47,958 nt of DNA, taken from assembly GCA_017478965.1 (NCBI GenBank), contig JAFVCV010000011.1, positions 1 to 47,958 on the forward strand, written 5' to 3'. A program made the translations under genes and the position numbers. Positions 1 through 47,958 of this stretch are shown piece by piece. The notes under the pieces were generated by a model, which ran no database searches, had not been told where the DNA came from, and worked only from the letters and a program-made list of their open reading frames with translations. Within the stretch, counting starts at the first letter, position 1. Every line of letters starts with the position of its first letter. The DNA is from Ruminococcus sp. (GTDB taxonomy: Bacteria > Bacillota > Clostridia > Oscillospirales > Ruminococcaceae).

Positions 1-305
1 ATCGGCATCGTACCCCACCAATTCGGATAGCCGACAAAGATCGTATCATAGTCCTCGAAGTTGTCGGGACAAGCCTTGATCTCAGGACGAGCCTTTGCAC
101 GAAGCTCCTGCTTTGCTTCTTCGATACAGGTCATGTAGCTCTCGGAATAGGGCTTCACAGTATCGACCTCAAACAGATCACCGCCGACAGCTTTCTGAAT
201 GAACTCTGCCACACGCTCGGTATTGCCCTTTTCGATGTGCTTCAAACCGCCGTTCCAGTAGTTTTCGCCCTTGCGGGAGTAGTAAACGATCAAAATCTTT
301 GCCAT
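1..305 (-). CDS. Flavodoxin (partial, 3' end outside window)
   Basis: The first 101 residues of a flavodoxin-family protein are present; the C-terminus lies beyond the window. Flavodoxins are small cytoplasmic FMN-binding electron carriers. The protein begins MAKILIVYYSRKG, where the strand-1 and phosphate-binding loop pattern (IVYYSRKGEN) is followed by GNTERVAEFI. A second flavin-contacting segment, IFVGYPNWWGTMP, matches the Y-P-x-W-W-G stretch typical of flavodoxin_4-type proteins. The ATG start at 303-305 is preceded by a good GGAGGT site and by its own promoter, so it is probably monocistronic or the first gene of its unit. The electron partner cannot be told from this fragment. Confidence 0.85.
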   Translation of the reverse strand, partial: MAKILIVYYSRKGENYWNGGLKHIEKGNTERVAEFIQKAVGGDLFEVDTVKPYSESYMTCIEEAKQELRAKARPEIKACPDNFEDYDTIFVGYPNWWGTMP

Positions 306-339
306 AGTGATTACCTCCGTATCTTTATTTGGTGATTTC

Positions 340-368
340 ATTATATCACGGATTTTGGTATAAATCAA
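340..368 (-). promoter_or_regulatory. Promoter of flavodoxin gene
   Basis: On the minus strand, TTGATT (363-368) and TATAAT (340-345) are separated by 17 bp. The start codon follows about 35 nt downstream, with GGAGGT in front of it. Confidence 0.75.
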
Positions 369-440
369 TCTCGATTTCGGGGGTATGAGATAAGTTTTTC
401 TTATTTATCGCCTATCTATTTGTGTGAACATTAAGAAAGA

Positions 441-472
441 GCCATATATTCGCATGGAAGCAAATATATGGC
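441..472 (-). terminator. Rho-independent terminator after the ABC permease
   Basis: Perfect 9-bp arms (GCCATATAT / ATATATGGC) enclose a 14-nt loop. The minus-strand side is followed by TCTTTCTTAA. It lies between the permease stop and the flavodoxin promoter. The plus-strand side is followed by a weaker CCCTTATTC tail. Confidence 0.6.
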
Positions 473-534
473 CCTTATTCTATCGAATTTGGTCTGCTAT
501 TGTATGGGGTTACTTAATGGCTATTTGACATTCT

Positions 535-3500
535 CTATTCTGTACGTATTTCCTGGGAAATGGCGTTCCTGTTCATAAGCATCAGTGTCGGTGCGGCGGC
601 GAGGGCCATTATAACGACGGAGACTAAGAGTATCCCCACGCTCTTCCCTACCGGGATATCAAGACGCCCTCCCATAGTTATGCTGTCGGTCATCAGGGCC
701 GTGATGACCGTTCCGGCGATCATGCTTATGAGTGACGAAACAAGGCCATATATAAGGCTCTCATAGAACAGTGACAGCACCACCTGTTTCATTGACATAC
801 CGCAGGAGCGCATCATGGAAAGGTCCCGGCGGCGGTTGAGCATATTTGAGTTCATAGTACTGAAGATATTCAGCGCCGCCACAGCTACCAGCACCAGCGC
901 CAGTGCATTTCCGGCCACGCCGATGGTCTTTGCGGTCTTTATGGCCTGCTGTTTCATCATGTAGATATCCACGATGTCCGCAGAGGGGAAAGCGTTTCTC
1001 AGATACTTTCCAGCCTTTGCTGCCATGCCCTCCTTAGCGATCAGGGTAGCACCTATCTGACCGCTTCTGACATAATCGGAACTGCTGTTTGCTATGGAGG
1101 GAGTTACCGTTCTCAGCATATCGTAATTCTCTATGGGAACTATGACTGCAAAAGCGTGCTCGTTGCCCATGTAGCTGCTGGTCTTGCTGGTATAGGTGCC
1201 GAGTATCTTGTAGGTATCAGTGACCTGCCTGCTCTCGTTCTGGATAGGATCGCTTTCCTCTTCCTCTTCGCTGTCATATTCTTTAGGAATGTAGAGGTCG
1301 TTTTTGAACCTGAGCTCAAAGGGACCTTTTTCGGTGAATATGTCTATATCAGGCACGCCGTAGGTCATGCCCATATCCACATAGAAAGCTTTGAAATCAT
1401 AGTCACTGTACTGCTGCTTTATAGAATACTCGTTCTCGCCCCAGACCAGCATATTATTGCAGATAAGGAACTTGCCGGAGCGTTTGAGCTCATCATAGCT
1501 TACGTCAGAGTCGATGAACCTGTCATATTCGTCCCTGCCGATGGCAAAAACAAATATTTCCTGATTTGTTTTTCCCCTTTTATAGTATCTGTCACATATA
1601 TCGAAGTACTCACTGTTTATATACCGGTCGTAATTCTCGTGGAATTCCTTGTCATACTTCTGGCCATTGGTGGAAAAGAAGGTCTTGTATACATCAACGT
1701 TGTCAAAATAACCGCTGGCTTTCAGCTCATTGTAGACTTCCACCATGGTCAGGCCCCTGCTCTCCTCTTCAGGGAGCATTTCGCCGTAGTCATCAGCTCC
1801 ACCGTAGTCATCAAAGCCCTCATATCCCTCATCAGCGCCTATTTCGTAGGTTTCCATATCGAAGTCCATAGAGTAATAGCCTCCGCCGTAGTCATTCTCA
1901 AAGCCGTAGACCTCGAAATCTGCACCGACGATGTTTTCCCCGTAGTTGATATCGAGAATATCCATCAGGCCGGTAATGGATATGAAATAAATGCCGCTCA
2001 GTATGGTGGCGAGCATAGTCACTGTAAAACGGACCTTCTGCTTTGATATGCACTTTGCCGCAAAGCCGAAGGGATAACCGAAGAGCCTTCTTGAAAGCCA
2101 GACGGACTTTTTCGCACGGCGCTGCTTTGAGGTCCGGTAGCCCACGCTCTGGATAGGGGGCATTCTCTTTACCCTCAGTGCGTCTGCATAGGCAGAAAAG
2201 AATATAGAGAATACCGACACGCCTGCTGAGACTCCTACAAACAGCGGCGTCACTGACATCCGCATGAGCCTAGCAGTCATGCCAAGCCCTACGGTGTCCT
2301 CCAGTATACCTATGGCTACCACCTTGGCAAGAATGTATTTTCCTGTCAGGTAAGCAAGAGCAATGCCTATGGGGAGAGCGATGACAGTATAGATAAAGCT
2401 CTCGAAGATTATCATGGCAAATATCTGGTTATCCGACGCACCGACGGTCTTTAACGCACCGTACTGCTCAGTGCGGTAGGATGCCGATATCTCAAAGGCG
2501 TTGTTGATGATAAGGCGGGCCAAGAATATGAACAGCGTCAGCACGACCACAGCGACCAGCATTATGACGCCTGTGCCTTCACCTAAGTATTCAAGGTTTC
2601 TTCCCTCCAGCATGAGGACTGTGCCGTTGACAGTCACCTGACGGTCTATAGCAACGGAATCCATTCCGGCGCCCTCGGCAGCTTTGACTATAGCCACGTC
2701 AGCGTCCTTGACGCTTTCCTTGACCCTGGCCATGAACTGCACCTGACCGTCGTTGATGTAAGGAGCTATATCATCATCGTCCTTGCAGAAACCGATGTCG
2801 AAATATCCTCCGTCAGCCAGTCCGACGACCTCTGCTGTATAGGAAAGAATGTTTTCCTCCTCTCCGGTAAGCTCCGGCCTGAGGTTGGTGAGGGCCATAT
2901 CCATGTACAGATTTTCTTTCCCCTCTGCCTCGCCGGGGTCCGTCAGCTCCTCAAAGCTCTCTGTATAGTTCATATCGGGCCTGTAGACATACAAAAGACT
3001 GAAGTCCGTGGCGTCAGCAAAATAGCTTTCATTATTGATATCGTCGTAGAACTGCTTATAGACAGTCCTTATCATGGAGCCGTCAGTGTCCTCCTCGACT
3101 ATCTCCGCCGGCTCTTCCGACTCAGGGTCGTAGTAGGTGTAGGAAAGCGTGCCCTTGGCGGCGTTAAGTTCTATCTTAAAGGTGTCGCCTATCTCAAGGC
3201 CTCCGAGCTTTGAGGCAAGGCGCCGGCTGAGGGTAACTTCCCCCGGGACCTCCGGAAGCCTGCCTTTAAGTTCCGTGCTGCTCTCTTCCCCCTCAAGCTC
3301 GAATATCTTTCCGCCGACAATGACGCAGTTAAAACTGATGTTCTTGCCGTAAACGTCCTTACCGTTCAGATAAAGCTTGGGAAAATAGTCGTTGTCTCCT
3401 CCGGTACTCTTTTCGAGGTAGTCTTTAAAGAACCTGTTCTCAAAGACTCCGTCAGCCATTCCCGACCAGCCCGTCTTATCAAAGGCTGCATTCTTGGCAA

Positions 3501-3714
3501 GAGCATCCGCCTGCTCTCTGGTGCAGTATATATAACAGTGGGCATTGCCGTTCTCATAAAGATAGTAATTCTTATAGGAATAAAACAGTGTGCAGAGATA
3601 AAAGCTCACAAAGCTCAGCAGATAGACCGCCAGGATAATGCTCAGAAAGGTCAGCACCGTGCGCTTTTTGTCCTTTTTCAGCCATCGGCGGGTTATAACG
3701 AAAAGCTTGCTCAA
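535..3714 (-). CDS. Large FtsX/MacB-type ABC transporter permease
   Basis: A 1059-residue membrane protein of the FtsX permease family, acting with the ATPase encoded just upstream. There is an N-terminal membrane segment at about 19-45, a long extracytoplasmic domain, a first FtsX block at about 380-520, a second extracytoplasmic domain, and a C-terminal FtsX block of three helices at about 935-1050. The second external domain carries a striking Asp/Tyr/Gly-rich insert at about 630-690. The TTG start overlaps the ATPase stop by 4 nt (TTGA), so translation is coupled. FtsX permeases of this size with an adjacent two-component system usually serve peptide-antibiotic sensing or detoxification, or lipoprotein or envelope remodelling. 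The substrate is not evident from the sequence. Confidence 0.9.
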   Translation of the reverse strand: MSKLFVITRRWLKKDKKRTVLTFLSIILAVYLLSFVSFYLCTLFYSYKNYYLYENGNAHCYIYCTREQADALAKNAAFDKTGWSGMADGVFENRFFKDYLEKSTGGDNDYFPKLYLNGKDVYGKNISFNCVIVGGKIFELEGEESSTELKGRLPEVPGEVTLSRRLASKLGGLEIGDTFKIELNAAKGTLSYTYYDPESEEPAEIVEEDTDGSMIRTVYKQFYDDINNESYFADATDFSLLYVYRPDMNYTESFEELTDPGEAEGKENLYMDMALTNLRPELTGEEENILSYTAEVVGLADGGYFDIGFCKDDDDIAPYINDGQVQFMARVKESVKDADVAIVKAAEGAGMDSVAIDRQVTVNGTVLMLEGRNLEYLGEGTGVIMLVAVVVLTLFIFLARLIINNAFEISASYRTEQYGALKTVGASDNQIFAMIIFESFIYTVIALPIGIALAYLTGKYILAKVVAIGILEDTVGLGMTARLMRMSVTPLFVGVSAGVSVFSIFFSAYADALRVKRMPPIQSVGYRTSKQRRAKKSVWLSRRLFGYPFGFAAKCISKQKVRFTVTMLATILSGIYFISITGLMDILDINYGENIVGADFEVYGFENDYGGGYYSMDFDMETYEIGADEGYEGFDDYGGADDYGEMLPEEESRGLTMVEVYNELKASGYFDNVDVYKTFFSTNGQKYDKEFHENYDRYINSEYFDICDRYYKRGKTNQEIFVFAIGRDEYDRFIDSDVSYDELKRSGKFLICNNMLVWGENEYSIKQQYSDYDFKAFYVDMGMTYGVPDIDIFTEKGPFELRFKNDLYIPKEYDSEEEEESDPIQNESRQVTDTYKILGTYTSKTSSYMGNEHAFAVIVPIENYDMLRTVTPSIANSSSDYVRSGQIGATLIAKEGMAAKAGKYLRNAFPSADIVDIYMMKQQAIKTAKTIGVAGNALALVLVAVAALNIFSTMNSNMLNRRRDLSMMRSCGMSMKQVVLSLFYESLIYGLVSSLISMIAGTVITALMTDSITMGGRLDIPVGKSVGILLVSVVIMALAAAPTLMLMNRNAISQEIRTE

Positions 3715-4466
3715 AACGACCTCACCCTTTCATTGATTATCCTGCCGTCTGACATTGTCACCACCCTGTCCGCCTCGGCGGCTATGCTGCCGTCGTGGGT
3801 CACAAGGACCACAGTAGTGCCATACTCTGCTATTATCTCTTTGAAAAGAGAGATTATCTCCCTGGAATTACCGCTGTCAAGATTGCCCGTTGGCTCGTCA
3901 GCGAAGATACAGGGCGGGTTGGCCATTATTGCCCTGCCGATGGAGACACGCTGCTGCTGACCGCCGGAAAGCTGGTTTGCGTAGTGATAGCGCCGGTCTT
4001 TAAGGCCAAGCAGGTCGAGTATCTTTTCCAGGCGCTCCTTGTCAGCATTCTTTCCGTCAAGGTTAACTGGCAGAGCTATGTTCTCCTCCACGTTCAGCAC
4101 CGGGATAAGGTTATAGAACTGGAACACGAACCCGGACCTTCTCCTGCGGTACTCCGCAAGACGCTTGTCCTTTACAGCCGTCAGGTCCTCGCCGCAGGAA
4201 ATGATCTTTCCGCTGTCAGGCTTGTCAAGGCCCCCCAGCAGGTTAAGGAGAGTTGACTTGCCGCTGCCTGACTGACCGGTTATGGCTACCATCTCTCCCT
4301 TATATACCAGCAGATCAACGCCGTCAACAGCTACCACCCTGTTTTCCTTGCTGCCGAAGGTCTTCACCAGGCCCTTAGCGTCTATCATCACCTCTCTGCT
4401 GTCCGATCTTCTTTGTATATCGCTGCGGGACTCGTTTTCCGCAGTTTTGTCAGTATATTTATCCAT
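3711..4466 (-). CDS. ABC transporter ATP-binding protein (LolD/MacB type)
   Basis: A 251-residue nucleotide-binding subunit that powers the FtsX-type permease. Walker A is GQSGSGKST (about 63-71), the signature is LSGGQQQR, Walker B is CIFADEPTGNLDSG, and the H-loop is LVTHD. The N-terminal 30 residues are polar and precede the ABC fold proper (MIDAKGLVKTF), so a start at that internal Met is possible. The upstream ATG is nevertheless favoured by an AAAGGGGGG site 4-10 nt before it. The gene follows the histidine kinase gene after a 44-nt gap that contains a possible regulator site and an internal promoter. Confidence 0.93.
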   Translation of the reverse strand: MDKYTDKTAENESRSDIQRRSDSREVMIDAKGLVKTFGSKENRVVAVDGVDLLVYKGEMVAITGQSGSGKSTLLNLLGGLDKPDSGKIISCGEDLTAVKDKRLAEYRRRRSGFVFQFYNLIPVLNVEENIALPVNLDGKNADKERLEKILDLLGLKDRRYHYANQLSGGQQQRVSIGRAIMANPPCIFADEPTGNLDSGNSREIISLFKEIIAEYGTTVVLVTHDGSIAAEADRVVTMSDGRIINERVRSF

Positions 4467-4487
4467 ATCGGTCCCCCCTTTACTGTA

Positions 4488-4520
4488 ATGATATCACCCC
4501 AATCTTACACTCAGGTTACA
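4488..4520 (-). promoter_or_regulatory. Candidate internal promoter with tandem regulator half-sites
   Basis: On the minus strand two TGTAA half-sites (4516-4520 and 4505-4509) lie 11 bp apart. They are followed by an extended -10-like TGATATCAT whose hexamer is at 4488-4493. Direct repeats one helical turn apart, overlapping where a -35 would be, are the usual layout for an OmpR-family activator. The site overlaps the end of the histidine kinase gene and precedes the ABC ATPase. This is inference from pattern only. Confidence 0.4.
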
Positions 4521-5722
4521 GCCTGAAAAAATTCTATGGTCATCTCCGTTCCCTCGCCCTTGGTGCTGCTTATATAGATCTTGCCGTGCATATCCTCGAT
4601 GACCTTCTTTGCGATGGACATACCTATCCCCACGGAATGAGGGTCGTGGGCGGCGGACTTTGAATAGAACCGGCGAAATACCAGGGGCAGTTCATCCTCG
4701 GCTATGCCGCTGCCGTTGTCGGTTATGACGAGCTTTATCATGACTGGATCGGCGGTGCAGCTTGCCCTGACGGTACCACCGGGAGTATGCTCGACAGCAT
4801 TTTTTATGATGTTCGTCACCGCCTCGCATAGCCACATCCTGTCGCAGAGGACACGGTGGCCGGGGGGGACCTTGTTTTCTAAAGCTGTGCCGTTCTCGGA
4901 GGCCAGGACCCTCACGGCCCCCATGGCCTCCTCCACGATAAGGTCAAGGTCGTTCATGGAGCGGTCGTATTCTATCACCCCGGCGTCAAGCCTTGCCAGT
5001 CTCAGGGACGATGCGCACAGCAAAGATATCCTGTCCAGGCACAGCTTGTTGTTATCAAAGTATTCCTGCTGCTGCTCAAAACTCATGGGGTTGTTCATGA
5101 GTATATCGTTATTCAGCACCAACCCCGTGCAGGGGGTCTTTATCTGATGGGAAAAGTCATAGAGATAGTCGGCCAGGTATTCCTTCTCAGCCCTGATGTT
5201 TCTCAGAAGATGGGCATTCTGTTCACAAAGGGCAGCGGCGGCGCTGCACAGAAGCACTATGTCACGCTGCTCGCTGTCTGTTTCAGGTTCGTTTTTTTCA
5301 AGCCCTGCGGTCATGGACCTTATCTCGGAAAACACCCGGCAAAGAGCCAGGAACCCCGAGGTCCCTGCGCACAGCACCCCCAGAAGGGTCCAGATGTCCG
5401 ACAGAAGATGGGGTGCGGCATAGCTCTCGCCGCCGATGACAGAGCCGTAAAAAAGCCCGTATCTGTTCATGATCTTCTCACCGGCCGCTATGCTTTTCCC
5501 GTCCTGCTCCGTGAGAAGGATATCGCTTATCTCCTCGGCGCTCAGGTCCGTCATCTCGGAAAGCCTGCCGGCTATGGCCAGCTTGTCTCCAACGGCGCTG
5601 ATGCAGGCGCTGCGCTGCTCATAGACATGAAGAAGATAAGAACCTATAAAAAACACTGCTCCCAACGCTGCGGTGAGGAGCAGCAGCAGCACCGACCTGC
5701 GGTTCTCAGCCGACCTTATCAT
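4511..5722 (-). CDS. Sensor histidine kinase
   Basis: A 403-residue membrane histidine kinase paired with the OmpR-type regulator encoded upstream. Two membrane segments (about 10-32 and 108-130) flank an external sensor loop of about 75 residues. The phosphoacceptor His is at about 192 in DFSHQIKTP. The ATPase domain has an N-box (NIIKNAVEH), a G1 box (DNGSGIAEDE) and a G2 box (GIGMSIAKKV). I chose the ATG at 5722, which overlaps the regulator stop as ATGA; a GTG three codons earlier (5731) is an alternative. The sensor loop is longer than in Bce-type intramembrane sensors, so direct ligand sensing is possible. Confidence 0.92.
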   Translation of the reverse strand: MIRSAENRRSVLLLLLTAALGAVFFIGSYLLHVYEQRSACISAVGDKLAIAGRLSEMTDLSAEEISDILLTEQDGKSIAAGEKIMNRYGLFYGSVIGGESYAAPHLLSDIWTLLGVLCAGTSGFLALCRVFSEIRSMTAGLEKNEPETDSEQRDIVLLCSAAAALCEQNAHLLRNIRAEKEYLADYLYDFSHQIKTPCTGLVLNNDILMNNPMSFEQQQEYFDNNKLCLDRISLLCASSLRLARLDAGVIEYDRSMNDLDLIVEEAMGAVRVLASENGTALENKVPPGHRVLCDRMWLCEAVTNIIKNAVEHTPGGTVRASCTADPVMIKLVITDNGSGIAEDELPLVFRRFYSKSAAHDPHSVGIGMSIAKKVIEDMHGKIYISSTKGEGTEMTIEFFQAVT

Positions 5723-6333
5723 TCCGTCCACTTATAGCCCACCCCCTTGACAGTCTGTATATGTCCTGCTGAGCCGCTGCGCTCCAGCTTGCTGCGAAGC
5801 CGGTTTATACGCACCGACAGGGTATTGTCGTTGACGAAATCCCCCTTGGAGTCCCATAGGGCCTCCAGTATCTGCTCACGGGTCAGGATACGGTTTTTGT
5901 TGAGCCTGAGATAGGCCATGAGCCGCCGCTCGATATCAGTGAGGTCAGCGATCTGCTCATCATCACCATCTGTACCCACGCCTGCCCTTCTCAGCACTGC
6001 ATTGACCCTTGACATCAGCACCTTGCTGTCAAAGGGCTTTGTAACGTAGTCATCGGCCCCCAGGTCAAGGGCGTGGGCTATACGGTCATTATCGTCCACA
6101 CAGGTAAGAAAGATTATGGGAACATTGCTCCTTGTCCGTATCTCCCGGCAAAGGTCCATACCGCTGCCGTCGGGGAGCATAAGGTCCAGCAGACACAGCA
6201 CGCAGTCCATATAAAGCTCCCTGCCCTCAGCGACCGAGTCGGCCTCCACAGGCTCGAAGCCGCTGTTTTTCAGAATGAACACCATTCCCCTCCGGATTAT
6301 GGCGTCGTCCTCCACAACAAGTATCTTTTTCAT
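5719..6333 (-). CDS. OmpR/PhoB-family response regulator
   Basis: A 204-residue two-component transcription factor. The receiver domain begins MKKILVVEDDAIIRRG, with the phosphoacceptor Asp at about 50 (LLDLMLPDG), the conserved Thr in FLTCVDD, and the conserved Lys in TKPF. The C-terminal winged helix carries LTREQILEALW and the recognition-helix region NTLSVRINRLRSKLE, ending in VKGVGYKW. The reading frame is open for 21 more codons upstream. The ATG at 6333 is chosen because the receiver fold starts there and a CAGGAGG site lies just ahead. It is first in the regulator-kinase-ATPase-permease operon. Confidence 0.95.
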   Translation of the reverse strand: MKKILVVEDDAIIRRGMVFILKNSGFEPVEADSVAEGRELYMDCVLCLLDLMLPDGSGMDLCREIRTRSNVPIIFLTCVDDNDRIAHALDLGADDYVTKPFDSKVLMSRVNAVLRRAGVGTDGDDEQIADLTDIERRLMAYLRLNKNRILTREQILEALWDSKGDFVNDNTLSVRINRLRSKLERSGSAGHIQTVKGVGYKWTE

Positions 6334-6367
6334 ATCCCTGCCTCCTGATGAAAGTATCGTCACAACA

Positions 6368-6396
6368 ATTATAGCACAGCCGCCGCAAAAATACAA
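6368..6396 (-). promoter_or_regulatory. Extended -10 promoter of the two-component/ABC operon
   Basis: On the minus strand, TTGTAT (6391-6396) and TATAAT (6368-6373) are separated by 17 bp. A TG one base before the -10 gives TGCTATAAT. The -35 sits in the T-tract of the addA terminator, so the two signals are packed together. Confidence 0.7.
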
Positions 6397-6419
6397 CCCG
6401 GCCTTATCAAAGACCGGGT
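6396..6419 (-). terminator. Rho-independent terminator of addBA
   Basis: On the minus strand ACCCGGTCTT-TGAT-AAGGCCGGGT forms a 10-bp stem (one G-T pair) followed by TGTATTTTTGC. It lies just after the addA stop. Confidence 0.8.
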
Positions 6420-6426
6420 CCTGTTG

Positions 6427-9400
6427 TCAGATATCAAAGTATAGTCCTTTGGAAAGCCGGAATGAATAGATGATGCTGCTCTTTACTCTTTCGCCGTAAA
6501 GCAGCTCAAAGGCCGCCTTATATAGTTTCAGCTGAGTGGCATACTTCGCAGCATCGTCGTCCTCCCTGAAATCATCGGTCTTATAGTCTATGAGCACCCA
6601 GCCGTCGTTCTCTCTGAATATGCAGTCCGCTATGCCCTGGATAAAGCCCTCTCCCCCGGTGAAGCTTTCCAGCTCTCCGGTCAGTTTCATGTCCTCCACC
6701 GAGGCTAAGAACTTCACCTCACGCCTGAGGTCGGAGGACTTTCTCATTCTGTCGAAAAGCTCTGACTTCACGAACTGTTTCAGGCTCTCCACATAGATCC
6801 CCTTCGCCTGCTCCGGGGTGAAAAAGCCTCTGTCCGTCAGCCTTTTCAGCTCCCCCTCAACGTCCTCATAGGCTTTTTCGTAGTCCGCAAGCTCCATGAA
6901 CCGATGGGTAAGGGTACCCCTTTCCGCCGCAGTCAGCTTTCCAAGCTCATCGCTGAGCCTGGGCAGGTTTGGATAAAAGCTCAGCTCAGTCTCCGCCTTA
7001 TCCCTCTCCTTTTCGGCGGTCACTATCTCCGTTACCGTCAGCTTCGCCGGCAGGTCGCCGCCCGGGTCCCTGCGGCTGTTTTTATAGCGTTCTCTGAGCC
7101 TTACTGCCAGAGACGGGTCCGCAGGAGCCTGGTCCTCGCCCTCAGCCGCTGACAGTTCTTCCACACTGCTGCCGCTGCCGCAGACGTAAAAGCTTATGTC
7201 CGCTTCGTCGGACCTCCGGCTGACCGGGACAAAGTCAAGCGGCATCCCCAGCCAGCTCTCCAGAGCCGAACGGTCCCTGTGTTTAGCCAGCGCCATGACT
7301 GTCCAGGCCAGAGGACTGTCCTGCTCCTGCGTGATCCGGGCCGGTATCCTGTCATACTGCGCTGAGTCCCTGACGGCCTGTCTCAGGCCCTGAAGGATCC
7401 TTTCGGAGCCGGTCCTGCCGCTTTTTTCACATGAGCAGACCACGGTCAGCTTTTCCATTGCCCTGGTAAAGCCCACATAGAGCAGTCTCATTCGCTCGCT
7501 TTTGAGTTCGCTGTCCATAATATAGGACAGATAGTCATAATAAAGGTTCTCCCTCCTGACCCTCAGGCGCTTGTCCTCCAGACCGAAAGCGCAGCCAAGG
7601 TCCTTATGGAGCTTTATCCTGCTGTTTTTGCTCTCAGCTCTGATGATCTTCTGGGACAGGGTGCAAAGGAACACATAGGGGTACTCCAGGCCCTTTGACT
7701 TGTGGTAGGTCTTGACGCTGACGCTGTCCCCGCCGGAGCTGACACTGACGGCGTTCTTAAAGGCCTTGTCGCTGCCGGAGACTGAATCTGTATATCTTAA
7801 AAAACCACTCACTCCGTCGCCGCCGCTGCTCTCATAGTCTGCCGCATACTGGAGCAGCAGCCTGAGATTGGCCCGTTTTTTTGCCCCGTCCAGATAGACC
7901 GAAGTCAAGGCCATCAGGTCGCTCACCTCAAATATCTTTCTTATGAGCCTTTCTAAGCCCATGCTCATGGAGCAGAAACGCAGGCTCTCGGTGAAGGCAA
8001 AGGCCTCGGCGCACTTTTGCTGCAAAAGCTCGCTGCCCATATCCACGTAGTGGGCGTAAGTCTCGTTGGTGCCCTTTTCTCTGGCAGCGCCGCTGAGGAC
8101 CTGGAAAATGTGATTTAGCTTGCGGTTGTTCTTATTTTTGCACCTTTCCCTGACCGCCGCCATGTCGTCCGGGGTGAAGTTAAGGACCGGCGACATCATG
8201 ACCGCCGTCATGGCAATATCGTTCATAGGGTCGTCTATTATCCTTAAAATATCAAGTGCGAGAGATATCTCCCTTGACTTTATGTATCCGGCTGTGTCCT
8301 CACTGTAGGCCTGTAGGCCAACGGCCTTCAGAGCATCGGCAGCCTCCTTGACATTCTTGTTGGTGTTGACCAGTATGCAGAAATCGCTCTGCCGGCAGGG
8401 CCTGTCCTCCCCGTTCTCGCAGACCGGTGCCTTGCTGTTGATATACTCCTTTATGCGAAGAGCGGTCTGATAGAATTCTTCCGGAAAAGGTCTGCCGCTG
8501 TCCTCGTCCCCGCTCACCAGCATTATCTCTGCGGGACAGCTCCTCTCGGTCAGCACAGCGCCAGGCTCTAAGCGTTCCTCCCCGCAGTAGTCCACCTGTC
8601 CGCAGCCCTCGCTCATCACAGTTTCAAAAACAAAGTTTGAAAGCCCCAGGACCTCTCTGCGGCTGCGGAAATTCTTTCTGAACCTGATATGCTCCAGCCT
8701 TTCGCTGTTCTCTTTGGCGCCGGCGGCCCTGATACTTCGCTTGAACAGCTCCGGGTTGGTCTGACGAAAGCCGTATATAGCCTGTTTCATGTCACCCACG
8801 ATGAAGGTGTTCCTTCCCATCTCTCCAAGGTCGTCGGTGTCCGAAACAGCCTTGAAGATCATCTCCTGCACATCGTTCACGTCCTGATATTCGTCGATGA
8901 GGATGAGCCTGTAAAGCTCCATGGACCGTATCTCCTCGGCCAGGGCGGTCCTTTCAAAGCCCTCCTCAGTTTCAGTGACCAGCAGGTCCTTGGCCATAGT
9001 TTCTATATCGCTGAAATCCACGGCGTTCTTTTCCAGCTTTATCTCATAAAGCAGCTCCTCAGTACGCTTTTCCAGTTTCAGTATCACCCGGAATATCCGT
9101 CCCGAGAGCCGCAGGTTCTCTTTCAGATGCCCGTCAGAAAGACCAAGTCCCTCGGTGAGGACAGCTATGCGTTCCCTTATCGTTTTAAGGTCGTCGCCCA
9201 TGAGTTTTCTTACAAGGTCCAGGTCCCCCCTGACGTCCTCAGGCATCTTTCCAGAGAGCCGCAGAGCTTTGTATACCGGCGCTTTCACCTTTGCCGCTGC
9301 CAGCCTGTCCCGGTGCTTTACGGCAAGCTCCAGTCCGCTCAGGCTTTCCTCAAAGGCCGCAAAGTTTTCCTCGGCGGTCCTGACGTGGCGGCGCAGCTCA

Positions 9401-10128
9401 TAGCTTTTTTCCCCGGCAGTTATGCTGTAGTTCAGGCAGGACCTGGCGTCCTCCAGAAGCGCCCTGAGCTTTTTCAGCTCCCTTTCCATAAACTGAAAGG
9501 ACCGTTCCTTTATCTTTCCAAAGACCTCCTGGTCCTCATAGTTCTCCAGCGCCCGCCTGCACCAGCTTTCCCTGTGGCAGATGGCACCGAGGTGGGTATG
9601 AAGGCTTTCCACTATCTGTGACAGTTCCCCTTTCTCGATATCGAAAAAGCTGTCCAGCAGCCCGTAGCCCTCTCTGTCCGTGCTGCAAAGCTCCTCCAGG
9701 GCCGCACCGAAGGCGTTTTCAAAGCACAGTTCCCTTTCCGCATCGCCCAGTATCTTCAGACCGCCCCTGAAAGAGAACTTGTCCAGGTTCTCTTTCACAA
9801 GGTCAAAACAAAAGCTGTCGATGGTCGATATCCTTGCTAAGCCCACCAGCTCCTGCTGCTGCAAGAGCCAGCTGTCGGAAGGGTCCTCCCTTAGCTTTTT
9901 CTCGAAAGCCTCACTGAGCTTGTCTCTCATCTGTGCCGCTGCGTCGATGGTAAAGGTGACGGCCAGGAGCTTGTCTGCGGGTATCCTCTTCTTTTTATCC
10001 GTCAACAGGCTGATGACCCTTTCTATGAGCACTGCGGTCTTGCCGCTGCCCGCCGCCGCCGAAACGGTGACGCCCTTGCCGAAGGATCCTATAGCCCTCT
10101 GCTGGTCCTTAGTCCAGATGTTCTCCAT
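6427..10128 (-). CDS. addA: AddA, helicase-nuclease subunit A
   Basis: A 1233-residue UvrD-like helicase fused to a RecB-type nuclease; with AddB it resects double-strand breaks for recombination. Walker A is SAAAGSGKTAVL with Lys at about 30. Helicase motif II is LILIDEYQDVNDVQ, motif III is VGDMKQAIYGFR, and later motifs include VSVKTYHKSKGLEYPYVF and RLLYVGFTRAMEKL. The C-terminal nuclease has GIADCIFRENDGWVLIDYK with the catalytic D-x-K. Length is close to the usual ~1200. The ATG overlaps the addB stop by one base (TGATG). A terminator follows the stop. Confidence 0.97.
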   Translation of the reverse strand: MENIWTKDQQRAIGSFGKGVTVSAAAGSGKTAVLIERVISLLTDKKKRIPADKLLAVTFTIDAAAQMRDKLSEAFEKKLREDPSDSWLLQQQELVGLARISTIDSFCFDLVKENLDKFSFRGGLKILGDAERELCFENAFGAALEELCSTDREGYGLLDSFFDIEKGELSQIVESLHTHLGAICHRESWCRRALENYEDQEVFGKIKERSFQFMERELKKLRALLEDARSCLNYSITAGEKSYELRRHVRTAEENFAAFEESLSGLELAVKHRDRLAAAKVKAPVYKALRLSGKMPEDVRGDLDLVRKLMGDDLKTIRERIAVLTEGLGLSDGHLKENLRLSGRIFRVILKLEKRTEELLYEIKLEKNAVDFSDIETMAKDLLVTETEEGFERTALAEEIRSMELYRLILIDEYQDVNDVQEMIFKAVSDTDDLGEMGRNTFIVGDMKQAIYGFRQTNPELFKRSIRAAGAKENSERLEHIRFRKNFRSRREVLGLSNFVFETVMSEGCGQVDYCGEERLEPGAVLTERSCPAEIMLVSGDEDSGRPFPEEFYQTALRIKEYINSKAPVCENGEDRPCRQSDFCILVNTNKNVKEAADALKAVGLQAYSEDTAGYIKSREISLALDILRIIDDPMNDIAMTAVMMSPVLNFTPDDMAAVRERCKNKNNRKLNHIFQVLSGAAREKGTNETYAHYVDMGSELLQQKCAEAFAFTESLRFCSMSMGLERLIRKIFEVSDLMALTSVYLDGAKKRANLRLLLQYAADYESSGGDGVSGFLRYTDSVSGSDKAFKNAVSVSSGGDSVSVKTYHKSKGLEYPYVFLCTLSQKIIRAESKNSRIKLHKDLGCAFGLEDKRLRVRRENLYYDYLSYIMDSELKSERMRLLYVGFTRAMEKLTVVCSCEKSGRTGSERILQGLRQAVRDSAQYDRIPARITQEQDSPLAWTVMALAKHRDRSALESWLGMPLDFVPVSRRSDEADISFYVCGSGSSVEELSAAEGEDQAPADPSLAVRLRERYKNSRRDPGGDLPAKLTVTEIVTAEKERDKAETELSFYPNLPRLSDELGKLTAAERGTLTHRFMELADYEKAYEDVEGELKRLTDRGFFTPEQAKGIYVESLKQFVKSELFDRMRKSSDLRREVKFLASVEDMKLTGELESFTGGEGFIQGIADCIFRENDGWVLIDYKTDDFREDDDAAKYATQLKLYKAAFELLYGERVKSSIIYSFRLSKGLYFDI

Positions 10129-13100
10129 CAGTCTGACTCTCCTCTTTCCTTTGCTATCTTTTCCAGCTCTTTTTCCATAAGCTCCCTGCTGCCCGATACC
10201 GGCTCCTCAGGGAAGGCCCTGCCGCAGATGCCGAAGTACTTGCAGTAGCTGCAAACGTCCTTCATGGGCTTAGCGTCGATGTCACCCTTGAGCAGCCTTT
10301 CGCCGTATTCAGCCACCTTGCGTTTTGCGAATATCCTCATTGCCGTGAACATAGAGTCGCTGACGGTCATGGCAGAAAGCGACTTCTGGCTAAGCTCCCT
10401 GTCAAGGACCGTATTGACTCCCCCGCTGTCTGTTATCCTGCCCTTTCTCTCAAAGGCAATTTCTGCCGAGGCGCAGGCAGCCTCATAAAGCTCCTGCTCT
10501 GAAAGCTCCCGGTCCGGGCCGATCGGTCCGCCCTCCGAAAGAAGTCTGAGATAGAACACCCCGGCCTGCTCAGGCTCATACTCCTCCAGGGGGCTGCCCT
10601 TTTCAAGCAGCATCGAGAGATATATGAGCATTTGCAGATCAAGCCCGCAGTAAAGGTCCGCTAAGTCCAGGTCCGCATGGGTCCGGTACTTATAGTCTAC
10701 TATCCTGACGAACTTCCGGCCATTGTCGTTCTCGTAAATATCCGCCCGGTCGATGATGCCGGTCATGACTATCTTTCTGCCGTCCTCCAGGCTTATCTCA
10801 AGAGAGCCTTTATCTGAGCTGAGACTGTACTCAGTGATGACCGGCGCAAAGCTGCCGCCTTTAAGCTCTCTCTGAACGTATTTTACTATGTAGAATGCCC
10901 TCTCCTTCATCTGCCCGAAACGGTATCTGAAAATGCTGCTCTTGCCGAAATCTCCGCAGAACACTTCTTCGTAATAGCTCTCGAAAGCGCTGTCTATGAG
11001 AGCCCGTATCTCCTCATCGCTCAGAGAAAGGAACCGTTCCCTGTTCTCCTCAGGGGCGCCGCTGACGTCCACTGCCTTCTGCAAAACGCTGTGGACCATC
11101 AGGCCCTTGTTCAGGCTGTCGATGTCCATGCGCCTTTCGCTGTCAAGCTTTAACCCATAGCTGCAAAAATACATGAACGGACACTTGAAATAATTGTCCA
11201 GCCTGGTAGGCGAAGCGCCCAGCCTGTCACCGCCGCAGAAAAGCTCCCCGGCAGTCCTGGGACTGAGCCTGTAGGGCTGACCTTCTTCGCCGTTTCTGAG
11301 CCTTCTGAGCTTTTCGTAATAGATCGGGTCGTCCATCAGAGACTGATAAACCGCCCCTGACTGACTGTCCCCGGAGCGGAAACGCTCGATGTACTTGACG
11401 AAGGCAGTCTTGTATGAAGTGCAGAAAAACTCCATCGGAAAAGAGTTTATCCTTTTCACCGGAAGGCCCAGTATATCCCTGACCTCCCTGACCAGCATCG
11501 AGGGCCTTTTCTCGCTGCCCAGCAGGTCCCCACGGGAATAGCTGACATAAAGTCTGTCCGATGGTGCGCACAGCACCGAATAGGCCGCAAGGCGCTCATG
11601 TTTCATGTCATTGAGCACATTGGCTTCAATGACAAGGTCCTCCCTGACCCTCAAAAGCTCCTTCTCATGCTCGGTCATCAGCCCGCTGCCCTTTAACGGC
11701 GCCGGGAACACCCCGTCATTGACCTCTGCGGCAAAAACTGCCCTGACCTCTCCCAGTCTTGACCTGGCGGCGTCAGTGACCCGCAGGCAGTCCAGCTTCT
11801 GCGGCGGGCTGGCAGTCTTCATCTGAGAGAGCATGATGCTGTAAAGCTCATAGTATTTCCTCAGACTTATCTTTTCATCTCCCAGTATCTGGTATATGGA
11901 CCTTACTGCCGAAAGGCTCAGGTTCCATAGCTGTTTAAGGCCCCTGGCTATCTCCGTGCCTGTCTCGTTGGCGGAGACTCCCGCCCGGCTGACACGGCTC
12001 ACCATCGAATAGGTCTGCTTAGACAGCTCTACCTCTCCCAGCAGGTCATAGAAGGCCCGTGATATCTCTGCGGCGGAGCGGTCCTGTCCGGCCTGTCTGA
12101 ACCTCAGGAGAGGGCCTATGACCTTCTCTCTCAGCTCGTTTATCCTTTCCAGCCTTACGCCCTCTCTGGGGGCGGCGGTAAAGGGCCTGCTCCACATCTC
12201 ACCCTCAACTCCCCAGCGGATACAGTATTCTTCCAGATCGCATATCTCATAGTCCAGCATACTGTAAAGAGGCGACTTTATCAGTTTCATGATGTTCTCC
12301 GTCCTGAATCCCTTTGTCAGCACAGACCGGAAAACAGCGTTTATGTAATGGACTATAGCCGATGCGTCAACACTGTCCCGCTGGTCGATGAAATAGGGGA
12401 TCTCATAGCGCTCCAGTGCGGCCTCCATGACCGGTGCAAAACCTTTGAGGTCCCGGACCGTCACCGCAATGTCGTTATAGCTGTAGCCCTCCTCTCTCAC
12501 CAGCCGGCAGACCTCCGCACATATGAAGTCGGCTTCCTCATAAACGTCGTCTGCCTCCAGGACCTGTACGCTGCCGCCCTTTGCCTTGCAGCCCTGCTTT
12601 TCCACGCTGAAAAGCTCCCTGCTCAGCATCAGCAGCTCCTCACTGGCATACCCGCTCTCCACGCTTTCCTCGACGGCGAACTTTTTGTTGTGGTCCCTGG
12701 CCATGTCTGTAAGCTGCTGCATGGTCCTGACCGTTACGGAGAATGGATGGACGGCGTGCTGTCCGACGGTTTTTATATCCAATAAAAGGGACACGTAAAC
12801 ATTTGCAGCGTCCCTGATGCAAAGGTCCAGTATCTTCCTTTCATCATAGCTGAACCCGGTGAAAGCCGTAACGAACACGCTCATGTTCCTGAACAGCCCC
12901 TTTTCCTTCGCAGTGGCTGCGGCCTCTGCCATAGCTGTCATGCTGTCTGTAAGTCCCGCACTTTCAAGCTCTTCAAGATAATATCTGTAAATATGCCCAA
13001 GGTCGAAAAGTTTCAGGGACACGGAGCCTTCCAGCCGTTCGGCGGCCCTGCGAAGGTCCTCCGGGGTGATGCCGCTCTCCCTGAGCTGGTCCACCAGCTC

Positions 13101-13466
13101 GATGGAATCAGCGATAAAGCTGCCCTTGTCAAAGCTGTTCTTATAATACTTAGCCCGGCCGCCGGCCGCCAGTCTTCTGACCGCCTTGAACATCAGTATC
13201 ATCTTGGCGTTGTCGCCGGCCTGCTCTCTCAGCCCGCTGCCCTTCTCCTTGCCGATAAGCTCAGCCAGGCGGTTAAAGCCCGTGGTGGTGATGCTGTTGA
13301 AAAGCCTTGGTCCTAAGCATTTGTAAAGGCTCTTGTCAAACTCAAAGGAAAACTGGTCAGGCACGATGACCAGAACTTTTTCCCCCATAAAGGCTGCCTG
13401 CCTGATATAGTCCTTCATGAGCTCTTCACGGTCGCTGCGGGCCGGACCTGTGATGATCTTCAGCAC
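10128..13466 (-). CDS. addB: AddB, helicase-nuclease subunit B
   Basis: A 1112-residue AddB, partner of AddA. The C-terminal nuclease domain shows GIIDRADIY and IVDYKYR. The four iron-sulfur cysteines are visible at about 762 (FKCPF) and 1072, 1075 and 1081 (CSYCKYFGIC), the arrangement known for AddB. The N-terminal nucleotide-binding loop is unusual: GPARSDREE where the family usually has GRAGSGKT/S, so the Walker lysine is missing. The GTG start is chosen for its AGGAGGT site 8 nt upstream and because the family begins directly before this strand. It has its own consensus promoter. Confidence 0.96.
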   Translation of the reverse strand: MLKIITGPARSDREELMKDYIRQAAFMGEKVLVIVPDQFSFEFDKSLYKCLGPRLFNSITTTGFNRLAELIGKEKGSGLREQAGDNAKMILMFKAVRRLAAGGRAKYYKNSFDKGSFIADSIELVDQLRESGITPEDLRRAAERLEGSVSLKLFDLGHIYRYYLEELESAGLTDSMTAMAEAAATAKEKGLFRNMSVFVTAFTGFSYDERKILDLCIRDAANVYVSLLLDIKTVGQHAVHPFSVTVRTMQQLTDMARDHNKKFAVEESVESGYASEELLMLSRELFSVEKQGCKAKGGSVQVLEADDVYEEADFICAEVCRLVREEGYSYNDIAVTVRDLKGFAPVMEAALERYEIPYFIDQRDSVDASAIVHYINAVFRSVLTKGFRTENIMKLIKSPLYSMLDYEICDLEEYCIRWGVEGEMWSRPFTAAPREGVRLERINELREKVIGPLLRFRQAGQDRSAAEISRAFYDLLGEVELSKQTYSMVSRVSRAGVSANETGTEIARGLKQLWNLSLSAVRSIYQILGDEKISLRKYYELYSIMLSQMKTASPPQKLDCLRVTDAARSRLGEVRAVFAAEVNDGVFPAPLKGSGLMTEHEKELLRVREDLVIEANVLNDMKHERLAAYSVLCAPSDRLYVSYSRGDLLGSEKRPSMLVREVRDILGLPVKRINSFPMEFFCTSYKTAFVKYIERFRSGDSQSGAVYQSLMDDPIYYEKLRRLRNGEEGQPYRLSPRTAGELFCGGDRLGASPTRLDNYFKCPFMYFCSYGLKLDSERRMDIDSLNKGLMVHSVLQKAVDVSGAPEENRERFLSLSDEEIRALIDSAFESYYEEVFCGDFGKSSIFRYRFGQMKERAFYIVKYVQRELKGGSFAPVITEYSLSSDKGSLEISLEDGRKIVMTGIIDRADIYENDNGRKFVRIVDYKYRTHADLDLADLYCGLDLQMLIYLSMLLEKGSPLEEYEPEQAGVFYLRLLSEGGPIGPDRELSEQELYEAACASAEIAFERKGRITDSGGVNTVLDRELSQKSLSAMTVSDSMFTAMRIFAKRKVAEYGERLLKGDIDAKPMKDVCSYCKYFGICGRAFPEEPVSGSRELMEKELEKIAKERGESD

Positions 13467-13515
13467 TTTTGCTTACCTCCTGACTTTCCGGGTCGCCCCT
13501 GGTTTTTCCTTTATG

Positions 13516-13544
13516 ATTATATCACCCGAGGTCCCTTTTGTCAA
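13516..13544 (-). promoter_or_regulatory. Promoter of addBA
   Basis: Perfect consensus on the minus strand: TTGACA (13539-13544), 17-bp spacer, TATAAT (13516-13521). The addB GTG lies about 50 nt downstream. Confidence 0.88.
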
Positions 13545-13570
13545 TCCCGGCCGCAGGCAAGCTGTACATA

Positions 13571-13798
13571 TTATCGTACTATTCCAAGCAGCTCCTCAAG
13601 TATCTCCCAGACCTTCAGTCTCAGTCTGACCTCTTTTAGCTCGATGACCTCCAGAGCGCTTTCCTGCTCTTCCCCGCCGCTCTCAGACACCGCAGCCGAG
13701 GGGAAGAAAGCCCCGAAGCTCCCCGCTAAGGCCGCACCTTCACCGTTCAACATCACCGCTGCCGTCAGACCAATGATAAGGCTCCTGCAAAACTTCAT
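13571..13798 (-). CDS. Small secreted protein of unknown function
   Basis: A 75-residue protein beginning MKFCRSLIIGLTAAVML, a short positive start and hydrophobic segment that looks like a signal peptide with possible cleavage after ALA (about residue 24). The mature part is about 50 residues with an acidic middle (SESGGEEQESALEVIELKE) and a hydrophobic amphipathic tail, LKVWEILEELLGIV. The open frame runs 12 codons further upstream, but the ATG at 13798 has a GGGAGGT site 6-7 nt ahead. It lies upstream of addB in the same orientation with no clear terminator between. No family recognised; the reading frame could be fortuitous, but the RBS and signal peptide argue that it is real. Confidence 0.55.
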   Translation of the reverse strand: MKFCRSLIIGLTAAVMLNGEGAALAGSFGAFFPSAAVSESGGEEQESALEVIELKEVRLRLKVWEILEELLGIVR

Positions 13799-13885
13799 TT
13801 TATGACCTCCCAAAAGTGTTTTCACACTAAGCATTGGCTGTTTTACGGATATAATTCAACGGTGAATAAAAATCATGGTAAACTA

Positions 13886-13914
13886 TTGTAAAATTCCCAG
13901 TAATGTGATATAAT
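13886..13914 (+). promoter_or_regulatory. Promoter of the methionine synthase unit
   Basis: TTGTAA (13886-13891), 17-bp spacer, TATAAT (13909-13914). The leader to the first start codon is only about 60 nt, with a small CAGCG/CGCTG hairpin. It is too short for a known SAM or cobalamin riboswitch. Confidence 0.75.
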
Positions 13915-13982
13915 AAAGGTTACAGCGCAGGCCGGGTATCCGCCGCTGTGAAAATGTTCAGACACCGATTGGAGAGATGTAG

Positions 13983-14681
13983 ATGAAAGGCTGCGGCAGT
14001 GTGGTCCTTGAAGAACTTGATAAGCGGGAGGCCCTGAGGTATATGGGCTTTGGCTCGTCGGCCCCCGATCCGGGGACCCTTGCGCTGCTGGAGGAATGTG
14101 AAAAAAGGCTGCTGAGGGTCATCAAGCCCTGCTTTGTCTACCGCTGTTTCGATATAAAGGCCGGTAACGAAGGTGTGGAGGTCCTTAATACCGACCTGCT
14201 TCTCAGGGGAAAGGATATCGGCAGCCATCTTTCCGGCTGCTGCAAATGTATACTTCTTGCGTCGACTCTTTCCATGCAGGCCGACGCCGTCATCAGGCAG
14301 TACGAGGCCGTTGACATGGCGGCTGCCTTCGTGGCGGATATGCTGGCCAGTGCGGCGGTGGAACAGGTCTGTGAAAGGGCCGAGGATAGGATAACGGCGG
14401 AGCTTACCGAATTCGGGGACCTTTACAGGACCTGGCGGTTCTCGCCTGGCTACGGAGACTTTCCCCTTGATATACAGGGTAAATTTCTGGACATCTTAGA
14501 TGCTCCGAAACGCATAGGTCTCTGTGCTAACGTCAACAACATACTCATACCCCGCAAGTCTGTGACAGCTGTCATCGGACTTTCGGAGGAAAAAATACCA
14601 CGGGCCAGGCAGGGCTGCAGCATATGCAATATGCGGGACACCTGCGGGTTCAGAAAACGAGGCGATCATTGTGGGGCTTAA
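13983..14681 (+). CDS. Methionine synthase reactivation-domain protein
   Basis: A 232-residue stand-alone version of the vitamin B12-dependent methionine synthase activation domain. This domain uses S-adenosylmethionine and a reductant to remethylate cob(II)alamin after MetH becomes oxidised. The key landmark is RFSPGYGDFPLDIQ at about 157-170, matching the conserved R-x-S-P-G-Y-G SAM-binding motif. A Cys pair near the end (CSICNMRDTC) is common in anaerobe versions. The next gene is MetH without this domain, and the two reading frames overlap by 11 nt, so the pair is a split MetH. GGAGAG lies 6 nt before the ATG. Confidence 0.9.
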   Translation: MKGCGSVVLEELDKREALRYMGFGSSAPDPGTLALLEECEKRLLRVIKPCFVYRCFDIKAGNEGVEVLNTDLLLRGKDIGSHLSGCCKCILLASTLSMQADAVIRQYEAVDMAAAFVADMLASAAVEQVCERAEDRITAELTEFGDLYRTWRFSPGYGDFPLDIQGKFLDILDAPKRIGLCANVNNILIPRKSVTAVIGLSEEKIPRARQGCSICNMRDTCGFRKRGDHCGA

Positions 14682-17037
14682 AGAGCTTTCAGAGAAAAAG
14701 GAATTCATACTGCTGGACGGCGCTATGGGAACTATGCTCCAGGCGGCGGGGCTGAAAATGGGCGAGACTCCCGAGGCATGGAACATCGAGCATCCGGAGG
14801 AGCTTTATAAGATACACCGGCAGTATGTGGAGAGCGGTTCGGATATCATATACGCCAACACCTTCGGCGCAAACCGCCATAAGCTGGCCAAGTGCGGCTA
14901 TCCGACTGACAGGGTCATAAAGGAGGCCATCAGGATAGCCAGGAGTGCCGCAGAGGGATATGATACCCTGGTGGCGCTGGACGTGGGACCCATCGGGCAG
15001 ATGCTTGAGCCCACCGGCACCCTGACCTTTGAGGAGGCCTATGACATTTACAAGGAAATGGTCATCGCCGGCAGCGATGCGGACCTGATAGTCTTCGAGA
15101 CCATGACGGACCTTTACGACCTGAAAGCGGCTATCCTGGCAGCAAAGGAGAACAGCTGCCTGCCTGTTATCTGCACGATGACCTTTGAGGAGAACATGAG
15201 GACCTTCACCGGCACCGATATCGCCGCTATGTGTCTTACCGCCGAGGGTCTGGGAGTGGACGCCATCGGAGTCAACTGCTCTCTTGGACCGAAGGAGCTT
15301 TACCCGGTGGTGGAAAAGATAACGAAATGGACCACATTGCCGGTGGTGGTAAAGCCCAATGCGGGCCTGCCGGACCCGGTGACAAATCTCTATAACTGCG
15401 GCCCGGAGGAATTCGCAGAGCTGGCCGAAAAGCTGCTGCCCCTGGGAATAAAGTTCATTGGCGGCTGCTGCGGAACGGACCCACGCTACATAAAAGAGCT
15501 GAAAAAGATGGTCACAGGCAGGAAATATGTCCAGAGAAATGTACAGATACCTGCTGCCTGCTGCTCGGCAACTGACGTTGTGGTCATCGACCAGCCAAGG
15601 GTGATCGGAGAGAGGATAAACCCAACGGGCAAAAAGCGTTTCAAACAGGCCCTGCTGGAGGGGGACATCGACTATATCCTGGGACAGGCCATCGAACAGA
15701 TACACGCTGGCGCAGACATTCTTGATGTTAATGTGGGACTGCCGGCAATTGACGAACGGGCAATGATGGTCAGGGCAGTCAAGGCTCTGCAAAGCGTGGT
15801 GGAGGTCCCGCTGCAGCTTGATTCCACTATCCCGGAGGTCATGGAGGCAGCACTGAGGGTCTATAACGGCAAGCCCATAGTCAATTCCGTCAACGCCGAG
15901 GAGAAGTCGCTCAACACGGTGCTGCCCCTGGTGAAAAAATACGGTGCGGCAGTGGTGGGCCTGACCCTGGACGAGAACGGCATACCCAAGACCGCACAAA
16001 AACGCTTTGAGCTGGCAAAAAAGATACTTGACAGAGCAATGGCCATCGGCATAAGGCGGGAGGACGTTTATATCGACTGCCTGACGCTGACTGCATCAGC
16101 GGAGCAGGAGAACGTTATGCAGACCGTTAACGCCGTCAGAAGGGTAAAGGAAGAGCTGGGCCTGAAGACTGTCCTGGGCGTTTCAAATATCAGCTTCGGT
16201 CTGCCAAGCCGTGAGATAGTCAACCACAATTTCCTTATGATGTGCCTTACCAGCGGCCTGGACCTGCCGATCATGAACCCGAACATCGACTCCATGATCG
16301 CCACCGTAAGGACATATAAGCTGCTGACGAATATCGACAAAAATTCGGTGGACTTTATCGCACACTACGGCGGCGAGGGCAGCGGCCCGGTGAAAAAAGC
16401 TGAGGCAAAGCCTGTCATGGACCTTCCTTACGCCATAGAGAACGGGCTCAAAGGCGAAGGCGCCGACATTACTGCTGAGCTTTTAAAGACCACCGATGCC
16501 ATGGTCATAGTCAACGAGATGCTGGTGCCGGCCCTCGACAAGGCCGGAGAAAGGTTCGAGCAGGGCAAGATATTCCTCCCGCAGCTGATACAGACTGCCG
16601 GAGCCGCCCAGGCCTGTTTTGAGGTAATAAAGCAGAAAATGCTCAGCGAAGGCGGCGGAGGCGTCTCCAAGGGGAAGATAATCTTAGCCACCGTCAAGGG
16701 CGATATCCACGACATCGGAAAGAACATCGTCAAGGTCCTGCTGGAGAACTACGGGTATGAAGTGATCGACCTTGGCAAGGATGTGGACTATCAGACCGTG
16801 GTGGACGCAGCCATCGAGAACGATGTGCATCTGGTGGGACTGTCGGCGCTGATGACTACGACACTGGTCAGCATGGAGGAGACTATCAAGCTCCTGAGAA
16901 AGAATAACGTTGACTGCAAGATAATGGTGGGCGGTGCAGTAGTCACGCCGGAATACGCCGAGCAGATCGGGGCGGACTTCTATTCCAGGGACGCCAAGCA
17001 GAGCGTAGACATAGCAAGGCAGGTCTTCGGTAATTAG
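14671..17037 (+). CDS. metH: Cobalamin-dependent methionine synthase, core domains
   Basis: A 788-residue MetH that transfers the methyl group of methyltetrahydrofolate to homocysteine. Domains in order: homocysteine-binding barrel (about 1-290) with zinc ligands Cys203 (VNCSLGP) and Cys266/267 (GGCCGTDP); pterin-binding barrel (about 305-565) with GERINPTGKKRF and DVNVGLP; a helical cap (about 580-660); and a B12-binding Rossmann domain with GDIHDIGKN, His about 680 being the lower cobalt ligand. The C-terminal activation domain of the ~1200-residue E. coli enzyme is absent and is supplied by the preceding gene. The GTG start overlaps that gene. The stop is TAG, showing that TAG terminates normally here. 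Confidence 0.96.
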   Translation: MGLKELSEKKEFILLDGAMGTMLQAAGLKMGETPEAWNIEHPEELYKIHRQYVESGSDIIYANTFGANRHKLAKCGYPTDRVIKEAIRIARSAAEGYDTLVALDVGPIGQMLEPTGTLTFEEAYDIYKEMVIAGSDADLIVFETMTDLYDLKAAILAAKENSCLPVICTMTFEENMRTFTGTDIAAMCLTAEGLGVDAIGVNCSLGPKELYPVVEKITKWTTLPVVVKPNAGLPDPVTNLYNCGPEEFAELAEKLLPLGIKFIGGCCGTDPRYIKELKKMVTGRKYVQRNVQIPAACCSATDVVVIDQPRVIGERINPTGKKRFKQALLEGDIDYILGQAIEQIHAGADILDVNVGLPAIDERAMMVRAVKALQSVVEVPLQLDSTIPEVMEAALRVYNGKPIVNSVNAEEKSLNTVLPLVKKYGAAVVGLTLDENGIPKTAQKRFELAKKILDRAMAIGIRREDVYIDCLTLTASAEQENVMQTVNAVRRVKEELGLKTVLGVSNISFGLPSREIVNHNFLMMCLTSGLDLPIMNPNIDSMIATVRTYKLLTNIDKNSVDFIAHYGGEGSGPVKKAEAKPVMDLPYAIENGLKGEGADITAELLKTTDAMVIVNEMLVPALDKAGERFEQGKIFLPQLIQTAGAAQACFEVIKQKMLSEGGGGVSKGKIILATVKGDIHDIGKNIVKVLLENYGYEVIDLGKDVDYQTVVDAAIENDVHLVGLSALMTTTLVSMEETIKLLRKNNVDCKIMVGGAVVTPEYAEQIGADFYSRDAKQSVDIARQVFGN

Positions 17038-17053
17038 AACGGAGGTGGGTGTT

Positions 17054-19216
17054 ATGAAAAGGCTCTTTTCGCTGATCCTTTGTATGGTCTGTCTGGCGTT
17101 CTTCGCCATGCAGGCCTATGCTGCCCCGGCGGCGGAAGAAAACAGGCGGATCACGCTGACGGTCCTATCCGACACCCATCTTTTTCCCCATGAATACTAC
17201 GGCGACAATGAGGACTACCAGCGGGCCTTCAACACGGACCTGAAACTCCTTAAAGAAAGCGAGGGAATGCTGGACAAGGTCATCAGCCTGGTGGAAAAGG
17301 ATAAGCCTGACGGAGTGCTTATCTGCGGGGACCTTTCTAAGGACGGCGAGCTGCTGGCCCATGAAAGAGTTTCCCAAAAGCTGACAGAGTCCGCTGAAAA
17401 ACTCAGCGCCAGCGGGGCCGCTACCAGGTATTTCGTCACCAACGGCAACCACGACATCAACAATTCCGCTGCGGTGGACTTCTCCGGCGGCAGTGCAGCG
17501 CCGGTCAGAAGAGCCATGCCGGAGGACCTAAGAAGGCTGTATAAGGACTTCGGCATGGGAAATGCCGATGAGCTTTTCGACCCGGAGGGCACCGGACCCT
17601 GCTGCCTGTCATACTGCTCCGAGATAGGGGGCTGCGTGACGCTGCTCGTCATCGACACCTGCATATTCTCTACAGATCCCACCGCCCTGAGATACGATGC
17701 ACAGCGGACCAACGGCAGGATGACTGATGAAGTCCTTTCCTGGGCGGCGAAGAAATCCAGGGAAGCCCGCAAAAAAGGCAATATCGTCATAGCAATGTGC
17801 CACCACGGCATAATGCCCCATTTTGAGAATGAGCAGTATCACTTCCCTGATTTCGTTCTGGACGACTGGGAAAAGGCTGCTGCCGCCCTGGCTGACGCAG
17901 GGGTGAGCATAGTCTTTACCGGCCATATGCACGCAAACGACATCGCCTCCTACACCTCACCGGCGGGAAACACCATCTACAATATCGAAACAGGCTCTCT
18001 CTGCACCTATCCTCATGCGGTCAGGAAAGTCACACTTTACTTTGACAGCGAGAGCTGCACTGTGAACGTTTCTACTGACTTTCTTGACAGCATGAGCTTT
18101 GAGGAACCCCTGACCGGCGAGACTGTAAACGTCAGCGACCTGGGGGAATACGGCAGGTCGAACACCTGTGCCACTCCCAGAAGCGCCATCATCAAGCTAA
18201 GCCACAAGGCTGCCCTTATCACCGACGATATCCGCCGAAGTCCCGATGGGGTCAGCGGTCTTCTTGCGGATCTTCTGGGCTGTGAAAAGGAGGATCCCGG
18301 TGCCGGCATCACAGGGCTGCTGCTGGAAAAGGCCGGGGGACTGGGGAGCTTTAACAGCACTGTGAACGTCAGCTGCGAGGAAAGGACCCTTGTGATAGAC
18401 TACGGGCCGGGCCGGCTGAAAATAGACACCGACAGCCTGGCTGCCGCCGTAAACGATATCGTCAGCCGCCTTGATGAAGTCATTGCCTCAGATACCTCAG
18501 GCGAGTTCGATGACGGGGAGCTTGCCGCTGCCCTTGCCGACGCAGTAAGGCTGCCGCTGACCAGACTGATGAACACCGAGTTCGGCGGTGAAAAGCTCAT
18601 TGATGTGGTCAACGAGATATACTTTGGCTACCATTACGGCAACGAAAACGAGAACATAGGCGCCAAACGTGTGAAAGAACTTCAGGCTATACTTAAAAGC
18701 GACGAGCTGAAAAACGCCGTCTGCGACGCCATTATGGAATGCCTTAGCGCCATATCTGCTAAAAACGGCTATTTTGCAAAAAACGTCCTTAGCTCCCGCC
18801 TTGACCTTGACAGCATCATAAGCTACGAAAAGGCCGGAGAAGGCGAGGACCCTCTGGGCGCCGCCCTGCTGATGCGATCTCGCACCGCAATGTCCTTCAC
18901 GGCCTGCGACCTTTTAAGGACCTTTTGCGACATTTACGGCTACGGCGTAAGGCTCATACCTGACAGGGTCTTTGAAAAGGCTGTGGAAAAAATGTCGGGT
19001 ATGATAAACGACATGGCCATCGACCGTGATATCCCTGACGACCATAGCTTTTCGCTGACCGTTCCAAGGTTCCCGAAAGCAGGTGGGGACGGGCCGGACT
19101 CACTGGTTCCCCCTGAGGAGGATGAGCCGCCCTCCACCGGCAGCGTCAGGAACTATCTTTTACCAGCCCTGGCGCTTACCGCCGCAGTACTTACTAAAAA
19201 ACGACAAAAGACATAA
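17054..19216 (+). CDS. Secreted metallophosphoesterase with possible sortase tail
   Basis: A 720-residue exported calcineurin-like phosphoesterase. After a signal peptide (about 1-23, ending MQAYA-APA) the metal-binding motifs appear in order: LSDTHLF, ICGDLSKDG, NGNHDIN, CHHGIM and GHMHAND, within about 35-300. The rest has no recognised domain. The C-terminus has PPSTG, a hydrophobic stretch (NYLLPALALTAAVL) and a basic tail (TKKRQKT), as in sortase substrates, although the motif is not a canonical LPxTG. The ATG at 17054 is chosen over an upstream GTG because GGAGG lies 8 nt before it. It follows metH after 16 nt, so it is probably cotranscribed. The substrate (nucleotides, phospholipid or teichoic acid) is unknown. 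Confidence 0.85.
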   Translation: MKRLFSLILCMVCLAFFAMQAYAAPAAEENRRITLTVLSDTHLFPHEYYGDNEDYQRAFNTDLKLLKESEGMLDKVISLVEKDKPDGVLICGDLSKDGELLAHERVSQKLTESAEKLSASGAATRYFVTNGNHDINNSAAVDFSGGSAAPVRRAMPEDLRRLYKDFGMGNADELFDPEGTGPCCLSYCSEIGGCVTLLVIDTCIFSTDPTALRYDAQRTNGRMTDEVLSWAAKKSREARKKGNIVIAMCHHGIMPHFENEQYHFPDFVLDDWEKAAAALADAGVSIVFTGHMHANDIASYTSPAGNTIYNIETGSLCTYPHAVRKVTLYFDSESCTVNVSTDFLDSMSFEEPLTGETVNVSDLGEYGRSNTCATPRSAIIKLSHKAALITDDIRRSPDGVSGLLADLLGCEKEDPGAGITGLLLEKAGGLGSFNSTVNVSCEERTLVIDYGPGRLKIDTDSLAAAVNDIVSRLDEVIASDTSGEFDDGELAAALADAVRLPLTRLMNTEFGGEKLIDVVNEIYFGYHYGNENENIGAKRVKELQAILKSDELKNAVCDAIMECLSAISAKNGYFAKNVLSSRLDLDSIISYEKAGEGEDPLGAALLMRSRTAMSFTACDLLRTFCDIYGYGVRLIPDRVFEKAVEKMSGMINDMAIDRDIPDDHSFSLTVPRFPKAGGDGPDSLVPPEEDEPPSTGSVRNYLLPALALTAAVLTKKRQKT

Positions 19217-19219
19217 AAA

Positions 19220-19256
19220 CTGCCCGGGACGTTCAATACCGAACGCCGCCGGGCAG
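19220..19256. terminator. Bidirectional terminator between converging units
   Basis: CTGCCCGG / CCGGGCAG arms with an inner GTTC/GAAC pairing. The plus side is followed by CTTTCATTTT and the minus side by TTTTTATG. It ends the metH-phosphoesterase unit from the left and the SipW/AAA operon from the right. Confidence 0.8.
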
Positions 19257-19273
19257 CTTTCATTTTACAACTC

Positions 19274-19498
19274 TTAAAGGGAATTGAGCTTTTTTTGCAG
19301 CTCTATCATGTGGTTACGACAGGCGGTTATCTCGCCGGTGTACTTGTTGAACCACTCTACATCATTCTCGTCAGGCTCCTCCTGCAAAAGCACCGCCTGC
19401 ACCAGAGCACTCTGGGACCTGGAACGCTTACGCTCTATCTCCTCGATGGTCTGCTTGCAGATCTTTATCTCCTTTTTCAGCTTTCTCTTCTCATTCAT
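19274..19498 (-). CDS. Small coiled-coil protein, last gene of SipW/AAA operon
   Basis: A 74-residue, highly charged protein, mostly alpha-helical by composition, with two predicted coiled-coil stretches (about 3-30 and 52-72) broken by an acidic link (EEPDENDVEWF). No signal peptide or membrane segment, so probably cytoplasmic. It starts 19 nt after the previous gene with GGAGAG ahead of the ATG and is followed by the operon terminator. No family recognised. Its position suggests an accessory or assembly role with the membrane proteins upstream. Confidence 0.65.
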   Translation of the reverse strand: MNEKRKLKKEIKICKQTIEEIERKRSRSQSALVQAVLLQEEPDENDVEWFNKYTGEITACRNHMIELQKKLNSL

Positions 19499-19517
19499 AG
19501 CCGCTCTCTCCTTCTGA

Positions 19518-19970
19518 CTAACTGCCCTTTTTGTCGATGGAATCTACTACCGCCTTAGCCTCTTCATAGCCCTTGTCAAGGTCTGCGGCCATATCTTCCA
19601 AGGCCGTTTTCAGTTCCTCCATCTTTCCCGACATCTGCACGGGGTACTTTATCAGGCAGGTGTTTACCTCATTTATGACGACCTGGCTCTTTTTCTGGTC
19701 CTCTATGAGAAATGCAAAGGACCCGGCGCAGCTCACGTAGCTGCTTATCCTTTTATACCTCAGTTCCAGGTCCCCCTTGTTCTCGATATAAAGCTCCATC
19801 TCCTTAGCCGCATGGCTGAGCTCGGTCTTGTACTGCTTTATATAAGTTTCCTGCACCCTCTTTGTCTCGTCGATATAAAGTCCTACGAACACCAGCAGTG
19901 CGATAAGAGTGATGATCCAGAGGATAATGGCGCTAATCATCCTTCTCTTCATTATCTTCTCTTGGTTCAT
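19518..19970 (-). CDS. Single-pass membrane protein with helical external or internal domain
   Basis: A 150-residue protein with one N-terminal membrane segment (about 10-32, MISAIILWIITLIALLVFVG) and a long helical remainder rich in Glu and Lys. Positive residues before the helix (MNQEKIMKRRM) suggest an inside N-terminus and an outside C-terminal domain. It starts inside the preceding gene (38-nt overlap, different frame) with a very strong GGAGGTGAG site, so its translation does not depend wholly on that gene. Unknown family. Placement suggests it belongs to the SipW/AAA membrane assembly. Confidence 0.7.
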   Translation of the reverse strand: MNQEKIMKRRMISAIILWIITLIALLVFVGLYIDETKRVQETYIKQYKTELSHAAKEMELYIENKGDLELRYKRISSYVSCAGSFAFLIEDQKKSQVVINEVNTCLIKYPVQMSGKMEELKTALEDMAADLDKGYEEAKAVVDSIDKKGS

Positions 19971-22887
19971 CTGCTCTCACCTCCTCCGGCTCATAGCCTT
20001 CCTCCATCAACCTTTGTTTTTCCTTCTCGATGGCCTCTCTCATGAGCCTTTCCTTAGCGTCCTCAGGACTTTCCTTCTCTTTGGCGATCTCGCTGCCTAT
20101 CTTGGCCAGGCTCCTCAGCTCATAGACTGATATAAGAGAAATGGGTATTATCACCAGTATCAGCAGCAGTTTCCTGGGACTGGCAAAGGTGTTGACCCAG
20201 ATAAAGAACCTGGCTCTGCCTGTATACTTTCCAACGATCCTGTCCCTTGCCACCACCGTGCTGTCCTCCACCGGGTTTGCGTCACCCTTGGTCACAAAGG
20301 TCCCGTCCTGCCTTACCTCGGTTATCCTATGGGTCACAAGCATACCGCTTATGTCCTCCTGGTCCGAGTAGAAGGAGATTATGTCGCCCTCCCTCAGCTC
20401 ATCCGGGTCCGTCCTTTTCACCACGATGTAGTCGCCTACGTGGATGCTCTGCTCCATACTGCCTGTCATGACTTTCAGTATGCTCCTGTGGAATATCTCT
20501 ACCGGCTTGCCCCTTGCGGCACAGCTCATCACATATGCCGTGAACAGCACTGCCAGTATCAGCACCACGGTCATTATCCGGTTTGCTATCCTGCCTGCCC
20601 GGCTGTCCTGGTCCTCCTGACTTTCCTTACCGTCCTGGCTGTTCCGGTTATTCTGATAGCTCCTCTCGAACTCACGGTTCTCTCTGATCGATCTCCTGAG
20701 CTCATCTACCCTTCTGCGGAGCTTTTCAGCGGCACTGACATGATACTCCCTGTAAAGGCTCTTCATCTGTCTGTCAATGGCCTGCTGCTCCTCCGGGGTC
20801 CTCTTAGGCGCAACGTAAACAGGCTTTGGCTTGCCCTTCATCTGCTGACGCCTGCGTTTTTTGAACTTATAGTCGTTTATGGCCCGCATAAAGCGGTACT
20901 TGAAAGTCCCGGCATACTTCCTGTAGTATACCTCCATGGCCTCTCTGGCCTGCTTCTCCTGCTCCTTCTGCTTCCTGCGCTCCTCAATTTCCCTGCGCTT
21001 TGCCTTGAAGCCGGGGTCGTCGGTATCCTCCGGTATTATGCCGAATACCATCGCCAGCACATATCTTATCAGCCTGGCGATGACATATATCGGGTTTTTT
21101 GAATATTCCTTATATATATCACGGAAAGGCTTGTTCTCGAAATAGGTCCTCTCCTCCTTGAGCCTCTGGGCCCTTTCTGCCTCCCGCCTTTCCTTTTCCT
21201 TCCTCTGCTGCTCCAGCTTCATTCTTGCGGCCACAGCTCTCGGATCCTCGAACTCCTCCTCGGCCTGCTCCTCGTTTTCCTCGATGGCGGCCTTGGCCTG
21301 CTCTATCTCCTCCTCTGTGACCTCTTCATAGGCCTTCTTCTCCAGCTCCTTCTGGTCCTCCGGCTCCTCGTTTATAAGAGCCTCCTTGTCCATGCCCTCG
21401 GCCTCGCCCAGCTCGGCCCGCATCTTGGTCTTATTGGAGCTGACTCTGGCTCGCTCGGCAGCCTCTCTTTCTTCCTGCTCCTTTTTGAGCCTTCTCTCCT
21501 CGTCCCGTTTTCGCAGCTCCTCCACTCTCGCCAGCCGCTCGGCCTCCAGCCTTTCTCTCTCCCTCTCGGCTGCCTCCTGCTCGGCCCGCTTTTTCTCCAG
21601 CATCTCCCGGAGCCTGCGTTCTTCCTCTTCCTTCCTCTGTCTTATCCTTTCCAGCTCTGCCTGCTTTGCGGCTTCTATCCTTCTCTGCTCCTCCAGCCGC
21701 TTCTCTTCCTCCAGCCTGAGCTGTTCGGCCTTCTGTCTTTCCTCCTCGGCCTTTGCTATATAAGCCCTCTCGATATCTATGACTGTGTTGACCTCTTCAA
21801 ACACGACCCTGATATCCTTAGGCAAATTTTTCTTGACCCTGAAATCGCCCTCAGAGACCACGAAACCCGCTATCCCCTCTGCATAGACATTATAGTCACC
21901 CGAAAGCTCGTTAGAAAATCTCTTAACGAACTTAGGGTCAAGCTTTTTGGGCTTGCCGGTCTTCAGCTCTTTTATCTGCCCCTTATCGGTATAGGACCTG
22001 AAAAGCAGCAGATTAAGTATCACCAGCTTGTAAAAATCCTCCACATAGCTCATCTCTGGCCTGACTGCGGTGTCCTCTACATTTATCTCATAGCCGACTT
22101 TGTCGTAGCTCTCTATATACTGCCAGAGCGTAAGGCAGGCTTTGAGGTCAACGTTCTTCATAATGGCGTTGGTCCTCATTATAGGCGGCCTTACATAGGT
22201 GTTCCCCAGTTTCTGGCAAAGCTCCGAACCCTTATAGCCCTCTATGATCTTTTTCAGCTTTTCGACCCTCTGCCACACGCTGTAGCCGCTCTTGTCATAA
22301 GCGTCCAGGTCCGACACAGTCTCCAGCTTTACCTCGAACTTCATCTTCCCACCGCTGCCGTCGTCGATAGAGGTATCGAACCCCAGGGAGAAGACCTCCT
22401 CATCCTTAGTGACCTGCGCTAACTTTTCATATCTGATATTTATGAAGATATAGAGCCTGTCGATAAGGGTATTTATGAACTTGTTCTCATAGGTCATAAG
22501 GCTCTCTTCCTTATGAACGTTGAGTATCTTCGACGGGGTTATCTTCCCCGTCTTCTTATCAATGCTCTGTATAAGGTCTGTGTGCTGAGCAAGGTGCTTT
22601 ACCGACTCTACCGTTATCTTTTTCGATAAAGCTATAGGAACTACCTCTTCGATGTCCTCGATGGTCCTGCCGGGATTTCTCAGCACATTGTCCACATGAG
22701 TGAGTCCGTTCTCAATGGCCTCCACCCAGGTCACGTCTATAGCCTTTGCCATCAGCTTTCTGTTCATGGCAAAGGTGTTCCTGCTTGAATGCAGCAGTGA
22801 GTCCAGAGAGCCGAACAGCTCGTCGTCATCAAAGGCGCCGGTAGACTCCTTAAAATCCTCATACCACTTGCCGTACAAGCTATCCAA
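19933..22887 (-). CDS. McrC N-terminal-like / coiled coil / SipW-type signal peptidase fusion
   Basis: A 984-residue fusion. Residues about 1-375 resemble the DUF2357-like region found N-terminal to the McrC nuclease, including YENKFINTLIDRLYIF. Where a PD-(D/E)xK nuclease would follow, there is instead an extremely charged coiled coil (about 375-600) and a basic linker (about 640-765). The C-terminus is an ER/SipW-type signal peptidase: membrane segment about 770-790, catalytic Ser about 810 (TGSMEQSI), His about 853 (VTHRIT), Asp in TKGDANP about 869 and DRIVGK, and a closing membrane segment about 905-922. The TTG start has a GTGAGG site. The gene directly follows the McrB-like ATPase gene, as mcrC follows mcrB. 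DUF2357 assignment is by pattern, not search. Confidence 0.8.
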   Translation of the reverse strand: MDSLYGKWYEDFKESTGAFDDDELFGSLDSLLHSSRNTFAMNRKLMAKAIDVTWVEAIENGLTHVDNVLRNPGRTIEDIEEVVPIALSKKITVESVKHLAQHTDLIQSIDKKTGKITPSKILNVHKEESLMTYENKFINTLIDRLYIFINIRYEKLAQVTKDEEVFSLGFDTSIDDGSGGKMKFEVKLETVSDLDAYDKSGYSVWQRVEKLKKIIEGYKGSELCQKLGNTYVRPPIMRTNAIMKNVDLKACLTLWQYIESYDKVGYEINVEDTAVRPEMSYVEDFYKLVILNLLLFRSYTDKGQIKELKTGKPKKLDPKFVKRFSNELSGDYNVYAEGIAGFVVSEGDFRVKKNLPKDIRVVFEEVNTVIDIERAYIAKAEEERQKAEQLRLEEEKRLEEQRRIEAAKQAELERIRQRKEEEERRLREMLEKKRAEQEAAERERERLEAERLARVEELRKRDEERRLKKEQEEREAAERARVSSNKTKMRAELGEAEGMDKEALINEEPEDQKELEKKAYEEVTEEEIEQAKAAIEENEEQAEEEFEDPRAVAARMKLEQQRKEKERREAERAQRLKEERTYFENKPFRDIYKEYSKNPIYVIARLIRYVLAMVFGIIPEDTDDPGFKAKRREIEERRKQKEQEKQAREAMEVYYRKYAGTFKYRFMRAINDYKFKKRRRQQMKGKPKPVYVAPKRTPEEQQAIDRQMKSLYREYHVSAAEKLRRRVDELRRSIRENREFERSYQNNRNSQDGKESQEDQDSRAGRIANRIMTVVLILAVLFTAYVMSCAARGKPVEIFHRSILKVMTGSMEQSIHVGDYIVVKRTDPDELREGDIISFYSDQEDISGMLVTHRITEVRQDGTFVTKGDANPVEDSTVVARDRIVGKYTGRARFFIWVNTFASPRKLLLILVIIPISLISVYELRSLAKIGSEIAKEKESPEDAKERLMREAIEKEKQRLMEEGYEPEEVRADEPREDNEEKDD

Positions 22888-22930
22888 CCGTCCTCACCTG
22901 CCTTTTTGAAATAGTTTTTACTTCACCCTG

Positions 22931-24505
22931 TCAGAACAGCTTTTGCAGTCTCTCCAGATATGCTATCGACTCATTCATCTTGTTCTTGCCAAAGGATTTG
23001 TTGATATAAACGCAAAGCTCCCTCAGCTCGTCCCTGAGCATCGCCAGGTTCAGCGACTCGAACTTTCTGAATATCTTGGTAGCCAGCACGTAGTCTATAC
23101 CGTCCAGCTCATCGCCGCCGCAGGCTACGTAAACAGGCACAAACAGACCCATCTGCTTTAAGATACGGTTACCGAAAGCCACTCTCAGCTTTTCAATGAC
23201 CCACAGATCCAGCTGCTGTATCTTTTTAAGGTTCTCCGCCGAGATAGGATACTTGTCAAAGGCCTCGCTAAACAGCTGGTCGAGATGCTTGAAGCTAAGA
23301 TTGATAGGCGGAGTATCAGGCGCCTCAAAGGACACGCCCTTAGCATCCAGATTGATAGGCTGGGCACGGTCGTAGACCTTATCAGAGATAGCATAGGTCG
23401 AGTCATCGTTATTAGCCGTACCGATATACCACACGTTCTGCGGTATCACCAGCTTGCCCTTGTCCAGCTTTTCCGGGTCGGTGCTCCATACATTAGGCAC
23501 CAGGTCCAGCTCCCACTCGTCAGCGTTTGGCATTTCAAGAATGGACAGCATCTCTGCAAAATAATACTCTATACGGGCGATGTTCATCTCATCGAGAAGT
23601 ATCAGGTTCACATCGTCGTTATAGCTTGAAGAGTATATCCTCTTGAGGACCTCAGTCTCATTGAAATTCTTGGTGAACTCGTTAAAGTATCCGAAAAGCT
23701 CCGTCCTGTCACGCCATGAGGGCTGCACCGATGCTATGGTAGTGTCCGACTGAAGGAACTTACCGAAGGAGTAAGGCAGCGAAGTCTTACCTGTACCGGA
23801 GATGCCCTGAAGGATAATAAGCTTTGTAGACGCCATGCCTGCTATAAATAGCCTGATGGTCTTGATATCATAATAAAGGTGCATACGTGAGCAGGCGAAA
23901 TTGCGGTAAGTCTCGCAAATATCGCTGAGGGTAAGGTCGTTGTTGTACTCCGGCGGAGTATAGGTCTTGTAAAAGCTGTCCACCTCGAAGAGCCTTGAAA
24001 ATCTCCTGTCCGAAGTTTGTACAACGCCGTCCGCACTGGCTTCGCCGGCGCTAACAGCTCCGCCCTCGCCATCTGTGCCGAATGACCCGGCACCCTCGGC
24101 CAGGGCAAGTCCCCCTGACACCGGCAGCCCCATCTGAGCCACCTTCATGGCCATTATCTCGTCCTTCTCCTTGGTCATTTTCAGGACCTGTCTCTGCAAT
24201 GAGGCTATCTCCTCCAGCAGGTCCTCATTGCTGACGATAGAATGCCTGAACCTGACATATTTTCTAATTGCCAGCACTATCATAAGCCCTATGAGTACAT
24301 AGACCGCAGCCACCAGTATTATGGCCAGCACTGCCAATATCCACCCCAGTGCGCCGAAGTCCGTCGAATAGGTCTTGAAAATACTTATGTAATTTCTGAT
24401 GTCGAAGATCTGTTTCAATCCTCTGCCAAGGCCTGTGAAAATAGTCGCAAACCCTTTCAGCATCTCGGATATGAAAACAAAGAACCATTTAAGAAATCCT
24501 GTCAT
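22931..24505 (-). CDS. Membrane-anchored McrB-like AAA+ ATPase
   Basis: A 524-residue AAA+ protein of the McrB/dynein-related (AAA_5) class. The N-terminus has two hydrophobic stretches (about 5-25 and 52-82), then a coiled coil (about 92-125) and a low-complexity Gly/Ala linker. The ATPase core has Walker A GISGTGKTS, Walker B NLILLDEMNIARIEYY and sensor-1 region WYIGTANNDDSTYAISDKV. McrB proteins are soluble GTPases; membrane anchoring and the absence of an N-terminal DNA-binding domain argue against restriction. The ATG overlaps the SipW stop by 4 nt. It probably works with the McrC-like/SipW fusion encoded next, remodelling membrane or secreted substrates; that role is inference. Confidence 0.85.
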   Translation of the reverse strand: MTGFLKWFFVFISEMLKGFATIFTGLGRGLKQIFDIRNYISIFKTYSTDFGALGWILAVLAIILVAAVYVLIGLMIVLAIRKYVRFRHSIVSNEDLLEEIASLQRQVLKMTKEKDEIMAMKVAQMGLPVSGGLALAEGAGSFGTDGEGGAVSAGEASADGVVQTSDRRFSRLFEVDSFYKTYTPPEYNNDLTLSDICETYRNFACSRMHLYYDIKTIRLFIAGMASTKLIILQGISGTGKTSLPYSFGKFLQSDTTIASVQPSWRDRTELFGYFNEFTKNFNETEVLKRIYSSSYNDDVNLILLDEMNIARIEYYFAEMLSILEMPNADEWELDLVPNVWSTDPEKLDKGKLVIPQNVWYIGTANNDDSTYAISDKVYDRAQPINLDAKGVSFEAPDTPPINLSFKHLDQLFSEAFDKYPISAENLKKIQQLDLWVIEKLRVAFGNRILKQMGLFVPVYVACGGDELDGIDYVLATKIFRKFESLNLAMLRDELRELCVYINKSFGKNKMNESIAYLERLQKLF

Positions 24506-25164
24506 GATCCGCTCCCGCTCTGCTCATCTTCCCCGCCGCCTGAATCTTTTTTCTGGCTGGCCAGGTACTCTTCTATCGCACGTTTCTTGATCTCTTCCTC
24601 GTCCTCCTCTGAAAGCTCAGGCTTCTTGACCTCCATAAGAGCGACGATGAACTTGTAAAGCTCCACAAGGAAAAATATCGCCATCGGTATGATTATACAT
24701 ATGAAAAATCCTTTCTGAGTCCTCAGAAAGCTCATGACCTTACCGAACCCGCTCAGCTTGACTTCGGTCCACTTGCCGATAATGTCCCCGGCATATGCGG
24801 GCATATCATCGTCTGCGCTGTTGTTGTCGCCACGTGTAACAAAGCTCCTGGTATTCTCGAAATCGTTTATCCCGACGATCCTATGGGTGTTTTTGACTTT
24901 TTTCCCGTCGATGATGGTCCAGAAGGTGATGACGTCGTCCTCCTTCAGCTCATAGATATCATCGACCTCCTTGCAGATTATGAGGTCGTCTTTCTTGAAG
25001 GTAGGCTTCATTGAATCCGACTCTACCGTCAGGGGGATATACCCCAGCAGATTAGCAACATCGTTGTTCCTGCCCGAGGAAAACACGATAACCGTCACCA
25101 GCAGTGCTAAGATAAGTATTATCCACACCAGCACGTTCACAACAACTTTCAACACTGTTTTCAT
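24502..25164 (-). CDS. sipW: SipW-type (ER-type) signal peptidase I
   Basis: A 220-residue membrane peptidase that removes signal peptides from a restricted set of secreted proteins. An N-terminal membrane segment (about 5-28) is followed by catalytic Ser51 (ESDSMKPTF), His94 (KNTHRIVG) in place of the bacterial Lys, Asp113 (TRGDNNS) and Asp about 127 (DIIGKW); this Ser-His-Asp set marks the ER/SipW type. A second membrane segment lies at about 152-175, then an acidic cytoplasmic tail. The ATG has AGGAG upstream and starts 17 nt after the TasA-like gene. Likely substrates are the TasA-like proteins encoded at 25182 and 26878. Confidence 0.9.
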   Translation of the reverse strand: MKTVLKVVVNVLVWIILILALLVTVIVFSSGRNNDVANLLGYIPLTVESDSMKPTFKKDDLIICKEVDDIYELKEDDVITFWTIIDGKKVKNTHRIVGINDFENTRSFVTRGDNNSADDDMPAYAGDIIGKWTEVKLSGFGKVMSFLRTQKGFFICIIIPMAIFFLVELYKFIVALMEVKKPELSEEDEEEIKKRAIEEYLASQKKDSGGGEDEQSGSGS

Positions 25165-25181
25165 ATATTTTTCTCCTAACT

Positions 25182-25913
25182 TTAAGTAGTCTCTTCGATC
25201 TTGAAGTCCATACCCAGTTTCAGGGTCCCGCCGATAAGCTCATCGGTACAGTCCGGGTCGTTGCCCTCCAGCCAGATGACCACTGTATACTTATCCTTCC
25301 CCTGTGGCTCAAAGCCCTCATGGGAAGTGGTCATGACCACCGTGGAAGAAGTGAACTCGCTGTCACAGTCACCCTCCCTGCCGGTGCCGTCAGACTTTGT
25401 CTTACCGTAGACAGTCTTATCGCCGTTTATGTAGACCGCCACCCTGACGGCCTCGTCAACTTTATTTGTTACATTCTCAACAGTCATCTCGCCGGAATAG
25501 CTTATGGTGTCATCGCCCGCATTTATAAGGTAGAAGGTATAAGCTATATAGCTCTCGCCGTTGTGACTGCCGTTTATCATATCTATATTGTCCGGCAGAT
25601 CCTCGCCGCTGATATTGGTCATGTCGTAAACGATGTCTGCATTCAGCACCGAGTTGGTCTTGTTATATTCCGGGACCTCCGAGAGAGTCAGTCCCTGTCT
25701 CATCATATCGTACTTGCTGATCTTCACTGTGAAGCTGCCGTACTTGTCATAAAAATAAGAGACTGCATAAGCGATAGCGATGACCGCCACCAGTATAATG
25801 ACCAGCAGTCCCAGCACTCTCATAACAACTACATGGCGCTTGGCCTCTTTAGCTGTTCTTCGCAGTGTCAGCACATCCACGATCTTATTCTCTTTATTCT
25901 CAGCCAAAGTCAT
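25182..25913 (-). CDS. TasA/camelysin-like membrane-anchored protein
   Basis: A 243-residue protein with a 30-residue basic cytoplasmic start, a membrane segment at about 33-55 (MRVLGLLVIILVAVIAIAYA), then a beta-rich external domain. The C-terminus, VVIWLEGNDPDC followed by LKLGMDFKIEE, matches the end of the SipW-dependent protein at 26878-27963 (VWLEGEDQEC ... ISLKFSKIE), showing that the two share a fold. KYGSFTVKI after the membrane helix occupies the place of the YAWFT motif of SipW substrates. It sits directly before sipW, as tasA-type genes often do. It may be a fibre anchor or minor subunit; whether the helix is cleaved is unknown. Confidence 0.75.
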   Translation of the reverse strand: MTLAENKENKIVDVLTLRRTAKEAKRHVVVMRVLGLLVIILVAVIAIAYAVSYFYDKYGSFTVKISKYDMMRQGLTLSEVPEYNKTNSVLNADIVYDMTNISGEDLPDNIDMINGSHNGESYIAYTFYLINAGDDTISYSGEMTVENVTNKVDEAVRVAVYINGDKTVYGKTKSDGTGREGDCDSEFTSSTVVMTTSHEGFEPQGKDKYTVVIWLEGNDPDCTDELIGGTLKLGMDFKIEETT

Positions 25914-25942
25914 TTCCCCTTTATATAAAAAGCCTTATTGCC

Positions 25943-26701
25943 CTATTGATCCTCTGAACGTTTTCTGACATATCTTTCCGCCATATAGTCCCCCGCCAGG
26001 GAACCTGCGCAGTAATGGCACTCGAAGCCGTAAAGGACCTCAGCCTGCTTAGCGTTAGAGATACCGTCCGCCACCGGCTCGGCCCCGAGGTCGGTCACAA
26101 AGTCTATCAGCGACTTCACTGCACTGTCAGACCTTTCGCCCTTTCCGATATACTGAGTTACCTCCGGGCTGAACATCACGTAGTCCACCTCGAATTCCGC
26201 CAGCCTCATTATAGGACTGCTGACCCCTCCGAACTCAGTGAGCATGAAGTGATAGCCCCTGTTCCTGAGTTTTCTTATATTGTCCGCCACCGCCGGCTCG
26301 CTCTCCTCAAACAGCTTTTCCGAAAGAGCAAAGCAGATCTGCGACGAAGGTACCTGATACTTCTCAGCGACCTCCATGACCTTATGCTCAGCCTGAATGT
26401 CCCTGAGGTACTTTGCGGGCATATAGACCGACAGCCAGTTGAAGGGCAGCTCTCTTTCGTTGAACTTCCCCACCGCCTCCAGGGCCTGCACAAACTCCAG
26501 CTCGAACAGGTTGACGCACTGCTGGGTTATCTCTGAGACGTCCCTGAAATTTTCCGGCATAAGGGTGCCAAGTCCCGGGGTATTGAGCCGGGTCTGTGAC
26601 TGATAGAAAGCGCAAAGCCCGCTGGAGATACTTCTGATTACCCTGTAATAAAGCTCCACCGCCCGCATACCGTCCACAGTTGTGATAACATCGTCAGCCA
26701 A
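25943..26701 (-). CDS. Degenerate EAL-domain protein
   Basis: A 252-residue protein with the layout of an EAL (cyclic-di-GMP phosphodiesterase) domain but without its catalytic residues. The EALLR position reads QTRLN, although GLGTLMPENF that follows is typical. SEKLF stands for the ExxES strand, TEFGG for DDFG, VDYVMFSP for VDxIKID, and VADGIS for xAEGVE. Most Mg-binding acids and the catalytic Lys are lost, so hydrolysis is unlikely; it may bind c-di-GMP or a partner protein. The TTG start is chosen for its AAAGGGGGG site. First gene of the SipW/AAA operon, under a consensus promoter. C-di-GMP control of surface fibres would fit; this is inference. Confidence 0.8.
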   Translation of the reverse strand: MADDVITTVDGMRAVELYYRVIRSISSGLCAFYQSQTRLNTPGLGTLMPENFRDVSEITQQCVNLFELEFVQALEAVGKFNERELPFNWLSVYMPAKYLRDIQAEHKVMEVAEKYQVPSSQICFALSEKLFEESEPAVADNIRKLRNRGYHFMLTEFGGVSSPIMRLAEFEVDYVMFSPEVTQYIGKGERSDSAVKSLIDFVTDLGAEPVADGISNAKQAEVLYGFECHYCAGSLAGDYMAERYVRKRSEDQ

Positions 26702-26737
26702 ACCAAGCCCCCCTTTCGGTCATATTTATTCTATTTT

Positions 26738-26766
26738 ATTATACAACATTCTTGCCTCGATGTCAA
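26738..26766 (-). promoter_or_regulatory. Promoter of the EAL-SipW-AAA operon
   Basis: Perfect consensus on the minus strand: TTGACA (26761-26766), 17-bp spacer, TATAAT (26738-26743). The leader is about 30 nt. One promoter could drive all seven genes down to 19274. Confidence 0.88.
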
Positions 26767-26817
26767 TGAATTTTGTGATTATTTATAATTTTTTACTGTT
26801 ATTTTATGAACAAAAAT

Positions 26818-26839
26818 ACCCCCTCCATACGGAGGGGGT
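26818..26839 (-). terminator. Rho-independent terminator of the TasA-like gene
   Basis: ACCCCCTCC / GGAGGGGGT perfect 9-bp stem with a 4-nt loop, followed on the minus strand by ATTTTTG. It isolates the TasA-like gene from the EAL operon downstream. Confidence 0.88.
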
Positions 26840-26877
26840 GCGGGTAGTTAAACTATTAAAACTATAACAACTGAATA

Positions 26878-27963
26878 TCAGTTGCTCTCGATTTTTGAGA
26901 ACTTGAGGGAAATATCCCAGTCCTGAGCAGCATTCGGGTTTATGCACTCCTGGTCTTCGCCTTCGAGCCAAACACGGATAGTTGCAGGAACAGAAGGTCC
27001 ATAGTTTTTATCGGTAGCCTTTGTTACTGTAACAACTGCGGTGGTACCAGCAGTTGTAGCACCACTGTTATAGACCGTAGGAGTATCATAATCGCCACTG
27101 GCGCTTGAAACTGCCTTTGCATCAGCACTTCCCTTATTAGCCCAGTCATACACGGTATCTCCATTGAATGCGCCATCAGCAACTGCGATCATATTGGTAC
27201 TCGTAGAAGCGCTTTCCCCTGTGCCAGTAGTCTGTATGATCGCTACTCTAACAGCCTTATAAAGATCACCATCTGAAACAGGATCAGCAGCAGTAGCTCC
27301 ACTATCAGCATCACGCTTTGCAAACGCCTGAACAGTCAGTTTAACATCACTGCCCGTTGCAGAAGTTCTGAACCAAACCGGTATATCAATATAATAACCG
27401 TCATCATTGGTGTTGGCAACTGCGTATCCTGCCTGCTTTGTATATCCTTCCCACTTATCGTTATTTGCTTTAGTCTTTTCTCCAGATGTTTTAGCGTGAA
27501 GTGTAGCCATACCGCCGGAAGCAAGAGCATCATAATAGGCTGCTCCGTCCTTCACAGTTGAACCGTCACCTGTTGCATCGGGGGTAAAGAACAAGCTTTC
27601 ACCCGTCGTAGAAGATGCAGGGATAAGATTGCCAAAAATGTAATATGAACTGATATCTGCTGTATTGTTCCAATCAGGGTTATCAGTTGAAGCTCCGGTA
27701 TTATGAGGTTCAGTGGTCGTAGTACTTCTCGTAAGCGTTCCAGTGCTTGCCTGAAGTGTTCCACCAGTAACAGCACCCAGGGAGATCTGCAAGTCCTCAG
27801 GCACAGTAGCAGTCATCTGAATATTCTTGACTTCGACCTCACGGCTCATTGTGAACCATGCGTAAGTCGATGTTGCCAGCATAGACGCCGATATAGCCAG
27901 CATACCCGCAGCGGGTATCAATTTCTTCATTGCGGAATTTTTCTTCTTAGTATTTGCTTTCAT
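26878..27963 (-). CDS. TasA-like SipW-dependent secreted protein
   Basis: A 361-residue exported protein. A basic start (MKANTKKKNSAMKK) precedes a hydrophobic segment, then ATSTYAWFT at about 30-38, the hallmark of SipW-cognate signal peptides. The mature part begins with a beta-rich domain (VEVKNIQMTATVPEDLQISLG), is Ser/Thr/Ala/Gly-rich, and ends VWLEGEDQEC ... KFSKIE, shared with the membrane protein at 25182. Relatives such as TasA, CalY and camelysin form surface or biofilm fibres or are secreted proteases. The second ATG (27963) has better RBS spacing than the ATG at 27969. A consensus promoter, leader hairpin and strong terminator suggest high, independent expression. Base usage is visibly more AT-rich than the neighbours. 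Confidence 0.85.
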   Translation of the reverse strand: MKANTKKKNSAMKKLIPAAGMLAISASMLATSTYAWFTMSREVEVKNIQMTATVPEDLQISLGAVTGGTLQASTGTLTRSTTTTEPHNTGASTDNPDWNNTADISSYYIFGNLIPASSTTGESLFFTPDATGDGSTVKDGAAYYDALASGGMATLHAKTSGEKTKANNDKWEGYTKQAGYAVANTNDDGYYIDIPVWFRTSATGSDVKLTVQAFAKRDADSGATAADPVSDGDLYKAVRVAIIQTTGTGESASTSTNMIAVADGAFNGDTVYDWANKGSADAKAVSSASGDYDTPTVYNSGATTAGTTAVVTVTKATDKNYGPSVPATIRVWLEGEDQECINPNAAQDWDISLKFSKIESN

Positions 27964-27989
27964 AATCATTTTCCTTTCATAACTTATTT

Positions 27990-28006
27990 CGGCAGTTCCC
28001 CTGCCG
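27990..28006 (-). other. 5'-UTR hairpin of the TasA-like gene
   Basis: CGGCAG-GGGAA-CTGCCG, a perfect 6-bp stem with a 5-nt loop, starts about 27 nt before the start codon on the minus strand. It could stabilise the mRNA or limit ribosome access. Confidence 0.45.
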
Positions 28007-28069
28007 ACGGGCCTTAATTCTATAAAATACGAAAATCTTAAAACTACATCTAACCTTTAACTTGATATT

Positions 28070-28098
28070 ATTATACTATATTTTGTTTCTCTTGTCAA
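28070..28098 (-). promoter_or_regulatory. Promoter of the TasA-like gene
   Basis: Perfect consensus on the minus strand: TTGACA (28093-28098), 17-bp spacer, TATAAT (28070-28075). The leader is about 100 nt and AT-rich. Confidence 0.88.
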
Positions 28099-28419
28099 GG
28101 GTTTTCAATTTTATTCATATTTTTAATTATCAAAATCAGTCATTTGCATAATTGGGAAATAATATATTGTGCATTTTTACCATGAATAATCAATATTAAC
28201 TATATAGATATGACAAAGTGTTTATTTTTAACTAAATTAAAGCTCTGTTCTGCTCTGTTCTAATAGGTCTGATCGGGTTTAATATTTCACAATTTATTAA
28301 TATCACTGCTTTTCTCGGACTCTCTGACGGCCGTAATATTTTCATATTTCACGAAAATTTTCGCCAGGCTGTATAAAAATATTCGCCCCTGCAAGCCCCG
28401 GTCAGGTTTTTTTCCGGTC
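28099..28419. other. AT-rich divergent intergenic region
   Basis: About 320 bp between two divergent promoters, with no supported gene. It holds a tandem 10-bp repeat (28242-28261) and a 12-bp palindrome, CGAAAATTTTCG (28352-28363). I see no tRNA, known riboswitch or convincing small-RNA structure. Confidence 0.5.
28242..28261. repeat. Two tandem copies of GCTCTGTTCT
   Basis: Two exact, adjacent 10-bp copies (28242-28251 and 28252-28261) in the divergent region, about 145 bp from the TasA-like -35 and 160 bp from the flavoprotein -35. The one-turn period would suit a protein-binding array; function unknown. Confidence 0.5.
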
Positions 28420-28448
28420 TTGACAAAGCTTATATATAATGGTATAAT
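28420..28448 (+). promoter_or_regulatory. Promoter of the flavoprotein-glycosyltransferase unit
   Basis: Perfect consensus: TTGACA (28420-28425), 17-bp spacer, TATAAT (28443-28448). The leader of about 75 nt can fold CGTGTC against GACACG. Confidence 0.85.
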
Positions 28449-28530
28449 CATCTGTAGGCCCGTTTTTTGAGGGCTTCGTGTCTGCACCGTTTCCGGAGGG
28501 ACACGCAGAAAACAAAGGAGGTCAGCAGAA

Positions 28531-30090
28531 TTGAAGAACGTAGTCATCATCGGCGGCGGCCCTGCGGGACTTACCGCTGCTTATGAGCTTTTGAAGGACG
28601 GCCGTGAGGATATCAGCGTCACCGTCCTGGAGGAAAGCGCCGAGCTGGGCGGCATTTCCAGAACAGTGAGATATAAAGGCAACCGAATGGATATCGGCGG
28701 CCACAGATTTTTCTCTAAGGACCAGAGAATTATGGACTGGTGGGCGCAGCTCATGCCTGTGCAGGGCAAGCCCTCTTACGACGATAAGATACTGGGGCGT
28801 GACAAGCCCTTTTCCAAGGACGGCGGCGACCCTGAGAAGGAAGACAACGTCATGCTGCTGCGTGACAGGCTCTCCAGGATATATTACAAGAAGGCCTTCT
28901 TTGACTACCCGGTCAAGATGAACCTCAACACTATCCGCAACATGGGCTTTTTCACCACGGTGGAGGCGGGGCTGAGCTACCTTTATTCCTGCATACATAA
29001 GCTCCCGGAGGACAATCTGGAGAATTTTTACATCAACCGTTTCGGCAAGGTGCTTTACTCCATGTTCTTTGAGGGCTACACCGAAAAGCTCTGGGGCAGA
29101 CACCCCCGTGAGATATCGGCAGACTGGGGCGCTCAGAGGGTCAAGGGCCTTTCCATAACCGCCATCATCAAGGATATGTTCTCAAAGCTCACCGGCCGCA
29201 AGACCAACGCCAATGCTGAGACTTCCCTTATCGAGCAGTACTGGTATCCCAAATACGGACCCGGTCAGCTCTGGGAGCTGGTAGGCTCAAAGGTCGAAGA
29301 GCTGGGCGGCAGGATACTTCATGGCTACGCTGTCACCGGTGTAAAGACCGAGGGGGGAAAGATATCCTCCGTAGTTTGCAGGACCCCTGAGGGGGAAACA
29401 GAGATAAAGGGCGACGTTTTCGTTTCCTCCATGGCCGTCAAGGACCTTATAGTGGGAATGGATTCAGCGCCGGAGGACATCAGGACCCTGGCAGAAGGCC
29501 TGCCTTACAGGGACTTCGTCACTGTGGGTCTGCTGGTGAAAAAACTGAAACTGAAAAATCAGACCGACAGGCGCACTCTTGGCAATATCGTTCCGGATTG
29601 CTGGATATATGTCCAGGATAAAGGCGTCAAGCTGGGAAGGATACAGATCTTCAACAACTGGTCACCCTATATGGTAAAGGACCCTGTGGGGACCGTCTGG
29701 ATAGGCCTGGAATATTTCTGCGCAGAGGGCGACGAGTTCTGGAACATGAGCGATAAGGAATGTGCCGCTCTGGCCATCAAGGAACTGCGCAGGATGGGCG
29801 TCATAGACAAGGGCGTTGTCATCGACCACCACCGTGAGAAGGTGAAGAAGGCCTATCCGGCCTATTTCGACACCTATTCTGAATTTGACAGGATAAGGGG
29901 ATATCTCGACAGTTTTGAGAATCTGTTCTGTGTGGGCCGCAACGGACAGCACCGTTACAATAATATGGACCACTCCATGATGACCGCCATCAAGGCTGCC
30001 GAAGCTATAAAGAACGGCTCGACGGACAAGAAGGAGATCTGGGAGGTCAACACAGAGAAGGAATACCATGAGCAAAGAAAATCTGACTGA
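28531..30090 (+). CDS. FAD/NAD(P)-dependent oxidoreductase, UGM/HemY-like
   Basis: A 519-residue flavoprotein. The N-terminal dinucleotide fold is [17 protein letters not shown], followed by the GGISRT and DIGGHRFF segments typical of the amine oxidase / UDP-galactopyranose mutase-like family. Near the C-terminus, [21 protein letters not shown] is the second FAD-contact region of this family. Such proteins often sit beside glycosyltransferases and modify sugars or polyprenyl-linked sugars; the substrate here is not determined. The TTG start at 28531 is supported by AGGAGGT 8 nt ahead. The end overlaps the glycosyltransferase gene by 23 nt, indicating coupled translation. Confidence 0.85.
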
Positions 30091-31795
30091 GTCGGTCGTA
30101 AAGGCCTTTTCCGCTCACCCCTACCTGTGGGCCCTGGGCATCTGCCTGGCACTTGACCCATTTTTTCTGGGTTCGCTGAACAATATACCCAACAACGCAC
30201 TTTATATGGAGACTTTCCTGGTGATCTGCGCAATAGCCGCCGGTGCGGCTTATCTGTACAGGACCAGGGAGATAAAGAAAGTGTATGTGGGCCTTATAGC
30301 CGGGCTGCTGATCTTTTCCACGATAGTCGGGGCAAAGCTCTATTCCGGAGCTGAGAACAAGGCTGTCTGGCACCTGGCCGGGGGGTATGCCATAGTCATC
30401 TGGCTTTACTGGCAGGCAAAATCAAAGGAGCTTTCAGACCAGATCAATTCCCTTTTCATCATGGGACTGGGATTTTGCCTTAAATTATACTACATAATAG
30501 GCACATCTACCTATACCAGGCAGAACGACGTCCATGTCTTCGGCGGAGAAAGCGGTCATGCGGGCTATATGGAATACCTGCTCTACAACCGTCACCTGCC
30601 GGACTTCGACGTAAGGGAACGCTGGCAGTTCTGCCACCCGCCCCTGCACCACACCATCAGCGCCATATGGATATACATAAACGAAAACATATTCAAGGTG
30701 GGCTATGACCCGGCCAGGGAGAGCATCCAGACCCTGACGCTGTTCTATGCCATGTGCATAATGATATCGGCCTATAAGATACTCAGGCATTTCGGCCTTA
30801 GCGGCAAGGCTCTGTATATACCCCTGGTCGTCATCAACTTCCACCCGGCATTCATACTGTTCTCCGGCGCCATCAATAATGATGTGCTGTCCGTGGCCCT
30901 TTCAATGGGCGCCGTGGTCTGCACACTCAACTGGTACAGGGAGCAGAAGATGAGCACCATACTGAAGATAGCCCTCTGCGTGGGACTGGCTATGATGACC
31001 AAGGTGGCCGCCGCAACGGTCGCACCGCCCATAGCCATCGTATTTCTGACGGTCTTCATCGCCAAGCTGAAAAAGCAGTGGAAACAGCTCATTCTGCAAT
31101 TTCTGTGTTTCGGTATAGTCTGCGTTCCACTGGGACTGTGGTTCGGCATCAGGAACTACATCAAATGGAAGGTCCCGCTGACCTACGTCCAGGAGATGAG
31201 CAAGGATTCTTATCAGTATATAGGGGACATGAGCTTTATCTCCAGGATAACGGACTTTTCACCAAAGCTTTTTGCCAACCCCTACGAGCAGTGGGGGGAC
31301 GCTGACGAGTTCGGCGTTGTGAAGAGCTACAACGAATATAACCCCTTGGTAGCTCTGCTGAAGAATTCTCTTTTCGGTGAGAATATCTACGAAGACACCT
31401 TCGGCAAGGACACTTATCTGAACGCTGTCTGTGCAGTATTTTTCTGGCTGGCACTCATCATCGCTGCCTTCGCCTTTGTGATGATAGGCTTTATGTGTAT
31501 AAAGAAGACTGAGGCTAAACTGATGGAAAAGCTGTTTCTTATCGCATATTATCTGATGCTGATGTTCACCTTTTACCATTCCTCAGCAAAATACCCCTTC
31601 ACCTGCACGATGAATTTCAGATACATCACGCCGACGGTCATCATAGGTGCGGCCTCTGTGGGAATGTTTGTCAGCCGCATACAGGATAACCGTGACCAGG
31701 CCAGCGGCACCGCCGTAAAGGTCATCAACTGCACCTGTCTGCTGTTCGCAGTTCTGAGCACGTTTATCTATCTGAACGTCTGCGTGAACCACTGA
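30068..31795 (+). CDS. GT-C family membrane glycosyltransferase (GT39-like)
   Basis: A 575-residue multispanning membrane protein with about 12 hydrophobic helices. The first large external loop carries an acidic motif ([17 protein letters not shown]) and [12 protein letters not shown], consistent with the GT-C fold of ArnT/PMT-like enzymes that use polyprenyl-phosphate sugars and act on the outer face of the membrane. A periplasm-like C-terminal domain is short or absent. It overlaps the flavoprotein gene and is followed by a strong terminator. Acceptor (protein or cell-wall polymer) unknown. Confidence 0.82.
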
Positions 31796-31812
31796 ACTAA
31801 AACAAAACAAAA

Positions 31813-31833
31813 GGGACTGCCATCAGCAGTCCC
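31813..31833. terminator. Bidirectional rho-independent terminator
   Basis: GGGACTGC-CATCA-GCAGTCCC, a perfect 8-bp stem, followed by CTTTTTTA on the plus strand and CTTTTGTTTTG on the minus strand. It serves the glycosyltransferase gene and the converging membrane-protein gene. Confidence 0.88.
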
Positions 31834-31855
31834 CTTTTTTATGCACTCAGCTCCA

Positions 31856-32401
31856 TCAGTCCTCCAGGTCGTCCTCCTGCGCATCCAGTTCGGCCTGGTG
31901 CTTTCTCCACCTTCTTACCCTGAACTCGCAGACCGCTGTCTCTATGAGCATGAAGACTGTGAAAAAAATTGCCGTTTCCTTCACTATGTCCTCAGGAAGC
32001 CCGCCCTCGGAATATATGTTGAACCCCGTGATGACTGCCACCGTCACCACAGTGTCAATAAGACAGCTCAGGATCCTTCTGGCGGCAGCCTTGCCGCTTT
32101 TCTCCGCAGAAACTGTCCTTCCTGAGAGCGTTCTCGGCAGGCCCGGCTCGCCTTTTCCCATCATGACCAGCCCCGCTGCCACGCATATCACCAGCAGCTG
32201 TGCCAAGTATGGGTAACTCTTTTCCTCGCTCTTCTTCACAAAATAGTACACCATCATGGCCACATCAAAAAACATCGCACACAGCGCCGCTGTGGAGAAC
32301 GCCAGAGAACTCTGCTGCATGACCCTCTCATCATATGTGCCGCCCTTGTTCTTAGCGTTTTTCAGTACGTAGTTTTCAAGTTTTGTCCTGTTGTCTTTCA
32401 T
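31856..32401 (-). CDS. Membrane protein partnered with XRE regulator
   Basis: A 181-residue protein with four hydrophobic segments (about 37-55, 65-82, 112-128 and 140-158), a charged N-terminus and a very acidic C-terminus (AELDAQEDDLED). It begins 2 nt after the stop of a small XRE regulator gene. This pairing of a short XRE protein with a four-helix membrane protein is common in Firmicutes; the function is generally unknown. A converging terminator follows. Confidence 0.75.
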   Translation of the reverse strand: MKDNRTKLENYVLKNAKNKGGTYDERVMQQSSLAFSTAALCAMFFDVAMMVYYFVKKSEEKSYPYLAQLLVICVAAGLVMMGKGEPGLPRTLSGRTVSAEKSGKAAARRILSCLIDTVVTVAVITGFNIYSEGGLPEDIVKETAIFFTVFMLIETAVCEFRVRRWRKHQAELDAQEDDLED

Positions 32402-32403
32402 AG

Positions 32404-32613
32404 TTATTCTCCTCCCTCTTCATCGCTCCAGAAAAGCTGGTCCAACGTCTTGCCTAAGGCCCGGCATATGGCTATGCAAAGATTTAGCGTCGGATTGTAA
32501 TTACCCGACTCTATCATGCTGATGGTCTGCCTTGTAACGCCCACTGCATCAGCCAGCTGCTGCTGGTTCATGTCGTTCTCTAACCGTGCTATCTTCATTT
32601 TTTTGTTTTTCAT
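32404..32613 (-). CDS. Small XRE-family transcriptional regulator
   Basis: A 69-residue protein that is almost only a helix-turn-helix domain: MKIARLENDMNQQQLADAVG, then VTRQTISMIESGNYNPTL, and a C-terminal ALGKTLDQLFW typical of the YozG/Cro-type group. The frame extends 13 codons further upstream, but the ATG at 32613 with AGGTGAG upstream gives the usual family start. It heads a two-gene operon with the membrane protein, and a palindrome over its own -35 suggests autoregulation. Confidence 0.9.
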   Translation of the reverse strand: MKNKKMKIARLENDMNQQQLADAVGVTRQTISMIESGNYNPTLNLCIAICRALGKTLDQLFWSDEEGGE

Positions 32614-32714
32614 TTTCTCACCTGTCGCTCTCCTTCCATCTGCTGCAAACATTTCATTACCCCGGCGGCATGGTCATTGCCGGAGGTTTTCGGTATAGCT
32701 ATCCTGTGATTTAT

Positions 32715-32743
32715 ATTATACACTATATCTTTCTGTTTGTCAA
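32715..32743 (-). promoter_or_regulatory. Promoter of the XRE operon
   Basis: Perfect consensus on the minus strand: TTGACA (32738-32743), 17-bp spacer, TATAAT (32715-32720). Leader about 100 nt. Confidence 0.87.
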
Positions 32744-32756
32744 GTATCTTTGACAA
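32737..32756. promoter_or_regulatory. Candidate operator for the XRE regulator
   Basis: TTGTCAA-N6-TTGACAA is a perfect inverted repeat (7-bp arms) that includes the -35 hexamer of the XRE promoter. The dimensions fit a dimeric HTH repressor. Autorepression is inferred. Confidence 0.5.
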
Positions 32757-32761
32757 ATTTT

Positions 32762-32805
32762 CTTATATTTTTTTCTTAATGTCAGCTTATATTTTTTAAT
32801 GTCAG
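32762..32805. repeat. Two imperfect tandem repeats ending TTAATGTCAG
   Basis: Two adjacent copies of an AT-rich unit, CTTATATTTTTT...TTAATGTCAG (about 32762-32785 and 32786-32805). The exact cores TTAATGTCAG sit at 32776-32785 and 32796-32805, 20 bp apart. They lie upstream of the XRE operator and of the lyase promoter; possibly extra regulator sites. Nothing else was seen in the 374-bp gap apart from the promoters and a leader hairpin. Confidence 0.5.
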
Positions 32806-32863
32806 TTTTTCACCGCCGAATGGGGACAATTTGAGGGAAACACGTGCCCGGCTCTGCCAGCGA

Positions 32864-32892
32864 TTGACAATTATATGGGTTTGATGTATAAT
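32864..32892 (+). promoter_or_regulatory. Promoter of the lyase-acetyltransferase unit
   Basis: Perfect consensus: TTGACA (32864-32869), 17-bp spacer, TATAAT (32887-32892). The leader of about 88 nt carries a 7-bp hairpin, GCTGACC (32934-32940) with GGTCAGC (32950-32956). Confidence 0.86.
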
Positions 32893-32987
32893 TATAGCCA
32901 GCGGCTTTGTAATTCTCATTTATGCCGTTTCCTGCTGACCGCAGCTGAGGGTCAGCGTATATACTGTGAACTCTGGAGGAAAATGCC

Positions 32988-34127
32988 ATGCTTCATCATA
33001 GATACGCTCCCGGTTTCAGGTTCGTCCTGCCGCCGGAGCCATTCGACAAATACACCCCCCTGGAGCTGCTGAGATACTGTCCCGGGGCCACTATGTATAT
33101 GCCGGGGACAAAGGATTTCACTCCGAAGATACTGAACGGTGATATGCCGGGCCTGAGCAGCATAGTGCTGTGCTTTGAGGACAGCTGCCCCGAGGAGCGG
33201 GTGGAGGAAGCGGAGGAGAACGTTTACCGGCTGCTGAGCACAGTCAGCAAGGCCCGGACCGAGGGCAGGCTCTGCGAGGACGATGTGCCCCTCATCTTCG
33301 TGCGTGTCAGGAACTTTCAGCAGTTCGTCCGCTTTTCTGAGGGTCTTGACAAACAGATGGTCTCATCACTCTGCGGGATAAATTTCCCGAAATTCAATAC
33401 CGACAACGGCAGGGATTATTTTGGTTTTCTCAGAGAACTGAACCGCCGATTTGACGAGATCATCTACGGTATGCCTATTATCGAGGACCTGAGGGTAGCC
33501 TATAAGGAGACCAGACTTGAGGAGCTCCTTGGCATAAGGGAAATACTTGACGCTCACAGGGACCTGGTATTGCAGGTCAGGGTGGGCGGCACGGACTTTT
33601 CTTCAGTATTCGGAGTTCGCCGTGGGGTGGACCATTCCATCTACGATATCATGACCGTCCGTGACTGCCTTTGCGATATCATGAATATCTGCGGGCGCAA
33701 CAACGATTATGTCATATCCGGCCCGGTGTGGGAATACTTCCGTGCTCCCGCCGGGGCTATCTTCGACGAGCTGCCGCAGCACGGCCTGGAGGACTACCTG
33801 CTCAAACGCCAGCCAATTGTCAACTATGAGATAGACGGCCTGCTCAGGGAGGTCATACTCGACAAGGCCAACGGTTTTGTAGGCCGGACCGTTATCCACC
33901 CCAGCCACGTTAAGTTTGTCAACGCCCTGATGGCAGTTACAAAGGAGGAATATGACGACGCCTGTATGATACTTCAAAGCCACGGCACGGGTGTGGCAAA
34001 GGGCGCCGGCAGCAATAAGATGAATGAGATGCGGCCGCACGCTTGCTGGGCGAAGAAGATATTCATGCGGGCAAGGGCATTCGGTGTCATCGAGAACCAG
34101 AATTCCTATATCAGACTTTTTTCATAG
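32988..34127 (+). CDS. HpcH/HpaI-CitE-like aldolase (C-C bond lyase type)
   Basis: A 379-residue TIM-barrel protein of the CitE/HpcH-HpaI superfamily, most like the C-C bond lyase group found in tellurite/stress-response islands. Visible landmarks are YMPGTKDFTPKIL (phosphate-binding region), SIVLCFEDSCPEE with the metal-binding ED pair, a conserved Arg in VRVRNF, PIIEDLRVAY, LQVRVGGTDFS and TVIHPSHVKFVN. Substrate unknown; related enzymes cleave or form CoA-thioester or small-molecule C-C bonds. The ATG is preceded by GGAGGA. It pairs with the GNAT gene 18 nt downstream, but no ter genes are in this window. Confidence 0.82.
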   Translation: MLHHRYAPGFRFVLPPEPFDKYTPLELLRYCPGATMYMPGTKDFTPKILNGDMPGLSSIVLCFEDSCPEERVEEAEENVYRLLSTVSKARTEGRLCEDDVPLIFVRVRNFQQFVRFSEGLDKQMVSSLCGINFPKFNTDNGRDYFGFLRELNRRFDEIIYGMPIIEDLRVAYKETRLEELLGIREILDAHRDLVLQVRVGGTDFSSVFGVRRGVDHSIYDIMTVRDCLCDIMNICGRNNDYVISGPVWEYFRAPAGAIFDELPQHGLEDYLLKRQPIVNYEIDGLLREVILDKANGFVGRTVIHPSHVKFVNALMAVTKEEYDDACMILQSHGTGVAKGAGSNKMNEMRPHACWAKKIFMRARAFGVIENQNSYIRLFS

Positions 34128-34145
34128 ACAGGAAAGGAGCAAAGA

Positions 34146-34583
34146 ATGGACATCGAAGTGCTGAGGGCGGAGGAGACCTGGCAGCAGACCGGGGCCTATT
34201 ACGTCAGGATACAGGCTATGGCCAGAAAACACAGCATACCTCTTCGGCGGGAATTTGACGAACACGACGGTCCGCAGACTAAGTACATCGTTCTGACTGA
34301 CAGTGATTTTCCCGTGGCCACCTGCCGATTTTACCCGCTGGATACAGAACGGGCAATGGTGGGCAGGGTCGTGGTCCTGCCGGAATACCGTGGAAGGGGC
34401 CTTGGTAAGAGGGTCCTGGACGAGTGTGAGAGATGGCTCCGTGAGCTCGGCTATCGGAAGGCCCTTATCGAGAGCCGGGACGTGTGCGTGGGATTTTACG
34501 AAAAGCAGGGTTATACCGTGACTGAAAACAGGATCATTCACGGCGACACATTTGACTGTGTGCCAATGGAAAAAACGCTGTGA
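34146..34583 (+). CDS. GNAT family N-acetyltransferase
   Basis: A 145-residue acetyl-CoA-dependent acyltransferase. Motif A is VVLPEYRGRGLGKRVL, the pyrophosphate-binding loop, followed by ALIESRDVCVGFYEKQGYTV (motif B region). Length is normal for the ElaA/small GNAT type. It has an AAAGGAG site, follows the lyase gene and ends at a terminator, so the two form an operon. The acetyl acceptor cannot be deduced. Confidence 0.9.
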   Translation: MDIEVLRAEETWQQTGAYYVRIQAMARKHSIPLRREFDEHDGPQTKYIVLTDSDFPVATCRFYPLDTERAMVGRVVVLPEYRGRGLGKRVLDECERWLRELGYRKALIESRDVCVGFYEKQGYTVTENRIIHGDTFDCVPMEKTL

Positions 34584-34592
34584 AAAGCAAGA

Positions 34593-34621
34593 AACGCAGG
34601 ATACAACGGGTATCCCGCGTT
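34593..34621. terminator. Terminator between converging genes
   Basis: AACGC-a-GGATAC / GTATCC-c-GCGTT (one mismatch) with loop AACGG, followed by TTTTTCATTTT on the plus strand. The minus side continues TCTTGCTTTTC and may also stop the nucleotidyltransferase transcript. Confidence 0.8.
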
Positions 34622-34629
34622 TTTTCATT

Positions 34630-35772
34630 TTATTTACCTTTTAAAAGCCGTCCCAGCTCATATCCGGTCCTGTCCTTGTTTTTTGTCAGCGCCCTTCTGA
34701 TGCGGCTAACCATCAGCAGCGGCAGCCTTAGTCTGTTCTCATAATACCAGGGATAATAGGAGGCGAACAGGGCGTACCTCGTGTCGCTCTTCCTTACAGG
34801 CACCAGCACCCTGTTTTTAAGATATCTGAGCTTTGCGAAAAGGCCCTTGCCGTATCTGTCCATGGTGTTTTTTACCCTGTTGTCCACGGTGCCGTAGGTA
34901 CCGCTGAAAACAATGTAGCTAAGCATTCTCTTGTTTTCGGCAGAAAGCTTTTCCCCGCCGAAAAGGCTCATAGCCAGACTGCTGCTCTGCCTTTCAAATT
35001 CATCAATGCCAAGCTTGCGGCACTGGCTCTCGATATACTCCAAGTCCATAGAAACGCAGTTTTCTTTCAGATAAACATAGGTGTCCACCAGAGAACGCAG
35101 ACCTGTCCCCCCGGCGCTGTAGTGCTTGAATTCATGGGCGACCATATAGACATAGAAATCCTCCGGAGTGAAATGATAGCCATAGGAATTCTCCTCGTCC
35201 TTTATCAGCCTGTCTTTGATACCGTCATAGTATTCATAGAGCCTGATCCCAGGGGTCATGGTGAAAAGCCGGGTGTGCATCTCAAAGTTGCTGACCGGTT
35301 GCTTATAGTAGATATCATGGTTCCCGGCGCCGAAACGTTCGGTGGTAAAGCCCAGGCTCTCCATTATCCTTCTGACGTCCCCGGCACGGGTCCGGTCAAA
35401 GAGTATATCGTTGTCGGACATCTGCCGCATACCGTATTCCGGGTACAGCTCTTTGAGCAATGCGCCTTTCAGCGGCATATACCAGATCTTTTCCTCTTCG
35501 AGCCGTTCAAGGAGCAATCCCCTGTCAATATCCATCTGGGCGTTTTTCCTTATGGCTTTTCCCATTGCCTGTGTAAATCGCTCATCTCTGACGCCGGCAC
35601 TGCCAAGGGCCATTGCGCACATAGCCGTCAGAAGATGGCTCTCTGAGGCCTTGTATACCTTATCAAGGTCCATCTTTGCTACCCTGCCGCTGCTCGGCAC
35701 ACGCTCGTTCACAGCGCAGTATGCAAGATAGATCACGTCCTTTACGGCTTTTAAGTATTCCTGTCTGTTCAT
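34630..35772 (-). CDS. Nucleotidyltransferase family protein (NTP_transf_5-like)
   Basis: A 380-residue protein whose middle section matches the uncharacterised nucleotidyltransferase family: PLKGALLKELYPEYGMRQMSDNDILF (split here by its conserved points) has the LKG, YP, R-x-x-SD-x-D pattern, the Asp pair probably binding metal. A later MVAHEFKHY segment is also typical. Members occur next to PqqD, HPr-kinase-like and ABC genes in RiPP clusters, where some modify peptide phosphates or side chains. The ATG overlaps the ABC exporter stop by 4 nt, and it is the last gene of the array. The donor nucleotide is unknown. Confidence 0.82.
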   Translation of the reverse strand: MNRQEYLKAVKDVIYLAYCAVNERVPSSGRVAKMDLDKVYKASESHLLTAMCAMALGSAGVRDERFTQAMGKAIRKNAQMDIDRGLLLERLEEEKIWYMPLKGALLKELYPEYGMRQMSDNDILFDRTRAGDVRRIMESLGFTTERFGAGNHDIYYKQPVSNFEMHTRLFTMTPGIRLYEYYDGIKDRLIKDEENSYGYHFTPEDFYVYMVAHEFKHYSAGGTGLRSLVDTYVYLKENCVSMDLEYIESQCRKLGIDEFERQSSSLAMSLFGGEKLSAENKRMLSYIVFSGTYGTVDNRVKNTMDRYGKGLFAKLRYLKNRVLVPVRKSDTRYALFASYYPWYYENRLRLPLLMVSRIRRALTKNKDRTGYELGRLLKGK

Positions 35773-37481
35773 ATTTCCTCTATCCCATTCTCGGTAAATC
35801 TCAGTACCCTGTCGCAGATCTCCAGTGCGGCGGGGCGGTGGGTCACTATCACCACTGTCTTGTCGGTCAGGCTCCTCAGGTTCTGAAGGAGCCGCTTTTC
35901 GGTATTTTCGTCCAGGGCCGAAGTCGCCTCATCGAGAAGAAGTATAGGGCTGTCCGAAAACACTGCCCTTGCCACCGCAAGGCGCTGCATCTGTCCCTCG
36001 GAAAGCCCTGTGCCACGCTCGCCAAGGACCGTATCAAGGCCGTTTTCCAGCTCCGAGATGAATTCTCCGGCACAGGCTATCTCAAGGGCCTTGGATATCC
36101 TTTCCTCATCGTTCATTCCCGACCTGTCCGCAAAGGTCACGACCTCCCGGACGGTCCCGGACATGAGCTGGTTCCCCTGAGGGACATAAGCAAAGAGCCT
36201 CAGCCATTTGCTGTCCAGATCTTCGTACTCGCCATCTTTCCACCTAAGATATCTCCAGCCCCGGTCAGGACTGTAAATGCACATCAGCATTTTCAGCACT
36301 GTGGATTTTCCGCAGCCGCTGTGGCCGGTAAATGCGGTATATCCGCCTTTTTTGATCTCAAGGTCCAGCCCGCTCAATACCACCGGCTGGCCCTCCTTTT
36401 TCAGTCCCTCGATCTCCTGAGCACTGGGATAATAGGTAAAGGCCGCATCCTTCAGCCCAAAGCTCTCCAGCTCCTCCTCATAATACCGCCTGACCTCATC
36501 AAGTGCCGCCGGCTCCCGCCGGGAGTCCTCAAAGCTCTCGATCTCCATAAGGCGCTCGGCGCTGGCTGTCATGGCGTAAAACCTGGGCAGATAGCCGGTG
36601 ATGTTGGCAAAAGGCGACCTTATCTGAGAGATGAGCTGAGTCACCGCCGTCAGTGTGCCGAAAGTAACGGTGCCGTTAAGGATACCGTAGCCGCAGTACA
36701 CCGCCCCGAAGACATACATACCGCTCATGGCGGTGCCGAAACCGATGTTGCACAGGTTCGAGAAACGCAGCCTTCTCATTCTTGCGTTTTTATGGTCCGC
36801 CATTTTTTCCGCCGCTTGCAGGCCTGTCTGTTCCTCCGCAGCAAATGACCTTATCATCATCAGACTGCCGATGCGTTCCTGCAAAAATATCCTCAGCCGT
36901 CCGTCAGTCTCCTGCACCCTCTTGTGGAGCCTTTTCATGACCCTTCTGAAGGCATAGGTCAGCACCATCAGCACCGCACCTCCCGGCAGAAGGATAGCTG
37001 CAAACCTCCGGTCAAGGGCGATTATCATGACCAGCGCACTGACGAGCTTTACCGCCGTCGCCGCAAGTCCCGGAAGGATATCCACATAGCCGTTAGCCAC
37101 GACCACACTGTCGTTGGTCAGTCGGTTTAGCCACTCCCCCGAGTGGACAGCGCTGACCCGTTCTGGGTCCTTGCTGAGGATATTGTCCATGAGCCTGCCT
37201 TTAAAAATATTCTCGAAGGTTGACCTGGAAAGCTCGTTGAGCCACCGTATCACCGCCCTCATGGCAAGCTGCGCCGCCGTTAGCAACACCAGAAGCGTCA
37301 CCCATCTGGTGAACCCGGCCCTGTCCCCTGCCGTAGCAAAGTCCACAAGGTTGCGCAAAAAAAGCGCATAAAGCACCCCGCTGCCCCCGTTCAGCGACTG
37401 GACCAGCATCAGTGCTGCAATATATCGTTTTTTCTTTCCCGGAACGGCGTAAAGCCATTTGATGGTGTTATTTTTTTCCAT
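35769..37481 (-). CDS. ABC exporter, fused membrane and ATPase domains
   Basis: A 570-residue half-transporter with six membrane helices (about 20-310) followed by the ATPase domain: Walker A GHSGCGKST, a slightly divergent signature LSEGQMQRL, Walker B PILLLDEATSALDE and H-loop VIVTHRPA. There is no N-terminal C39 peptidase domain, so any leader removal must be done by another enzyme, perhaps the S24/S26 peptidase encoded just upstream. It overlaps that gene by 14 nt. In this setting export of the small peptide encoded at 39526 is the natural guess. Confidence 0.92.
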   Translation of the reverse strand: MEKNNTIKWLYAVPGKKKRYIAALMLVQSLNGGSGVLYALFLRNLVDFATAGDRAGFTRWVTLLVLLTAAQLAMRAVIRWLNELSRSTFENIFKGRLMDNILSKDPERVSAVHSGEWLNRLTNDSVVVANGYVDILPGLAATAVKLVSALVMIIALDRRFAAILLPGGAVLMVLTYAFRRVMKRLHKRVQETDGRLRIFLQERIGSLMMIRSFAAEEQTGLQAAEKMADHKNARMRRLRFSNLCNIGFGTAMSGMYVFGAVYCGYGILNGTVTFGTLTAVTQLISQIRSPFANITGYLPRFYAMTASAERLMEIESFEDSRREPAALDEVRRYYEEELESFGLKDAAFTYYPSAQEIEGLKKEGQPVVLSGLDLEIKKGGYTAFTGHSGCGKSTVLKMLMCIYSPDRGWRYLRWKDGEYEDLDSKWLRLFAYVPQGNQLMSGTVREVVTFADRSGMNDEERISKALEIACAGEFISELENGLDTVLGERGTGLSEGQMQRLAVARAVFSDSPILLLDEATSALDENTEKRLLQNLRSLTDKTVVIVTHRPAALEICDRVLRFTENGIEEI

Positions 37482-37923
37482 ATACTATTCTCTTGACTGC
37501 GGAGCGTGTCCTCATTTTGATTCTTTTCAGCAAAGTCCTCGGCCCGACTGTGCAAAGGATAAACCCGGAATACAGTCTGTAGGGCAGAAAGTTCACGCTG
37601 CGTTCCTTCCCGTTCCTGACATATCCTATCATCACACCGATGATATCGCTGTCCCTTATGCCGTATTCCTTTTTCACGCAGTTATCTCCAAGGATAACAT
37701 AATCCTCCGGCCTGGTCTCTATTACCCTGTGGAGAACATACTTATCCGGAGGCCTGCGGTAAAGTACCACATCGCCCCTTCTGCATCGTTTACTGCCCTT
37801 TTTCTTCACGGTAAAAAGGTCCCTGCCCTGTCTGAGCAATGGCAGCATACTGACTCCCACATTGGTGTATGTCAGTGTGCCGTGCTTTTCCAGGTACTCC
37901 TCATAGCTCATCCCATTTTTCAT
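37468..37923 (-). CDS. S24/S26-type serine peptidase
   Basis: A 151-residue signal-peptidase-like protein. The catalytic Ser is at about 25 in VGVSMLPLLRQG, and the general base position has His at about 65 (YVLHRVIE) rather than Lys, as in ER-type enzymes. GDVVLYRRP and VILGDNCVKKE complete the fold, ending in DIIGVMIGYVR. There is no strong membrane anchor at the N-terminus; a weak hydrophobic patch near 113-125 may associate it with the membrane. ATGA overlap with the kinase-like gene. It probably removes a leader from a peptide handled by this cluster. Confidence 0.85.
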   Translation of the reverse strand: MKNGMSYEEYLEKHGTLTYTNVGVSMLPLLRQGRDLFTVKKKGSKRCRRGDVVLYRRPPDKYVLHRVIETRPEDYVILGDNCVKKEYGIRDSDIIGVMIGYVRNGKERSVNFLPYRLYSGFILCTVGPRTLLKRIKMRTRSAVKRIVYGKK

Positions 37924-38648
37924 CTCATGCCCTCGTAAGCCACCCTGGCAGCCTCGCTCTCCATATTGCAGCCAAGTCTGTAAAGCTTAACATTTTCTAT
38001 CACAGTGTCCAGCAGCTCCATAGTCTTCACCAGGGCTGCCGGGTCCCTCGGCCGATAGGTCTGCTGCAAAAGTCTGGGGTAGACCTCATGGGGACTGACC
38101 CTTTCAATAGTATTATCAGCCGCCCTTTCCAGCAGACAAATTGCCTTCAGCGGCACAGAGATGTTGCTCCCAAGGCGGTGTTTGCCGTTATAGGGGGTCC
38201 CATGGATCATTATACCACATTCTGAAGCAGTCATCAAGGGCTTGTCATCATTTACCATGATCGCCCTGTCTCCCAGCATTTCCCGCCATAGTCTTGTGTG
38301 GGTGGACTTTCCCGTTCCTGACCGGGCAGTGAAAAGGTATCCCTCCCCGTCAACAGCAATGCAGGAGCCGTGAAACAGAAAGGTATCAAAGAGCGGCATT
38401 TTCTCTGCGATCTTCCGGTAGACCGCCAGCTCCTCCAGATAGCTGTCCGAAGAATTGGACGGCTGCCTGCCCTCCAGCCTGGCTGTCCTTATGCTCTGCT
38501 CCCGTTCATATGCGATATCAGCCACCGTAGTTTCGACCGTGATCTCAGGTACCTCTTCGCAGCGGTAGTCCTTGCAGTACTCATGCACCTCAGCATAAAG
38601 TGACCTTATCCCGATGACCCTTCCAGCGATCCTGTAAGTGCCGGTCAT
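37920..38648 (-). CDS. HPr kinase-like protein
   Basis: A 242-residue P-loop protein related to HPr kinase/phosphorylase. His about 93 (FLFHGSCI) and the Walker A loop ARSGTGKSTH (about 109-118) are followed by MVNDDKPLM, matching the HPrK pattern of H, G-x-x-x-x-G-K-S and D-D. It lacks the N-terminal domain of true HprK, as do the tailoring kinases known from some lasso-peptide clusters that phosphorylate a C-terminal Ser. I prefer the ATG at 38648 (one-base TGATG overlap with the PqqD gene, GAGG 7 nt ahead) over a GTG one codon earlier. Likely target: a peptide of this cluster. Confidence 0.85.
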   Translation of the reverse strand: MTGTYRIAGRVIGIRSLYAEVHEYCKDYRCEEVPEITVETTVADIAYEREQSIRTARLEGRQPSNSSDSYLEELAVYRKIAEKMPLFDTFLFHGSCIAVDGEGYLFTARSGTGKSTHTRLWREMLGDRAIMVNDDKPLMTASECGIMIHGTPYNGKHRLGSNISVPLKAICLLERAADNTIERVSPHEVYPRLLQQTYRPRDPAALVKTMELLDTVIENVKLYRLGCNMESEAARVAYEGMR

Positions 38649-38911
38649 CACTTTCCCTCGATGGCCCCGATGGCCCGCAGCTCGGTGACGACCTTGTGGA
38701 CATCGGCCTCTATCCTGCCCTCGGGAGCGTCGTATTTCTCACGCATTTTCCTGACGATCTCGGCCTCAGTAGTATCCTCCTTCATAAGTCCAAGTACCTC
38801 GCCCAGCATCTTGTTGCCCTTTACCAGCCCCGAAAACTTTGCGCTGCCTGTGGCGACCAGCATGGTCTCCTTTTTTGTCTCATGGACAATGAAATCCTTT
38901 TTGAGTTTCAT
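38648..38911 (-). CDS. PqqD-family peptide-recognition protein (RRE)
   Basis: An 87-residue winged-helix protein of the PqqD type, which binds leader peptides and presents them to modifying enzymes. Visible features are the beta strands around VHETKKETMLVATG, a GLVKGNKMLGEVLGLM helix, TTEAEIVRKMREKYDAPEGRI-type helix and wing, and a final helix VVTELRAIGAI. It starts 18 nt after the lipoprotein gene with AAAGGAA ahead of the ATG. Its presence is the main reason to read this region as a RiPP-like pathway. Confidence 0.85.
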   Translation of the reverse strand: MKLKKDFIVHETKKETMLVATGSAKFSGLVKGNKMLGEVLGLMKEDTTEAEIVRKMREKYDAPEGRIEADVHKVVTELRAIGAIEGK

Positions 38912-38929
38912 GGTTATTCCTTTCTGTTT

Positions 38930-39448
38930 TTACAAGTCAGGGTCTATCTCACCGTAGCCCACCTGGCCCGTTTCCTCATTGACTCCGCCTGGAGCCAGCG
39001 TCTCTGCGGTCAGCTCCGGGAGCTCTGTTTGTTTTTTAGTCGTGACTGCTGCTTTTGAGCTGATTTCTGTCCCGGCCGTACTTAGTTCCGTATCGCTCTG
39101 CTCATCAACGCTTGTGACAGTGCCGTGCTCATCTGAACTTTCGCTCACCTCTGCAAAACTGTTATTCTGCTCGCTGGCCGCAGTTTCGCTCTTTTCGCTC
39201 AAACTGTTCTGGCCCGCCTGGCTTTCTGAGTCATTCTCTTTGGTCATGCCGCTGCTGCTAGTTTCCTGCTTCACTTCATCACCGCTGCTCTCAGCAAATG
39301 AACTCCCCAGCGTAGTCTCATTTGTTACGCTGCTGTCCGGTAGACTTCCCACCGATGCGCTGCTATCTGTGCTTTTGCCCTTGTCCGTCCTGCATGAAGA
39401 CAGCAGTATCGCCCCACAAAGGGCTATCAAAAAGTATTTTACTCTCAT
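38930..39448 (-). CDS. Ser/Thr/Glu-rich lipoprotein with GEIDPD C-terminus
   Basis: A 172-residue exported lipoprotein: MRVKYFLIALCGAILLSSC gives a signal peptide with lipobox LSSC. The mature part is almost entirely Ser, Glu, Thr, Asp and Gln without hydrophobic core, so it is probably a disordered spacer. It ends GYGEIDPDL, nearly the same as the end of the small peptide encoded upstream (GSGEIDPDE). GGGAGAG precedes the ATG. It may display or receive the modified tail motif, act as an immunity or carrier protein, or be a Ser-rich kinase target; none of these is proven. Confidence 0.75.
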   Translation of the reverse strand: MRVKYFLIALCGAILLSSCRTDKGKSTDSSASVGSLPDSSVTNETTLGSSFAESSGDEVKQETSSSGMTKENDSESQAGQNSLSEKSETAASEQNNSFAEVSESSDEHGTVTSVDEQSDTELSTAGTEISSKAAVTTKKQTELPELTAETLAPGGVNEETGQVGYGEIDPDL

Positions 39449-39473
39449 GGCTCTCCCTTTTTACAGACTAAAT

Positions 39474-39499
39474 CAGCAGGCAGCTTTTGCTGCCTGCTG
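39474..39499 (-). terminator. Strong hairpin between peptide and lipoprotein genes
   Basis: CAGCAGGCAGC / GCTGCCTGCTG, a perfect 11-bp stem with a 4-nt loop. The minus strand continues ATTTAGTCTG, a poor U-tract, so it is more likely a partial terminator or an RNase barrier that keeps the upstream peptide mRNA abundant. Confidence 0.6.
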
Positions 39500-39525
39500 A
39501 AATAGACATTTAATGATCCGGATCT

Positions 39526-39675
39526 TTACTCATCAGGATCTATCTCACCGCTGCCAGTGCCGCCGCCGCCAGCCTCAGATGCGTTGCCAGCAGTCGAGCT
39601 GTTGGAGTCAGTGATGACATCCTCCGTTTCAAACATGAAAACTTCAAATTCCACGTCAGAATACTTCTTCTTCAC
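39526..39675 (-). CDS. 49-residue candidate precursor peptide
   Basis: A short gene. It reads MKKKYSDVEFEVFMFETEDV, then ITDSNSS, a Gly/Ala/Ser-rich section with four consecutive Gly, and ends GSGEIDPDE. Basic start, FExEDVIT-like core and small-residue tail resemble the short leader-core peptides found in many clostridia. The GTG at 39675 has GGAG 9 nt ahead; an ATG at 39684 touches that site and is less likely. It lies 17 nt after the end of the large surface-protein frame and before the PqqD/HprK/S24/ABC genes. It has no Cys and few hydrophobics, so thioether bridging is impossible; phosphorylation or nucleotidylation of the tail is conceivable. Confidence 0.7.
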   Translation of the reverse strand: MKKKYSDVEFEVFMFETEDVITDSNSSTAGNASEAGGGGTGSGEIDPDE

Positions 39676-39692
39676 TTTGATCATCTCCTTTA

Positions 39693-40520
39693 CTATTCAG
39701 CTGTATCATATGTAACAGCTACGAACGAATCATCATAGATGGTATATTCCTGACCGGACTTATCCCTGACCTTAACGTAGCTTATCACATAGAAATACCT
39801 GTCATTTGCTGTCATCTTCATAGTCAGATCATAAGCAGTCTCACCTTCGGTGCTGCCGAAATCTACTACAGATGCGCTTGCGTCATTCTTGAGGAAGTCT
39901 TCAACGTCATAACCCTCTGCATTGCTCAGATCAGTGGATATGTCGTCGAGATAACCAAGTTTCTTGTTTGTAGCATACTTGATACCGTAAGATACAAACT
40001 CATAGTCGCTGGGAACTCTCTTCTGAACGTTGAACACTATAGCATTGTCACCGCTTGCAGTTGTTCCCTTCTTGACGCTGTTGATGTAGGCAATAGGAGC
40101 ATCATTATCAACAGCGGATTCATAGCTGGTCGCCGTCAGATCACCGTAAACGACAATGTCCTCACCGGTCTCATCGTCTGTAACGATCATGTAAGGTATC
40201 GCATAGAAATACCTGTTTTCTACCGACATCTTCATGGTCAATCTGTAAGCGCTGTCTTCCTCATTGTAATTAAATACTACCTTAGATGCACTTGTCTTCA
40301 GATATTCAATGATCTCATCACGATTAGTGCTGCTGAAGTCGATGGTATAATCATCGCTCAGACCGATCTTGGTGTTAGTTGCGTACCTCAGACCGTATTC
40401 CTTGAAGGTATAGCCATCGGGAACTGCCTTGCTGACATTGTAAACTATTGCGTTATCGCCGGCGGAGTTCATGCCCTTATTTACCGAGGTGGTAAATACA
40501 GTCGGCTCCAGCTCAACGTT
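39693..40520 (-). pseudogene. In-frame continuation of the surface protein beyond a TAG: two tandem domains
   Basis: This stretch reads in the same frame as the giant gene after its TAG (40521-40523) and codes for 275 residues ending TYDTAE. It consists of two homologous domains of about 135 residues: repeat 1 starts VELEPTVFTTSVNKG and repeat 2 starts APIAYINSVKKG; both contain GDNAIV(Y/F)NV, YG(L/I)(R/K)YATN and LTMKM. Repeat 1 begins before the first available ATG (40472), and no ATG, GTG or TTG lies between the TAG and that point. The domains were therefore made as the C-terminus of the giant protein. The TAG may be a nonsense mutation, a sequence error or a read-through site. An independent short product from 40472 (259 residues) is possible but has a poor RBS. 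Confidence 0.7.
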
Positions 40521-43500
40521 CTAGCCTTCGTCAGCAAATACAGCATAAAGGTCCGTATTCTCAGTGAGGAAATAATTGAACTTTTCCTGAGTGCCAACTA
40601 CCGTGCCGTCTTCACTTCCGAGTCTCCAGCATACGAACTGCTTGCCGGACATCGTAGGTGCCTCACAATGGATATTGGTCCTCATTCTTGTGGTAACTGT
40701 CGCAAATACCTGTCCGTCATAATAGAGGTTGATGGTGTAGGAACTTGCATGAGGAGTAACTGCCTCTTCTTCTACTTCAAGAGTAGCGGAGTTTTCGCCC
40801 TCATAAGCATTCTTGCCGGTCACTTCTACGGTATAGGTATCGGGGGCTGTCAGGTCGGTCACTTCTTCGCCGGCAGAATTCCTGACAACATAGGTGTAGT
40901 CAGTATCAGCTGCAAGCTCATCGTCACCCATCCTGACTGTCACAACAGGCTCGCCGTTCTCACCGCAAGTCAGTGTAACATCAGCCTCTGAGATATCCTT
41001 CTTAGCCAGTACGTTCCACTCCAGCTCCACGCTGCCGGTGTAGTTGCCCTCATCAGCAGCCTTCAGAACTACATGGTAGATACTGGGTTCAACTGCGGGT
41101 ATCTCTGACTCATCACTGTCGATAACATAATCGTCACCTTCGGCAAGTTCAGTTGTTATAACAGGTCTGAGCTTGCTGCCGTCAGCATAGGAATCATCTA
41201 CAGTGAACATCTCAGGCTTGAGGGTTATCTTAGTCACTTCCAGAGTGCCTGTCAGGTCTGTTTCGATGAAGTAATTATCATTTGAAACAGTGATATCAGC
41301 AACTGCTGCGGTAAAGCTGTAGGTCCCGACGGGCCTTGTTTCAGCCGTGGTCTCCTCAATAGCTATCCTCTCTACTGTTACCTGCACATCGTCGTCGTTG
41401 ATAACGCCGGCTGTGATAACGGCAGCAGTCGTTTCAGGGTCAGCCTGACCGTACTCGATGGACAGATCGTCAAGAGCAACTGTCAGAGCCTTCTTCCTGA
41501 TCTCAAAATCAGACTCAAAGGTCTTTGAAACATAGTTCTTGTGGCTTATAGTAGCCTTTACAGTGTATGTGCCTGCATTGACGGGAACTTCATCGCTGGA
41601 AACGCCTTGTGCATCTATGAACTCATAGGTCACAGTCGTTCCCTCAGCGGGGTCTGATCCTTCCGACGGCAGCTCATAACCGAGAGTCTCGCCATAGGTG
41701 ATATCGCTGACGTCATAAGTCCTGTCCTCGAACTTGTTCTCAACTATCTTCCAGTTAACATCGTATGTGCCGGTATAGCTGCCTGTGCCCCTGATCTCAG
41801 TGTTGTATGGACCTACCTCGCTGTCATACTTCTTGCCGCTGACATATTCAAATGTTACCGGATCGTTCCAGACATTCTCATATTCCAGAGTAAGATTGCC
41901 GTCCTTCAGAATGTAAACTCTTGCGCCGGTGTAAACGAACCCGTCTTCCTGTGCCAGAGTCTTGGTCACAGCATCAGAGCCGATGTCCACAGGAGTTACC
42001 TGGAACACGCCGTCCGCAAAGCTTATCTCATAGTTCGGATAATCCTCTTCATCGAAAGCCGCATCAGGCTGGAAAGCATAGCCTTCATCATTGACTGCGC
42101 CCCTTGCATCTCTGTAAGCATCTGCTGCGTCAAGGAGGTCCTTGCCGTCAAATGCGTTGTCCTTTTTGCCTTCTACCGTGTATTCCGGTGCAAAATCGGT
42201 CCGGCCGTCGGTGGTGCCGTAAACTACGGTCTGGCCGTCAGCGGGAACAATGGTCACAGGTGCCTTGGCGATCGTGAAGTTCTCAGTCAGCACTACGTCT
42301 TCAATGTTGCCGTCGGGGTCATGCAGGGTTATAGTTGCACTATGAGCGCCTGCTGACATACCGTCGTCACCTTCTGCGAACGTTATGGTCTTCTCTGCCT
42401 TTGCCAGCATCTCATCTGCTACAGCGTTGTTTTCATCTGCAACAGCTATTGTGAAGTCTGTCAGATCTACCTGTGCTGCATCATAGGTGATATTTTCACT
42501 AACAGTGAAGTCTGCATCGGTGAGCGTGCAGGCTGCCACACTGACAACGATGTCCTTCTGGCCCTTAAAGTTGGGGCCGATGTCCTCGCCATAGACAGTA
42601 ACTATGTTATCGCCCTGGTTCTTCACTGAATACTTTGTGATATCAAGGAAACCTGCATCTGGATCCAGAGGATGGTTTTCAGCGTCATATACAAGGACCT
42701 GGAACGCCTGCGGCTGACCTGTGTAGGTCAGAGCATTAGGCGAATAGATCCTGGCGCCGTCTGCGTTCTGATCGTTCTCACAGTCTGTGATATCGAACTT
42801 ATCAACTACTATAGGAAGATCATAGTATTCAACGCCCTCAGGCATCTTGTAGCAGCAGTCTGGATCATCGGATATCGCTATCCTCAGTTTGTAATTACCT
42901 GCATTGATGACAGAGATACTGTCGCTTTCATGGAAGTTCTCATCATTGTCTACATAGCCGATGACTCTGATATCTCTTCCGTAGATGATATTGGTATCTG
43001 CGTATCTGAGATCTGTTACTCCTATAACATGAGAGGTGTTTGTAAAGGTATAATGATCCTTGCCCTCTGCGATCGTTACATCGCCTTCTTCAAGCACCTT
43101 CTTCTCGATGGTATAGCTCTTAGTGAAAGTGCCTGCATAATTGTTGACGCCTGTGATAATCACTTCATAAGCAGCGCTGTTCTTAACATCGCCTTCTTCA
43201 ACATCTTCACCGCCCTTTTTGTAAGTTACGGTGTAATCGGTATCTCTAGCAAGCTCTGCTCCGCCCACGCCTTTAACGGTGATCTCGGGGAGATTTGCTG
43301 AACCGTTGTAGATGTTCGATTCGGTGACTGTTACATCAGTTTCCGCAAGTGCTGCGGGGCTGATCTTCCATTCAACAGTCTTCGTGCCGGTGTAATTGCC
43401 GGTGCCCTCAACTGTGATGGTATATGTGTCGGCAGCCGTCTTTTTATTATTGGTAACGGTGTAATCCGTTCCCTCGGCGAGCTCTGCTGTCTCACCATCT

Positions 43501-46500
43501 ATCCTGAATTCGAGAGCTGCTGTCTGCTCGGCACCGTTGTAGATAACTTCCGATGCGGTGACAGCGACATCATCATCTTCAAGGGACTTCACGCCGATAG
43601 CATAATCCTTATTTACCGTGCCGGTATAGTTGCCCTGACCGGTAACAGTAACAGTGTAATCGCCCTTATCGGTGGAGTTCTCATTGGAATACCCGACCCT
43701 ATAGGTCTTCTCGCCTGCTGCCATATCATTGCCGTCATAGCCCTTGACAATCAATTCAGGCTTCTGTGTCTCTCCATTATAGGTAAAGCTATCGCTCGAA
43801 AGCGTTACGTCGCCGTCTTCAAGCTGCCTGGGAACAACAGTGAGCTTATATTCGCCCTCTGCTACAGAAACGGTATAGTTCTTCCCTGAGTCAGCTGCAT
43901 TGTAAGCATCAAGACCTTCCTGAGAAGGAACTACGTTATAATTCCCGGCATCATCGCCGGCGCTGTAGTCAACGGTGAACAGTGTGCCGAAATCCGCCGT
44001 GTCTTCATAAGCGAGATCTCCGTCAGCAGCAGTATACGGAACATTCGCTGCATCTGCATAGTCCTCGCCGTAGGTGACAGTTCCCTCAGCAGGAGCAACT
44101 GTTACTGCCTTTCGCCCGATGATGAACTTGACAGAGCCGTCAAGCGTTACATCGTAATTAGCATTCAGCTCGTCAGCAAGCCTGAATCCATACTCGCCTG
44201 CATTCCTTGCGGTGTTGTCTGCAAGCTCGATAACATTGCCCTCAGCAAGCTTGTCTTCGCCGTAAACAGTGCCTTCGGTCACATCAAATGCAAATACAGT
44301 CGGGTTCGCATCGCCGTAGGTGACGCTTACAGGCTGTGCCTTGACGGTAACATGAGCTTGTTCGATCGTAAAGGTCTTATAGATAGTCGTGCCAAAATAG
44401 TTGTCACTTTCAGCGACCACTGCCTTGACAGTATAAGTACCCACGTTTACCGGAGCCGTACCGTCCCAGTTAACACTGTCGCCGTCACTGTCAGCATCAT
44501 AAGTCCCGGCAGCATAGGTGTAGACCACGCCGTTGCTCTCAGGAACATTCACGTCAACGCTGAACTTCTGTCCGTCATAGCTCTTGGAAGTCTCTTCACT
44601 TGCAAAAGCAGCAGGATTAACTGCCTTGCCGATAGACCATTCAACGGTCCTGGCGCCCGTATAGTTGCCCTTACCGTTCACAGTGATGGTGTATAGCCCG
44701 GTATCAGTGCCGGAGACCTTACTGCTTTCATCTATCTCATAGTCTGTTTCGCCCGAAAGGTCGGTATCCAGTTGAGAATCCCTGACCGTCAGCGCAGGCG
44801 TTCTTGTGATGCCCTGCTTATAGACGTAGTTATAAGCGGGGTCTGTGTTCAGTTCATCACCTGCAAGGGTCAGTGTGATATTATCGTCATCTGTGATGTC
44901 CTTAGGGGTGATGGTATACCCAAATGTCTTGGTGCCGGTGTAGTTTCCGGTACCGCTCACAGTTGCGGTGTAGCTTGCAACAGTCTCGCCGTTGTACTTG
45001 ACATTGGTGGCCTTGTTGCCCGAAATATCGAAAGTAATGTTATCGTCTGTTACTGTTGCTGCGGTATAGCTGCCTGAAACTTCAAAGATCTGCTCGCTGC
45101 CGTTGTAGGTCCTCTGCTCCCAGACGGGTGTGAATGTCAGATCGCTGATGTTCTTCTTATTGATCGTCAGCTTCGGCGAACCTGCAAGTGACAGGGTGTA
45201 GTTGGAGTTTGCAGCAGCAGTGTTGCTTACAGAATAAGGATAATTACCGGCATTCTCGCCTGCTGTGCGGCTGATAGCGGCCTTGAAATCATTCGTCTTG
45301 TTTTCTCTGCTCGCTACGCTGTCATCGAATGTCACATTCAGTGCCGGGTCAGCCTCGCCGTAGGTCTTGGACTTGCTGCTGTCAGCTATAGTAAGCACGA
45401 CATGTCTGCGATCGATCTTATACGACATCGAAGTTACCTGACCGTCAACGGGTATAAGGTTATCTTCATTGATCTCAATAAACGCATAGTACGAACCAGC
45501 GTCACTATAGGCATTATTCGTATCAGCGCTCTGTGAATTTGTACCGTAGCGTACTTTCAGGTCGCCTGTGCGCAGGAACTTCGATACCCTTGCGTTCAGG
45601 TCCTCATCATCGCTGTTGCCCTTGATAGCTATGGCCTTTGCCGTGCCGTCATATACATAAATATCCGGGCTGTCAAAAGCTATTGCAGGCAATGCGGCCT
45701 TGGTGATAACGAATTTTTCCGGCATAGTGTAACTGCCGGTGTAGTTGCCGGTACCGGTGACGGTTATTGTATGCTCGCCGGCATTTTTCACACCATTGCC
45801 TGTAGTATAAGTAATGTCTCTGTTTGTCCTGCTGTCGGAAGTATCCACCACAGCGATATGGTTTTCGCCGTCATATTCATCTCCGCTGTTGATGTAATCA
45901 CCTATGGTGACAGTCTGGGCATTGTAGTCCGCAGCGGTGATATCCTTGCGCTCGATGGTGAACGGTCTTTCAAGAGCATAGTTAGCGCCGTTGATAGTTA
46001 CAGTTACCTTTACCTTGTACTCGCCTGCATCGGTCGGCGCAGCAGTGCCGCTATAATTATAACTACTCCCGGACTTCTTGTAAAATTCCTTTGAAGAGAT
46101 AGTATAGCCGCCAGCTTCTACAGTATAGTTATCGGTATAGGTTATCTGTCCGTCCTTCAGAGGTTCATCAGCTGTTACGGTAAGTTCAGCGATAGTATCC
46201 TGAACATTTCCTTCTTCTGTTGTGCAGGTGCCGATGAGCTGGTAGCCGTTATCAGCCGTAGAGTAAGCATAGGTGTGGCTGTGGTTTACAGTGACGAGTG
46301 AAACGCCGCTTGTGACCTTGCTTATGTAGTACTGATAAACGCCGTCTCCGATCTCACTGCCAAGCGCAGTTGCGCCTGTGAAGGTAAGCTCCTTGTTGGA
46401 ATAGAACTCATCGCCCTTTTCGATAGTGGTATAGGTAACGGTCGAGCCGTCCTTGTCGTCCTCGTCAGTCCATACGGTTGCGGTCGAATCATTGAAATCA

Positions 46501-47948
46501 ACTGCGGGAACTACATTGACAGTAACTTCCTGTGTCTTGCTCTTATACTTTTTCGGGTCGTTCGTTGTAAATACAGCCGTGGGGGTGTATGTGCCCACTT
46601 CCGTAATATCAAGATCAGGGTCTTCCCATGTCCAAGTACCGTATTCCGATGTGGGCAGTTCAAGAGCACTCAGAATTTTTTCACGGTCATATGCTGCCTT
46701 ATAGTCAGGGACCGTCTGCGACAGCTCGTTAGGAGAATAGGTTATGACTTTGTATACATAATAGTCCGAACCTGAGTATGCAGGCTCGTACAAAATACTG
46801 TCTACCACAATAGCTGTCCGGCTAGGGGTAGCAGTCCCACGATAAGATAAAACCGAATAAGTAGAACTGTTAGGGTAAGTACTGCCGTTATATCCATAGT
46901 GGTTTTCAAATTTTGCTTCTGTATCTGTATCATTAATGAAACTATAGTATTCCGGCCAAGCGTAATCATTCATTGCTATAGGAGTAGTATTATCGCCCAT
47001 CAGTTCGCTCAACCTGACCGCCTTCATCAACTGTACTTCAAGGTAATCTGAAGAACTATTATTTACATTATTGACATAATACGCCCTGTCAGCTGTCCAG
47101 GTCTTATTCGTCGTGTTGTCAGTGCCGTAGCCATCAATATATTCATAGTCAAGTCCATATTTATAGTAATTCTTATTATAATCAACCAGTCTGAGCGGCT
47201 TGTCGGACGATATCACATTACCGGGCAATATCACACTGCCCCAGGATAAAGCGACAGTCGCTGAATCGCTCATGCAGGTGGGCTCAACAGCATTGTAGCC
47301 GTCAGTGGCATCGACCTTATACCAGACATAATTTGTGCCTATGTTGCCTGTAACAGCAGCAGGATCAGCTGTCCAGCCATCGGTAGGCGCAGCTGTATTG
47401 CTGGTGCTTACAGCATACTGTAACCCGGCAGGGCTGTCGGTACTTCCGACATTATCCAGCAGCTGAACAGGTCTGCCGTACCAGTACAGATTCCAATATT
47501 TCTTATATGTAGGCACAGTAACAGTGGGGTCAACAGTAACATATGGTAGCAGATAAAGGTAGAAAATCCTGTCATTTGTACTCATGCCTCCACTATAGCC
47601 GCTACGAACAGCTTTAACGATATAGTCCTGATCGACCGTCCAGCTGCCGTTTTTAGCAATAGTTGTTATTTCTGTTCTATCTGAAGAAACGTCAGGATCA
47701 TCACCATTATAAACAACTGTGCCCTTACCATAATTGGTGCTTATTGTATCGCCGGAACGTAGAATAGTACCTTCACTCGGAGCATTACCACCATAAGTAC
47801 TTATACTATAAGACGCCGCACTCGCCGTAATGACCGCAGAATTAAATATATCCGCCAGCGGTTTCACAGGCACCGAGCCTGTAACTATCAGCACGGCGCA
47901 CAGTCCGGCTACTACTCTTTTGAGATCATGTGATAAATTCCTCGCCAT
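40521..47948 (-). CDS. Giant MBG-repeat surface protein
   Basis: A 2475-residue secreted protein. A signal peptide (about 1-44, VVAGLCAVLIVTGSVPV core) is followed by a Tyr/Asp-rich N-terminal region (about 45-410), then a long array of bacterial Ig-like MBG-type domains. These show as at least eight copies of a (T/V)GxGNYTG-like turn and five YGxADP-like strands (for example KTYGEADP, VTYGDANP, IEYGQADP). The last 80 residues form an InlB-B-repeat-like unit (FVCWRLGSEDG ... NTDLYAVFADEG). No LPxTG or dockerin is visible before the stop. The ATG is confirmed by an in-frame TGA at 47952-47954, but no good RBS is visible in the 10 bases left. Probably an adhesin or surface-layer scaffold. Base use is more AT-rich than most neighbours. 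Confidence 0.85.
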   Translation of the reverse strand: MARNLSHDLKRVVAGLCAVLIVTGSVPVKPLADIFNSAVITASAASYSISTYGGNAPSEGTILRSGDTISTNYGKGTVVYNGDDPDVSSDRTEITTIAKNGSWTVDQDYIVKAVRSGYSGGMSTNDRIFYLYLLPYVTVDPTVTVPTYKKYWNLYWYGRPVQLLDNVGSTDSPAGLQYAVSTSNTAAPTDGWTADPAAVTGNIGTNYVWYKVDATDGYNAVEPTCMSDSATVALSWGSVILPGNVISSDKPLRLVDYNKNYYKYGLDYEYIDGYGTDNTTNKTWTADRAYYVNNVNNSSSDYLEVQLMKAVRLSELMGDNTTPIAMNDYAWPEYYSFINDTDTEAKFENHYGYNGSTYPNSSTYSVLSYRGTATPSRTAIVVDSILYEPAYSGSDYYVYKVITYSPNELSQTVPDYKAAYDREKILSALELPTSEYGTWTWEDPDLDITEVGTYTPTAVFTTNDPKKYKSKTQEVTVNVVPAVDFNDSTATVWTDEDDKDGSTVTYTTIEKGDEFYSNKELTFTGATALGSEIGDGVYQYYISKVTSGVSLVTVNHSHTYAYSTADNGYQLIGTCTTEEGNVQDTIAELTVTADEPLKDGQITYTDNYTVEAGGYTISSKEFYKKSGSSYNYSGTAAPTDAGEYKVKVTVTINGANYALERPFTIERKDITAADYNAQTVTIGDYINSGDEYDGENHIAVVDTSDSRTNRDITYTTGNGVKNAGEHTITVTGTGNYTGSYTMPEKFVITKAALPAIAFDSPDIYVYDGTAKAIAIKGNSDDEDLNARVSKFLRTGDLKVRYGTNSQSADTNNAYSDAGSYYAFIEINEDNLIPVDGQVTSMSYKIDRRHVVLTIADSSKSKTYGEADPALNVTFDDSVASRENKTNDFKAAISRTAGENAGNYPYSVSNTAAANSNYTLSLAGSPKLTINKKNISDLTFTPVWEQRTYNGSEQIFEVSGSYTAATVTDDNITFDISGNKATNVKYNGETVASYTATVSGTGNYTGTKTFGYTITPKDITDDDNITLTLAGDELNTDPAYNYVYKQGITRTPALTVRDSQLDTDLSGETDYEIDESSKVSGTDTGLYTITVNGKGNYTGARTVEWSIGKAVNPAAFASEETSKSYDGQKFSVDVNVPESNGVVYTYAAGTYDADSDGDSVNWDGTAPVNVGTYTVKAVVAESDNYFGTTIYKTFTIEQAHVTVKAQPVSVTYGDANPTVFAFDVTEGTVYGEDKLAEGNVIELADNTARNAGEYGFRLADELNANYDVTLDGSVKFIIGRKAVTVAPAEGTVTYGEDYADAANVPYTAADGDLAYEDTADFGTLFTVDYSAGDDAGNYNVVPSQEGLDAYNAADSGKNYTVSVAEGEYKLTVVPRQLEDGDVTLSSDSFTYNGETQKPELIVKGYDGNDMAAGEKTYRVGYSNENSTDKGDYTVTVTGQGNYTGTVNKDYAIGVKSLEDDDVAVTASEVIYNGAEQTAALEFRIDGETAELAEGTDYTVTNNKKTAADTYTITVEGTGNYTGTKTVEWKISPAALAETDVTVTESNIYNGSANLPEITVKGVGGAELARDTDYTVTYKKGGEDVEEGDVKNSAAYEVIITGVNNYAGTFTKSYTIEKKVLEEGDVTIAEGKDHYTFTNTSHVIGVTDLRYADTNIIYGRDIRVIGYVDNDENFHESDSISVINAGNYKLRIAISDDPDCCYKMPEGVEYYDLPIVVDKFDITDCENDQNADGARIYSPNALTYTGQPQAFQVLVYDAENHPLDPDAGFLDITKYSVKNQGDNIVTVYGEDIGPNFKGQKDIVVSVAACTLTDADFTVSENITYDAAQVDLTDFTIAVADENNAVADEMLAKAEKTITFAEGDDGMSAGAHSATITLHDPDGNIEDVVLTENFTIAKAPVTIVPADGQTVVYGTTDGRTDFAPEYTVEGKKDNAFDGKDLLDAADAYRDARGAVNDEGYAFQPDAAFDEEDYPNYEISFADGVFQVTPVDIGSDAVTKTLAQEDGFVYTGARVYILKDGNLTLEYENVWNDPVTFEYVSGKKYDSEVGPYNTEIRGTGSYTGTYDVNWKIVENKFEDRTYDVSDITYGETLGYELPSEGSDPAEGTTVTYEFIDAQGVSSDEVPVNAGTYTVKATISHKNYVSKTFESDFEIRKKALTVALDDLSIEYGQADPETTAAVITAGVINDDDVQVTVERIAIEETTAETRPVGTYSFTAAVADITVSNDNYFIETDLTGTLEVTKITLKPEMFTVDDSYADGSKLRPVITTELAEGDDYVIDSDESEIPAVEPSIYHVVLKAADEGNYTGSVELEWNVLAKKDISEADVTLTCGENGEPVVTVRMGDDELAADTDYTYVVRNSAGEEVTDLTAPDTYTVEVTGKNAYEGENSATLEVEEEAVTPHASSYTINLYYDGQVFATVTTRMRTNIHCEAPTMSGKQFVCWRLGSEDGTVVGTQEKFNYFLTENTDLYAVFADEG

Positions 47949-47958
47949 AGGTCATTCA

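Follow-up and report, generated by a model that had tools for sequence, protein, structure and literature searches.

The seven-gene operon described here, found on the minus strand of a contig from Ruminococcus sp., is a recurrent cassette in which a membrane-anchored McrB-type AAA+ NTPase and its DUF2357 partner stand together with two SipW-type signal peptidases and a TasA-like protein. It very probably belongs to the CoCoPALM class, and a role of the operon in the biogenesis of SipW-type fibres or surface proteins is likely. On balance, we favour the view that the cassette is a nuclease-less McrBC-type motor at work in SipW-dependent surface-fibre biogenesis. The first-pass annotation had proposed a membrane machine that processes, extracts or polymerises a surface fibre; a membrane machine for such a fibre is still the best-supported reading, with a fibre link that is well supported and a motor step that we infer. 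That the NTPase acts directly on assembly or processing, and not as a regulator, is quite possible, if somewhat doubtful.

Operon layout and control signals

The window, the whole stretch of DNA analysed (47,958 nucleotides), is contig 21 of a source genome of 2.69 Mb in 55 contigs that is 92.8% complete. Its relevant features, in the direction of transcription, are the following:

26878..27969, minus strand: SipW-type secreted protein, 363 aa, a candidate fibre subunit (STYAWFTM signal; C-terminal WLEGEDQEC)
26818..26839, minus strand: terminator-like hairpin, lying after the 363-aa gene and before the operon promoter
26738..26766, minus strand: operon promoter, sigma-70-type TTGACA-17-TATAAT, 12/12 consensus matches
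25943..26701, minus strand: degenerate EAL-domain protein, 252 aa, cytosolic (TTG start; PF00563 4e-28; no membrane segment)
25182..25913, minus strand: TasA-like protein with a predicted beta-sandwich fold, 243 aa, apparently membrane-anchored
24502..25164, minus strand: SipW-type signal peptidase 1, 220 aa (NF046067, TIGR02228)
22931..24505, minus strand: membrane-anchored McrB-type AAA+ NTPase, 524 aa (TM 62-80, motifs, McrB profile match)
19933..22887, minus strand: fusion protein, 984 aa, with McrC stalk-type domain, coiled coil and SipW 2 (TTG start; PF09823)
22096..22746, minus strand: McrC-like stalk/DUF2357 domain of the fusion, residues 48-264
21412..21813, minus strand: long helix/coiled coil of the fusion, residues 359-492 (AF2 secondary structure)
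21034..21090, minus strand: hydrophobic, basic, probably membrane-associated helix of the fusion, residues 600-618 (hydropathy 2.05)
20173..20607, minus strand: SipW 2 signal-peptidase domain of the fusion, residues 761-905 (TIGR02228 95.1 bits; fold matches)
19518..19970, minus strand: single-pass protein, 150 aa (TM 11-29)
19274..19498, minus strand: small protein, 74 aa, probably a coiled coil
about 19214..19262, minus strand: operon terminator, -34.9 kcal/mol, z -6.95, followed by TTTTT

From 26701 to 19274, the seven ORFs run in the order EAL, TasA-like, SipW, AAA+, DUF2357-SipW fusion, single-pass protein and 74-aa protein, separated, in gene order, by 29, 17, -4, 43, -38 and 19 nt. The ORFs and the measured gaps confirm the order, span and close spacing given in the first-pass annotation. 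Its single consensus promoter was confirmed as well, and so was its single strong terminator, which was missing from the list of a simple terminator scan but was found by folding. The first-pass annotation left out the adjacent 363-aa gene, which is part of the same picture despite the terminator-like hairpin in between. In the window, an Rfam scan gave 0 matches at the gathering threshold and a tRNA search found none. Of the two small downstream products, the 74-aa protein is probably a coiled coil, and the 150-aa protein has a homologue in locus L080 (1.9e-15).

Recurrence of the cassette

Neighbourhoods were compared in 136 loci (L057-L192) around AAA+ relatives. Three of these (L104, L105 and L109) had no strong AAA+ match and were dropped, and the remaining 133 were reduced to 116 by single linkage at 99.5% identity, a linkage that ran partly via a 90-aa fragment (L110) and merged a few distinct loci. 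Genes were called as mechanical ORFs and labelled by HMMs of the window's own proteins, and each count includes only loci with enough flank. Of 103 testable loci, 102 have DUF2357 no more than 1.5 kb after AAA+, and in 101 of 105 a SipW lies as close before it. Within 5 kb downstream of AAA+, a SipW is found in 77/82 loci, the 74-aa protein in 64/82 and the 150-aa protein in 54/82; both SipWs are present in 73/78. Of 85 loci, 72 have the TasA-like gene in the 5 kb upstream, and of 66 loci, 60 have an EAL gene no more than 6 kb away on one side or the other.

Clustering at 70% identity gives 19 groups, of which 13 include loci flanked by 5 kb in both directions. In 11 of these 13, every locus with that much flank carries both SipWs; the remaining two represent a side class (L099-L103) with AAA+ and no SipW in the available stretch, in which L101 and its near-copy L102 carry two AAA+ genes around DUF2357 together with a transglutaminase-domain protein. 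The co-occurrence spans AAA+ identities down to about 42%.

The same association is seen at the genome level. Among 295 genomes of the order, 31 have AAA+ and 30 have DUF2357, all of the latter within those 31, and 22 of the 23 genomes with a TasA-like gene carry AAA+; a partial TasA-like match without AAA+ occurs in G327. Nine AAA+ genomes have no TasA-like gene: five are of the SipW-less class (G112, G166, G179, G202 and G300), one (G184) has a weak AAA+ match, and the others are G064, G083 and G320, the last with its locus on a 4.6-kb contig. Of 391 genomes in the taxonomic class, 28 match the AAA+ profile at 1e-20, the weaker ones probably lying outside this class of AAA+ proteins, and a scan of public genomes yielded at least 570 confirmed AAA+ relatives, of which 80 were kept.

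Within the genus, AAA+ is present in 25 of 29 genomes. A SipW over the cut-off was found in 10 of 10 tested AAA+ genomes versus 1 of 4 without AAA+, and a strong match to the 363-aa family (E <1e-40) in 10 of 10 versus 0 of 4, a small comparison that takes 10 of the 25 AAA+ genomes against the four without, two of which are 70% and 87% complete. The 363-aa match lies within about 5 kb of the operon in nine of the ten and about 18 kb away in G021, and one weak match (2.9e-5) occurs in G010, which has no AAA+. Repeated co-occurrence of AAA+, DUF2357/SipW and TasA-like genes, the check put forward by the first-pass annotation, is on these counts strongly positive.

The named close relatives of the AAA+ gene are from Ruminococcus, including R. 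albus 8 and KH2T6. In an AAA+ tree made by a quick method, Ruminococcus, Eubacterium and records named Lachnospiraceae are intermingled, a mixture of taxa which suggests that the cassette may have been transferred as a unit. Carriers of the cassette include Ruminococcus albus, R. flavefaciens and Eubacterium ruminantium, rumen species that are in culture and known to degrade fibre, and a role in attachment is therefore directly testable.

The AAA+ NTPase, the fusion protein and the signal peptidases

The AAA+ protein has one N-terminal transmembrane segment (62-80) followed by a charged stretch, and no FtsB/DivIC Pfam match was found in it or in 23 relatives. Searched against PDB sequences, its profile finds McrB at 2e-6. 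The Walker A, Walker B and NND-D motifs and R380 are invariant in 23 aligned sequences, as are D305, E306, N308, N365 and D368; together with R380, these five residues align with Asp279, Glu280, Asn282, Asn333, Asp336 and Arg348 of McrB. Ala381, in turn, aligns with the arginine finger of McrB, Arg349. The motif NxD followed by D or E is present in 112 of 112 AAA+ proteins, as NNDD in 111 and as NKDE in the remaining one (L103). NxxD also fits the 111 in the ungapped McrB alignment, and it is NKDE that favours NxD.

DUF2357 is recognized in the fusion protein by PF09823 (29.7 bits, cut-off 23.3), and the AF2 model of the fusion (pLDDT 75.8, pTM 0.37) has both McrC and signal-peptidase fold matches. 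The relation of DUF2357 to McrC follows from PF09823 and the fold match; Foldseek gave an E of only 0.42 for the fusion against McrC, and McrC is not among the 23 PDB sequences matched by the DUF2357 profile. For the SipW 2 domain, Foldseek returned 7p2p (6.7e-4) and 4n31 (3.7e-3). The helix at residues 600-618 has a counterpart in 11 of 12 relatives with separate genes and, at a stricter threshold, in 22 of 78 separate DUF2357 proteins. Stalk and SipW form one chain in 27 of 90 loci, and the fused state needs three changes on the AAA+ tree, with which a single origin of the fusion may be compatible.

Both signal peptidases score above the cut-off of TIGR02228 and under the own cut-off of the SipW model NF046067 (6e-29 and 3e-27), and in their own genome they are the only two proteins over the TIGR02228 cut-off. 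A Ser and a His, which we take to be the functional residues of SipW and ER-type signal peptidases, are invariant in both aligned sets (109 upstream and 91 downstream relatives).

Besides that of the operon, the genus has a second, stand-alone SipW system. In G028, which has a SipW and no AAA+, the SipW adjoins proteins with GGTFAYLTD and GGTMAFLTD signals, and in G023 two further SipWs away from the operon have neighbours with AYF/AFL-type signals and one with FAWFTSKDEV; the stretches examined around these SipWs contain no AAA+/DUF2357 pair. A clean split of substrates, with YAWF-type signals for the operon and AYLTD-type signals for the stand-alone SipWs, was rejected because of the FAWF-type neighbour in G023, and a division of substrates between the two systems is at most a tendency.

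Candidate substrates

The TasA-like protein has no family match in Pfam or NCBIfam-type model scans, and a profile search of PDB sequences with its alignment gave only weak unrelated matches; membership of the TasA family by sequence was therefore rejected. Behind the label is a predicted fold: in VIA-align the model's first row is the TasA fibre, with a modest Z, and TasA is absent from the top 50 of Foldseek. We thus use 'TasA-like' for a predicted fold with a modest match in a protein that looks membrane-anchored.

The 363-aa protein is the more obvious cleaved substrate of the two. Its N-terminus reads ...SMLATSTYAWFTMS, with an AWF that never varies among 39 aligned relatives. Across its own genome, the YAWF DNA pattern has a single occurrence, in the 363-aa gene, and a reversed control pattern occurs three times; as the control is commoner, it is the place and frame of the site that are informative, not the number. 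Motif counts in the loci are descriptive and no test, the pattern having been picked after the sequences were viewed. Family members (phmmer <1e-6, 240-470 aa, flank not required) were found in 41 of 116 loci, and a profile search of PDB sequences with the family gave no match. In 10 of 10 AAA+ genomes the family profile picks up the TasA-like gene as well (4.7e-13 to 2.4e-8), and a C-terminal module is common to the anchored TasA-like protein and the 363-aa protein.

Proposed mechanism and alternative readings

In the mechanism that we propose, the AAA+ hexamer would sit on the inner face of the membrane with the stalk in its pore, where the stalk would stimulate hydrolysis as in McrBC. Hydrolysis would then move or gate the outer complex, since a link across the membrane, covalent in this operon, ties the stalk to SipW 2. 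If the stalk binds the ring, a physical coupling between ring and SipW is hard to avoid in this genome because of the fusion. Cleavage of YAWF-type signal peptides by SipW 1 and SipW 2 would release an N-terminal strand, which would be passed to the growing fibre by the kind of donor-strand exchange described for TasA. The anchored paralogue, the TasA-like protein, may serve as base or nucleator, a TapA-like role, and the degenerate EAL protein may be a cytosolic regulator that acts through protein contact. If confirmed, a dedicated NTPase that is firmly tied to a pair of SipWs would provide an energy-driven or energy-gated route to fibres in many gut and rumen Clostridia, as well as an example of a DNA-restriction motor turned to the cell surface. 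A stronger version, which we think unlikely, is a rotary or stepwise NTP machine, in which an McrC-type stalk, joined covalently to a signal peptidase through a coiled coil across the membrane, is rotated or shifted by the McrB-type ring, so that one TasA-type subunit is presented, cleaved and handed over per hydrolysis step. If true, a restriction motor would have been remade as a fibre-assembly engine, unlike any pilus ATPases, sortases or donor-strand systems known to us.

A rather unlikely alternative is that AAA+ and DUF2357 form a quality-control or regulatory unit acting on the SipWs, by gating, turnover or clearing of cut signal peptides, while fibres grow by donor-strand exchange alone. 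AAA+ proteins commonly remodel membrane proteins, and a SipW that shares a chain with the stalk in 27 of 90 loci could be a client of the NTPase. The Ala at the arginine-finger position also lowers the odds of a direct motor role and of the rotary or stepwise machine and raises those of a quality-control unit, and TasA fibres are described as assembling without a stated NTPase (PMC9674648). However, AAA+ and DUF2357 match the SipWs in their degree of conservation, in a set of loci that was found through AAA+ and hence favours it in conservation comparisons, and the stand-alone SipWs of G028 and G023, with their secreted-protein neighbours, have no such pair in the stretches examined.

Less probable still is an apparatus that serves large surface adhesins, in secretion or signalling, and makes no fibres; the TasA-like protein would then act as the processed ligand of a sensor, with the output set by the EAL proteins. 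Such an apparatus would account for the very large SipW-type proteins that some distant loci encode upstream (1417 and 1792 aa, with longer ORFs to 2884 aa), for the degenerate EAL protein in the core operon and for a large GGDEF-EAL protein encoded 2.2-4.0 kb downstream in 18 of the more distant loci, the only one of six large neighbour proteins that an NCBIfam scan named. The anchored protein, however, shares its C-terminal module with the adjacent substrate and is modelled as a fibre-type beta-sandwich, with a modest Z.

The EAL proteins were compared at nine positions taken from the L081 protein, which we chose from EAL motifs and presume to be the canonical catalytic and ligand residues. 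The operon protein has none of the nine and 78 relatives keep at most three, so the nucleotide-signal control suggested by the first-pass annotation is unlikely to run, as c-di-GMP control, through this protein. Among the large EAL proteins of the loci, the two aspartates of the DDFGTG motif are kept in 24/26 and 25/26 and all nine residues in 22/26, the reference L081 being counted in. The downstream GGDEF-EAL copies have an EAL-type motif in 18/18, a GG[DE]EF-type signature in 0/18 and a strict DDFGTG in 3/18. A link to c-di-GMP holds only in those other lineages with the downstream GGDEF-EAL protein.

Anti-phage defence, with a sensor NTPase that controls a secreted or membrane effector, is very improbable. 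Its McrB/McrC-type parts are what such a system might use, the AAA+ protein matches the PADLOC candidate PDC-M26A at 2e-37, and related AAA+ genes on Deinococcus and Polaromonas plasmids sit beside large AAA-domain genes, in Deinococcus with a DUF2357 gene as well. The other seven proteins, in contrast, have no PADLOC match up to E 0.1, and the 12 Pfam families that 50 DUF2357 proteins match at 0.01 include no nuclease family. Unlike patchy defence genes, AAA+ is found in most genomes of the genus, and no relative was confirmed in viral contigs. The neighbours, too, are of another kind, namely secreted proteins, SipW, EAL and GGDEF. Their domains were surveyed in ORFs of 110-1500 aa within 8 kb of 39 chosen loci, which, after removal of the cassette AAA+, SipW, DUF2357, TasA-like, 150-aa and 74-aa proteins and with EAL proteins retained, gave 245 clusters at 45% identity; 222 were scanned, leaving out 22 with representatives <150 aa and one more. 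The top families among the 222 were EAL (19, cassette EALs included) and GGDEF (15), and the best 25 of 81 and best 25 of 85 families include one DNA methylase and no nuclease. The restriction or defence island with a nuclease, which the first-pass annotation had named as the setting that would speak against it, was thus not seen in the DUF2357 proteins or these best-listed families, and a defence island was rejected as the main reading. A chance neighbourhood of genes with unrelated functions has a practically negligible probability, since only the existence of the SipW-less class (L099-L103) speaks for it and the neighbourhood counts and genome co-occurrence, across AAA+ identities to about 42%, refute it.

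Comparison with known systems

The CoCoPALM class was named in a 2024 eLife paper whose authors we take to be Bell et al. The paper treats it in a short passage that defers the analysis and, in the text available, gives as criteria NxD followed usually by D or E and an FtsB-like transmembrane and coiled-coil domain fused to the NTPase (PMC11090510). With that description our operon shares an NxD-type McrB-like NTPase with an N-terminal transmembrane region, a DUF2357 McrC-like partner with a coiled coil, signal peptidase neighbours and the suggested link to pilus assembly (PMC11090510). The combination of an AAA+/McrC-like pair with fibre genes, which the first-pass annotation had considered unusual, is real and recurrent, but it fits this class as described in the passage and is therefore not undescribed (PMC11090510). 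The words 'SipW', 'cyclic di-GMP' and 'EAL' are absent from the main text of the paper in the form available (PMC11090510). Beyond the CoCoPALM passage as it stands there, the present analysis adds the SipW identity, candidate substrates, the stalk-SipW fusion, degenerate and intact EAL partners, and co-occurrence at the genome level.

SipA of Streptococcus pyogenes belongs to the context of a sortase pilus. The signal-peptidase fold of SipA, used there in pilus polymerisation (PDB 4n31), is shared by the SipW 2 domain. In contrast to SipA, this domain forms part of a fusion with an McrC-like stalk, and its Ser and His are retained.

McrBC Type IV restriction in E. coli, as described in the portion of the source available (PMC6624300), has in common with the operon the Walker and sensor-1 motifs, the McrC stalk-type fold and, presumably, a hexamer with a stalk in its pore. 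In contrast to McrBC as described there, the operon AAA+ has an N-terminal membrane anchor and Ala at the arginine-finger position, the PD-(D/E)xK nuclease is replaced by a coiled coil and SipW, and the neighbours are secreted proteins. PcdA of Staphylococcus aureus offers another case of an McrB-family NTPase coopted from restriction to a different task; its task is cell division with FtsZ and DivIVA, and no link to SipW or TasA is stated in the text available (PMC10602043).

On the fibre side, tapA-sipW-tasA of B. subtilis shares SipW processing of beta-sandwich secreted proteins and, possibly, donor-strand assembly: SipW cleaves the signal peptides and N-terminal donor strands grow the fibres, a process described in the available text without a stated NTPase, and the operon there has one SipW and, as described, no AAA+/DUF2357 pair (PMC9674648). 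In sipW-bsaA of Clostridium perfringens, a clostridial SipW is needed for the extracellular localisation of a filament-forming protein; unlike our operon, no NTPase pair is mentioned in the parts available (PMC7395162). Within the open literature searched, a scope that leaves subscription papers and most preprints outside, we found no later study of the CoCoPALM class and no report joining SipW-dependent proteins with an AAA family ATPase. The operon is, as far as can be seen, a member of a named and apparently uncharacterised class, here with a stalk-SipW fusion, and with it the class gains concrete candidate substrates and a mechanism to test.

Secreted proteins and SipW genes

The membrane-anchored TasA-like protein of the operon and the secreted proteins have in common a C-terminal motif, [WF][LIVMF]E[GA]x[DEN]xxC, found in the window at two places:

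Window, region of 25274 and 26970: C-terminal motif

This pattern, which was picked after examples had been seen, a choice that bears on both counts given here, is present in 91 of the 116 dereplicated loci around AAA+ relatives, and a YAWF-like N-terminus was observed in most of the motif carriers without a TasA-like label (20/23). The 363-aa secreted protein, the upstream neighbour of the operon, has additional relatives at five places on the conjugative plasmid pRUMAL02 of R. albus 7, including NC_014825.1, 245153-264211, where they are surrounded by recombinase and type I restriction genes.

Stand-alone SipW genes with adjoining secreted proteins were identified in two genomes of the genus:

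L228 (genome G028), 4634-7064
L229 (genome G023), 2606-4729 and 15619-18398

The signals of these secreted neighbours are mostly of the AYLTD/AFLTD type, with one FAWFTSKDEV, and no AAA+ or DUF2357 relatives were found in the fetched stretches of either locus. The genus of the window operon has, in these genes, a second SipW system.

Among the distant loci, very large proteins are encoded upstream of SipW:

L080, 11720-15973: 1417 aa
L085, 12964-18342: 1792 aa

Both carry SipW-type signals; neither received an NCBIfam name, and the 1417-aa protein had no Pfam match. Still longer ORFs lie upstream of SipW in L182 and L187. A side class of five loci (L099-L103; genomes G202, G179, G166, G112, and G300) contains AAA+, with DUF2357 found in four, and no SipW in the fetched stretches. 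In L101 and its near-copy L102, DUF2357 lies between two AAA+ genes, followed by the gene for a 1292-aa transglutaminase-domain membrane protein.

Other genes in the window

40521-47948, minus strand, near the contig end: 2475-aa protein with repeated MBG domains
34122-38651, minus strand: ABC transporter, NTP_transf_5 nucleotidyltransferase, and signal-peptidase-like protein
6427-13466: adjoining genes for a UvrD-type helicase with PD-(D/E)XK and an AddB-like protein

The MBG-domain protein is probably a surface protein. The genes at 34122-38651, whose signal-peptidase-like protein (37468-37923) scores below the cut-off, may form a cluster for peptide export or for a modified peptide. The helicase/AddB-like pair is outside the SipW/AAA+/DUF2357 system, and its arrangement is that of the AddAB repair nucleases.
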